Source: Muricea muricata (lineage: Eukaryota > Cnidaria > Anthozoa > Malacalcyonacea > Plexauridae). From it: 64,000 nucleotides of DNA. Of this stretch, positions 1 to 64,000 are shown piece after piece. Position numbers and translations under genes: made by a program. Below the pieces are notes generated by a model, which saw only the letters and a list, made by a program, of their open reading frames with translations, did not search any database and had not been told where the DNA came from. The stretch is from NCBI GenBank assembly GCA_963855995.1, contig OY979725.1, positions 12,070,383 to 12,134,382 on the forward strand. Direction: 5' to 3'. Within the stretch, counting starts at the first letter, position 1. Each line of letters starts with the position of its first letter.

Positions 1-3000
1 TCACAGTATCACCCAGCTCAGAAAAGAAATACACTAATTTTAATTTTTCTATGTTCTTAAAGTGGTTTTTAGCAACACTGTCTTATCAGGAGGCATTGGC
101 TCTTACCTCACCAGCAGTTGTTAATATTCTCTCATCTTCTTCTGGTAAGAATTGGTTCTTTCATGGTGTGATATGATGTGGTACCATTTGGTATGATATG
201 GTGTGGTATTGTGCTTTGTGTGGTATGGTATGGTGTGGTGTGGTATGGTTTCATTAATAATGATGATGTGGTGTGATATGGTGGGATATGTTATAGTATG
301 GTATAGTAGTGTCATTGTATTGTATGGTAGGGTTGTATAGTATATATAATTATATAGTATGATATGGTGTGGTCACTGAGCTATGGTATGATGTGGTATG
401 GTTAGGTATGCTTGGGTGTGGTAAAGTGTGAACTTCACATTTATATTTTCTCTCATTTACATTCCAGGTTTATTCACCCTTATTTTAGCTGCAATTTTTC
501 AAAGTTCTCAAACTGATAGATTTTCATATTCAAAATTACTAGCCGTTTTTATCAGGTAAATAACTCAGGACTGCTATAGGCTATTGAAAATTAAAGTTAC
601 TGTGAGAACCACTGTTGGCATTAAGCAGTTTTCATGACAGATTCATTCATGATGATATTGCATGAGAGTTGATCAAGGATGAGCACTTCTGAAATACTCT
701 GAAAATTTATTGTATTTTGTTTGATATTCAGCATTTCAGGAATAGCGCTGGTCACTTTTTCTGACTCACATCAAACAAAAGGAGGAGTTAATTATGGTGC
801 TTTATTCTCGTTAGTTGGTGCTATTCTGTAAGTAATCTACCAGTATATACATAGAGGATATTACACGGCGGTGCGAAGATATGAATTTTATCTTCGAGTG
901 GTTAAAACAATATTTTACGAACGAGCGCGGCGAGTGAGTAAAATATTGTTTTCACCACGAGAAGATAAAATTCATATCTTCGCACCGCCGTGTAATGTTC
1001 TGTTTATTATATAGTTGTAAACAATTTAAGACCCAAGTCAGTAATATTAATTTTCGATCAATAATGCTAAAAACATGGCTTTATTTCAATATTATTTAAG
1101 CTAAAACAATACCTGTTCATCATTTTAGTGTTTTCTTGTATTATTTCCATTTTTTCGGCACAAACATGTAGTTTTTTTCTTTAAACAAAGGTGAAAATAT
1201 GTTCGCTGCTCTTACAAATATCGCCATTTTGAAAATACAAAATTATTGGCGGGAAATGATCACGTGATCGATATCTTCACTAGTGAAGATATGGAAAATA
1301 TCTTACGGTGTATTTTCAGTATCTTACTGTCAACTATATAATAAAGATGTTTTTCTAATTTTTTGCCTTTTGTGACACTTGTATCTCGATTTTTATCAAA
1401 ACTTCTAAAGTTACTCAATTTTTTACTAAATTTAATATTCTAACTTATTGTAACCAATTCAGATACTCCTGTTACCTTGTTCTTTTAAAACTTAAAATAC
1501 CCAACGAAGAACAAATGGATATTGCTACGTTCTTTGGTACGTAGTGCATTGAAACATAATTCATATAAAGCTTTAAGACTGTTAGTAATGTTGCGAAGAG
1601 GAAAGGGGTCTAAAATTGCCAATGTTGGTTGTGCAGTGAAATGTACATGAAAGATATACATATACTTATGCTCTTTTAAGCAAAGTTCGACATTCTGAGT
1701 GTCAATTGCATAACATATATATCATTCAGGGTACATGTAGTATATATATATAATATATATCTTTTGTGTGCCTTCATTTAAAGTCTATCAACATTAACTG
1801 AGTTAAGTTATTCATTTCATTAGGTTTTGTTGGGTTGTTTAACATTATATTCCTGTGGCCTGGTTTTTGTCTTCTTCATGCGACGAATATTGAAGCATTT
1901 GAGTTGCCTAGGGATTGGCAAATCTGGTGTTCCTTGCTAGTAAATGCACTCTTTGGAACTGTCGTGTCTGAATATTTATGGTTGTGGTAGGTGTTTAGAT
2001 GTCTCTTTCCAATTGCCCAGGCGTCCTTTGGAGGTCCTTGTGAGTGGATAGGCTCCTGCTTGAGGTCCATCTCAAATCAGCTCACCAAAAATTCTAATGA
2101 AATCTGTTATGATTTATTAGGGGATGCTATTTGACATCATCTCTGTCTGCTACTTTAGCACTGGGTATGGTTATGCCACTAACAATGTTGACTGATATTA
2201 TCAGAGGAAGGGTGAGTAAACGCTTCACCTAGGACAGAAAAATAATGTCTCTTCCTGGTTATAATACAATTTAATAGAACATTTATTTGAGTGGTACTGA
2301 TAAGCTGGAGGTAAGAGCCCTGAGTCACATCCTGTCTGAGCCAAGCACATTCGCATCCTCACTAGTCTACTCACAGCTGATTTGGTTTGGCTATAATTAA
2401 CCAAAGTAAACAAAACTAAGGAAGTTCCTTGTACATTTGCATGGTGAATATCAAATTAAAATATAATTTTGTGGAAACACCATGTAAGCGATAATAATAC
2501 ATGTAGAAAAATCACATAATTATGCGATAATAATGCATGTGGAAACACTATGTGTGTGATAATAAACTTACGTGGTATTTCCACAAAATTATATTAATTT
2601 AAAACCAAGGAAGTAAAAAAGTAAGTTAACCCAACCAAACCAATCTTGTAATTCCTGACAAGCAGGGGCGTGGCCAAGAAACCATTTCCCGTGTCCAAGA
2701 AAATTTTTTTCAAAACGTTGAAAACCGGGTAGAAAATTGTTGGGGGGGGGGTTATCTGAAAGTGAAAGAAGACCAGTTTTGGAATTTATAGCCAAATTAA
2801 GTGATTATTTGCATTTCCAATCTAATGGAAATAAATTACTGAAAAAGTCATTTCTATTTTCTATCAACTTGATGGACTCGTAAATTATTCCTGCCCAAAC
2901 ATCCTGAATGGAGGAACCCCTATTTTTCAGAATTTCAGGAACCCTATAAAGAATTTTAAATTTCCCCAATGGGGATCTTGCCCGACACCCCTTAAATGAG

Positions 3001-3339
3001 CTTGCACCCCCCCCCCCCCAAAGTCAGGGCCCTGGCTATGCCCCTGCTGACAAGTAAATAATTAAGTAAATTTATTTTGTTACTGGCTAACACTAAATTT
3101 GTATGATTAGGAAATTTATGCTGACCCTTAGTTGTTGTTAGGAAAATAATTTCTCATTCGTCTCTTTGTAGGTCCAACTTTCATTTATGTTCATCACTGG
3201 TTCAGTTCCAGTTTTTTTGTCATTTTTTGTAATAACATATTTATGTCACTACGAGAACTGGGATCCAGTTAGAACTGTATTCATCTCGCTCTATCAGCGC
3301 TGTTGTAGACGACAGCGACCAATTTCTGTGCCCACCTGA
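1..3339 (+). CDS. SLC35F5: SLC35F5-like solute carrier, 3' part of gene (7 exons, 5' end outside window)
   Basis: This is the C-terminal half of a multi-pass transporter of the drug/metabolite transporter superfamily; SLC35F5 is an orphan member whose substrate is unknown. I read the exons as <1-144, 468-555, 732-827, 1463-1536, 1824-1986, 2121-2211 and 3172-3339 (stop TGA 3337-3339). All introns are GT-AG and the phases run 1,2,2,1,2,0 without conflict. Recognisable family stretches are WFLATLSYQEAL then VVNILSSSSG across the first junction, LFTLILAA, GFVGLFNIIFLWPGF, GTVVSEYLWLW, CYLTSSLSATLALG, and the terminal segment PVFLSFFVITYLCHYENWDP followed by a short basic tail. The exon at 1463-1536 (LYSCYLVLLK, then ATFFG) was found by phase matching. 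Introns hold MITEs. The 3' UTR is not delimited; an ATTAAA lies near 3418. The family call is from recognised sequence; transport of any given solute is not shown. Confidence 0.92.
150..420. repeat. Low-complexity TATGGTGTGG-type repeat
   Basis: Imprecise tandem runs of TATGG and TGTGG make up most of the first intron visible in the SLC35F5 gene. The run is purine/T-biased on the + strand. An apparent ORF on the opposite strand here is just the translated repeat (Tyr/His/Thr-rich). Confidence 0.8.
868..1345. mobile_element. MITE with long hairpin in SLC35F5 intron
   Basis: A near-perfect inverted repeat occupies about 870-998, with arms beginning TTACACGGCGGTGCGAAG and ending in the complement. 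The central loop reads ACGAGCGCGGCGAGTGAG. A second, outer relation links TTATTATATAGTTG near 1007 with CAACTATATAATAAA near 1329, so the element probably runs to about 1345. The right part also contains a short dyad, TTCACTAGTGAA. There is no coding capacity. Boundaries and target duplication were not resolved. Confidence 0.7.
2450..2601. repeat. Inverted-repeat element with ATAATTTTGTGGAAACAC termini
   Basis: Imperfect arms at about 2450-2488 and 2567-2601 are complementary and surround short direct repeats of GCGATAATAATGCATGTGG type. The terminal motif ATAATTTTGTGGAAACAC recurs at about 25681-25698, where a hammerhead-like core lies nearby, so the two belong to one family. It lies in the last SLC35F5 intron. 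Confidence 0.6.
2655..3054. mobile_element. hAT-type non-autonomous transposon with 8-bp target duplication
   Basis: The element spans 2663-3046 (384 bp). Its ends read CAGGGGCGTGGCCA and, at the other side, TGGCTATGCCCCTG, which are imperfect terminal inverted repeats. It is flanked by a perfect 8-bp direct repeat CTGACAAG at 2655-2662 and 3047-3054. CAGGGG termini with an 8-bp target duplication are the signature of the hAT superfamily. It contains a G-run and a C-run but no transposase. It sits in the final intron of SLC35F5. Confidence 0.88.
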
Positions 3340-3907
3340 CACATACTGGTGTAAATCTATGTATCATTGAGTGTAAATATACAATTCTAGTAAGTGTAAT
3401 GTCTTCTAATGATTGTAATTAAATTATTGATGTAATAATTGAATTCTCTAATGATATGTAATTGCATTATTATGTTTTTCTTAATTTGGCACAATGGTTT
3501 GGTAAAACACAACATCTAATTGTCATCTAATCTCTCATCCGATCTCTAAATCTACCTCTAACCTGTTTGACCCATGTACATTAAAAAATTATAGTGATTA
3601 AATTTAAATCTAATTTAATCCCTTGATGTAATCCCTATACCATAGATTAGATACTGTACAATATTTAATCTAAGATATTGTACAATATCTAATCTGTGCC
3701 CAAATGGTTGTGAATAACTGGATTGCAGTTAGGGTTGGATTAAGATTAAAGATCAGATTATGATGTTAATCAGCCGAAATTATTACCGCCTAGCATTCTG
3801 CGTTATTTCTGACGGCATATTGGAATAAGCGCGTCGGGTGTCTAACTTGAATAATGAATATTTTAAAATAAACTGCAAGAGAATCGACAACAAACTATTA
3901 TTGTCAA
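3340..3907. other. Intergenic region SLC35F5-CASD1, with a hairpin
   Basis: This 568-bp gap separates the SLC35F5 stop from the CASD1 start, both genes being on the + strand. It must hold the SLC35F5 3' UTR and the CASD1 promoter and 5' UTR. A strong imperfect palindrome at about 3644-3695 has arms AGATTAGATACTGTACAAT and its near-complement; surrounding ATTAAATCTAAT-type repeats suggest a small degraded MITE at about 3590-3770. I see no convincing TATA box. Confidence 0.6.
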
Positions 3908-6900
3908 ATGAATGGTTCGGTAAACCCGAAAGAGAGTGCCACTATGGATGTGCGTGTAATAATGCCCGTACAAGAGACAGAATCTGCGAGCAACACTGGC
4001 CATAACCCAGCTAAAGCTCCTGCAAAACTAGACGAAGCAAGGACATCTAAATCGGAAAGTTTCTGCAAACTGCTAGCTGTTTTTATAGTCCTAGTGTCCT
4101 TTGTATTTCACTTGCTACGTGGCGCCCAAGAGGGTATGTTTTTCACACACGATTAAATTTAAGTTTTCGAACTTTGTTGCATTTTAAGTGATATTAGACA
4201 GGGCCAATACTCAAGTGATTTGGCCATATTTGTTTCTTTATATTTTCTGGTCTAATATAACTTTATTTAGCTTTGAATGAAAGGATCCTTCTTTAAAAAA
4301 ATTCTCATAATATTGCCTCGTCCTGTTTAGTAATCAACTTAAATCAGAGTATGCAGGGCTAGGGCAAAATGTTAAATACTATACAAATAATGAATGCTCA
4401 TTCGTGCAATGGTAAGAATATTTTCATCAGGTAAAAGATGGACTGTTCCAGTTGATAAGGTCCCAGTTATTCAATAAAATTCCATCACTCCCACTGTGGC
4501 CCCATGTTCCTAGATTCCCCATTTAATGCGTGCAGAATGTCTGCGATAGTAACATTTTGAGTGATTGAAAGTCATGAAATCGTTCGTGCAACGGAAAAAA
4601 CTATTGCATAGTTCCATTGCACTTTTGTGAAAATAGAAGTTGCAAATAGCCAATTAAATCATGATAATGGTGTTATATAACAAGCTATATAAAACATACC
4701 GAGACTAAAAATCAGTGTTTTATTGTATTATAGTAATTCAAATAATTCAGTTGTGCAGGAAGCAAACAGATGTCAATAATTCAGAGTTGCAAAAAGCGTT
4801 CAAACTTCCTCCGGGCAAAATTTTCTAAGGTTGCAAACCTTCCTCAAAATGTTGTAAAGTTGGGCTTTACAAACTGAAAATCAGAATTAGTCTTGCAAAT
4901 GAATCACTATTTTTTTTTGGAGAGAAGGCATGTTTTCTGGAATGGATCATCATCTATTATTTTTTTGTTAGTTTAGTGTTTAGGATACATTATGTAGTGT
5001 GTTGACATGAAACCTTCCTCACTGACTGCCCATTTTGCAAACCTTCCTCACGGGTAATACCCGCATACCCGTGGCTTTTTTGCAACTCAGGTCAATATAT
5101 TATTTAGAGCAGCACAACAGTTTATGCCAAGTTTTAACACATAAAAATCTCCTCCTGAAGTCACTTTTAAGTGAAAAGCACTACACAAATATGCAAAGTT
5201 TTATTAGCAATTGCAATATTATAGCAATTGCCAAATTCTACTATGAATTACAAGAGTGGAATAGTCCTGTTTATTACTACTACGAGCGTAGGTGTAAGAA
5301 GTGCATGTTAATTGCTTGGATAGTATTCTATGAATAGAAGAACTATGACAACATGATCACTTTTTACAGGTAGCAACAGCTGCACACGTTTGTTAAGAAA
5401 AGGACAATGGAGAGAAGAATGGGGTGAAGAGTTCTGGCAACCATTTGGTTGTATGATGCATCGATATAACATGAAGTAATATAGTACAACAAATTGGTTA
5501 TAGTACAACATTCAATCATTTCTTTTAATCACTAAATAATTGTGCATTTTGCTTGCAGGAACATCAAGAAGTGTTTGCAGAACAGACCTCTGACATTTGT
5601 TGGTGACTCGAGATTACGGGATGTTTATAATTTGTTGGTGTACGAGCTTGTCGGAGCAAAAGATGAGGAGAATAAAAAAGCTGTATGTTTGCGTAAATGT
5701 GTACTTATCTGAAAAAGTAATTTGCAGGGCTGTAAAATATTTCTCCCTGTGAGCACAGTATAAAGATGACATATCATTCCTGTCAATATTCGAAATTTCA
5801 TTTTTACAAATCTTCAAGCACATACATGTAGCCAGTGTTAAAATTTCCTGTGACTGGTAAAAACTTTCCAGCGATCACCGCTTGTGTGCTCACCTAGTTT
5901 GTTCCACCATTGCAGGGTTTTTCCTTGAGCTATTTTTTTGTAAATAAGATAAAGTCCTAAAGAGCAAGTCCTGACATTGTATGTGACTATCATAAGTCTT
6001 TATTGTTTTCTGAAGTGGTTTTAAATGAAGCTATTTTGTTTTAATTTTCTGGTTTCCAACTTAAAAATAATGTCTATCCATGATGAATTTAACTCAAACA
6101 ATCACTTTGGCGAGAAGATTGAGTTTCAAAACTTACTTGAAGATTGAGTTCGAGGGCTGTTTTTTATTCATTCTTTTTTATTCAGCCATTTCCATCAACT
6201 GCAGGATTTTGGGTGATTATGTAATCAGACTGGGAGTTTGTGAACTGCATGACTGTACTTCTGAAATATCCACCACAAGGTGCTTACAATTTTATTTTCA
6301 TTTGATAGCACAGCAATTTATCATACACTGGAGAAGACAATGTGTCAATAGTAAGTTCTGACATTAATATCATAAACCCTTAAGTTAACTGTTATGAGGT
6401 CAGAAGTGTTTTAGAGATGTACTCATTCAGGGGTGGGGTCACACCCCACTGCAGTTTCCCCCCCCCCCTTCCCCAACAGAATGGTCATAGTATGTCCTCA
6501 AGAATGATATGATTTTTCAGATGTGATTTTTGTCTTTTTTGTAACTCCTAGAGCTTTTACTGGATGCCAGAAGTTAACTCATCAATGGAAAACTTATTTA
6601 AGCATTGGTTAAAGGTATAATTATTATAGTCTTCCTCTTGAATTTATAATCTTGCATTATTTTATTTTAGTAGAATCATACTAGCATACCAATCCAAACA
6701 CTGGAATTTAATTGGCTACTCCACTCGCTATCTATGGCTCGAAAGATAGCGAGTAGCAAAACAATTTTTTCTCGTTTTTTTCAATTCAAATTTTTTCAAT
6801 TCAAAATCAATTATAACAAGTATTAAAAATTAATTATAACAAGTATAAAAATCAATTATTTGTCACTGATTCTGCTGAAACAATTTGATTACTCACTCTC

Positions 6901-9900
6901 AATTTCTATGTGTTGACAGTTAATTTGAGCTTCTCCATCATCAACTGTAACCACATAGAAGCCCCAAGCTCATAATCTAATTGTTAACTTGATGTTCGAT
7001 TGAAGTTTTTTTTTCATTTTTCTAGCATTCAGTGGGCAGACCAAGTTTTATAATAGCTGGGGCTTCTCTGGTATGAAATTGCTTATTTTGCATGTACTTG
7101 CAAAAATAATATTATAATTTGCTTATTATTGGTACATTATTTGGTACACAATTGCTACAAATCGACCAATTATTACTAATGTATTACATTATCGATTTCT
7201 TGCAGTGGACTATAAAGAACAGAGTTGATGCTTTGCAAGAATATAACGGTACAAAGCACATTTAGTTCAATGTTCGTTCTCTCTGTTCTTTCAATTTTTA
7301 TGTACTACTATTTAAAACATTCAAAGAAGTGCTTTATCAGATATAAAAGATGAGCTCTGTCAGACAGTTGAGTGTTTGCTATCTGTTATTTAAGCACAAA
7401 CTCTGAGTGTTTTAAAGCGTTTAGAAAACGAATCGTCTTGTGAGTTCATTGGTGAATTCATTTCAAATTTAATGCTCGGAGAAATTGAAAGCTAAATTAA
7501 TACAAATTAAAATTGTGTAACTTTATTACATAAGTCATTGTGATTTCGTTTATGTTTTTTTCCTCGTGAATTATTAACTTGTTACTTGACTATCAATTCC
7601 AGCATCATGCAGAGCAGCTTGCTGCCTTTACTTGCTCTTGCTTCCATCCTCGCTTGTGGAAGTTAGGTAATATAATTTATCTTCTGTGTTGTAGAGAATT
7701 TCACTCGGGTCAAAGACGTGATGAATGCCCTGGGAACTGTCAATGATGGGGAATTTGAAAAAATGTTGAAAGCTTCAAAAGCTTTGAAAATTAAAGTGAA
7801 CAGAGACGCGTTTCCAAAATCGCCTGTTGTTGTGTGGAAAATGCAAGGTATATAGACACTTCCCAAATTTATTATGTGGGCATAAAAAACACTTCTTTTC
7901 AATAGGCTTCATACCCCGCCTCGATTTCAAGCTATTGTTTCGTGTGCACTCAAGCAAATTCGGGAAGTGTCTATTGATAAACAACTAACGTTGTCAGTGT
8001 AGGTAGTGCAGTTAATAGTGGACACGAAAGGTATAGGTTCTTTCAATACCTGAATACTAACTTCACTAACGTTGTCAGTGTAGGTAGTGCAGTTAATGGT
8101 GGACACGAAAGGTATAGGTTCTTTCAATACCGGAATACTAACTTCACTAACGTTGTCAGTGTAGATAGTGCAGTTAATAGGACACAAAAGGCATAGGTTC
8201 TTTCAATACCTGAAACGATAAAGTGGAAATCGACGTTTCGAGCTGGGCCGCAGCTAGAGCGTTAATTAGGGGGGGGGGGGGGGGTATATTCGTGACATAT
8301 AATTATTCATCTTCTGCCCGACGAGTTTCTTTTCAAATCAAGAGTTCAAACTCGTCGGGCAGAAGATGAATATATGAATATACATTACACCTCCTCCCAT
8401 CAACGTTCAAGGTACAGTACGGCCCTAGTTTCGAGCGAGGCCCTCGCTACTAACCTCCTAACGAAGCGCCTTCGTTCAAAACATCGTTTTTCACGTTATA
8501 TTTTCATGTCGTCAAAGAACCTGTACCTTTCGTGTACTATTGAGGACAAGGCCAGTGGAAAAGTCCACTCATGCTTCAGAAAAACAACTTTCCGTTTTCA
8601 TTTCCTTCTTTTTTTCAGAACCCGTTGACGAATCTCTGCTTAGTGCTGTCCGCAAATCTATTACGGTCCAGAAAATTAATAATTATAACAATTTGGCTGA
8701 GAAAGCCTTGTGAGTGTATTTGGCTTTTGAATTAAATCACTGTTTTATATAATGCACATCAAGCTAAATTTTAAACCACGTAACGAGAATTAGGTAGTCT
8801 TTTATGTTGTTTTCTAGATATAACACTTCAGTGAAAATTTTCAAACCAGCAATGTTGGTTAAAAATGCAGAACTTTCTTCAACCACTGATGGTCTGCATT
8901 ACGTCAACGAAGTTGTTCAGTGGGTTAGTATTATGTTTGGTATTTAACAATACTCGTCGAAGTGGTTTAGAATTATCATCTTCCTAGCTTAACGGGGGGG
9001 GGGGGGGGGGGGGAGAGATACTAAATGTTTTCACTTGGTAAGTTGCAATTCTTGCTCGCGCTTGACTGCCAACCCTCATCCTCGTTTGACCAGGACAAGA
9101 GAGTCAAAACAATTCTCAGCAAACTGTCGCTTCTCAATTCTCACCAGCTCTCACGTTTGACGAGGACACGAGAGTTGAGGAAACTGTCATAATTATACAA
9201 ACTCTTGCTTCTCGACTCTCATCAACCCTCATCCTGTTTTGACCGGGACAAGAGAGTTAAAAAAACTCTCACGCAAACTTTTACTTCAATTCTCATCATC
9301 TCCCATTCTCGTTTGACCAAGACAAGAATCTGAGGTGGGGAAGCCTTCGCTTCTCAATTCTTATCTTGGCTTAACCTGTCTTAAGCCTTGCGGCCTCGTT
9401 TTTACTGCGTTTCTGGAATGTATTCCTCCAAAGTTCACACTTTGAATTTTTCATTGTTTAGGAATTAGATATTTTGTTGAATCGTTTCTGTAATGCTTAC
9501 GTCCGACCAGCGGATGCAACATGCTGCGTGCCAAGGGAACATACCACGCAACTTCAGTATAATTCCTTCGCTGTTTTTGTCGCTTGGTAAGGTCCGCAGT
9601 CACTCTGCTATAATTAAAGTTACCTTTCATTAAGGCCGGCTCACACGGTGGGACGTAAAATAAAAACCATGATTACATTAACAATTACTCTTACATCGAA
9701 GGAACTAGACTCAGTCACATACTTAGATTACATACTCGGACTCATACGAAACATCACTTACTCGAATTACCGACCTGACCGCGTAGCGCAGTTGGCAGAG
9801 CTTTGGGCTGGCATTACGAAGGTCATAGGTTCGATTCCCGTCGTGGTCAGCCATCGCTCAGCTTACATACTATGAGTAACACCACAAACATCAAGGCTGT

Positions 9901-12900
9901 GACAATATTGTTGTAGGGTTACCATATATTTGACTTGTTCATAAAAAAAACTTTACAACTAAGCCTGATAATATAATACGGTTGTAACAGTGCATAAAAT
10001 CTGCAACCTGTAACGGTTATCTTATCTGTAACGGTTAAAAGATTTTGGAGCTGTTTGCTTCTTCATTTTCAGTACTCTGTTGTATTTGCTCATGTCCTAT
10101 TGTCGACGATGCCGATCCCAACAAGTTCAGGAACAAGGTTAGTAGTGCCTTGTATATTATTTGACGAATTGCAAAAAAAAAGATTATATTTGTGTGGTTG
10201 AAAAACTTATTACCGTTCTTAAGATGTGGAAAGTAACGGTGGTGAAAAGCAAAAGTCGTCTTGTCAATGGTTGTGGTCTGAGAGAACATTCTGTGTTCTC
10301 AAAGCTATGGCGAAGTTCACTTTAATCATGGCGTATTTTTATGTTTGTGATAGGTGAGATTGAGATGGGCAGTTAAAGATTGTTGTCCAATGCATTTTCT
10401 TTTGCTATTATTGGCTGGTTATTATTCACTATGTGCATTTGTCAGATTACAATTTCGCATAGTCAGTTGAGGAAAAAGTAGTGCCATTATATGTTAGGTG
10501 AATCACCAAGTTTCCGAGATTTCGGTAGAGATTACTGCACTCGGGGGTGACGTAAAGGGACACATCCGTGCCCGGAGAGGTGAGATAGGGGCGTACCTAC
10601 ACCATTCTCTTAAGAGGTGGTCCTCTACAGTCTTCGATTTACCGATCATATAAATTTTATTGGCAAGTCTCGTTTTCCCCCGACATCATCTCTGCTTTAC
10701 CAACAAGGTTTCTAGGGCGGGTGTGCCTCCTTTCCCCGCGTGCTAATCCCTCCCGGGAGGAGGGATTGAAGTTACTGTTGCGCATGCATTAATTTCTCGT
10801 TTTAAATTCTGCAGAACAAATATATTCATGAAAGAGCACAAGCAATACAGCAATGTAGTCCTGGTTATCGCGTTGATCGTTTTTCTCATTCTTGGTGCTT
10901 ATACTTGGACACCAGTTTCACAGGTAGAAATCACTGGCCTTTATATGGACTATTTTTCTCGATGTTCCTTGGCTGATAGCTCCTGTTAATACATAACTCG
11001 TGCAAACTTTAATTGTAACAAATAATTAACAATTTCCATTCTCTATAACAATTTTGTTTCTACAGATTTCATTTCTAAACCGCGATCAGTCTGATGAGTG
11101 GAAAGGTTGGGCACAATTGATGATTCTTCTGTATCATTACATCGGAGCCAGTAAGGTACTGAAATTTTCATAAACGGGACAGAATAACAGGCAACCAACA
11201 ACCTCCTATTTTAATGCGGTACCGGCCAGAATAATGGCGGAACAGCCGGTTTCTACTGGCCAGAAAATGCAAATGATGGGCTAGAACCTGCACAATGCCT
11301 AATGCGACGTGCGTTAGAACACAGACCTCAAAGGTTCCGACTCGAGTGGCCCTTGAATGGCCGAGATCTTGAGAACTCTTTGTATTCGTGTAAAGTAACT
11401 CATCTTTTCCTTTTCTCTTTCAGGTTCTTCCATTTTATCTATTCATTCGTCTTCTAGTGTCATCTTATCTTTTCATGTCGTCTTATGGACACTTCACATA
11501 TTTCTGGAAGAAAGGCGATTTTAGTCTTTACAGAGTATGCAACGTAAGGAATGTTTAAAAATTACAACTAATGCATGGGGACATGTCAACGCTGTTTTTA
11601 CTATCATTCTATCAAGCTGTTAGTTTTCGCTGTGTGCAGCTGCGAACTACATTAAGCAGGGGCTTCGGTGGTGTAGTGGTCGGACCACTCGCCTTTCGCC
11701 TCCAAGGTTTCGAGTTCGATCCCCAGTAAGGTGGACTTGAACCCACTCCTCATGTGAAATGAGTATAGTCAACGCTCTGCCTAAAATCGTGGGTTTTGCC
11801 CAGGTACTCCGGTTTCCTCTCACAGGGAATGTTGACAGGGTGGGATAGGTAATACGGGCCCAGAGTAATTGGCTCACGCCGTTGTGGTGAACCTGCCCTT
11901 GTTGCGAAGCTAAATAACTTCTCCTCTTTAGGTCGTGGTCCGTATGAATATTTTCGTTGTGATCTTATGTCTCGTCATGGGTCGCCCGTACCAGTTTTAC
12001 TACTTTGTCCCTCTTGTGACTTTCTGGTTCCTTGTTTTATATGTTCTACTTCTCGTCTATCCCAAAGTTACTGCAAAGTTAGTTGAAGGTACAGTAGGTA
12101 GCGGGTAATTCCGGGTGGAAGAGAATGTAATTTTGCATTAAATTTAGGGTAGAAAAAACTGTAGACAAAAAACTACTAAGAATGTAATTGCCAATGCAGC
12201 ATCGCACAAACTTTCCTGGGATTAGGCATTCTCTAGCAGTTATGTTGGTTGGTTTATATTCCAAGATTGTGTTTTTTTTTATGATTTTTAGGAGATCCAA
12301 GGTATATCACCTGGATTGGTGCGAAGCTTTGTGTGATGTTCGCGACAATATACGTAATTTGGAGCTCGCCTGTTGTATGTAGAATGATATTCTCCCAGTG
12401 GGCGATCAAGGAACTATTTGTAGATCAACAAGAGAACGTGAGAGAGTGGATATTCAGATCAAATTTAGATCGCTATGTAAGCGTGCAATAATATATTTAT
12501 ATCACAAAGCTCAATTTAGTATCTACCCCGTGCAAGCTGAATTATATGCCTGATCAAGGTGGGAATCGAACCTCCGACCTTTGCAATGCTAGCCCAATGC
12601 TCTGCTTACCGAGCTACGCACTCAGCTCGGTTCGAGTTCCACGTGATTCCATCGATATCCATGTAATAATGGTAGCTAGTATCGTAGTAACTTTAATCAA
12701 ACTCGCAAAAAGTTTACAACAATAAAAAATCAGCTAAACAAACAACAAGAGCATGGATAAAAAACAAAAATAACGCGAGTAAGAAAAGGGATAAGCAAAC
12801 AGACTCGAAGTCGCGAATTAGTGAAGTTATGATTTAAGTTGTCTGGTTATTATGTATTCAATAAGTGAAAAATAATATCCGTGGTGTTACTCTGATATTG

Positions 12901-14266
12901 ACACGTTTATATCCCCATGTGCAGGCAACTGATTGGAATTAAATCCATGCAGCGTAAGTTTATGGCTCATGCAATTTTGTTTCTACTCTATTTCAGATTG
13001 TCACTTACGGGATGTTGGTCGCTCTGGTATATCAGTTATCTCGCAGTTACGGCGTCATTGAAGACAACAATACCAAAAGACTATTCCCTCGAGCTGTATC
13101 TTATCTCGTAAACTTCATGTGTTTTATGACAATCATGGTAGGCAGTGTGATCATCAGTACACTAGACATCTCACACATTCAAGCAAAGTGGATAAAAAAG
13201 TTGCATGAATCGCTTGGGCTGCCATAAAAATCTCAAAACAAACTCGAGATTGCGATTTCTCTCATATATGCGCTCTTCTAATTTTTAGGGTTACTCCATA
13301 CAAGCTTACGGTTGTCGTGGGAAGGTGCAATGTAATGCGGTTCATTCTGTAGTCTCGTTTTTGCCGGTGAGTTCGCGTTTATGTAACCATTGCTAGCGTA
13401 TTTCTTGTGGGCTGGTATATGCGACGTGATTTCGGTACATTGAAAACACTCGTTGGGCCAGACATTGTGTCATTAAAGAACTGAAATAATGGGGTATAGA
13501 AAATGAAACTAACTGCTCGCAATTGTATTTCTTTCTCCAGATAACCGCCTTTATTCTTCTGCGCAATCTCAGTGGTTTTATGCGCTCGCACTTCAGCACT
13601 TTTTATGCTTGGGTTGGAAAAATGTCTTTGGAGGTAAATCATAGTTTACTGTTGTCGTTCTGTTTTCTGTGTGCCAGTAAAGTATGTGCAATTTCGGTTC
13701 GACCTATAGTGCGAGATGAAATCTCAGCTATCGCTTGATAGCGTTGTCTCTTGTGTGAGCATGTACAATGAGTGTTACATTGGCAGTGTCGGTAGTGCAG
13801 TAAAAAAACGCACAGAAACATAAGAACTTTCGCTATCTGAAACGATGGTATGTCTACACCGTTTCAGGAAAGATCCCGTGCTTTTCTGTGCAGATCTAAC
13901 GTAGTCTAGATTCGTATATGAACAGGCCTTGCGGGGAGAACTGCAAAACTCAGCTATAGTTGCCTCATTACAGTTTAACATTTTTCTCGTGTCTAGTTAT
14001 TCGTGGGACAGTACCATATCTGGTTAGCGAACGACACAAAGGGAATTCTGGTCCTCATTCCAGATCAACCACTGTTGAACGTTGTGATAACAACATTTGT
14101 TTTCGTATGCGTTTGTCATGAAGTTAGCAAGGTAACGGTTGTCCTTACCAGGGCGCTAGTTTCCAAAGACGTTCGTGTAATGTTGAGGCGACTCGTCATA
14201 TTTATAATTATGCTATTTATTATTTGGTGGCATAAAACTCACCACGATAAAGGTAAGGTACGGTGA
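3908..14266 (+). CDS. CASD1: CASD1-like sialate O-acetyltransferase, complete 22-exon gene
   Basis: CASD1 is the Golgi membrane enzyme that O-acetylates sialic acid; relatives include fungal Cas1p and plant RWA proteins. Exons: 3908-4133, 5370-5475, 5559-5682, 6309-6350, 6552-6614, 7026-7070, 7206-7248, 7695-7847, 8619-8709, 8818-8923, 9462-9586, 10073-10137, 10224-10353, 10815-10923, 11066-11155, 11424-11543, 11932-12088, 12292-12476, 12997-13137, 13289-13366, 13541-13633, 13997-14266. The total is 2562 nt or 853 residues; human CASD1 is 797. All introns are GT-AG and phases agree throughout. The order is: cytosolic N-terminus, membrane anchor near residues 55-71, luminal SGNH esterase-like domain with GDS (Ser128) and DGLH (Asp322, His325) as the expected catalytic triad, then a multi-pass acyltransferase domain from about residue 360. 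Motifs include [35 protein letters not shown] and QYHIWLA. The end (DKGKVR) aligns with the vertebrate C-terminus. Start choice: first ATG of this exon; a second in-frame ATG lies 12 codons later. The substrate in this organism is not shown. Confidence 0.94.
4134..5369 (+). other. CASD1 intron 1
   Basis: The longest early intron (1236 bp). It is AT-rich, with several copies of a CAAACCTTCCTC motif near 4797-5050. I see no gene or clear transposon; ORFs here lack any recognisable product. Confidence 0.7.
6671..6988. mobile_element. Two-hairpin MITE, copy 1 (CASD1 intron)
   Basis: It starts TAGAATCATACTAG and ends near CTAATTGTTAA. Two internal hairpins are visible: an inverted CTCGCTATCT pair around 6724-6755, and one with arms around TTTCTATGTGTTGACAG and its partner near 6940-6960. 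The same element, better preserved, lies at 37541-37832. No coding capacity. Confidence 0.7.
7987..8213. repeat. 81-bp tandem repeat, 3 copies
   Basis: Units beginning ACGTTGTCAGTGTAGGTAGT start near 7988, 8069 and 8150. The third is slightly shortened. It lies in the CASD1 intron before the exon at 8619. Related single copies (CAGTGTCGGTAGTGCAGT) occur near 13786, and a more diverged one near 23726, so this is a dispersed repeat that expanded locally. Confidence 0.8.
8262..8393. repeat. Poly-G tract followed by hairpin (ATTCATCTTCTGCCCGACGA arms)
   Basis: An uninterrupted G-run (about 8270-8284) precedes a hairpin. The arms lie at about 8305-8330 and 8347-8372 and are essentially perfect complements, with a short AT-rich loop. 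Probably a small MITE. The G-run may be an assembly weak point. Confidence 0.65.
8993..9012. repeat. Poly-G tract
   Basis: A run of about 19 G residues in a CASD1 intron. It is one of several homopolymer G or C runs in the window (others near 2741, 3009, 6461, 8270, 20033 and 22346). Confidence 0.85.
9040..9370. repeat. Degenerate tandem repeat (CTCTCATC...GACAAGAGAG units)
   Basis: About four diverged units of roughly 75-90 bp, each containing a CTCATCCTCGTTTGAC-like stretch followed by a GACAAGAGAG-like stretch. It lies within a CASD1 intron. Confidence 0.6.
9774..9870 (+). mobile_element. tRNA-derived SINE fragment
   Basis: A tRNA-like head begins GACCGCGTAGCGCAGTTGG (A-box like) and contains GGTTCGATTCC (B box). 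A 7-bp acceptor-like stem can pair (GACCGCG with CGTGGTC, one G-U), but the D, anticodon and T stems carry mismatches, so it reads as a SINE head and not a functional tRNA gene. It lies in a CASD1 intron. Confidence 0.65.
11656..11912 (+). mobile_element. tRNA-derived SINE, family A copy 1
   Basis: Starts GGGGCTTCGGTGGTGTAGTG (A box) and has GAGTTCGATCCCC (B box) about 50 bp later. A longer body contains GTACTCCGGTTTCCTCTCAC and ends near TGCCCTTGTTGCG. Copies of the same family lie at 23397-23640 and 24241-24355. This copy lies in the CASD1 intron just before the exon at 11932. Confidence 0.8.
12545..12645 (-). mobile_element. tRNA-derived SINE fragment, reverse orientation
   Basis: On the minus strand it reads GAGTGCGTAGCTCGGTAAGC (A box) and GGAGGTTCGATTCCCACC (B box), followed by TTGATCAGG. 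It is related to, but distinct from, the SINE at 9774. It lies in a CASD1 intron. Confidence 0.7.
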
Positions 14267-14431
14267 GAGCATGGAGTGGGATACAGTATGTCCCTGCATT
14301 GGCTGCATATAAGAAACCGACAATTTGAAATGGAACTGTTCAGTTTGTTTTACAATATGTCAGACAACGTTTTCGGCAGAGTCTGTCAGTTTCTTATATG
14401 TTTACAAGAAACTATGTTATATGTAGATATT
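14200..14431 (+). repeat. 232-bp direct repeat, copy A (CASD1 3' end)
   Basis: This segment contains the last 18 or so codons of CASD1, its stop codon and the start of the 3' UTR. An essentially identical copy occurs directly after the MITE at 14432-14871, namely 14872-15092 continued at 15444-15454 on the far side of a second MITE. Both copies are 232 bp when the second insertion is removed. Confidence 0.9.
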
Positions 14432-14871
14432 AGCCGTTTTCACACTAGTTGACGAACAAGTCGTCTAGACGAACAAATCGTTTCAGACGGACAAATCGTC
14501 TGACGTGAAAACGGGACGGACAAATTTTCACACGACTAAGTCGTCTGAATTTTTCCGACTATTTGTCCGTCAGTCAAGACGACTTTTAAGAGACGATTTG
14601 TTCGTCTTGATGAACAAGTCCTCAAAAATCGTCTTGAATTCATGTGAGTCGAACAAATCACGGACAAATTAAAATGTCGCTGCCGGAAGAGTCGTGGAAC
14701 TAGCTCTAACAAAACAAAGTAACAACAATGGCGTCCAACGAGACAAGAACAAAGACCGCACGCAGATATACTTTCTTTGCTACCTATTCTCCGAATTCAA
14801 ATTACACGGACAAAGTAATAGACGATTTGTTCGTCTAGACGACTTGTTCGTCAACTAGTGTGAAAAGGGCT
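14432..14871. mobile_element. MITE with long TIRs flanked by 232-bp duplication
   Basis: Terminal inverted repeats begin AGCCGTTTTCACACTAGTTG at the left and end with the complement (one mismatch near the tip). The subterminal regions carry many copies of GACGAACAAGTCGTCTAGAC-like words in both orientations. A short ATG-led stretch near 14729 (MASNETRTKTARRYT) is open for only a few codons. There is no transposase. Confidence 0.85.
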
Positions 14872-15454
14872 ATTTATAATTATGCTATTTATTATTTGGT
14901 GGCATAAAACTCACCACGATAAAGGTAAGGTACGGTGAGAGCATGGAGTGGGATACAGTATGTCCCTGCATTGGCTGCATATAAGAAACCGACAATTTGA
15001 AATGGAACTGTTCAGTTTGTTTTACAATATGTCAGACAACGTTTTCGGCAGAGTCTGTCAGTTTCTTATATGTTTACAAGAAACTATGTTATTTAACAAA
15101 TAGATTTCATTTTTGCGTGCGTCTGTACTGTAATAGATCACAGATGACGTCATAGCGTGTGAAGAACAAAAAAGTACGCACGAGACGCAGTCGAGTGCGT
15201 GATATTTTGTTCTTCACACGCTATGACGTCATCTGTGATCTATTACAGTACAGAAGCACAAAAAAATGAAATCTATTTGTTTTATATTATAATAAAGTTG
15301 ACAAAATTCATGCGAAGACCCGCGAAATAAATTAGCTGAATTAGATCACGCCATCACTGTTGATGTCATCCGTGCGTGTGTATTTTAATAACACACAGCT
15401 CGCGACCAATGAAAATACAGAATGAACACGTATTATTATATAAATGTAGATATT
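14872..15454 (+). repeat. 232-bp direct repeat, copy B, split by a second MITE
   Basis: Copy B runs 14872-15092 and resumes at 15444-15454. It repeats the CASD1 C-terminal codons and stop without an upstream reading frame, so it is a non-functional duplicate of the gene end. The interrupting element is described separately. Confidence 0.88.
15093..15443. mobile_element. Palindromic MITE (TTAACAAATAGATTTCATTT), copy 1
   Basis: A long hairpin occupies about 15093-15286: the arms contain GTACTGTAATAGATCACAG and ATGACGTCATAGCGTGTGAA, and the loop reads CACGAGACGCAGTCGAGTGC. A 157-bp non-palindromic tail follows, ending ACACGTATTATTATATAA. The same element, including the tail, is at about 43391-43739. 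Copy A of the flanking 232-bp repeat is an empty site for it (GTTAT joined to ATGTAGATATT). Confidence 0.88.
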
Positions 15455-15475
15455 GAAGTAAAGAAAGCGGTAATA

Positions 15476-15724
15476 GAGCGCTTAGCCTTTAGCAAGCGAC
15501 GTTTTTGTCAACACGGACGGCAACCGGAAATAAGTTGCGTCGTTATAGATGGCGAATGATGGCGTTCTTGTTTGAAATCGTGAACGTGAAAGTTGACCTC
15601 ACTGACGTTGACTGACTGCCGCTGTTGATTTAAAAAAAGAACTGCTGACGCCATCATTCGTCATCAATAACGACGCAACTTACTTCCGGCTGCCGTCCGT
15701 GTTGACAAAAACGTCCCTTGCTTA
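15476..15724. mobile_element. MITE with GACGTTTTTGTCAACACGGA inverted repeats
   Basis: Arms at about 15490-15550 and 15665-15724 pair over about 55 bp with few mismatches (AGCAAGCGACGTTTTTGTC against GACAAAAACGTCCCTTGCT). The arm tips are imperfect. TAA occurs next to both ends, as expected of a 3-bp target duplication, but this is not secure. Confidence 0.75.
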
Positions 15725-15889
15725 AGCTCTCTAATGTACTGTATAGTTAGTATTGAAACAGTATCTGTCAGGTTCTTATTAATATATTAAGCTTTTAAGT
15801 AAAGAAAGCAGTATCGTGAAGAGTGTACAAATTCTTGCAAGAGCATGGATACTATATGTACAGTAATTTTGTGCAACATTACCGGACTT

Positions 15890-16450
15890 GTGAGAAACTA
15901 ACTTAGTTTGAAGACAGGCTATTTAGTTTCGTGTATTGAGTAAGGAAATATTCCAAAAACGCAGTTTCGTACATGTCACTTTGAAAAATGTGCAAACTGT
16001 GATGAAATTCTTTGAAACTTGGTGGAAGTGACCAAATGACGAATTGCTCATGAAAAAACTCAACCGATCCGAACGTTGTATTCCAGTAAAATTACTGGTT
16101 ACAACGTTTGATAGTTACTGGAATTGTCATTTCATGCATATAAAATGAACCCTGGCCCAGACCCCAACCTTGACGCTAACTCTAACAATCCCAATAATTT
16201 ATTGGATACAATAATTTTATTGGGATACAACGTTCGGATCGGGTGAAAAACTTAGTTTTGAGTTTTGGAAATGAATTATAATTATGTTTCAGCTTGCCCA
16301 TGATTTTAACAATTTGGCCTCCCAATGGCTCTTTCTATGTGCTACCTGTCTTGATTCAGAACCCTTTGCATTTTGCATCAAAATCAGTTGAAATTTTGCA
16401 TGCATCACTTGTACCACTGGTCTCCTATGAATAAACTAACTTTGGACTTG
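15890..16450. repeat. Dispersed repeat related to the 355-bp satellite
   Basis: It contains GTGATGAAATTCTTTGAAAC and TTGGTGGAAGTGACCAAATG, then after an inserted MITE CTTAGTTTTGAG and a stretch ending TGAATAAACTAACTTTGGAC. The same order occurs at about 45470-45970, and shortened forms of the same words make up the second half of each 355-bp satellite unit. It carries no splice-site pair like that of the satellite. Confidence 0.7.
16060..16246. mobile_element. Small MITE with CGATCCGAACGTTGTAT termini
   Basis: Inverted ends CCGATCCGAACGTTGTATTC and, at the right, its near-complement ending AACGTTCGGATCGG. It interrupts the dispersed repeat: GAAAAACT lies just left and GAAAAACTTAG just right, suggesting a 7-8 bp target duplication. 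The interior contains a telomere-like but irregular CTAAC-type run. Confidence 0.75.
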
Positions 16451-16799
16451 TCTCGTTATGATTGCAAGTGTAGGTAGCTGTCCCGCTGCGCGACTAAAAA
16501 ATTTTCCAAAAAATATAAAATCCCCAAGAATTAGTTATACTAAAAGCTGAATAACATCTTTGCTGATATCAAAAATTTAAATGATTGTGGGAATTATTCT
16601 GCTATTCTGGGTGCCATTCATGTGTTTTTTGCTACGATTTTCATTTTTGATGTTCTTATTGGTTCTTGCGCAATTTTTCAGTCTGCTTAATGCCAGAACT
16701 CGCGCTTCCAGCACTCGCGCTTCGTGTTTGTGAATTGCCGTTTGAGCATGCGCTGATGCATAAACTATCCAACCAGAAATCAGCTTTCTAGAAGCTTTC

Positions 16800-17315
16800 A
16801 TCCATATAGGCCGTGGGCCGACCACGGGAAAATCGTCCGGAAAAGCAATTGCGTTGCCCAAATTTGCAGAATAAAATATTTGGACATAGACTTACGTTTT
16901 GAACTGTGCTGAATTCAATTCTTCTTGTTCCCAAGTTTGAAACCCCGCAGTTTTTGTGTAAGATAGCATTGGATATTCATGTTTTGAAATTTAAATATAG
17001 AATAAGCCGCCATTGTTCTATTAAAAACACATCCTTCAACAATGCGATGTTTGGTACCATTCCGCAATGTGATAAAAATTATATAAAATAACCTCGAAGC
17101 TCCTTTTGATGTATAGTTTTTTATAACGCTCGGAATGTCAACATGCGCATCTGAAAATGGCACAACAAAAATCTACATTTTTAGACTGAATCTCACTGGG
17201 CATTTCAGATCGAATGAGATAAAAAGTGCTGGTACAGTATCGCTCAATACTGGAAAAATTTGCGCTGATTCTCAGAGAAATTTCATAAGCGCGCGCGCAC
17301 CATAGAAATAAATAG
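16800..17315 (-). repeat. Dispersed duplicated segment, copy 1 (inverted copy at 43200-44510)
   Basis: About 500 bp here match the reverse strand of the 43.2-44.5 kb region, apart from two MITE insertions in the other copy. Landmarks are the minus-strand words AACAATGGCGGCTTATTC, GGAACAAGAAGAATTGAATT and CGCAAATTTTTCCAGTATTG. A short minus-strand ORF (MAAYSIFKFQ...LGNKKN, about 32 codons) is kept in both copies and followed by AAAACGTAAGT, a possible donor site. No known domain. Confidence 0.7.
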
Positions 17316-18210
17316 ATATAGAATGCGTACTCCTATCTTTGCTCTGTGAAAAATTTGTCGCCACAAAATGGCGGATTTATAAGGGCATTTTGACTAGTTC
17401 CAGACTTTTGCGAGGGAGAATTTCGCGCGGTCGCAAGGAGTGCGATTTGTTTTTGTCAACCAGGGGCCGGTTGTATAAAAAAGTAGTTAAAGTTAATTGC
17501 AGTTAGCGTTAACTACCCTAGTTAAATCCCTAACCGTAGTTAGTTAACTGCACGACTTAACTGCGTTGCACAAAACGCAGTTAGTCGGATAGTTAACTAA
17601 TCACGTAGTTAACTTGCGTGTGGCTCGCGTGGGGCAGTTGACATGAATTAAATTAAAATAAATTAAGTATTGTTTGTTTAATAATGGCTAACAAATTCGA
17701 TTCAAATAATTGCCAGAAGAATGCGCCTCATCTGTGATAAAAGCAACCGTTATACATTTTTTCGTACAAATACAAACATTCACCGTTATTGAAGAAAGTA
17801 CTATTTCGTTGGTTTGTAAATTTCGACCTTAAAACTGGCCAAAACTTGTCTGGATCACTGGACGTCACATGTGCTAAATTGTGTAATTTGTTTGTGTGAC
17901 TCACTGACTGTATCGAGAGTGCCAAGCAGATTTGTGTAAAGATATTAAAATGTTTAGTTTGCAAACATATGCTAATGAAGAAAAGCGAAGTCAAGACATG
18001 TACTGGAAATGGATTACTAGATATTGGGGGACTGGTCACATGTGTGACAACTTAATGGTATCCTTTTGTAAAGCTTTTGGCTATAGGTGGCAGTTTGTTA
18101 CAGAAACTACTTCAATATTTTAATGGTTTAATCAGCAAGTTTTTAGCAAGAGAAGACATTTCTGTTTGGTGCAAACTTCCACCATGAATAATGACTGGCC
18201 CTTACAGAGT

Positions 18211-18569
18211 CACAGGATGAAAAATCAGATTTGCAATACATGTTCAACCCAGTGCCAAAATGCAAATTCTGTGAAGGCAAAACATTTGCTATATAGTGCA
18301 AATTTGATCATTTGAAACACATACATAAAATGAAAAACCAGATTCACGCAAAATTTGCACCTGGGTGCCAAAATGCAAATGCATCAAATGTGCACAAATC
18401 ATTCAAATGTGTGGCAAATTGTTGAAGCAATATCTGTCTAAAAGAAGAATATATCAGTTTTCAAATGATCAAATTTGCACTATATAATAACAAATTTGTT
18501 ACCTGCATGGCATTTGCATTTTGGCACTGGGTTGAAAATGTATTGTAAATCTGATTTTTCATCCTGTGA
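18211..18569. repeat. Nested inverted-repeat element inside the Harbinger copy
   Basis: Arms start CACAGGATGAAAAATCAGAT and end with the complement. The interior has further ATTTGCATTTTGGCAC-type inverted words. It is also present, right arm deleted, in the second Harbinger copy (from 37075), so it inserted before the two copies separated. Confidence 0.75.
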
Positions 18570-19224
18570 ATTGTACTATCCTTGGTTACCAGACTGCAGA
18601 GTTGGTCAGAGTTGCCCCCAAGATTTTTTGGGGAAAAGTTTTTAGTACCCCTGGGAAGTGCTTCATTATTTAAGCAATTAAAACTTAAATCTGCCTCAAA
18701 TCTCTAAATTTTACTGTGTTTGGTACCTATTTGCATGGTTACTTTTGTACTGTTTTGCACCCCTGCCCCTAGATTTTACACCCCCAAGATCTTGTAGAAA
18801 ATTCTGCAGTGTGGTAAATTTATAAATAAACTCAAGTCATTTTCATCATGAAACCTAATCTGGGTTGGCCTAGATTAAAACCAACTTGGCTAATGTTGTT
18901 AAAGTTTAAATATTTCAGTCTGTATGAGTTTATTCACTATTAGATGGTACACTATATTTTTCAATATTGTGTTATACACAAGAATCAATATTTATTTGAT
19001 GTGTTGTCAGATGTAACAAAAGTCAATATACAACTCATGTCACACTGTATGTATTTGTATCATGTCTGAGGTCATATTTTCCCATGTAACCACAGTTGCC
19101 AAGCTTACAGGTATTTTGAGTTACTCAGTTACATTAAGTTGAATTACTCAATTACATATACACACAAATTCAAAATGTCTGCCCAAAAAGCAACTACTCT
19201 AAAATAAGGGAAGAAAAGAAAAGA

Positions 19225-19520
19225 AAACAAAATTTTAATTCAGAAGAATGCAACCTACTGGTTAATATAGTTGAACAAAATTTAGACACATTACGGGGCC
19301 AATTTTCGAGCACAATAACAAATGTCAAAAAGCAAAAGTTGTGGGAAACTATTTACTTCCCAGATTAACAGCTATGAAAAACGTACACCAATAGAAATTC
19401 GGGAAAATAGCAAAGCATGGCCCAAATTGACAAAAAAAACCCCAACAAATTCTGGGATAATGCAGTCTTAAGGAAAACAGGTGGACGACCTGCAGCAAGA
19501 CCACCAACCACTACCACTGC
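19225..19520 (+). pseudogene. Myb/SANT-like Harbinger accessory protein remnant
   Basis: The reading FNSEECNLLVNIVEQNLDTL continues through RGQFSSTITN and KKQKLWETIYFPD before stops. This is the first part of the Myb/SANT-like (trihelix) DNA-binding domain that Harbinger elements encode beside their transposase; it would bind transposon ends and assist nuclear import. A later stretch GGRPAARPPTTTTAKII, in another frame, is from the tail of the same protein. It is broken by stops and frameshifts. The counterpart in the second copy (38105-38411) is also broken. Confidence 0.6.
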
Positions 19521-19529
19521 TAAAATTAT

Positions 19530-19765
19530 AAGTCTTAGGCGATGAGCCTGGTTTTGCTTTGTTAGTGGTCTCACTTCCCGGTCGATGAGTCACGCTATAA
19601 AAAGCAAGGATTTTCCGCCAAATCTATAGCGTTTTAGGAGTTCTTCAACTGAGAAATCTTCCTAGGGAAGATGACAATTAAAAACTCTAGGTAAGCGTTG
19701 CCTTTCAGTATTATCTCGCTCATGAAAGTTGATCACTCTTAATACAGCCGCCATATTTAACTAGG
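19530..19765 (-). pseudogene. Harbinger transposase N-terminal remnant, copy 1
   Basis: The minus strand gives MRPLTKQNQAHRL and, upstream with breaks, sequence parallel to the better copy at 38408-38626. It ends abruptly against the Myb gene tail, which is in the opposite orientation, showing an internal deletion that removed the catalytic DDE core. Confidence 0.6.
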
Positions 19766-19941
19766 TTTTGGGAAGTTAACTATGCCATTGAGGATAGTTA
19801 ACTTTAACTACTTTTTAACTGCAGTTAACACTAACTGCTTTTTTGTACAACCGACCTAACTACGTGGTTAACGTTAACCACTATTTAACTACTTTTTGGG
19901 TAGTTAAAAAGCAGTTAAGAGCTTTATACAACCGGCCCCTG

Positions 19942-20190
19942 CATTTGAAGTTGTTGCATTTCAGTGTACAAAATATATTCATGCCAAATTCCTTGCACTG
20001 TGTTGTTTTGATTTTTTGTGGGGTTTTTTTTTTGGGGGGGGGAGAGGGAGGTGGCAGGAATGAGATGGTTATGTAGGAGGGGGAGATAGGTGTTGAGATA
20101 GTAATTTAGTTTGTAGCCTACATAGTTTTGTAATAATTTTGACCCATATTCAAGGAATTAGAGGTTTAGATGGGAGATACAGTATTAAAT
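19942..20190 (+). repeat. Direct repeat of 22250-22500, copy 1
   Basis: From CATTTGAAGTTGTTGCATTT to GATGGGAGATACAGTATT this region is nearly identical to 22250-22500, including a T-run followed by a G-run and GGTGGTAGGAATGAGATGG-like sequence. At its left boundary lies the Harbinger right end; the paralogue shows the site without the transposon (GTTCTGCATTTG). Confidence 0.85.
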
Positions 20191-20830
20191 AAGTTGGGCA
20201 AAGGTGGTGGGTTTGTAGTGGTAGTTGTAGTTAGGAAGGAGGTTGGAGGGAGGCAAGCAGTGTAATTGGAATTTGGAAGGAGTATATATATATATATCAG
20301 ATTTTGATATAGAGAGATATAGGGTGAGATGGGACAGCCATATAATTGTGTTTAGCACTCTGTTTTGATGTTTTCATAGATATATCGGATAAATATTTGA
20401 CAGAAAATATTGTATTTAAAGCAAAGTGTAAAATTTTAGAGGTTTTGTGATTCAACATGAGGGGTGCATAGACTTACTGGTATAGGAGAGGAGCAGTGAG
20501 GGTGTAAATTATTCATGGTCAGTTTGTTGCTTATCATAGCCTTGTAATAGATGAAATTTTGGAGAGTTATGATGAAGTGTTCAGAGTTATTTTTTATGAA
20601 AGGAAAGGAGACCTTTCCAGAGGGATTGAAGTCTAGATGGGTAGGGGTGGAGGTAGGGGGGGGGTGCTAGATAGTAGTAAAATCTGGTCTGGAGAAGACA
20701 GGGGAACATCGGTAAAATTTTAATTTTATTGGTTGATATTTTTTTCATGAAATGAGACCTATTCAGGGAAAAGGAGGTTGGAATGAGGGTAGGGGTAGGG
20801 GGTAGGTGCTGGGTAAAATCATAGCATAGT
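20160..20830 (+). repeat. G-rich degenerate repeats
   Basis: Several diverged units carry AGGGGTAGGGGGTAGGTGCT-like G-rich stretches separated by AT-rich spacers with ATAGTTCAATACTTCTAGG-like words. Related units recur at 23120-23340 and 24080-24190. No coding potential. Confidence 0.6.
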
Positions 20831-20879
20831 TCAATACTTCTAGGTTATCAAACTTCATTTTGCAATGTTCAAAGTAACA

Positions 20880-21270
20880 TTTGACTGATTAATTTAAAAT
20901 ATAAATCAATTATAATTAATATTTCATCATTTAGACGTAATTGACCGTATTTCACATGAGCGAATATAGAAAAATATAGCTAATTAAGTTATTAATGTGA
21001 GTAACCAATCAACGGTCGATTTGAGCGCTGAAGCGGGAACAAGAAATAAGATTTTTGATGGCCACACGTCTAATTCAACTATCTCTGCCTTCAATCATAA
21101 AAAAAAACGGTAAAACAATCTTACAGAATGCGGAAAAAAACAAGAAAGAAGTGGTATAACAGGTGTTCCCCCATTACAGGTAATAATTTATGAAAGTTGT
21201 TCTTTTTTTGTCAAATTTTGCGATTTTTGACACGCCAAAGCGGCGGTACCGAATTCACGAAGACGGTCAC
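20880..21270. other. AT-rich unassigned stretch
   Basis: I see no gene here, and no clear repeat apart from short direct words. It leads into the tandem field that follows. Confidence 0.5.
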
Positions 21271-21279
21271 ATGTGTTCG

Positions 21280-22230
21280 CTTTGAAGACTTTTTAAACAA
21301 GGTTTATCAACAAGGTTTCGACTTTTTCCTTTCTTTTTATCGACTACAAGATGTTGGGAATGCTTATTTAGCGTAACCTAGCGAAATTTTGTATAACTTG
21401 GGTATTTTTAGCGAATATTTTCTGGTTTTTCACAACCCAGTACTGGTTGAATGCACGAAGGAGGCCAATTGTATTAATTTTATAATTTTGACAACTAACA
21501 TATTATAGCATTCTTGAACAACATTGGCCTTTTACTTTATTTTCAACGGCTAAAAAGCTTAGGAAATGGTTATTTAGCGTATTTTATCAAAAATTTGTAC
21601 AATTGAGGTATTTTTAGCGAGTTATTTTTGGTTTTTGACAGCCCGAAATCGAATACGAAGGTCGCAGATGTGTGTTGTTTGTGGCTTTGACAACTGAGAT
21701 TTAAGCATGCTTTATAACAAATATTTTGGCCTTTTACTTTATTTTCAAGGATTACAAAGCTTAGAAAATGGTTATTTAGCGTACATTAACGAAAATTTAT
21801 GCAATTTATTCAGTAATTCAGTTTTTCTGGGTTTTTTGCTTTTGACAGACCGAAATTGCACGTTTACATGTAAGCATATTTTAACAAATATTTTGTACTT
21901 TTTAAATTAGTATCTTTTTTAAAGAACTACAAAGTTTAGAAAATGGTTATTTAATGTAATTTGACGAAAATTTGTAGATGTTTTTTTTTACAATATATTG
22001 GCCAATAATGAATATTCTTGCTTCTGACTGCAACCGAAGCGGCAGAACTGGCCGAAAACAAACAGACGACCAAATGTGTTTATAACTTTGCCGACTGACT
22101 TTAATGCATACTTTAAGAATGACTTTAACAAATATTTTTGTACTTTAACTACAAAGGTTAGGAAGGGGTTGTTTAGTCAAATTCAACCAAATTTGTACAA
22201 TTAAGGTATTTTTAGCGAAGAATTGAAACT
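21280..22230 (+). repeat. Degenerate ~200-bp tandem repeats (GGTTATTTAGCG units)
   Basis: Four to five diverged units share the order TTTAACAAATATTTTGGCC, AGCTTAGGAAATGGTTATTT, AGCGTA, ATTTGTACAATTGAGGTATT, TTTTTGACAGCCCGAAA. Spacing is about 180-240 bp. The ORF at 21707-21910 is a translated unit and has no known domain. Confidence 0.65.
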
Positions 22231-22249
22231 AGAGCCTTTGTCTTTGAAG

Positions 22250-22497
22250 TTCTGCATTTGAAGTTGTTGCATTTCAGTGTACAAAATATATTCGTGCCAA
22301 ATTCCTTGCACTGTGTTGTAATTTTTTTGTGTTTTTTTTTTTTTTGGGGGGGGGTGAGAAGGAGGTGGTAGGAATGAGATGGTTATGTAGGAGGGGGGAG
22401 ATAGGTGTTGAGATAATAATTTAGTTTGTAGCCTACATAGTTTTGTAATAATTTTGACCCCTATTCAAGGAATTTGAAGTTTAGATGGGAGATACAG

Positions 22498-22500
<3 letters not shown>
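22250..22500 (+). repeat. Direct repeat of 19942-20190, copy 2 (Harbinger empty site)
   Basis: The paralogue of 19942-20190. It preserves the sequence GAAGTTCTGCATTTGAAG without the transposon, which identifies CTG as the target trinucleotide for the right end of the Harbinger copy at 17464-19938. Confidence 0.85.

Positions 22501-22502
<2 letters not shown>

Positions 22503-22573
<71 letters not shown>
22503..22573. repeat. (TA)n microsatellite
   Basis: About 35 uninterrupted TA dinucleotides. The Ile/Tyr-only ORFs on both strands are artefacts of this repeat. Confidence 0.98.
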
Positions 22574-22576
<3 letters not shown>

Positions 22577-22626
22577 AAACCCCTCTCCAAATAAGTTTAA
22601 TAGCATTATCAATATAAATATATCAC

Positions 22627-22795
22627 AAACTAAACTTTGTAAATTCAAAATATTTTTTATTATATTCACATCCCAACGTTTCGGGGCATGCCCCTTCTTC
22701 AAGGATGAATATCATCCTTGAAGAAGGGGCATGCCCCGAAACGTTGGGATGTGAATATAATAAAAAATATTTTGAATTTACAAAGTTTAGTTTAG
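22627..22795. mobile_element. Near-perfect palindrome of Penelope-like terminal sequence
   Basis: About 169 bp that is almost perfectly self-complementary around a centre at about 22708 (GGATGAATATCATCC). Each arm carries CCCGAAACGTTGGGATG preceded by CTTGAAGAAGGGGCATG, a combination typical of Penelope-like retroelement termini, which often contain hammerhead ribozymes: GAAAC-GUU is kept, while the CUGANGA core reads CUUGAAGA. The arrangement looks like two termini head to head. Confidence 0.65.
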
Positions 22796-23222
22796 GCAAA
22801 GGGAGTGACAGAGAGGCAGTGAGGTTACATGGACGGAGACCATGATTGTGCTGACATAAATGTGGGTATATATTCATGGTATGAGCGGATATTCTTTTCT
22901 ATATTATTTTCAATGTTGTTTGACTCAACTTCTCAAGCTTTGGTCATTTAGGGAATCCCCCCTGGAAATTGTTTTTTATTAAGCTGTATTATTAAGCTGT
23001 ATTGTTTTTTATTAAGCTATTATTAAGCTCATAATATTCAATCAGTCATGTGACATTATACTATCAAGTGGGCAAAAATAGCCATTCATATTCTGGCAAG
23101 TAACCATCCTGCAGGATGCAGTGGGACTAGCCAGGGCTGTGGGCTTAGGTAAGAAGGGTAGTGGTGGAAGGGGGGCAAGTGGTTGTTTAAGGGAAATCAT
23201 TCAGTATGTTGCCTACTACGTT

Positions 23223-24013
23223 TGTGATAATTGTGGCCCATATTCAGAGAAATATAGGGTGGATTGGAGAGTGTTGGGTTGTATGCATGGGCAGGTAGGG
23301 GTGGTTAGGTTTTTACCTACCATAGTTTAATAATACTTCTGGTCTGCATCTGTCTTTCAATAATTTATTAGTCATATCACATGATATAATCACATAGGGG
23401 CTTCAGTGGTGTAGTGGTCAGACCACTCGCCTTTCACCTCTAAGGTCATCCCCAGTAAGTTGGACTCGAACCCAGTCCTCATGTGAAAAGAGTATAGTCA
23501 ACGCTCTGCTGAAAGTCGTGGGTTCTCTTCGGGTACTCCGGTTTCCTCCCACAGGGAATGTTGACAGGGTGGGATAAGTAATATGGGCCCACAGTAATTG
23601 GCTCACGCTGTTGTGGTGACCCTGCCCTTGTGGCTTAGTTAATAAAAAAAACACAGGAAATAGCAATTATATTATGACAAGCTTGTATGCAGTGCAAACC
23701 TAACTAACTGGGCTAGCTTACCAGCGTCGCTAGTCCAGGTAAAAGCGGAAAATGGGATCTTTCACTATCTGAAACTATATAAACAGAATTTCCCGTTTTG
23801 AGCAATTCACTGGAATTCTAGGAATCCTGGTTTCAGGAACTTTTCAGTAATCCATTTGTCAGTAAACACTTTTTTATATAAGATGTAAGAAAAAGTATTA
23901 AAGAATACGGATATCAAGATGAAAATTGTTACAAATATCGGGGTCTCTCGATCCTCGTTTATCCAAATTATTTATTATATCAATCAAATCTATTTCATTT
24001 TTTTTTGTGTTTA
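23223..24013 (+). repeat. Composite direct duplication, copy 1 (paired with 24061-24460)
   Basis: The order here is: G-rich unit (AGAGTGTTGGGTTGTATGCA), CTACCATAGTTTAATAATAC, CATATCACATGATATAATCA, SINE family A, then ATCCTCGTTTATCCAAATTA and TTTGTGTTTATGTACTGTAA. The same order recurs, shortened inside the SINE, at 24085-24460, so this is a local segmental duplication. Confidence 0.75.
23397..23640 (+). mobile_element. tRNA-derived SINE, family A copy 2
   Basis: Starts GGGGCTTCAGTGGTGTAGTG; the B-box region is partly deleted (AGGTCATCCCCAG). The body retains GTACTCCGGTTTCCTCCCAC and ends near TGCCCTTGTGGC followed by an A-run. Confidence 0.8.
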
Positions 24014-24060
24014 TGTACTGTAATTCACTGTACTATAATTTAATACTAATTTATAATACT

Positions 24061-24460
24061 GTAATTTGTGTTTATGTATTGTAATTCAGAGAAATATAGG
24101 GTGGAATGGAGAGTGTTGGGTTGTATGCGTGGGCAGGTGGGGGTGGTTAGGTCAGTTTTTACCTACCATAGTTTAATAATACTTCTGGTCTGCATCTGCT
24201 TTCAATAATTTATTAGTCATATCACATGATATAATCACATAGGGGCTTCGGTGGTGAAGTGGTCCGACCACTCGGCTTTCACCTCTAAGGTTCCGAGTTT
24301 GATCCCCAGTTAGTTGGACTCGAACCCAGTCCTCATGTGAAAAGAGTATAGTGAATGAAAATTGTTACAAATATCGGGGTCCCTCGATCCTCGTTTATCC
24401 AAATTATTTATTATATCAATCAAATCGATTTCATTTTTTTTTGTGTTTATGTACTGTAAT
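24061..24460 (+). repeat. Composite direct duplication, copy 2, with truncated SINE
   Basis: Repeats 23223-24013 but with the SINE truncated: its head lies at 24241-24355, starting GGGGCTTCGGTGGTGAAGTG and with an intact B box (CGAGTTTGATCCCC). It is fused after AAAAGAGTATAGTGAA directly to the GAAAATTGTTACAAATATCG segment. Confidence 0.75.
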
Positions 24461-24747
24461 GGATTACAGAAGACGTCATGGTCTGCGAAGGGCAAAAAGT
24501 CACCATATCTTCTTTTGCGCGTACTTTCTTATAGTTATTCTTTCATTTTACGAGTCATGAATTTTCCACATTTGATCTCATCACGAATTTAGGACTGGGA
24601 TCAGAGAACGGAACATTTGTGGTGATCAAAACGTAAAAGAATACCCTTTTTTATCTTGGCACGCTATGAACTGAAATCTGAATGAAAAATTGAAATGTAT
24701 TTGTTATTAAACAAGCAATAATTGTTTTCATCGTTATATTTTGTAGT

Positions 24748-24847
24748 GATATGAGAGCATTTGCACCTCACGATATGATGTCGAAGTACGTAATTCAGGA
24801 AATTAAAATTAGAAACCTTGACAAAATGGAACTTGCTAGCGAGAAAG
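24748..24847 (+). other. Candidate orphan exon, unassigned
   Basis: Between an acceptor-like ATATTTTGTAG and a donor-like GAAAG/GTATGA, one frame is open and gives MRAFAPHDMMSKYVIQEIKI followed by RNLDKMELASEKG. I do not recognise the product. It lies 10.5 kb downstream of CASD1 on the same strand, but joining it to the alternative CASD1 donor at 14252 gives an immediate stop, so it is not a CASD1 exon by that route. Could be a non-coding coincidence. Confidence 0.2.
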
Positions 24848-24849
24848 GT

Positions 24850-25660
24850 ATGAAGTCTGAATATAGTGTGTCTTAATAGGTCCTTCTTGTAATTACGTCA
24901 CAACTATGTGGAAAGCGAGGCAGTGGTACTGCTGACTATTGGTGGGTCTGCCAGCCTTGTTGTTACCTGGGGATGACGTAATTAATAGAAAGGTCTTTTA
25001 CGTGTTTGGAATTATGTAAAATGTTACTAACCTTTGATAAAAAGACAGATTTGGCTCCTGAGTACTATAGGTATATCGACATTATTATTATTACAAATAT
25101 CAAAACTATAACAGATGAAAAGAAACTGAGACATGTTGAAATTAAATATTCTTGTGGTAAAACGAGGTCAAAATTGGCGATATTTTCTAGTGTACATAGA
25201 GGGGGTGGTGTGAAGTGGGTTTTTTAAAATCTGGTCGTCTTAGTGATTTGCCTATTAAAAATGTGACTGTACCGTTTACCAAGCTCCTCATGCGGAAAGT
25301 CGCGCTATGCATTGATAAAATATACCAAGAAAAAAGTACTTCAATAGACCATACCCATAATGACGTCATTTAGTAGTTAAGCATGTAAAACTATTTAAAT
25401 GTGCCAATATAATTGAATGGTTTAAGTAACAAAAAGATTATTTGTGAAACAAATATGTTAAATTATTTGTTTCATTTAATGTCCTGGACAAATAAGGACC
25501 TAAAAAATTAACAATATTGCCATATTTAAGTAGTTTTACTCGCTTAACTACTAAATGACGTCATTATGGGTAAGGTCTATTGTTTGATGTGTAAAAAGAC
25601 GGTGCCAAAGTTAGCGGAGATGATATTCATAAAAGCTATAAAGTGAATAATTGTTTGCAT
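24850..25660. other. Stretch with inverted repeat around 25230-25590
   Basis: No gene recognised. ATGACGTCATTTAGTAGTTA near 25361 and TAACTACTAAATGACGTCAT near 25545 are complementary; the outer words AATAGACCATACCC and GGGTAAGGTCTATT extend the arms. The inner part has AATTATTTGTTTCA-type dyads. This is a foldback MITE of about 240 bp (25345-25582). Confidence 0.65.
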
Positions 25661-25674
25661 GTTGATTAAAAGTC

Positions 25675-25812
25675 ACAGCATAATTTTGTGGAAACACTGC
25701 GTAAATCTATTAGTCGCAATAATGTATTAGTACTGATGAAGATCTGAGCTTAGGGATCGAAAGCTTTTCAATAATAAGTTTTCGTGCTGTTACCACAAAA
25801 CTAATAAAACTG
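25675..25812 (+). mobile_element. Penelope-like terminal fragment with hammerhead-like core
   Basis: It starts CATAATTTTGTGGAAACAC and ends ACCACAAAACTAATAAAAC. In the middle, CTGATGA (25733-25739) is followed by GATC-loop-GATC (25741-25744 with 25755-25758) and GAAA (25759-25762), the conserved core order of a hammerhead ribozyme. Stems I and III are not convincing by eye. Family member of 2450-2601. Confidence 0.5.
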
Positions 25813-25814
25813 TT

Positions 25815-26190
25815 ATTTTTCAAAGCATTAAAAACGAGTACAAAACAAGTGAAAACGGGTGTCATTTTCCCATCATCTTTCGCTCCAACTTATGTTACTT
25901 TTCTTTCAGGTGCAAGTATTTAGCTGAGCAATTGTTTTGGAGGTTTACTTTCTCTGTACGCATTGATTTTTCGTCCTAAAATATTTTAGATAAGTGCATG
26001 TTTTGAAGGCATTAAGTACTGGAACCCTGGGTCCCGGGCTCGTCAGATATTTAGGGTTAGAGGTAATAATAAAAAACATAAATGCATGATATAATAATAA
26101 AATAATAGCTAATCATGAACGGACAGCGAACAATAAAGAAAGACATACGATTCTTTAGAAGATTCTTATCAATGGTTTGAAGATGTCAAT
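25815..26190. other. Unassigned AT-rich stretch
   Basis: No ORF with a recognisable product and no obvious repeat. GGGTCCCGGGCTCGTCAG at about 26030 is the only GC-rich island. Confidence 0.5.
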
Positions 26191-27120
26191 TAATTTCTTC
26201 GCTACTCGTTGGAAATTACCATCCATCAAGACGTATATCTGATTACCAAATGATTGCTTAACGTTACCATTATTGTTGCTGAAAGTCGTTTCTAAAGTCA
26301 TAATTTAAAGTACACTTTTCCCGCATGATCAATAGTTTTTTATGGATTCATCGTTTTCTTCCTGATTTTGGACAAGTCAGTCAGAATTTTCATACGCAAA
26401 CAATCATCTGCTATTTTGCTGTATCAATAATTCGCTAAAGTGGTTTACAACATTTTCCCTTTCTTCCGTATTAGCCGCGTCCTGACCCTTTCGTTAATTT
26501 CTTGTTCCTTTCTGAACGGCTGCTTTCTTCTCTCAAACACATGAAATTACCATGTAGCAACACGTAATCTGGTTACCAAGTGATTACTTTACCTTGTCAC
26601 ATTTATTACCGCAATTTGTCTCTAAATTCCAAAATTAATTTTCCCAATCGATGGTTCCTGAATTCCTTCCTTTGTAACCGCGGTCAGTTAGAGTTTCCAT
26701 ACTTTGACAATCATCTCCTATTTTACCATTTGCTTTACCAATAACTCTCCAAATTCTATTGTGGTATGATTGAAAGATGTCAAATTATCTTCGCTACACC
26801 AAAGGTTACCAAAGGATTCCCAAAGGTTACCAAAGGATTACTTCATGTTACCATATCTGTTACCGCAATTCGTCTCTCATTCTGATCAATGGTTCTTGAA
26901 TTAAAATACAATCTTATTTATTTATCATTTTCTTCCTGATTTTAAACCAGCCAGTCAGCGTTTTCCATACTCAGACAATAATGACTTATTTTCCCATTTT
27001 TTGCCAATAATTCGTTAAATTCAGCAGTGGTTCATCATCCTTTCACAGTTTCACTATCTTCTTTATTACTGCGTCCTATTTGTCAACAACGTCCCATATT
27101 ATCCTTTACCGACACCTTGT
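26190..27120. repeat. Degenerate ~300-bp tandem repeats (TTACCAAATGATT...CGTTTTCTTCCTGATTTT)
   Basis: Three diverged units share, in order: a GGTTACCAA-type stretch, GTTACCATTATTGTT-like words, GTCTCTAAATTC, GATCAATGGTTC, TTTTCTTCCTGATTTT, GTCAGTCAGAATTTTC, ACAATCATCTGCTATTTT, CAATAATTCG. Spacing is about 280-320 bp. No coding potential. Confidence 0.65.
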
Positions 27121-27460
27121 TTCTTTCAACTCTAAACTCGTACTTCCTCAGTTGTACTATGATCTACCTGTGATTACATCCGTCATTATCGTTGTATTGA
27201 TTGTTTGAATGCATCCTGGCTTTTTCTCTTTAAGAATAAAGAACTTGATGAATTTATGTTTCAATATATTCTCACTTCTACTTCTAAGATTTTCGATTTT
27301 CGAGATCTTTTATAGGACCAAAAATATTTTTACATATGGTTATATGAAAAAGTGATGTGCAGTATATTTTGTTGTTTATCGTTGTTGTATATTGTATATT
27401 GCGCTACGCTGCGTCTGCGCTACCGTTCCATTGGCTTGTGTGGTGGTTGGTGTGGTTATG
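27120..27460. other. Unassigned stretch between repeat fields
   Basis: Nothing recognisable. CTTGTTCTTTCAACTC near 27118 resembles CCTTGTTCTTTCAAATTC near 27985, so it may belong to an older, larger duplication. Confidence 0.5.
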
Positions 27461-27461
27461 G

Positions 27462-27698
27462 TTTCATGTCTCGCTGTTTTAATGATACGGTCGTGAATTC
27501 AGGCCATTTTCCATTTTGATCTATTTGCATGTACGGGCGAAGCCTGCGTTGTTTTGATGCCCGCACTAGGCGTGGTAGATATTCATAGCTCGCTCCGCAC
27601 ATGCGGCAAAGCGATCGTAATGGAAAATGGCCTTTAGCTAGCTCAGACAGGCAGGTAGGCAGGCAGGTTTTTAATAATAAAACAGCGAGACATGAGGG
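27462..27698. mobile_element. Small inverted-repeat element (TCATGTCTCGCTGTTTTAA arms)
   Basis: Outer arms TTTCATGTCTCGCTGTTTTA and its complement near 27681-27698. Inner arms AGGCCATTTTCCATT near 27501 and AATGGAAAATGGCC near 27619. A GCAGGTAGGCAGGCAGGT microsatellite lies in the right half. The 89-codon minus-strand ORF covering it is not supported as a gene. Confidence 0.7.
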
Positions 27699-28084
27699 AT
27701 GAGGTTGTGGATGGGGTGACGTCACGGATTCACACTTACCCTGCGCGCGCTTGCGATCGTATTGTGTTGTGTTGTCATGTCTTCGTATTGTAACTGTCCT
27801 TTACAGCACTTTGTCATATACAATCATATGCACAAAATTATTTTTGGAATTTAAAGGTTTGCTTCGAGTACTCTGGCTTGCTTTATTGACTTAAGAGAAC
27901 ACAGACCTCCCGTTCTTCCCTTCATTTTCTTTTGAACGTTTTCATGTCTTACTGGTAGCCTTGATGATATTCTGTCACTGATACCTTGTTCTTTCAAATT
28001 CGGGCCCTGCCTTCAGTTGTATTCCAATCTATATGATCTTTGTTCACTTAACTCTTCTAGTACGTGTTTGCTTTAAAATTATCA

Positions 28085-30245
28085 AACTTGGCTATGGAGC
28101 AAACTTGGTTGATAGAAGGTTGATTATGAGAGGGAAAACATTGGAAAAAAATATGATTATGAGAAGATGTCTGATAAACATTGGAAACATTAGTGAAGGA
28201 ATGCGATAATGAGCAAATGCGATAATTAAGCAAGAAGATAACAAGATGGAAGATTGATTGTAAGAGAAAAAGATTTGAAGAAAATTAGAATCATAAGAAG
28301 ATACTGTCTGATGAACATTTGAAACATTAGTGAAGGAATGTGATAATGAGCAAATTGATAATCAATGATAATTAAGCAAGACGATAACAAGATGGGAGAT
28401 TGATTTAAAGAGGGAAAACATTTGAAGAAAATTAGAATCATGAGATGAATCTGTTGAACATGGAAACATTAATGGAGGAATGGCAATTAAAATGGGTACT
28501 CCGGCTTCCATTATAAATAAATATCTAAATTTTCTTTTCTTCATTTGCCTTTGATTATTTACGTTTTCTTATCTCGTTAGTAAGTACGTGACATGATATT
28601 CCTTTACTTCATTCTTAAATTCTGATTATCAAACCCAACTACGGAGCAAAACGATAACAATTGTGGAAGATTGATTGTGAGAGGAAAATATTTGAAGAAA
28701 ATTAATATGACGAAAAGGGTGCTACATGAACACTGGAAATACTAATGAAGGATTGACAATAAAGATGGAACATTTCATGTAACAGACAATAGCGATCGGA
28801 CAGCTGATAATTTTAGATATGTAAATATTTTAATAAATAGTAAATAGTTAAGTAATAATAATAGTCAACAGTTACGTCCACGCATCAAACGTTACTATGG
28901 AACAAACGATAATAATGGAAAATTGATTTTGAGAGGGAAAAGGATCATGAGAAGATAATGCCTGATGCACATTGGAAACATTAATGACGGAATGGCAATT
29001 TCGCTTTCTTATCTCGTTGGTAACTACGTGAAATGTTATTCCATTTTTCATCTACTAAGTACCTTCTGTATAGTTTCTTTGTACTTCGAAATGGTTTTCA
29101 AACTTAACTATGGAGCAAAATGATTAAAAATTTGGAAGACTGTTTGTGAGAGGAAAACATTTGAAGAAAATTAGGATCATGAGAAGAGCGTGTATTGAAC
29201 ATTGGAAATACTAATGAAGGAATGACAATAAAAGTGGACCATTTCATATTAACTCTTTACGGAACTTTAAAATTGTGGAAGAGACAATAGCGGCGGACAG
29301 CTGATAAACTTTAGATAGTATAATAATGATTAAACATATGTAAATATTTTAATAAATAGTAAATAAGTTTTGAAGTCCACGCATCAAACATTACTATGGA
29401 GCAAACGTTAATAATGGAAGATTGATTGTGAGAGGGAAAATTTAAAGAAAATTTGGACCATTTGAAGATAATGCCTGATGAACATTGGAGACATTAATGA
29501 AGGATTGCAATTAAAATGGATACTGCGCCTTCCAGTATAAATGAATATCTAAATTTTCTTTTTTTTTTTTCATTTTCCTTTGGTTATTTACGCTTTCTTA
29601 TCTCGTTGGTAACTACGTGACATGGTATTCCATTTTTCCTGTACTAAGTACCTTCTGTATAGTTTCTTTGTACTTCGAAATGGTTGTCAAACTTAGCTAT
29701 GGAGGAGAACGATTACAATTATAGAAGACTGTTTGTGAGAGGAAAACATTTGAAGAAAATTAATATCATGGGAAGAATCAGTTTAAACATTGGAAACATT
29801 AATGAAGCAATGTCAATTAAAACTGGTACTCCAGTCTCCACTATAAATGAATATTTAAATTTTCTTTTCTTTATTTTCCTCATAATATTTACGTTTTCTT
29901 ATCTCGTTGATAGCTGTGTAACACGATATTCCTTTGCACAATTCTTCTTCTAAATACCCGCTTTAGAGTTTATTTGAATTTCGAGTTGATTATCCCTTAC
30001 TATGGAGCAATACAATTACAAATACGGAAGATTGATAGCGAGAGGACAACATTTGAAGAAAATTAATATCATGAGAAGATAATATTCGATGAACATTATT
30101 AACGAAAAAATGACAATCAAAATGAGACATTTCAAAATGACTCTATATAACATGGCAACCGTGGAACAGACAACAGCAATCGGACAGCTGATAAATTTTC
30201 TATAGTTTATTATTAAATTAAATATATTAAACCAGTTTTTAAGGC
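28085..30245 (+). repeat. Degenerate ~210-305-bp tandem repeat field (GGAGCAAA...GAGGAAAACATTTGAAG)
   Basis: At least seven units begin near 28095, 28641, 28899, 29109, 29396, 29697 and 30001. Each contains TATGGAGCAAA, ATTGATTGTGAGAGG, AAACATTTGAAGAAAATTA, ATCATGAGAAGAT, TGAACATTGGAAACATTAATG, and in the longer units TTTACGTTTTCTTATCTCGTTGG. The unevenly spaced units have internal deletions. Short ORFs (for example 29684-29953) are translated repeat. Confidence 0.8.
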
Positions 30246-30345
30246 CATCCATCCCATCGCTCTTGCCTTTCCGTTGCTTAATGCTTTCAGTTAGCATATA
30301 TAATTTCGATTTCATGCATGATCTAAAACGTGTACGGGGAGGAAA

Positions 30346-30915
30346 ATCGTCAAAACGAGAGCCAGATGCTCGGTCACCAGTGCCAGATGACCAGATGTCA
30401 GGCGACTAGTGCCAGATGTCAGGCGACCAGTGCCAGATGTCAGATGACCAGTTCCAGATGACCAGATGTCAGATGACCAGTTCCAGATTCCAGACGACCA
30501 GTGCCAGCTGTCAGACGACCAGTGCCAGATGACCAGATGCCAGACGACCAGGGCAGATGACCAGATGTCAGACGACCAGTGCCAGATGACCAGACGACCA
30601 GTGCCAGATGCCAGATGACCAGGGCAGATGACCAGATGTCAGACGACCAGTGCCAGACTGATGCCAGACGACCAGTGCCAGCTGTCAGACGACCAGTGCC
30701 AGATGACCAGATGCCAGACGACCAGTGCCAGATGACCAGATGTAAGACGACCAGTGCCAGATGACCAGATTCCAGACAGCAAGTTCCAGATGTCAGACGA
30801 CCAGGGAAGATAACCAGATGTCAGACGACCAGTACCAGACGACTAGATGCCAGACGTACAGTACCAGATGACCAAATGCCAGATAAGCAGTGCCAGATGA
30901 CCAGATGCCTGACGA
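30346..30915 (+). repeat. CCAGATG/CCAGTG minisatellite
   Basis: About 570 bp built from 10-13 bp words such as GCCAGATGACCAGATGTC and AGACGACCAGTGCC in irregular order. GC content is clearly higher than the surroundings. The ORF covering 30579-30764 is translated repeat (DDQ-rich). Confidence 0.92.
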
Positions 30916-30919
30916 ATGA

Positions 30920-32890
30920 CAACAAGGTGACACAAATGGTAAAAGGTAATTAGTATAGAATCCTGGTGGTCAGAATTAAAGTTGAATAACTAAGCTGAAT
31001 TTAAGTGGATTTTGTCTGGAAAACGGTTAGATTAAGTTAGTCATTAATGTCTTTCGTCGAGAGCAACCGGTTAAAGAATCGGATATAAGTCTATGATATT
31101 TATTAACTTTCCGACAAAGGGCCTTGAAGGGCTTTCGCTTAAAGCGCTCGAAACGGAGTTGTATAAAGGTTTTATGTTATGGAGGCTGCATAATATTCGA
31201 TTACAAAACTAATATATGCTGCTCATTAGATATTAGTTCAGACAATTGGCAAAATTTAGGGGTTGTGCTTGAAGCAACTGGAGGAAAGAGAGTTTTTCTC
31301 TATTTCCTAAGGTTCTCTTCCAGGCAACCGTGCTCAACCACCAGGATTTGCCTGCTTTAACATAGGTTATTATGATTATAGTGCATGATTTACCACAGTA
31401 TGTACATGTGTTGAAGTCATTCAGTAACATTACTCAGGAATGTCTCGAGTGATATAAGATGGAAGTAATTCAGGCTTGGTAAAAATTAAATAAGAAATGT
31501 GAGAAATACATGCATAGTTATACTCCTCATCAAATTAGGTCATTACACACTAGGACGTAATGTTAATTAATAACCTGTAATAAATGCACGACATACGTAC
31601 ATTCTTGCATAAATCATGTTAAAAACAGTCACATAAATATGCATTGCTACTCTTAAAATGCACGTATCAAGAACATATAGTGATGATGTAAAATGAAATA
31701 ACAAAATGAAAATGCACGCGCAGAAACCAAGCCTGGTAGAAAAGAAAGGACTATTGAAATGATATAGAGGAGTGAATGGCAAACATGGCGGATTTTGATG
31801 AATAAAAAAGTAAAACAGCAATGACTGCGCGGCATCCATGAACTTCTATATATTAACATTTCAATAACGACAAAGGTCGCTTATATTGAATTTGATATAT
31901 GCTGATATTCTGTCGTAGGTTTTTATATTTGGCATTATAAACCCTTCAAACAAGTTTAAGCTATCATTTTGATTTTGTGCTCTCCTTGCTTGTATGAATT
32001 TGATTATAACTGAAAAAATTGCATTACTAAAATGAACATGACATTATAATCTGATTAAAAAATCAACGCCATCACTGGCAAAAAAATAGTAGGATTAAAC
32101 TTATGAAGGGTTTATAAGGTTTGTTGGAGATAAGGTCATAGACTGGCTGTTGGTATATAATTTTAGAAAACGTTAACGAAATACCTCTTATATTTCAATC
32201 CAGTTGATTCATTTTGTATTCTTTTTGAGAAAATTCGAATCAAACTTGACAAATTCAGAAACAACAAAACCCAACAAGAAAGATACCTAACCTTATTTTG
32301 TTACAAAAAGAGTCAGAAATGCATGATATCATTTTACTTTGGCAAGCAATGTCTCATATGATATGACCTCATTAGACAAATCTCCTCAAACCGAAAAATT
32401 CCTTGAGCATGACTACGTTACTGACTGACTTACATGTCCATACGTTAATGACTGATGAACAATTTAAATCATTACTTGCGTTCGGTCTGTATATTTAATC
32501 ACTTTCAGGATTGCTGAAAGGGTAAAAAAATTAAACGCAAGCGTACGTTCAATGAACGTATGGGGTCAACAGGTAAAAAGGGAATTGAAATTAAGATGAA
32601 CAACAAGGGTCTGAAAGGGTAGAATGGGCATAAAACAAGGTGCATGAAAAAAGGTGTACATCAATAGTTTAATAATGAATGGAGGAGCTTCTGATTGAGA
32701 AAAATGGAACTACCTGAAAATGAATGTAAAAGCTTCTGAGAAAAGGTCCTTTGTCGGGAAGTTACAGGTAGTTGTATGTTTCTCAATCAAGTATAGCTTT
32801 CTTTTTATTGCGGCTAATTACACCTTTCAGAAGAATCTTGGTGGTGAGGGTTAAAGCTGAGTAATGTCAACACGACTTAAGCAGTTCAAT
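30920..32890. other. Gene-poor AT-rich region
   Basis: No recognisable gene. An inverted pair links CTTTCCGACAAAGGGCC near 31107 with GGTCCTTTGTCGGGAAG near 32744, bracketing about 1.65 kb; this could be the ends of a degraded transposon. GGGCTTTCGCTTAAAGCGCTCGAAAC near 31130 is a Penelope-like word (hairpin followed by CGAAAC). Confidence 0.5.
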
Positions 32891-32892
32891 TT

Positions 32893-33297
32893 TTACCACC
32901 AAATTTTCATTAGAATTACAAAGAGCATACCATTTCGTTGATGAACAATTTTGAAAGAGCAAATTACGTTACTCAGCTTTAATCTTAAGCTTATTTTGAT
33001 TTTTGAACAAAAATGCATGTTAGCAGTGCATGAATTAGGAGTGCATGTTATAATGTAAGCGGTACAAATGGTACCTAGGTTAAGTTTCAGGTACGCGAGT
33101 GTTGGACACAGAAGGATTGGTGGACGTCTTTTTTGGTAACGTATATGGGCCCGGGTGGGGGCCCCAACCCTTAAGTCCCAATTCGGTCGGGTACTAACAT
33201 TGCCTTTCAGGTTTCGACAACGACAGTTCATCGTCAGGTGATCAGAATCGAAAAATACTAAGAGATCAGTTAGGATTTTTATAACTATAAAATACAT
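32893..33297 (-). other. 134-codon ORF, probably repeat-derived
   Basis: This is the longest open frame in the window. It reads through a Penelope-like word (CTGACGATGAACTGTCGTTG then GTCGAAACC, minus strand, about 33205-33240) and contains no domain I recognise. Its amino-acid make-up (Cys-, Ile- and Thr-rich) and lack of splice context argue against a gene. I record it because a reader would otherwise find it as the best ORF. Confidence 0.25.
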
Positions 33298-33404
33298 GAC
33301 TTAAAAAACTATGTATGGTCGGTTTCTATTTAGTCGAAACTTTCGTGTTTACGGCGACCGTTAGAACTAAATCGAAACCAGGCTACATTGCACACACCAC
33401 CAAG

Positions 33405-33655
33405 ATTAGTGAGCTCCATATATATCTGGAGTAGGAATTCTAGTCAGTCGGCCTTAAGAAAGGTAAAGTCAAAGATGGCGGAAATTAAAGGAGCTATAGG
33501 GCGCCAATCTCAGTCCTCTGCGCGGTTAACATAGCAACATATCTCTATTTTGATCGCGCAGAGGATTAAGATTGACGTCTTATAGCTCCTTTCTACCATC
33601 TTCAGCTTTTGCACTGGCTTGAGTTCTTATTCATGGTATATATGGAGCTTATGAT
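33405..33655. mobile_element. Foldback MITE (AAAGGAGCTATA arms)
   Basis: Imperfect arms at about 33405-33520 and 33545-33650: AAAGATGGCGGAAA / CTACCATCTT, AAAGGAGCTATA / TTATAGCTCCTTT and CAGTCCTCTGCGCGG / GCGCAGAGGATTAA pair in order. No coding capacity. Confidence 0.7.
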
Positions 33656-33659
33656 AACA

Positions 33660-34555
33660 AGTATATATGGTCAGCACTTGTTTCCATCTACCAAAGTCCA
33701 AACTGACCGTGTCGTCTATTTGGTAGATAGATAGCGTAAATAATTTTAATATGTAGACTATTTTAGTATAATTAGATAATTATCGATAATTTTTGCTTAT
33801 TAATACGTAATTAGACAAATTAGATATTGCCGGAACACCCTTCGGGGAATATTATAATAATAAATGTAATATGTAGTGTGTATCTCTACAAGTGCTGACC
33901 ATAGTATTATAGAACGCGGATCAGATATACAGACCATCAGGCTATATGGAATTCTGGGATTAAACAAATATAGAGTAAAAACAAAATGGCGAATCCGGAA
34001 AAAGAACAATAAAATAGAATGTGCGTGTTCGTTTAAGACCAGTTTTCTGAGCCTGAATGTTTCTATGTTGAGTTAAATGTTAGCTCAACATAGTATTATT
34101 GAAAGTTATATGTAAAAAATATAAAAAAGAAATAGAAAAAAAGAAATCCGTGATTCTTCACATATACTTTCAGAATTCGGCAAACATTAATCTTCGACTC
34201 AATCCAAGTAAGGAGCACTTCTTGCGTCATTCTTAGGCTGTTGAGAAAAACAAAATTATTATTTATCCGGCGTATAAGCTACACCATACAGGCATACTGT
34301 CTTTGAAAAAAAAATGGACGGAAAAAAAATGACACAAATTTACTGACATCAACAACAAATAGCAACAGAAGAGAAGCCATATGACCCAACCCTGATCATC
34401 TAACAAACCGATGCAAGACCTCCTCATACCAGGTACCCTGTAAATGATCTATACGTATGTACTATTTCTGTATGTAATGTGTTGTTTTTTCATTGGCAAA
34501 TTTATATAAATAAATAAATAGATAAATAATTGCATGTATCGAGGGTTTTTACCGT
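33660..34555. other. Unassigned AT-rich region
   Basis: No gene recognised. Short palindromic stretches occur (for example around TGTTGAGTTAAATG...AGCTCAACATAG at 34065-34092). A-runs are frequent. Confidence 0.5.
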
Positions 34556-34556
34556 A

Positions 34557-34677
34557 ATTAAGGCCTGACAATTTAAACAATACACAATGAGGCAAGTCGT
34601 CTAGCTAGTATATTGTTTGAATTACATTCCGCATGACTGAAATGTACGTACAGTATATATAAATCAGGCCTTAGTTT
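34557..34677. mobile_element. Short MITE with TTAAGGCCTGA ends
   Basis: TTAAGGCCTGACAATTTAAA at the left, and ATCAGGCCTTAG at the right, with inner words AAACAATACAC / GTATATTGTTTGAATT also complementary. About 120 bp. Confidence 0.65.
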
Positions 34678-34679
34678 AG

Positions 34680-36245
34680 GTTTCCCGCGTTAAAAAAAAA
34701 GGGTGGCCATGCTTGGGACCATGCATTTTAGTTCACAAATTACACGAATTCTCATTGGACAGGCCTAAGTATAAAAACTTTGCATCAGTGATGAATGGTG
34801 ATCAATGGCTCCAATTTCACCATCCACATCTACACATCAGGCTTAATTTGTTGTTTAGCCTGCGTATCAAGCCATAATGATTATCATTTCTGTAAAAGTT
34901 CTTATGCTTGTGCAGTTGTGCAGCCATGAGCGTGTGACCAAATAGGTTTTAATGGTTACCTGGTTAGATTCCTGGTCCACCCGAAGACAAGAATATTATA
35001 TTGACGTGGAGGTGATGGAGCATAAAATGTGTAATTATCACCTATCATTTATCAATGATATATGATGTTATATAACAAGAAAATATCAATACATATAGTG
35101 CTGCTAACATTTCCTAAGTTTAATTTAATAACTTTTTTTATAAATAGTTCAGCAACGTTTGTTCGATGATGATTTGACGGGTTTAGCCATTCTATGAATG
35201 ATAAAGAAACTTCAGTCAAAATCTGAAAACGTCAGCTTCAATTTATGTAGCATAATTTTGCATGGTTCTTATAAAAGAAATATATGAAACTATTTTGTTT
35301 AAGTATTTTCTATCTAATAAGTCATTTGTCTTTATGCAGATAATCCTTATTGACATTTACCCGTGGGTTTTTTGAAGTCAAATTTAGCTTTGGCGGAAAT
35401 CATATATATTGGTCAAAGAAGATGCGGGCGTTTGCGGGCTGGACTTTGATTTGAGGGTGAAATTTATAGCACAGTCACAGTTGCGCAGTGCATGCAGTGA
35501 TACAGTATTTTTTTTATTTGTGATTTTACAAGATTGCATTGTATTTTGTAAGGCGATATCATAGAATATGTGATTTCCGTGTATTATCTATTCAAAGCCA
35601 TGTTGTACATGGATATGTTGGAAATAAATCTGCAACATTTCCTCTGCAGGTAAAATATATTATATATACCGGTAAAAAACATTAAATGCTACAGAATTTA
35701 TTTTTATACATGTAGAGTATAAAGCATTTGTGGGTCGTAGATATTAGTAATGTAGTATTTGAAATGTCATACATGAAATATCCACACTACATATATGTAT
35801 CTCCAAGATTTAAAATCTGTATCTTCAATGATTAGCATATACTAAATAAATCAATTGATCCCTATTCAACAACAGGGTGTAGTAGGCTGGATCTGCTATA
35901 AGTGTAGTTAGACAGGCTGTCGTGTTAGGCAGAGTTAAAACCTTTGGCTATCTCTGTGGTCGATGCTGTCTCACTAATATCTTCAGCATAATTCTAATCT
36001 TCAAATTTTCCACATTAATGCATGCTCAAGGTGCTAGAATAAAATGAACATTATTTTAGCAAATGATTAGTGGCCAAAATTGATCTTGGGTGGTATATGA
36101 CATTGGTATACAATTTTCATTTTTATAATTAATTTTATAAACTAGGTCCATGGTTTTGAAGTAGATGCAAGAAATTCAGTCCAGTTCTCAAATCATACAG
36201 GTACATAAATATGGAAACTATAAAATTCAAATATTTATGCATCAG
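34680..36245. other. Unassigned AT-rich region before Harbinger copy 2
   Basis: About 1.5 kb with no supported gene, no clear repeat and no splice-framed open segment that I could recognise. Confidence 0.5.
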
Positions 36246-37540
36246 CTGGGGCCGGTTGTATAAAAAAGTAGTTAAAGTTAACTGCAGTTAGCGTTAACTA
36301 CCCTAGTTAAATCCTTAACCGTAGTTAGTTAACTGCACGACTTAACTGCGTTGCACAAAACGCAGTTAGTCGGAAAGTTAACTAATCACGTAGTTAACTT
36401 GCGTGGGGCTCGCGTGGTGCAGTTAACATAAATTAAAATGAATTAAGTCTTGTTTATTTAACAGTGGCTAACAAATTCGATTCAAATAATTGCAGAAGAA
36501 TGCGCCTGATCTGTGATAAAAGCAATCGTACTTTTTTTCGTACAAATACAAACATTCACCATTATTGAAGAAAGTACTAATTCGTTGGTTTGTAAATTTC
36601 AAATGATTTGTCTGGATCACTGGACGTCACATGTGCTAAATTTTGTAATTTGTTTGTCTGACTCGCTGACTGTATCGGGAGTGCCAAGCAGATTTGTGTA
36701 AAGATGTCAAAATGTTTATTTTGCAAACATATGCTAATGAAGAAAAGCGAAGTCAAGACATGTACTGGAAATGGATTACTGGATATTTTGGGACTGATCA
36801 TACTGGTCATTGTTTATGGTGGGGGTTACACTGTCACCTATTTAATAATTAAAACAAGCAGTTATCAAACTCATGTCATACTCAGTCATAGAAGTGGTGA
36901 AATACACGTGTGACAACTTAATGGTATCCTTTTGTAAAGTTTTTGGCTATAGGTGGCAGTTTGTTACAGAAACTACTTCAATATTTTAATAGTTTAATCA
37001 GCAAGGTTTTAGCAAGAGACATTTCTCTTTGGTGCAAACCTCCACCATGAATAATGACTGGCCCTTACAGAATCACAGGATGAAAAATTAGATTTGCAAT
37101 ACATGTTCAACCCAGTGCCAAAATGCAAATGCTGAGAAAGCAAAACATTTGCTACAGTGCAAATTTGATTTTTTGAAACCCATAAATAAAATGAAAAACC
37201 AGATTCACATTAAATTTGCACCTGGGTGCCAAAATGCAAATGCATCAAATGTGCACAAATCATTCAAATGTGTGGCAAATTGTCGAAGCAATATCTGTCT
37301 AAAAGAAGAATATACGAGTTTATATAAATATATGAAGAATATATGAATTTCAAATGATCAAATTTGCACTATATAATTGCAAATTTGTTGCCTTCAATTC
37401 TGCAGTATGGATAAATTTATAAATAAACTCAAGTCATTTTCATCATGAAACCTAATCTGGGTTAGCCTAGATTAAAACCAACTTGGCTAATGTTGTTAAA
37501 GTTTAAATATTTCAATCTGTATGAGTTTATTCACTATTAG

Positions 37541-37836
37541 TAGAATCATACTAGTATACTATTGCAAATGCTGCAATTTGATTGGTTACTCTACTCGCTA
37601 TCTATTCCTCGATAGATAGCGAGTAGCGAAACAATCATCTTCCTATAGAGATTTCTTTTAAAAAATTGCCTGAAAATCAAATTTTTTGTTGAATATTCCA
37701 TGTTTGACCTCTGATTCTACTAAAACAATTAGATTACGAGCTCGAGATTTCTATGCGGTGATAGTTGATGAGGGCAAAGCCCGAATCAACTATCACCGCA
37801 TAGAAATCTCGAGCTCGTAATCTAATTGTTAATTAG
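37541..37836. mobile_element. Two-hairpin MITE, copy 2, inserted in Harbinger
   Basis: Element 37541-37832, flanked by TTAG at 37537-37540 and 37833-37836 (possibly ATTAG). It has two hairpins: GCTATCTATTCCTCGATAG around 37605, and a second with arms starting GATTACGAGCTCGAGATTTC at 37731-37752 (loop GGGCAAAGCCC). The first Harbinger copy has the uninterrupted site near 18948 (CACTATTAGATGG). Confidence 0.88.
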
Positions 37837-38104
37837 AAGGTACACTATATGTTTCAATATTGTGTTATACACAATAATCAATATTTGTTTGATGGGTTGT
37901 CAGATGTAACAAAAATCAATATACAACTCATGTCATATATACTGTATGTATTTGTATCATGTCTGAGGTCATATTTTCCCATGTAACCACAGCTGCCAAG
38001 CTTACAGGTATTTTTCAAGTTGAATTACTAATTACATGTACACAAATTCAAAATGTCTGCCCATAAAGCAGCTAATCCAAAACAAGGGAAGAAAACCAAA
38101 ACAA

Positions 38105-38411
38105 AATTTTAATTCAGTAGAATGCAACCTACTGGTTAATATAGTTGAACAAAATTTAGACACATTACGGGGCCAATTTTCGAGCACAATAACAAATGCC
38201 TAAAAGCAAAAGTTGTGTGAAACTATTTACTTCCCAGATTAACAGCTATGAAAAACGTACACCAATAGAAATACGGGAAAATAGCAAAACATGGCCCAAA
38301 TTGACAAAAAAAAAAACAAATTCTGGGGTAATGCAGTCTCAATGGAAAACTGGTGGACGTCCTGCAGCAAGACCACCAACCACTACCACTGCTAAAATTA
38401 TACGTCTTTAG
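38105..38411 (+). pseudogene. Myb/SANT-like Harbinger accessory protein remnant, copy 2
   Basis: From about 38108 the frame gives FNSVECNLLVNIVEQNLDTL, then RGQFSSTITNA and a stop. A second frame (38196-38411) gives the tail with GGRPAARPPTTTTAKIIRL. It is the same broken protein as at 19225-19520. The role in an intact element is DNA binding of the transposon ends. Confidence 0.6.
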
Positions 38412-38626
38412 TGATGAGCCTGGTTTCGCTTTGTTAGTGGTCTCACTTCGCCGTCGATGAGTCGCGCTATAAAAAGCAAAGATTCTCCGCCAAATCTATA
38501 GCGTTTTAGGAGTTCTTTATCTGAGAAATCTTCCCAGGGAAGTTGACGATTAAAAACTCTAAGTAAGAGTTCCCTTTCAGTATTATCTCGCTCACAAAAG
38601 TTGTTCACTCTTAATACAGCCGCCAT
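38408..38626 (-). pseudogene. Harbinger transposase N-terminal fragment (72 codons)
   Basis: A clean ORF starting MAAVLRVNNFCERDN, with KELLKRYRFGGESLLFIARL and DGEVRPLTKRNQAHH. This order (helical start, RYRF, L..L, then R..RN.A) is that of the N-terminal region of HARBI1/Harbinger nucleases. The DDE catalytic core is missing: the frame runs into the Myb gene tail through an internal deletion. It cannot be an active nuclease. Confidence 0.7.
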
Positions 38627-38813
38627 ATTTAACTAGGTTTTGAGAAGTTAACTATGCCATTGAGGATAGTTAACTTTAACTACTTTTTAACTGCAGTTAA
38701 CGCTAACTGCCTTTTTGTACAACCGGCCTAACTACGTGATTAAAGTTAACCACTATTTAACTACTTTTTGGGTAGTTAAAAAGCAGTTAAGAGCTTTATA
38801 CAACCGGCCCCTG

Positions 38814-39430
38814 AGTTTACAAAAGACATAAATTCAAGACTTTAAACGAAAAAAGGGGTTTAGAAAACGTTTTGAATAAAGGAAAAAAGATTTTATGGGA
38901 CTTTTTACGTAAAAGATGACACAAAGAAACAGGAAAGTGCGATAATGTAAATGATATTAAAGAGCAGAAAATACAAGAAATTGTTTTATACGGAGTTTTC
39001 AAGGTTGCTGTGACAAAACTCAAGGAAGACTTAAAAAAGGATAAAAACAATCTCACAGGTGTGTTTTAGCGTTTGAAAATACGCATAATTATGTTAAGTT
39101 CAATACTATTCTGAAAGCTCAAATGGTACCGGAGTTTCTTAGTTTTGGAAGGCAGTTTTTGACAATTTTAAGCAATCGATATTTACAAACAATCACTCGT
39201 TCATGCACTGTAAAATATTGTAGTTTACATAGTTTACATAACTTCTGTTTTCTCAATGTCTTCTGATTTAGCTTCAAAAGACAATGAAAAAAGCGAAAAT
39301 TTGGTCACTTTTTAACGAAATGTTTAGTCATGCGGGCATGCAAAGCATTTCCAAAGTAAATCATGTTCACGCCGTTTGTGTATTATAATACACATCTATT
39401 GTTTAGCATTATTGTGTCACTGTCTTTATT
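38814..39430. other. Unassigned AT-rich stretch
   Basis: No gene recognised. A minus-strand 79-codon ORF (38817-39056) is Phe/Leu/Ser-rich and has no supporting features. Confidence 0.5.
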
Positions 39431-39439
39431 TCATCGTTT

Positions 39440-40335
39440 CAAGAGGGCTGTAATTAATAATGGTAATTGCACTGAGTGGAGTGTAATTACGCGTTGTAAT
39501 CACGCGTTTGATTTCAGACCAAAATTGCACGACACGAAGTGCAATTTCCACTTTATTACATTCATTTTGAAATCTAAAACAAGACACACCTCCCGCCTTC
39601 CTTCCAGTTCTTCTTCGGCGCGGTAGCATAGCAACAGGCGAACAAAATCGAAGGGCATATTTTATGGAGAAGATAATGAACTTGTTTGTGCATAAAATCT
39701 TGGCCAAAGGAATAGCAAGGTTAGTTTAAACATTCTATCAGCTTTATTCGCGATTTAACAGGATTCAACCAGGGCGCTTATATATAAGCGCCCTGGATTC
39801 AACAACGGATTTTTGAGCTAAAACATATTAAATTTATCTGGACTTACTTGTCGCTGCCATATTGCATTTCGAGCTTGTACTAGTTATTCAATGTTATTCA
39901 CAAAGGTTTTATTTCTGTAATGTGTAACATCGTTTGATTTGTTTGGCAACTTAGCTAGTGTTTTATCTGTTTTTCAGTGCTTGTGTACTAGCCTTTGACT
40001 GCCTGAGAAAATGGTATAGGTGATATTAAATTTGTTTATTTTGCTCTTTTGTCACCGTGATCAGATGTTTTTAAAATTTATTTGGTAAATTGAATGCATG
40101 CAGTTTGATTTGTTTTGTTGGCTAGACTCGGCAGCCATATGCAATTGGGACCAAAAAAGATGCGATTAATGAGCAGTTCTTTAATCGCACCCAAAATGAT
40201 GCGATTTGGGGATTAATCGCACTATTTTTGACCAATCAGAATGCTGGAAATACCATTGATTTCAAAATGAATGTAATAAAACTGTAAATTTGACAGCAGA
40301 CATTTTTTATTACGAACTGCTTTGTTTTACACCCT
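39440..40335. mobile_element. Putative non-autonomous DNA transposon with internal palindromes
   Basis: TTTATTACATTCATTTTGAA near 39552 is complementary to TTCAAAATGAATGTAATAAA near 40260. Subterminal words (TTAATCGCACC, GGGATTAATCGCAC) repeat near 40180-40230. A perfect palindrome AGGGCGCTTATATATAAGCG (39771-39794 with its last bases) sits in the middle. Two overlapping ORFs (39363-39626 +, 39426-39707 -) have no recognised product. Confidence 0.45.
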
Positions 40336-40481
40336 CTGACGTTTAACTCCTGATCAAATTCAATATGGCGGATTTATAAGGGCAAATTATTTTCAATTTT
40401 GGGCACTGGCTTGGTTACCAAGCACGCATTCTAGGTCTATTATTTCTATGGCGCGCACAGAGAACTCTATTGTAGTAGTAG

Positions 40482-40800
40482 TAGTAAAAACTTTATTTAA
40501 AAATCACACGCTAGCCTAGTCAACTACATAGCTGGTTTCCACTAGGGGCGTGTGTACATACATATAGTTATATTTACATCACATTACATTCTATACTAAC
40601 GTTTCACAACACAAATAAAACAAATTATAATAACACATGCGTAGATAATAAATATTAAAAGTAGATCAACTATTTATGAGCGCAAAGACGAGTTTTAAAT
40701 ATTGTAAATGTAGCTGAAACAGATTCTTCTTCAACGAACCTGTTTCATTTTAGGATTATCTCCGTCAATAGCGTTGCACTATACGTCTGAGTAGCCTAAC
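40482..40800 (-). mobile_element. LINE 3' end, reverse orientation
   Basis: On the minus strand this region gives the tail end of the same LINE as at 40805-42452: the shared 3' UTR words GGGGCGT, CTGGTTTCC and CACGCTAGCC (plus-strand forms), and a short tandem tail (CTACTACTAC on the minus strand). Only the last few codons and UTR remain, as expected for 5' truncation. Confidence 0.75.
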
Positions 40801-40804
40801 CAGC

Positions 40805-42452
40805 TAAGGTCCTAAAAATTACAGCTAACATCATTGTGCCATCCTTAACATATATTTTTAATGTATCCCTTGAATCTGGTATATATGTAGACGCTTGGAA
40901 ATTGGCTAAGATAATTCCTATTTACAAGTCTGAAGATCGAAAAAAATGCGAAAATTACCGACCAATTTAAATATTACCGGTAATAAGTAAAGTGTTTGAA
41001 AGTGAAATCTGTAGTCAACTCTATGAGTACTTAAACGAAAATACCCTGCTGTCGGATCGTCAATGCGGATTTCGACCCAAATACGGAACAAATGCCACAC
41101 TGATAAAAATGTGCGACCTGTGGCTAAGTCACATAGATAAAGGAGAGTTAAATTAACGGAGTTGTTTTCTTCGATATTCGGAAAGCGTTTGATTCTTTTG
41201 ACCATAAAATTCTTTTGAAAAAACTTAAGAATCAATTCGCAATTTATGATAATGAATTAAAATGGTTCTCATCATACTTGAATAATAGGACGCAAGTCTG
41301 TTATGTTAATGACAAACATCTGCACCTAAAATAATTGTAAATGGTATTCCCCAGGGCTCAATCCTAGGGCCATTGTTATTCCTACTATACATTAATGATT
41401 TACCGGACAATTTAGAAAAATCAACCCCCTTTCTCTATGCGGACGACACACAAATCTCCTCATTTTCAGACAATTATGATACTTTGGTTGAAAATCTGAA
41501 TTGTGATTTACACAACATTCACAATTGTGAATTGGCTGTCTGACAACAAGTTGCAACATCTTTTAAAAAAGTGCAAAGTAATGTTTATTGGTTCTCCGCG
41601 TAACTTAACTAATAAGATAGGAGACAAACCAGCATTAATCAACAATGCTCCAGTTCCTCGCACCGGAACGTTCACTTGTCTGGGGGTTAAACTGGATGGG
41701 AAACTGAACTGGGATAACCATATCGACTCTATTTGCCAGAAGGTCAGCGCTGGAATGGGGATAATGAGGAGAATAAAACTTATGTTCCCAGAAAAACTAG
41801 ATATAATGATCTAGTAATGCCATATTTTGATTATTGTTCCCCATTATGGGACACGTGTAGCAAAGAGCTGCAAGATAAATTACAAAAATATCATAACAGG
41901 GCAGCCAGGGTCATCAGTGGAGCTAGCTATGAGACTCGATCTACAGACGTCTTGAAAAGTTTAGGGTAGGAGACTCTTGAAATGAAGACGTCGTCGAAGT
42001 AAGGCTATTTTGATGTATAAAATTCTCAATGACCACTCCGCCCCAAATCTAAAAAAACTGTTTAACAAGAGAAATGAAATCCAGACTTCATATAATTTGC
42101 GAAACAATCAAACAGATATGACTCTGCCTAACCCAAAAACTGAATATTTGAAACGAACCCTAGGGTACAACGGCGCAAAGTTATGGAATAGTTTGCCGCA
42201 GCATTCGAAGGTAGCTGCCTCTATTTCTTCTTTCAAAAATACGATTGCCGATTTTGAACTGAATTGCACCTAGATTTGTGATCTTATCTACGTTTGTGCA
42301 TGTGTTGGTTTTAACTTTTTATACTGGCTTATGTTATTCTTCTTGCATTTTATAAGTATTCTACATATTTTATTTGTGTGACGCCCCTCGTGGAAAACAG
42401 CTGTAAATAGTTGTCGAGGCTAGCGTGTTTAAATAAAGTTTTACATACATAC
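40805..42452 (+). pseudogene. CR1/Jockey-type LINE reverse transcriptase, broken and 5'-truncated
   Basis: The reverse transcriptase copies the element's RNA at the insertion site. Recognisable blocks in order: DAWKLAKIIPIYKSEDRKKC, NYRPI then ILPVISKVFE, DRQCGFRPKYGTNATL, FFDIRKAFDSFDH, GIPQGSILGPLLF then YINDLP, the catalytic YADD at 41436-41447, TFTCLGVKLDGKLNWDNHI, and the C-terminal tail YNLRN then LKRTLGYNGAKLWNSLPQ. In-frame stops near 40967 and 41155 and frameshifts near 41330, 41500 and 41810 kill it. It ends with a TACA tail at 42440-42455. The endonuclease half is absent. Family placement within the Jockey/CR1 group is by motif style only. Confidence 0.85.
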
Positions 42453-42454
42453 AT

Positions 42455-43145
42455 ACTCATTTTCTCATTCCTCAACAAAACACGTGAAAAAAAATATGCT
42501 GTTTTCCAAAGTGTTTTAGAGCGACAAATTTTGACAGATTTTATCCAGAAGGAGTTAGCGATTTTCGCTAAGCTTTGTTAAATACAATAAACAATGTTTC
42601 TGCTGTGTTTCCCCCTGCGATTCACAACCCATATATGTAGTGCCTGTAAACTTTAACTTGTGAAAGACCAGTGAGAAGCTTTTAGAGAAAGTCTGCTGTA
42701 AAGTTGTATATAAGACTTCAATTCACTATTTTACGATGGAGAAGACATGATCAATAGTAACTACGAGGATGAAAACATGAATGATGATTAATAGTCCAGT
42801 CGGACGTTAGTTTACGTGCATTCGCACCCCCGCCTAAAGACATATTGATATACAAGACATCTGCTAAGACAGGCTCTGCCCGCTGGGAACCAAAGTGGGA
42901 CATGCAAGCTAGACTTTCGTAAAACAGTGAATTGACGTCTTCTATACAACTTCACAGCAGACCTTCACTAAAAGCTTTTCACTAGTCTTTCACAAGCAAA
43001 GGAAACACAGCAAAAACATTGTTTATTGCGTAAATTCAAAGCTTGGCGAAAGTCGCTAACTCCTTCTGGATAAAAGTCGCTTTAAAACACTTTGGAAAAC
43101 AGCGTGTTTTTTTCACGTGTTTTGTTGAGGAATGAGAAAATGAGT
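42455..43145. mobile_element. Foldback element with ~240-280-bp arms
   Basis: Arms at about 42456-42735 and 42908-43144: CTCATTTTCTCATTCCTCAA pairs with the right end, and CACGTG, CCAAAGTGTTTTA, AGCTTTTAGAGAAAGTC, TAAAGTTGTATA follow in order on both sides with modest divergence. Loop of about 170 bp (ACTACGAGGATGAAAACATG...). It starts directly after the LINE tail. Confidence 0.8.
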
Positions 43146-43390
43146 TTGAACCCATACAGTAAATTTTGGTCACATCCGTTCAGAAATTTTCTACTGCAAT
43201 AGAGTTCTGTGCGCGCGCGCGCGCTTATGAAATTTCTCTGAGAATCAGCGCAAATTTTTCCAGTATTGAGCGATACTGTACCAGCACTTTTTATCGTATT
43301 CGATATGAAATGCCCAGTAAGATTCAGTTTAAAAATTTAGATTTTTGTTGTGGCATTTTCAGATGCGCATGTTGACATTCCGAGCGTTAT

Positions 43391-43739
43391 TTAACAAATA
43401 GATTTCATTTTGCGTGCGTCTGTACTGTAATAGATCACAGATGACGTCATAGCGTGTGAAGAACAAAAAAGTACGCACGAGACGCAGTCGAGTGCGTGAC
43501 TTTTTGTTCTTCACACACTGTGGCGTCATCTGTGATCTATTACAGTACAGAAGCACAAAAAAATGAAATCTATTTGTTTTATATTATAATAAAGTTGACA
43601 AAAATCATGCGAAGACCCGCGAAATAAACTAGCTAAATTAGATCACGCCATCAGTTGACGTCATCCGTGCGTGTGTACTTTAATAACACACAGCTCGCGA
43701 CCAATGAAAATGCCGAATGAACACGTATTATTATATAAA
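43391..43739. mobile_element. Palindromic MITE (TTAACAAATAGATTTCATTT), copy 2
   Basis: Same structure as 15093-15443: hairpin with GACGTCATAGCGTGTGAAG words, then the same unpaired tail ending ACACGTATTATTATATAA. The empty site is at about 17115-17130 in the inverted paralogue (minus strand CGAGCGTTATAAAAAACTAT). Confidence 0.88.
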
Positions 43740-43787
43740 AAAACTATACATCAAAAGGAGCTTTGAGGTTATTTTATATAATTTATC

Positions 43788-44289
43788 AATCTCGTTCCCC
43801 GAGCCTGCGATCCCTTGGGAAGGAAACGGAGGCTCTGGGATAATCCGTGATCGACATACAAAAAACTGTATGTCGCCCGTACTGCGCATGCGTTGCAAAT
43901 AAATAGATTCAATAAGCCGCAATATGGAAGAAGGGTATATAATTGACTTTCCATGACCAATAGGCAATATACAAATCGTATCTTTCCGGTCGACAACAAC
44001 AGCCTTTATACCGCTTCGTATTGACACTCCTTCAATTTGAGATTCTTCTTACCCAGTCGCTCTAACGCTTCGTCCAACACAGAATGAAATAAAATAATAT
44101 TTTCCACTGACATTACAAACAAAATAGTACAAATACTGTTCCAAAAAACTTTAGAAAAATGCTTTTGTGGATTATTTCCTATGCATGCGCAGTACGGGCG
44201 ACATACAGTTTTTTGTATGTCGATCACGGATTATCCCAGAGCCTCCGATTCCTTCCCAAGGGATCGCAGGCTCGGGGAACGAGATTGTT
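43788..44289. mobile_element. Inverted-repeat element (ATCTCGTTCCCCGAGCCTGC ends)
   Basis: Left arm about 43788-43893 and right arm about 44180-44289 are complementary with few mismatches and include CCCGAGCCTGCGATCCCTTG and GTCGCCCGTACTGCGCATGC. The 290-bp core has no transposase. It replaced about 30 bp present in the paralogue at 17041-17071. Confidence 0.82.
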
Positions 44290-44750
44290 GAAGGATGTGT
44301 TTTTAATAGAACAATGGCGGCTTATTCTATATTTAAATTTCAAAACATGAATATTCAATGCTATTTTACACAAAAACTCCGGGGTTTCGGACTTGGGAAC
44401 AAGAAGAATTGAATTCAGCACAGTTCAAAACGTAAGTCTATATCGAAATAGTTTATTCTGCAAATTTGGGCAACGTCGTTAAACGAAAGTCGTTAGTGGC
44501 CCACGGCCTAATAACATGTTCCACCATCTAAATTTGAGCGGAATACGCTGTTTCTAATGCCGAAGTCCCGCTATTTCAAATGAGCGGAGCTTGTGAATAT
44601 TCAGCCATAGATTAACGAGTATACTTGGAGTATACTCCTGAAATGATTCAGCCTTTTCTTGCGGAGCTTTCTGGGTGAGTGGACAAGAGCGTAGCAACTG
44701 TGACGGTAGGTCATCATATTTGATATTGCCATTGAGATTTTATACAAATC

Positions 44751-44976
44751 ATGGCTTCAACAAGCATGACAAATTTTGTAACTATTGAGGCCGATATTGT
44801 TAGTATTGATAGAGTCCTGTTCAATCAATTGCCGTACAAAACATTATTGTTAAAGAACGATGGACTTAATTTTTACCAAGAAGCAGTGGCAAAGTTGGTG
44901 AACCTTAAAGTAGAGCTAATATCTCGTGCTGAACGTGATATTTCTGATATCATGTTCAACACTCGAAATAAATCTG
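44751..44976 (+). CDS. Candidate first coding exon of an unrecognised gene
   Basis: The frame opens with ATG at 44751 (MASTSMTNFVTIEADIVSID) and runs through LNFYQEAVAKLVNLKVELIS to NTRNKSG, where AAATCTG/GTATTT offers a donor after 44976; the unspliced frame stops at 45015. The 75-residue piece is balanced in composition and lacks low-complexity sequence, unlike most ORFs in the window. I do not recognise a domain. The exon would end in phase 1, the same phase in which the 48-nt segment of the downstream satellite units is open. No upstream promoter motif is clear. It may equally be a chance ORF or a transposon exon. Confidence 0.35.
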
Positions 44977-45460
44977 GTATTTTCGCACATCCATGTATTA
45001 TTCTCTATCTATTTTAGTGGTCAGTAAATGTTTAAATCACTTGCCATTACATTAGAAGGAAAAAATGATCTCTTTTTTCCAGGTTTTCTAAGTCATTAAT
45101 AATGGTAGTAGAACGAATAGTAGTGCAATCATACCAGTGATTACAAAACCAACTGACCCTGCAGCGAGAGGTTGATTTGTTGATCACAAGTGTCATGTAT
45201 CATTAATTGCATGACTTGATTCCTTCTATTACTTACTGATTATATATCGTCCGTAATCAATTTAGTCAGGAAAAAATATAATTTAAAAGATCAAAATTTT
45301 CTAAATCCTAAAATTAATCCATTTTGAAAAATTTTGAAAAAAAGAAAACAAATTCATATTTTGTATCCTAAATGCTGATTGGCTAGTTGTAAATACTAGA
45401 GTGATTTTCATTGGCTGTAGACAAGGGTGTGATTACAGCTCACAGTGGATGCGATTAGCG
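44977..45460. other. Unassigned AT-rich stretch
   Basis: No gene recognised. TGCTGATTGGCTAG and GATGCGATTAGCGCTCAAATCGC near 45372-45468 resemble the subterminal words of the element at 39440-40335. Confidence 0.45.
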
Positions 45461-45464
45461 CTCA

Positions 45465-46027
45465 AATCGCTTTGGAACATGGTGGAAATGACCGAATGTC
45501 GCATTGTATTTCAAAAACTTAGTTTAAAGTTCTGGCAAAGTATCATAGCTATGTCTCACCTTGTCCATGATTTTGTCCACTTGGCCTCCCAATGAAATTC
45601 TATGTGCTGCCTGTCTTGATTTAGAATTTTTGCGTTTTGCAGCAAAACCATTTTCCATTGAAATCAGTTGAAATTTTGCATGCAAGACTGTACCACTGGT
45701 CTCTTAAGAATAAACTAACTTTGGACATGTCTCATAACATTTGAAAAAGCTTAGTGGGAGATACCTCTTGTTGTAACTTTTTTCCTCATTGTTAATTGTT
45801 GCAGAATTGTACCTGAAATTTTGACAATGTGCAATTTGTGATGAAATTCATCGAAACTTGGTGGAAATGACCAAATGACGCATTGTTTGTGGAAAAACCT
45901 AGTTTGCAGTTCTGAAAATGCATTATAGTTATGTTTCAAGTTGCCCATGCTTTTACCCATTGTCTCGTTACATTTGGAAAAGCTTAGTGGGAGATACCTC
46001 TTGTTGTAACTTTTTTCCTCAATGTTA
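45465..46027 (+). repeat. Diverged forerunner repeats of the 355-bp satellite
   Basis: Two partial units share GGTGGAAATGACCAAATGACG-like, AAAACTTAGTTT and AAAGCTTAGTGGGAGATACC words. AGCTTAGTGGGAGATACCTC occurs at about 45749 and again at about 45977. The last unit runs into the first satellite unit through TTAACTTATCTTATTGCTG. The region also matches 15890-16450. Confidence 0.75.
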
Positions 46028-49000
46028 ACTTATCTTATTGCTGATTTAGGATTTGACTCATTTCACCTATTTTGGCTGAACATTGGCCTTGGATGTGGTA
46101 AGTGTTTTCATTCGGCATTTTCCCATATTACATGGAAATGATGTAAAATTCTTCATGCATTACCGGATCAGCTCACGCTCGGATTTTAGCTAAGTTTGGG
46201 GCACTAGAGATGTACTTGGGACACTGTGCTAGTGTTGACCACTATGTTTGAACTTTTCCCACTTTGGTATATTGGCCTGAATTTTTGAAATTTTTCTAAA
46301 TGCGATGAAATGTCATGAAACTTAGCTCAAAATGATGAATTAGGTCATTGTATATGAAAAAACTTAGTTTGGAACCGGAACAACTTATCTTATTGCTGTT
46401 TTAGGATTTGACTCATTTCACCTATTTTGGCTGAACATTGGCCTTGGATGTGGTAAGTGTTTTCATTCGGCATTTTCCCATATTACATGGAAATGATGTA
46501 AAATTCTTCATGCATTACCGGATCAGCTCACGCTCGGATTTTAGCTAAGTTTGGGGCACTAGAGATGTACTTGGGACACGCTGCTAGTGTTGACCACTAT
46601 GTTTGAACTTTTCCCACTTTGGTATATTGGCCTGAATTTTTGAAATTTTTCTAAATGCGATGAAATGTCATGAAAATTAGCTCAAAATGATGAATTAGGT
46701 CATTGTATATGAAAAAACTTAGTTTGGAACCGGAACAACTTATCTTATTGCTGTTTTAGGATTTGACTCATTTCACCTATTTTGGCTGAACATTGGCCTT
46801 GGATGTGGTAAGTGTTTTCATTCGGCATTCTCCCATATTACATGGAAATGATGTAAAATTCTTCATGCATTACCGGATCAGCTCACGCTCGGATTTTAGC
46901 TAAGTTTGGGGCACTAGAGATGTACTTGGGACACGCTGCTAGTGTTGACCACTATGTTTGAACTTTTCCCACTTTGGTATATTGGCCTGAATTTTTGAAA
47001 TTTGTCTAAATGCGATGAAATGTCATGAAACTTAGCTCAAAATGATGAATTAGGTCATTGTATATGAAAAAACTTAGTTTGGAACTGGAACAACTTATCT
47101 TATTGCTTTTTTAGGATTTGACTCATTTCACCTATTTTTGCTGAACATTGGCCTTGGATGTGGTAAGTGTTTTCATTCGGCATTTTCCCATATTACATGG
47201 AAATGATGTAAAATTCTTCATGCATTACCGGATCAGCTCACGCTCGGATTTTAGCTAAGTTTGGGGCACTAGAGATGTACTTGGGACACTCTGCTAGTGT
47301 TGACCACTATGTTTGAACTTTTCCCACTTTGGTATATTGGCCTGAATTTTTGAAATTTTTCTAAATGCGATGAAATGTCATGAAACTTAGCTCAAAATGA
47401 TGAATTAGGTCATTGTATATGAAAAAACTTAGTTTGGAACCGGAACAACTTATCTTATTGCTGTTTTAGGATTTGACTCATTTCACCTATTTTTGCTGAA
47501 CATTGGCCTTGGATGTGGTAAGTGTTTTCATTCGGCATTTTCCCATATTACATGGAAATGATGTAAAATTCTTCATGCATTACCGGATCAGCTCACGCTC
47601 GGATTTTAGCTAAGTTTGGGGCACTAGAGATGTACTTGGGACACTGTGCTAGTGTTGACCACTATGTTTGAACTTTTCCCACTTTGGTATATTGGCCTGA
47701 ATTTTTGAAATTTTTCTAAATGCGATGAAATGTCATGAAACTTAGCTCAAAATGATGAATTAGGTCATTGTATATGAAAAAACTTAGTTTGGAACCGGAA
47801 CAACTTATCTTATCGCTGTTTTAGGATTTGACTCATTTCACCTATTTTGGCTGAACATTGGCCTTGGATGTGGTAAGTGTTTTCATTCGGCATTTTCCCA
47901 TATTACATGGAAATGATGTAAAATTCTTCATGCATTACCGGATCAGCTCACGCTCGGATTTTAGCTAAGTTTGGGGCACTAGAGATGTACTTGGGACACG
48001 CTGCTAGTGTTGACCACTATGTTTGAACTTTTCCCACTTTGGTATATTGGCCTGAATTTTTGAAATTTTTCTAAATGCGATGAAATGTCATGAAACTTAG
48101 CTCAAAGTGGTGAGTTAGGTCATTGTATATGAAAAAACTTAGTTTGGAACCGGAACAACTTATCTTATTGCTGTTTTAGGATTTGACTCATTTCACCTAT
48201 TTTGGCTGAACATTGGCCTTGGATGTGGTAAGTGTTTTCATTCGGCATTCTCCCATATTACATGGAAATGATGTAAAATTCTTCATGCATTACCGGATCA
48301 GCTCACGCTCGGATTTTAGCTAAGTTTGGGGCACTAGAGATGTACTTGGGACACGCTGCTAGTGTTGACCACTATGTTTGAACTTTTCCCACTTTGGTAT
48401 ATTGGCCTGAATTTTTGAAATTTGTCTAAATGCGATGAAATGTCATGAAACTTAGCTCAAAATGATGAATTAGGTCATTGTATATGAAAAAACTTAGTTT
48501 GGAACTGGAACAACTTATCTTATTGCTGTTTTAGGATTTGACTCATTTCACCTATTTTTGCTGAACATTGGCCTTGGATGTGGTAAGTGTTTTCATTCGG
48601 CATTTTCCCATATTACATGGAAATGATGTAAAATTCTTCATGCATTACCGGATCAGCTCACGCTCGGATTTTAGCTAAGTTTGGGGCACTAGAGATGTAC
48701 TTGGGACACTCTGCTAGTGTTGACCACTATGTTTGAACTTTTCCCACTTTGGTATATTGGCCTGAATTTTTGAAATTTTTCTAAATGCGATGAAATGTCA
48801 TGAAACTTAGCTCAAAATGATGAATTAGGTCATGGTATATGAAAAAACTTAGTTTGGAACCGGAACAACTTATCTTATTGCTGTTTTAGGATTTGACTCA
48901 TTTCACCTATTTTGGCTGAACATTGGCCTTGGATGTGGTAAGTGTTTTCATTCGGCATTTTCCCATATTACATGGAAATGACGTAAAATTCTTCATGCAT

Positions 49001-52000
49001 TACCGGATCAGCTCACGCTCGGTTTTTAGCTAAGTTTGGGGCACTAGAGATGTACTTGGGACACTCTGCTAGTGTTGACCACTATGTTTGAACTTTTCCC
49101 ACTTTGGTATATTGGCCTGAATTTTTGAAATTTTTCTAAATGCGATGAAATGTCATGAAACTTAGCTCAAAATGATGAATTAGGTCATTGTATATGAAAA
49201 AACTTAGTTTGGAACCGGAACAACTTATCTTATTGCTGTTTTAGGATTTGACTCATTTCACCTATTTTGGCTGGACATTGGCCTTGGATGTGGTAAGTGT
49301 TTTCATTCGGCATTTTCCCATATTACATGGAAATGATGTAAAATTCTTCATGCATTACCGGATCAGCTCACGCTCGGATTTTAGCTAAGTTTGGGGCACT
49401 AGAGATGTATTTGGGACACTCTGCTAGTGTTGACCACTATGTTTGAACTTTTCCCACTTTGGTATATTGGCCTGAATTTTTGAAATTTTTCTAAATGCGA
49501 TGAAATGTCATGAAACTTAGCTCAAAATGATGAATTAGGTCATTGTATATGAAAAAACTTAGTTTGGAACCGGAACAACTTATCTTATTGCTGTTTTAGG
49601 ATTTGACTCATTTCACCTATTTTGGCTGGACATTGGCCTTGGATGTGGTAAGTGTTTTCATTCGGCATTTTCCCATATTACATGGAAATGATGTAAAATT
49701 CTTCATGCATTACCGGATCAGCTCACGCTCGGATTTTAGCTAAGTTTGGGGCACTGGAGATGTACTTGGGACACTCTGCTGGTGTTGACCACTATGTTTG
49801 AACTTTTCCCACTTTGGTATATTGGCCTGAATTTTTGAAATTTTTCTAAATGCGATGAAATGTCATGAAACTTAGCTCAAAATGATGAATTAGGTCATTG
49901 TATATGAAAAAACTTAGTTTGGAACCGGAACAACTTATCTTATTGCTGTTTTAGGATTTGACTCATTTCACCTATTTTTGCTGAACATTGGCCTTGGATG
50001 TGGTAAGTGTTTTCATTCGGCATTTTCCCATATTACATGGAAATGATGTAAAATTCTTCATGCATTACCGGATCAGCTCACGCTCGAATTTTAGCTAAGT
50101 TTGGGGCACTAGAGATGTACTTGGGACACTCTGCTAGTGTTGACCACTTTGTTTGAACTTTTCCCACTTTGGTATATTGGCCTGAATTTTTGAAATTTTT
50201 CTAAATGCGATGAAATGTCATGAAACTTAGCTCAAAATGATGAATTAGGTCATTGTATATGAAAAAACTTAGTTTGGAACCGGAACAACTTATCTTATTG
50301 CTGTTTTAGGATTTGACTCATTTCAGCTATTTTTGCTGAACATTGGCCATGGATGTGGTAAGTGTTTTCATTCGGCATTTTCCGATATTACATGGAAATG
50401 ATGTAAAATTCTTCATGCATTACCGGATCAGCTCACGCTCGAATTTTAGCTAAGTTTGGGGCACTAGAGATGTATTTGGGACACTCTGCTAGTGTTGACC
50501 ACTATGTTTGAACTTTTCCCACTTTGGTATATTGGCCTGAATTTTTGAAATTTTTCTAAATGCGATGAAATGTCATGAAACTTAGCTCAAAATGATGAAT
50601 TAGGTCATGGTATATGAAAAAACTTAGTTTGGAACCGGAACAACTTATCTGATTGCTGTTTTAGGATTTGACTCATTTCACCTATTTTTGCTGAACATTG
50701 GCCTTGGATGTGGTAAGTGTTTTCATTCGGCATTTTCCCATATTACATGGAAATGATGTAAAATTTTTCATGCATTACCGGATCAGCTCACGCTCGAATT
50801 TTAGCTAAGTTTGGGGCACTAGAGATGTACTTGGGACACTCTGCTAGTGTTGACCACTATGTTTGAACTTTTCCCACTTTGGTATATTGGCCTGAATTTT
50901 TGAAATTTTTCTAAATGCGATGAAATGTCATGAAACTTAGCTCAAAATGATGAATTAGGTCATTGTATATGAAAAAACTTAGTTTGGAACCGGAACAACT
51001 TATCTTATTGCTGTTTTAGGATTTGACTCATTTCAGCTATTTTTGCTGAACATTGGCCATGGATGTGGTAAGTGTTTTCATTCGGCATTTTCCGATATTA
51101 CATGGAAATGATGTAAAATTCTTCATGCATTACCAGATCAGCTCACGCTCGGATTTTAGCTAAGTTTGGGGCACTAGAGATGTACTTGGGACACTCTGCT
51201 AGTGTTGACCACTATGTTTGAACTTTTCCCACTTTGGTATATTGGCCTGAATTTTTGAAATTTTTCTAAATGCAATGAAATGTCATGAAACTTAGCTCAA
51301 AATGATGAATTAGGTCATTGTATATGAAAAAACTTAGTTTGGAACCGGAACAACTTATCTTATTGCTGTTTTAGGATTTGACTCATTTCACCTATTTTTG
51401 CTGAACATTGGCCTTGGATGTGGTAAGTGTTTTCATTCGGCATTTTCCCATATTACATGGAAATGATGTAAAATTCTTCATGCATTACCGGATCAGCTCA
51501 CGCTCGGATTTTAGCTAAGTTTGGGGCACTAGAGATGTACTTGGGACACTCTGCTAGTGTTGACCACTATGTTTGAACTTTTCCCACTTTGGTATATTGG
51601 CCTGAATTTTTGAAATTTTTCTAAATGCGATGAAATGTCATGAAACTTAGCTCAAAATGATGAATTAGGTCATTGTATATGAAAAAACTTAGTTTGGAAC
51701 CAGAACAACTTATCTTATTGCTGTTTTAGGATTTGACTCATTTCACCTATTTTTGCTGAACATTGGCCTTGGATGTGGTAAGTGTTTTCATTCGGCATTT
51801 TCCCATATTACATGGAAATGATGTAAAATTCTTCATGCATTACCGGATCAGCTCACGCTCGAATTTTAGCTAAGTTTGGGGCACTAGAGATGTACTTGGG
51901 ACACTTTGCTAGTGTTGACCACTTTGTTTGAACTTTTCCCACTTTGGTATATTGGCCTGAATTTTTGAAATTTTTCTAAATGCGATGAAATGTCATGAAA

Positions 52001-55000
52001 CTTAGCTCAAAATGATGAATTAGGTCATGGTATATGAAAAAACTTAGTTTGGAACCGGAACAACTTATCTTATTGCTGTTTCAGGATTTGACTCATTTCA
52101 GCTATTTTTGCTGAACATTGGCCATGGATGTGGTAAGTGTTTTCATTCGGCATTTTCCGATATTACATGGAAATGATGTAAAATTCTTCATGCATTACCG
52201 GATCAGCTCACGCTCGAATTTTAGCTAAGTTTGGGGCACTAGAGATGTATTTGGGACACTCTGCTAGTGTTGACCACTATGTTTGAACTTTTCCCACTTT
52301 TGTATATTGGCCTGAATTTTTGAAATTTTTCTAAATGCGATGAAATGTCATGAAACTTAGCTCAAAATGATGAATTAGGTCATGGTATATGAAAAAACTT
52401 AGTTTGGAACCGGAACAACTTATCTGATTGCTGTTTTAGGATTTGACTCATTTCACCTATTTTTGCTGAACATTGGCCTTGGATGTGGTAAGTGTTTTCA
52501 TTCGGCATTTTCCGATATTACATGGAAATGATGTAAAATTTTTCATGCATTACCGGATCAGCTCACGCTCGAATTTTAGCTAAGTTTGGGGCACTAGAGA
52601 TGTACTTGGGACACTCTGCTAGTGTTGACCACTATGTTTGAACTTTTCCCACTTTGGTATATTGGCCTGAATTTTTGAAATTTTTCTAAATGCGATGAAA
52701 TGTCATGAAACTTAGCTCAAAATGATGAATTAGGTCATTGTATATGAAAAAACTTAGTTTGGAACCGGAACAACTTATCTTATTGCTGTTTTAGGATTTG
52801 ACTCATTTCAGCTATTTTTGCTGAACATTGGCCATGGATGTGGTAAGTGTTTTCATTCGGCATTTTCCGATTTTACATGGAAATGATGTAAAATTCTTCA
52901 TGCATTACCAGATCAGCTCACGCTCGGATTTTAGCTAAGTTTGGGGCACTAGAGATGTACTTGGGACACTCTGCTAGTGTTGACCACTATGTTTGAACTT
53001 TTCCCACTTTGGTATATTGGCCTGAATTTTTGAAATTTTTCTAAATGCAATGAAATGTCATGAAACTTAGCTCAAAATGATGAATTAGGTCATTGTATAT
53101 GAAAAAACTTAGTTTGGAACCGGAACAACTTATCTTATTGCTGTTTTAGGATTTGACTCATTTCACCTATTTTTGCTGAACATTGGCCTTGGATGTGGTA
53201 AGTGTTTTCATTCGGCATTTTCCCATATTACATGGAAATGATGTAAAATTCTTCATGCATTACCGGATCAGCTCACGCTCCGATTTTAGCTAAGTTTGGG
53301 GCACTAGAGATGTACTTGGGACACTCTGCTAGTGTTGACCACTATGTTTGAACTTTTCCCACTTTGGTATATTGGCCTGAATTTTTGAAATTTTTCTAAA
53401 TGCGATGAAATGTCATGAAACTTAGCTCAAAATGATGAATTAGGTCATTGTATATGAAAAAACTTAGTTTGGAACCGGAACAACTTATCTTATTGCTGTT
53501 TTAGGATTTGACTCATTTCACCTATTTTGGCTGAACATTGGCCTTGGATGTGGTAAGTGTTTTCATTCGGCATTTTCCCATATTACATGGAAATGATGTA
53601 AAATTCTTCATGCATTACCGGATCAGCTCACGCTCGGATTTTAGCTAAGTTTGGGGCACTAGAGATGTACTTGGGACACTCTGCTAGTGTTGACCACTAT
53701 GTTTGAACTTTTCCCACTTTGGTATATTGGCCTGAATTTTTGAAATTTTTCTAAATGCGATGAAATGTCATGAAACTTAGCTCAAAATGATGAATTAGGT
53801 CATTGTATATGAAAAAACTTAGTTTGGAACCAGAACAACTTATCTTATTGCTGTTTTAGGATTTGACTCATTTCACCTATTTTTGCTGAACATTGGCCTT
53901 GGATGTGGTAAGTGTTTTCATTCGGCATTTTCCCATATTACATGGAAATGATGTAAAATTCTTCATGCATTACCGGATCAGCTCACGCTCGGATTTTAGC
54001 TAAGTTTGGGGCACTAGAGATGTACTTGGGACACTCTGCTAGTGTTGACCACTATGTTTGAACTTTTCCCACTTTGGTATATTGGCCTGAATTTTTGAAA
54101 TTTTTCTAAATGCGATGAAATGTCATGAAACTTAGCTCAAAATGATGAATTAGGTCATTGTTTATGAAAAAACTTAGTTTGGAACCGGAACAACTTATCT
54201 TATTGCTGTTTTAGGATTTGACTCATTTCACCTATTTTTGCTGAACATTGGCCTGGGATGTGGTAAGTGTTTTCATTCGGCATTTTCCCATATTGCATGG
54301 AAATGATGTAAAATTCTTCATGCATTACCGGATCAGCTCACGCTCGGATTTTAGCTAAGTTTGGGGCACTAGAGATGTACTTGGGACACTCTGCTAGTGT
54401 TGACCACTATGTTTGAACTTTTCCCACTTTGGTATATTGGCCTGAATTTTTGAAATTTTTCTAAATGCGATGAAATGTCATGAAACTTAGCTCAAAATGA
54501 TGAATTAGGTCATGGTATATGAAAAAACTTAGTTTGGAACCGGAACAACTTATCTTATTGCTGTTTTAGGATTTGACTCATTTCACCTATTTTTGCTGAA
54601 CATTGGCCTTGGATGTGGTAAGTGTTTTCATTCGGCATTTTCCCATATTACATGGAAATGATGTAAAATTCTTCATGCATTACCGGATCAGCTCACGCTC
54701 GGATTTTAGCTAAGTTTGGGGCACTAGAGATGTACTTGGGACACTCTGCTAGTGTTGACCACTATGTTTGAACTTTTCCCACTTTGGTATATTGGCCTGA
54801 ATTTTTGAAATTTTTCTAAATGCGATGAAATGTCATGAAACTTAGCTCAAAATGATGAATTAGGTCATTGTATATGAAAAAACTTAGTTTGGAACCGGAA
54901 CAACTTATCTTATTGCTGTTTTAGGATTTGACTCATTTCACCTATTTTGGCTGAACATTGGCCTTGGATGTGGTAAGTGTTTTCATTCAGCATTCTCCCA

Positions 55001-58000
55001 TATTACATGGAAATGATGTAAAATTCTTCATGCATTACCGGATCAGCTCACGCTCGGATTTTAGCTAAGTTTGGGGCACTAGAGATGTACTTGGGACACG
55101 CTGCTAGTGTTGACCACTATGTTTGAACTTTTCCCACTTTGGTATATTGGCCTGAATTTTTGAAATTTGTCTAAATGCGATGAAATGTCATGAAACTTAG
55201 CTCAAAATGATGAATTAGGTCATTGTATATGAAAAAACTTAGTTTGGAACCGGAACAACTTATCTTATTGCTGTTTTAGGATTTGACTCATTTCACCTAT
55301 TTTTGCTGAACATTGGCCTGGGATGTGGTAAGTGTTTTCATTCGGCATTTTCCCATATTGCATGGAAATGATGTAAAATTCTTCATGCATTACCGGATCA
55401 GCTCACGCTCGGATTTTAGCTAAGTTTGGGGCACTAGAGATGTACTTGGGACACTCTGCTAGTGTTGACCACTATGTTTGAACTTTTCCCACTTTGGTAT
55501 ATTGGCCTGAATTTTTGAAATTTTTCTAAATGCGATGAAATGTCATGAAACTTAGCTCAAAATGATGAATTAGGTCATGGTATATGAAAAAACTTAGTTT
55601 GGAACCGGAACAACTTATCTTATTGCTGTTTTAGCATTTGACTCATTTCACCTATTTTGGCTGAACATTGGCCTTGGATGTGGTAAGTGTTTTCATTCGG
55701 CATTTTCCCATATTACATGGAAATGATGTAAAATTCTTCATGCATTACCGGATCAGCTCACGCTCGGATTTTAGCTAAGTTTGGGGCACTAGAGATGTAC
55801 TTGGGACACTGTGCTAGTGTTGACCACTATGTTTGAACTTTTCCCACTTTGGTATATTGGCCTGAATTTTTGAAATTTTTCTAAATGCGATGAAATGTCA
55901 TGAAACTTAGCTCAAAATGATGAATTAGGTCATTGTATATGAAAAAACTTAGTTTGGAACCGGAACAACTTATGTTATTGCTGTTTTAGGATTTGACTCA
56001 TTTCACCTATTTTGGCTGAACATTGGCCTTGGATGTGGTAAGTGTTTTCATTCGGCATTCTCCCATATTACATGGAAATGATGTAAAATTCTTCATGCAT
56101 TACCGGATCAGCTCACGCTCGGATTTTAGCTAAGTTTGGGGCACTAGAGATGTACTTGGGACACTCTGCTAGTGTTGACCACTTTGTTTGAACTTTTCCC
56201 AGTTTGGTATATTGGCCTGAATTTTTGAAATTTTTCTAAATGCGATGAAATGTCATGAAACTTAGCTCAAAATGATGAATTAGGTCATTGTATATGAAAA
56301 AACTTAGTTTGGAACCAGAACAACTTATCTTATTGCTGTTTTAGGATTTGACTCATTTCACCTATTTTTGCTGAACATTGGCCTTGGATGTGGTAAGTGT
56401 TTTCATTCGGCATTTTCCCATATTACATGGAAATGATGTAAAATTCTTCATGCATTACCGGATCAGCTCACGCTCGGATTTTAGCTAAGTTTGGGGCACT
56501 AGAGATGTACTTGGGACACTCTGCTAGTGTTGACCACTATGTTTGAACTTTTCCCACTTTGGTATATTGGCCTGAATTTTTGAAATTTTTCTAAATGCGA
56601 TGAAATGTCATGAAACTTAGCTCAAAATGATGAATTAGGTCATTGTATATGAAAAAACTTAGTTTGGAACCGGAACAACTTATCTTATTTCTGTTTTAGG
56701 ATTTGACTCATTTCACCTATTTTTGCTGAACATTGGCCTTGGATGTGGTAAGTGTTTTCATTCGGCATTTTCCCATATTACATGGAAATGATGTAAAATT
56801 CTTCATGCATTACCGGATCAGCTCACGCTCGGATTTTAGCTAAGTTTGGGGCACTAGAGATGTACTTGGGACACTCTGCTAGTGTTGACCACTATGTTTG
56901 AACTTTTCCCACTTTGGTATATTGGCCTGAATTTTTGAAATTTTTCTAAATGCGATGAAATGTCATGAAACTTAGCTCAAAATGATGAATTAGGTCATGG
57001 TATATGAAAAAACTTAGTTTGGAACCGGAACAACTTATCTTATTGCTGTTTTAGGATTTGACTCATTTCACCTATTTTTGCTGAACATTGGCCTTGGATG
57101 TGGTAAGTGTTTTCATTCGGCATTTTCCCATATTACATGGAAATGATGTAAAATTCTTCATGCATTACCGGATCAGCTCACGCTCGGATTTTAGCTAAGT
57201 TTGGGGCACTAGAGATGTACTTGGGACACGCTGCTAGTGTTGACCACTATGTTTGAACTTTTCCCACTTTGGTATATTGGCCTGAATTTTTGAAATTTTT
57301 CTAAATGCGATGAAATGTCATGAAACTTAGCTCAAAATGATGAATTAGGTCATTGTATATGAAAAAACTTAGTTTGGAACCGGAACAACTTATCTTATTG
57401 CTGTTTTAGGATTTGACTCATTTCACCTATTTTGGCTGAACATTGGCCTTGGATGTGGTAAGTGTTTTCATTTGGCATTCTCCCATATTACATGGAAATG
57501 ATGTAAAATTCTTCATGCATTACCGGATCAGCTCACGCTCGGATTTTAGCTAAGTTTGGGGCACTAGAGATGTACTTGGGACACGCTGCTAGTGTTGACC
57601 ACTATGTTTGAACTTTTCCCACTTTGGTATATTGGCCTGAATTTTTGAAATTTTTCTAAATGCGATGAAATGTCATGAAACTTAGCTCAAAATGATGAAT
57701 TAGGTCATTGTATATGAAAAAACTTAGTTTGGAACTGGAACAACTTATCTTATTGCTGTTTTAGGATTTGACTCATTTCACCTATTTTTGCTGAACATTG
57801 GCCTTGGATGTGGTAAGTGTTTTCATTCGGCATTTTCCCATATTACATGGAAATGATGTAAAATTCTTCATGCATTACCGGATCAGCTCACGCTCGGATT
57901 TTAGCTAAGTTTGGGGCACTAGAGATGTACTTGGGACACTCTGCTAGTGTTGACCACTATGTTTGAACTTTTCCCACTTTGGTATATTGGCCTGAATTTT

Positions 58001-61000
58001 TGAAATTTTTCTAAATGCGATGAAATGTCATGAAACTTAGCTCAAAATGATGAATTAGGTCATTGTATATGAAAAAACTTAGTTTGGAACCGGAACAACT
58101 TATCTTATTGCTGTTTTAGGATTTGACTCATTTCACCTATTTTGGCTGAACAATGGCCTTGGATGTGGTAAGTGTTTTCATTCGGCATTTTCCCATATTA
58201 CATGGAAATGATGTAAAATTCTTCATGCATTACCGGATCAGCTCACGCTCGAATTTTAGCTAAGTTTGGGGCACTAGAGATGTACTTGGGACACTCTGCT
58301 AGTGTTGACCACTATGTTTGAACTTTTCCCACTTTGGTATATTGGCCTGAATTTTTGAAATTTTTCTAAATGCGATGAAATGTCATGAAACTTAGCTCAA
58401 AATGATGAATTAGGTCATTGTATATGAAAAAACTTAGTTTGGAACCGGAACAACTTATCTTATTGCTGTTTTAGGATTTGACTCATTTCACCTATTTTTG
58501 CTGAACATTGGCCTTGGATGTGGTAAGTGTTTTCATTCGGCATTTTCCCATATTACATGGAAATGATGTAAAATTCTTCATGCATTACCGGATCAGCTCA
58601 CGCTCGGATTTTAGCTAAGTTTGGGGCACTAGAGATGTACTTGGGACACTGTGCTAGTGTTGACCACTATGTTTGAACTTTTCCCACTTTGGTATATTTG
58701 CCTGAATTTTTGAAATTTTTCTAAATGCGATGAAATGTCATGAAACTTAGCTCAAAATGATGAATTAGGTCATTGTATATGAAAAAACTTAGTTTGGAAC
58801 CGGAACAACTTATCTTATTGCTGTTTTAGGATTTGACTCATTTCACCTATTTTGGCTGAACATTGGCCTTGGATGTGGTAAGTGTTTTCATTCGGCATTC
58901 TCCCATATTACATGGAAATGATGTAAAATTCTTCATGCATTACCGGATCAGCTCACGCTCGGATTTTAGCTAAGTTTGGGGCACTAGAGATGTACTTGGG
59001 ACACTCTGCTAGTGTTGACCACTATGTTTGAACTTTTCCCACTTTGGTATATTGGCCTGAATTTTTGAAATTTTTCTAAATGCGATGAAATGTCATGAAA
59101 CTTAGCTCAAAATGATGAATTAGGTCATTGTATATGAAAAAACTTAGTTTGGAACCAGAACAACTTATCTTATTGCTGTTTTAGGATTTGACTCATTTCA
59201 CCTATTTTTGCTGAACATTGGCCTTGGATGTGGTAAGTGTTTTCATTTGGCATTTTCCCATATTACATGGAAATGATGTAAAATTCTTCATGCATTACCG
59301 GATCAGCTCACGCTCGGATTTTAGCTAAGTTTGGGGCACTAGAGATGTACTTGGGACACTCTGCTAGTGTTGACCACTATGTTTGAACTTTTCCCACTTT
59401 GGTATATTGGCCTGAATTTTTGAAATTTTTCTAAATGCGATGAAATGTCATGAAACTTAGCTCAAAATTATGAATTGGGTCATTGTATATGAAAAAACTT
59501 AGTTTGGAACCGGAACAACTTATCTTATTGCTGTTTTAGGATTTGACTCATTTCACCTATTTTTGCTGAACATTGGCCTGGGATGTGGTAAGTGTTTTCA
59601 TTCGGCATTTTCCCATATTGCATGGAAATGATGTAAAATTCTTCATGCATTACCGGATCAGCTCACGCTCGGATTTTAGCTAAGTTTGGGGCACTAGAGA
59701 TGTACTTGGGACACTCTGCTAGTGTTGACCACTATGTTTGAACTTTTCCCACTTTGGTATATTGGCCTGAATTTTTGAAATTTTTCTAAATGCGATGAAA
59801 TGTCATGAAACTTAGCTCAAAATGATGAATTAGGTCATTGTATATGAAAAAACTTAGTTTGGAACCGGAACAACTTATCTTATTGCTGTTTTAGGATTTG
59901 ACTCATTTCACCTATTTTTGCTGAACATTGGCCTTGGATGTGGTAAGTGTTTTCATTCGGCATTTTCCCATATTACATGGAAATGATGTAAAATTCTTCA
60001 TGCATTACCGGATCAGCTCACGCTCGGATTTTAGCTAAGTTTGGGGCACTAGAGATGTACTTGGGACACTGTGCTAGTGTTGACCACTATGTTTGAACTT
60101 TTCCCACTTTGGTATATTGGCCTGAATTTTTGAAATTTTTCTAAATGCGATGAAATGTCATGAAACTTAGCTCAAAATGATGAATTAGGTCATTGTATAT
60201 GAAAAAACTTAGTTTGGAACCGGAACAACTTATCTTATTTCTGTTTTAGGATTTGACTCATTTCACCTATTTTTGCTGAACATTGGCCTTGGATGTGGTA
60301 AGTGTTTTCATTCGGCAATCTCCCATATTACATGGAAATGATGTAAAATTCTTCATGCATTACCGGATCAGCTCACGCTCGGATTTTAGCTAAGTTTGGG
60401 GCACTAGAGATGTACTTGGGACACGCTGCTAGTGTTGACCACTATGTTTGAACTTTTCCCACTTTGGTATATTGGCCTGAATTTTTGAAATTTGTCTAAA
60501 TGCGATGAAATGTCATGAAACTTAGCTCAAAATGATGAATTAGGTCATTGTATATGAAAAAACTTAGTTTGGAACTGGAACAACTTATCTTATTGCTGTT
60601 TTAGGATTTGACTCATTTCACCTATTTTTGCTGAACATTGGCCTTGGATGTGGTAAGTGTTTTCATTCGGCATTTTCCCATATTACATGGAAATGATGTA
60701 AAATTCTTCATGCATTACCGGATCAGCTCACGCTCGGATTTTAGCTAAGTTTGGGGCACTAGAGATGTACTTGGGACACTGTGCTAGTGTTGACCACTAT
60801 GTTTGAACTTTTCCCACTTTGGTATATTGGCCTGAATTTTTGAAATTTTTCTAAATGCGATGAAATGTCATGAAACTTAGCTCAAAATGATGAATTAGGT
60901 CATTGTATATGAAAAAACTTAGTTTGGAACCGGAACAACTTATCTTATTGCTGTTTTAGGATTTGACTCATTTCACCTATTTTTGCTGAACATTGGCCTT

Positions 61001-64000
61001 GGATGTGGTAAGTGTTTTCATTCGGCATTTTCCCATATTACATGGAAATGATGTAAAATTCTTCATGCATTACCGGATCAGCTCACGCTCGGATTTTAGC
61101 TAAGTTTGGGGCACTAGAGATGTACTTGGGACACTGTGCTAGTGTTGACCACTATGTTTGAACTTTTCCCACTTTGGTATATTGGCCTGAATTTTTGAAA
61201 TTTTTCTAAATGCGATGAAATGTCATGAAACTTAGCTCAAAATGATGAATTAGGTCATTGTATATGAAAAAACTTAGTTTGGAACCGGAACAACTTATCT
61301 TATTGCTGTTTTAGGATTTGACTCATTTCACCTATTTTTGCTGAACATTGGCCTTGGATGTGGTAAGTGTTTTCATTCGGCATTTTCCCATATTACATGG
61401 AAATGATGTAAAATTCTTCATGCATTACCGGATCAGCTCACGCTCCGATTTTAGCTAAGTTTGGGGCACTAGAGATGTACTTGGGACACTCTGCTAGTGT
61501 TGACCACTATGTTTGAACTTTTCCCACTTTGGTATATTGGCCTGAATTTTTGAAATTTTTCTAAATGCGATGAAATGTCATGAAACTTAGCTCAAAATGA
61601 TGAATTAGGTCATTGTATATGAAAAAACTTAGTTTGGAACCGGAACAACTTATCTTATTGCTGTTTTAGGATTTGACTCATTTCACCTATTTTGGCTGAA
61701 CATTGGCCTTGGATGTGGTAAGTGTTTTCATTCGGCATTTTCCCATATTACATGGAAATGATGTAAAATTCTTCATGCATTACCGGATCAGCTCACGCTC
61801 GGATTTTAGCTAAGTTTGGGGCACTAGAGATGTACTTGGGACACTCTGCTAGTGTTGACCACTATGTTTGAACTTTTCCCACTTTGGTATATTGGCCTGA
61901 ATTTTTGAAATTTTTCTAAATGCGATGAAATGTCATGAAACTTAGCTCAAAATGATGAATTAGGTCATTGTATATGAAAAAACTTAGTTTGGAACCAGAA
62001 CAACTTATCTTATTGCTGTTTTAGGATTTGACTCATTTCACCTATTTTTGCTGAACATTGGCCTTGGATGTGGTAAGTGTTTTCATTCGGCATTTTCCCA
62101 TATTACATGGAAATGATGTAAAATTCTTCATGCATTACCGGATCAGCTCACGCTCGGATTTTAGCTAAGTTTGGGGCACTAGAGATGTACTTGGGACACT
62201 CTGCTAGTGTTGACCACTATGTTTGAACTTTTCCCACTTTGGTATATTAGCCTGAATTTTTGAAATTTTTCTAAATGCGATGAAATGTCATGAAACTTAG
62301 CTCAAAATGATGAATTAGGTCATTGTATATGAAAAAACTTAGTTTGGAACCGGAACAACTTATCTTATTGCTGTTTTAGGATTTGACTCATTTCACCTAT
62401 TTTTGCTGAACATTGGCCTGGGATGTGGTAAGTGTTTTCATTCGGCATTTTCCCATATTGCATGGAAATGATGTAAAATTCTTCATGCATTACCGGATCA
62501 GCTCACGCTCGGATTTTAGCTAAGTTTGGGGCACTAGAGATGTACTTGGGACACTCTGCTAGTGTTGACCACTATGTTTGAACTTTTCCCACTTTGGTAT
62601 ATTGGCCTGAATTTTTGAAATTTTTCTAAATGCGATGAAATGTCATGAAACTTAGCTCAAAATGATTAATTAGGTGATGGTATATGAAAAAACTTAGTTT
62701 GGAACCGGAACAACTTATCTTATTGCTGTTTTAGGATTTGACTCATTTCACCTATTTTTGCTGAACATTGGCCTTGGATGTGGTAAGTGTTTTCATTCGG
62801 CATTTTCCCATATTACATGGAAATGATGTAAAATTCTTCATGCATTACCGGATCAGCTCACGCTCGGATTTTAGCTAAGTTTGGGGCACTAGAGATGTAC
62901 TTGGGACACTGTGCTAGTGTTGACCACTATGTTTGAACTTTTCCCACTTTGGTATATTGGCCTGAATTTTTGAAATTTTTCTAAATGCGATGAAATGTCA
63001 TGAAACTTAGCTCAAAATGATGAATTAGGTCATTGTATATGAAAAAACTTAGTTTGGAACCGGAACAACTTATCTTATTGCTGTTTTAGGATTTGACTCA
63101 TTTCACCTATTTTGGCTGAACATTGGCCTTGGATGTGGTAAGTGTTTTCATTCGGCATTCTCCCATATTACATGGAAATGATGTAAAATTCTTCATGCAT
63201 TACCGGATCAGCTCACGCTCGGATTTTAGCTAAGTTTGGGGCACTAGAGATGTACTTGGGACACGCTGCTAGTGTTGACCACTATGTTTGAACTTTTCCC
63301 ACTTTGGTATATTGGCCTGAATTTTTGAAATTTGTCTAAATGCGATGAAATGTCATGAAACTTAGCTCAAAATGATGAATTAGGTCATTGTATATGAAAA
63401 AACTTAGTTTGGAACTGGAACAACTTATCTTATTGCTGTTTTAGGATTTGACTCATTTCACCTATTTTTGCTGAACATTGGCCTTGGATGTGGTAAGTGT
63501 TTTCATTCGGCATTTTCCCATATTACATGGAAATGATGTAAAATTCTTCATGCATTACCGGATCAGCTCACGCTCGGATTTTAGCTAAGTTTGGGGCACT
63601 AGAGATGTACTTGGGACACTCTGCTAGTGTTGACCACTATGTTTGAACTTTTCCCACTTTGGTATATTGGCCTGAATTTTTGAAATTTTTCTAAATGCGA
63701 TGAAATGTCATGAAACTTAGCTCAAAATGATGAATTAGGTCATTGTATATGAAAAAACTTAGTTTGGAACCGGAACAACTTATCTTATTGCTGTTTTAGG
63801 ATTTGACTCATTTCACCTATTTTGGCTGAACATTGGCCTTGGATGTGGTAAGTGTTTTCATTCGGCATTTTCCCATATTACATGGAAATGATGTAAAATT
63901 CTTCATGCATTACCGGATCAGCTCACGCTCGGATTTTAGCTAAGTTTGGGGCACTAGAGATGTACTTGGGACACTCTGCTAGTGTTGACCACTATGTTTG
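46028..64000 (+). repeat. 355-bp satellite array, ~50.6 units, continuing past the window
   Basis: Units repeat with a period of exactly 355 bp: the word GATTTGACTCATTTCACC starts at 46050 and, 50 periods later, at 63800, with no net insertion or deletion. Units differ by scattered substitutions only. Each unit has two similar halves (first half ATTTGACTCATTTCACC, then TTAGCTAAGTTTGG; second half TTTGAACTTTTCCCAC, then CTTAGTTTGGAAC), so the monomer looks like an old dimer of about 175 bp. 355 is not a multiple of 3 and no frame is open across a unit. Each unit holds a splice-site pair around 48 nt (separate entry). No CENP-B-box-like motif seen. Confidence 0.97.
46050..46097 (+). other. Latent 48-nt symmetric micro-exon, first of 51 copies (period 355)
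   Basis: The segment is preceded by a pyrimidine-rich acceptor (CTTATTGCTGATTTAG here, CTTATTGCTGTTTTAG in most units) and followed by the consensus donor GTAAGTG. It is 48 nt long and open in the frame that enters and leaves in phase 1, so concatenated copies would stay open and encode repeats of GFDSFHLFWLNIGLGC. Among the copies I read, Trp9 is often Leu; His6/Gln, Leu14/His, Asn11/Asp and Ile12/Asn variants occur; none has a stop. The variants are mostly amino-acid-changing, which does not suggest protein-level constraint. Whether it is transcribed or spliced is unknown. Confidence 0.3.

What the first reader, a model, noticed from the sequence alone, without database searches (positions are those of the whole stretch)
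46050..64000. Every 355-bp satellite unit contains a splice-competent, phase-symmetric 48-nt open segment
All units carry TTTTAG (one TTTCAG, one ATTTAG) before, and GTAAGTG after, a 48-nt stretch that is open only in the 1-1 frame. Spliced together, 51 copies would give up to 816 residues of a 16-residue repeat (GFDSFHLFWLNIGLGC), with uniform 307-nt introns. Symmetric short exons repeated in a gene recall the micro-exon genes of schistosomes, but a satellite made of such units would be new to my knowledge. Against it: the variants I see are mostly nonsynonymous, and the rest of the unit is as conserved as the exon.
Basis: partly seen in the sequence, partly recalled or inferred. Interest (0 to 1): 0.75.

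Follow-up and report, generated by a model that had tools for sequence, protein, structure and literature searches.

The report
Ordinary satellite with chance exon-like segment
A 355-letter DNA unit repeated head to tail hundreds of times happens to contain a short stretch that looks like a tiny gene segment, but the stretch changes as freely as the rest and is incomplete in the repeat's distant relatives, so it is most likely a coincidence copied along with an ordinary satellite repeat.

Summary
The array runs from window 46027 to C10:12372036, 255.6 kb or roughly 720 units. In all 698 full-length units tallied (674 main array, 24 from a second array) the AG, the GT and the open 1-1 frame of the 48-nt segment are intact. 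The two splice words are by far the best acceptor and donor of the unit and score in the range of a Pfam-verified exon of the window. An equally good symmetric open pair appeared in 2 of 2000 shuffles. The gene reading is not supported. Alleles inside the segment look neutral (4 synonymous, 10 nonsynonymous in the main array; 34 and 104 possible), diversity there is no lower than elsewhere, and between arrays it differs at least as much as the rest. In 25 rows from diverged relatives none has both AG and GT. The same satellite was seen directly on six contigs (3,654 word matches genome-wide), and some units have lost the acceptor. ORF lists of the flanks show no exon to join. Best account: a homogenised satellite whose founder unit carried a cryptic, splice-competent cassette. 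Some conservation hints point the other way and are reported. No RNA data were available, so a spliced array transcript is not excluded, but unlikely.

The parts
46027..64000 (+). 355-bp satellite array (window part; continues to C10:12372036)
   Evidence: TRF period 355, 98%; continuation and right end
46050..46097 (+). first copy of the 48-nt exon-like segment (unit positions 24-71), open in the 1-1 frame
   Evidence: sequence, unit tally
46048..46049 (+). acceptor-like AG of the first unit (ATTTAG here; TTTTAG in 672 of 674 units tallied)
46098..46104 (+). donor-like GTAAGTG of the first unit
45480..46026 (+). left flank: diverged relative of the satellite, up to 84% like short tandem arrays (units mostly 355-366 bp) on ten other contigs and elsewhere on C10; 45812-45906 is 73% like unit positions 250-345

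Best explanation
This is an ordinary, strongly homogenised satellite DNA of 355-bp units, one branch of an old superfamily of ~355-366-bp tandem repeats in this genome. The founder unit of the branch happened to carry a good 3' and a good 5' splice word 48 nt apart with an open frame between them. Unequal exchange, gene conversion or rolling amplification copied that unit by the hundred, so the copies have the cassette without selection for it. If the array is ever transcribed on this strand, the cassette may act as a cryptic exon. Shown: array, cassette, homogeneity, dispersal, neutral allele pattern, lack of the complete cassette in the diverged relatives sampled. Inferred: chance origin, the copying mechanism, and lack of function.
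For: Segment alleles of the main array: 4 synonymous, 10 nonsynonymous; possible single changes 34 synonymous, 104 nonsynonymous, 6 stop; Fisher p 0.74 with stops counted as nonsynonymous. Diversity 0.0172 in the segment against 0.0135 in the 281 positions outside segment, splice words and pyrimidine tract (main), and 0.0389 against 0.0381 (contig-end array). Consensus units of the two arrays differ at 2 of 48 segment sites, both nonsynonymous (one of them also polymorphic in the main array), against 8 of 307 elsewhere; 468 bases from C15 differ from the main consensus at 5 of 48 distinct segment sites (one synonymous, by my own reading) against 7 of 307. Of 25 rows from diverged relatives, 15 have AG, 2 have GT, 0 have both, 13 have a 49-nt segment. 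The satellite word occurs 3,654 times genome-wide (reversed control 0), on several contigs and both strands. 30 of 1,964 otherwise matching copies have lost the acceptor AG. No higher-order pattern seen.
Against: The pair of splice words is better than chance (2 of 2000 shuffles). AG, GT and frame are unbroken in all 698 units tallied, and the segment is among 8 of 74 overlapping consensus-open windows never interrupted in the main array. Segregating sites are fewer in the segment of the main array (14 of 48 against 145 of 307, p 0.02), though not in the contig-end array (12 of 48 against 61 of 307). The acceptor AG is lost in 30 of 1,964 copies (1.5%) against 532 of 2,968 (17.9%) for one intronic AG used as control. 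That is one control site only, and 383 of its 532 losses are on the reverse strand, which looks like a subfamily variant. The matching donor count was never obtained.
Confidence: 0.86

Rival explanations
1. The array is transcribed and the 48-nt segments are spliced as cryptic exons of a non-coding or occasional read-through RNA, without a selected protein.
For: Splice words score in the range of a Pfam-verified exon of this window; a non-coding RNA from a subtelomeric tandem repeat is reported in birds (PMC4301066, title and start of abstract seen).
Against: No RNA data; no neighbouring exon recognised; no promoter was sought; no consistent constraint.
Confidence: 0.09
2. A giant repeat-exon gene: successive 48-nt exons with 307-nt introns encode up to hundreds of 16-residue repeats.
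For: Symmetric open segment in 698 of 698 units tallied; acceptor AG lost less often genome-wide than one intronic control AG.
Against: Neutral allele spectrum, change between arrays mostly nonsynonymous, no complete cassette in 25 rows of relatives, last copy cut off after 6 bases of the segment without its GTAAGTG, no profile match at cut-off.
Confidence: 0.03
3. The satellite arose from an exon and intron of a former gene, amplified with its splice sites.
For: Good splice pair; 15 of 25 rows of diverged relatives have an AG at the acceptor position.
Against: 2 of 25 rows have GT at the donor position and none has both, so the complete exon is not ancestral to the superfamily as sampled.
Confidence: 0.02

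Closest known systems
Satellite DNA evolving in concert (general kind, recalled)
   Same: Head-to-tail units of constant length, 98% alike, hundreds of copies, several contigs, diverged sister families in short arrays
   Different: Carries an unusually good splice-like pair around an open symmetric segment
Micro-exon genes of schistosomes (MEGs)
   Same: Very small symmetric exons (definition seen in passages of PMC4350168)
   Different: MEGs are expressed genes; here no transcript is known, units are near identical, and segment and rest are about equally variable
Genes with homogenised tandem exon-intron units, such as flagelliform silk or apolipoprotein(a) kringles (recalled, no call)
   Same: Tandem exon plus intron units kept alike by exchange
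   Different: Those have flanking exons, transcripts and a selected reading frame
Exonised repeats such as Alu exons (titles and abstract starts seen)
   Same: A repeat that carries latent splice sites
   Different: No transcript seen here, and the repeat is a satellite array

Membership tests
Satellite DNA | long head-to-tail array of near-identical units | tested here: met
Satellite DNA | recurrence in several arrays of the genome, homogenised within arrays | tested here: met
Satellite DNA | heterochromatic, subtelomeric or centromeric location | tested here: inconclusive
   One array is at the very end of contig C10 and one within 0.25 Mb of the end of C15, but the main array is 1.5 Mb inside C10
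Micro-exon gene / repeat-exon gene | short symmetric open segments with splice words | tested here: met
Micro-exon gene / repeat-exon gene | reading frame under selection | tested here: not met
   mild opposite hints
Micro-exon gene / repeat-exon gene | first and last exons next to the array | tested here: inconclusive
   None recognised in lists of ORFs of 60 aa or more, 10 kb to the left and 8 kb to the right; shorter exons would be missed
Micro-exon gene / repeat-exon gene | spliced transcript | not testable with these tools

The most novel reading that the evidence does not exclude
A satellite array of about 255 kb is transcribed and spliced into one RNA with up to some 720 near-identical 48-nt exons, giving a repeat protein of up to about 11,500 residues or a scaffold RNA, so that a satellite is also a gene.
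Probability: 0.03. Interest if true: 0.85.

Novelty: new member of a known kind. Interest (0 to 1): 0.2.

Why it matters
If the cassette were used, a satellite would double as a gene with hundreds of exons, which would change how satellite arrays are annotated. As it stands, the case shows how homogenisation can turn one chance motif into a perfectly regular pattern that looks designed, and how diverged sister repeats can weigh on such claims without RNA data.

Tried and rejected
Peptide repeat against Pfam and PDB sequences: nothing at a curated cut-off (best a sub-threshold RRM_Rrp7, E 0.003, on five copies in a row of the Leu form; none in PDB for four copies of the Trp form). Higher-order repeat: none seen in 614 units, mean divergence 1.27-1.40% at lags 1-40. 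Plant-type telomere word: 0 matches, weak evidence against a land plant. Organism: mitochondrial contig C74 of 19,292 bp; a 601-base COX1 fragment reads open under codes 1 and 4 with AGR as Arg. My guess of an octocoral or other cnidarian is from recall; the MutS search meant to test it did not complete. Genome-wide donor count: not completed. Literature: (satellite DNA, 355 bp, tandem repeat, splice) held 0 papers; searches listed none that I recognised as this satellite, from listings and abstract starts only; two searches sought the organism and the micro-exon genes. Passages were seen of PMC4350168 and PMC12856254, no whole paper. The diverged relatives sampled are the five loci that cut out besides the window's own, of 135 matches.

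Full report
Observation. The window lies at C10:12070383-12134382 of a 453-Mb genome in 74 contigs. The 355-bp array starts at window 46027 and fills the rest of the window. I fetched most of its continuation. It ends at C10:12372036, at unit position 29, six bases into the exon-like segment, after 255.6 kb or about 720 units (a figure from length). All units found in the stretches read run on the same strand. A stretch of 16 kb was not read; matches lie through most of it. I tallied 674 units with at least 340 unit positions aligned, plus 24 from a second array of the same satellite, on the opposite strand at the very end of contig C10. Shorter pieces were left out.

The cassette. In all 698 units tallied AG precedes and GT follows a 48-nt segment that is open in the 1-1 frame, without indels. 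GTAAGT itself is altered in 2 of 674 and 2 of 24 units, one by a 4-nt deletion. The two words are the best acceptor and donor of the unit by a wide margin. Shuffles of the unit rarely match them: 2 of 2000 with symmetric length and open frame, 18 of 2000 when both scores are relaxed by 2 bits. In 53.7 kb of flanking DNA the strictest setting finds one pair, a 78-nt segment at 13289-13366, which has no Pfam match of its own. A setting 2 bits looser finds four, among them 13541-13633, which Pfam identifies as part of a Cas1p-type acyltransferase. So the splice scores of the satellite fall in the range of a real exon.

Selection. If the segment coded, changes that keep the protein should be favoured. 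In the main array the segment has 14 minor alleles, 4 synonymous and 10 nonsynonymous; all single changes possible are 34 synonymous, 104 nonsynonymous and 6 stops (Fisher p 0.74). In the second array 13 alleles, 4 synonymous and 9 nonsynonymous. Diversity is 0.0172 in the segment and 0.0135 in the 281 positions outside segment, splice words and pyrimidine tract; in the second array 0.0389 and 0.0381. The consensus units of the two C10 arrays differ at 2 of 48 segment sites, both nonsynonymous, and at 8 of 307 others. A stretch of 468 bases on C15 differs from the main consensus at 5 of 48 and 7 of 307 distinct sites. Results that lean the other way: fewer segregating sites in the segment of the main array (14 of 48 against 145 of 307, p 0.02) but not in the second (12 of 48 against 61 of 307); no interruption of the open frame (true of 8 of 74 overlapping consensus-open windows); and acceptor AG changed in 30 of 1,964 copies genome-wide against 532 of 2,968 for one intronic AG. 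That control is a single site, and its losses are mostly on the reverse strand (840 down to 457 there, 2128 down to 1979 on the forward strand), which suggests a subfamily variant. The donor could not be counted in the same way.

Relatives. The left flank 45480-46026 belongs to a family of short tandem arrays on eleven contigs, C10 included; in the five loci examined the periods are mostly 355-366. A unit consensus of one of them aligns with the 355-bp unit along its whole length, score 184 against 47-66 for five shuffles. At the place of the cassette, 25 rows from five such loci and the flank were examined. AG is present in 15, GT in 2, both in none; segment length is 49 in 13 and a multiple of three in 4. 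In this sample the complete exon is therefore a feature of the 355-bp branch alone, as a recent chance state would be. Of two rows from C15, of the 355-bp branch, both have the donor; one starts inside the segment, the other has the whole cassette.

Dispersal. A 27-base word of the segment occurs 3,654 times genome-wide with up to 2 mismatches, reversed control 0. The satellite was seen directly on C10 and C15 (sequence read) and, by exact words, on C1, C4, C8 and C9; the lists show only first places. On C13, C14 and C16 it is inferred from alignment scores like those of the C10 and C15 arrays. This is satellite behaviour, not that of one gene. No higher-order pattern was seen.

Surroundings. 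Coding traces near the array are degenerate reverse-transcriptase pieces at 40971-42273 and, from about 4.6 kb beyond the right end, a gene with CDC24-type OB domains. I recognised no first or last exon of a repeat protein, but ORFs under 60 aa were not listed. The 16-residue repeat has no match at a curated cut-off in Pfam and none in PDB sequences.

Conclusion. The best account is a homogenised satellite with a chance, splice-competent-looking cassette in its founder unit. Use of the cassette as a cryptic exon in stray transcripts is possible; a selected repeat-exon gene is unlikely. No RNA data could be examined, so this rests on sequence evolution alone.

Noticed in passing
window 13289-14257 (+): Exons of a CASD1-like gene: 13541-13633 matches Pfam Cas1_AcylT (E 1.3e-10); 13289-13366 has no Pfam match and, like about 13996-14255, is assigned by eye.
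   Followed up: partly
window 40971-42273 (+): Degenerate reverse transcriptase pieces; two of them match Pfam RVT_1 (E 5e-5, below the curated cut-off, and 4e-9).
   Followed up: partly
L051:6236-7921 (C10:12376618-12378303): Gene with CDC24-type OB domains 1-3, from 4.6 kb beyond the right end of the array.
   Followed up: partly
C8, C9, C14, C15, C16 and C10: In the listed places the satellite strand tends to be minus near low coordinates and plus at high coordinates (C8 and C9 both; C8 also has a plus array at 6.49 Mb), as if pointing outward at chromosome ends; the contig-end array of C10 is the exception. Contig lengths are known only for C10 and C15.
   Followed up: no
L052:1-1221 (C10:13890796-13892016): T-rich repeat with a GC-rich block recurring about every 290-300 bp, directly beside the contig-end satellite array.
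   Followed up: no
L051:1640-1690: Right junction of the array: the unit breaks off in GGATTTG and is followed by further imperfect GGATTTG/TTTTAGGATTT words, a possible slippage or microhomology junction.
   Followed up: no
G000:C1:38414782-38416095 (-): A second COX1-like match with one stop in a large contig, probably a nuclear copy of mitochondrial DNA.
   Followed up: no
window 30361-30915; 7984-8214; 22503-22573: A CCAGATG-type minisatellite, an 81-bp repeat of three copies, and a pure TA run of 35 copies.
   Followed up: no
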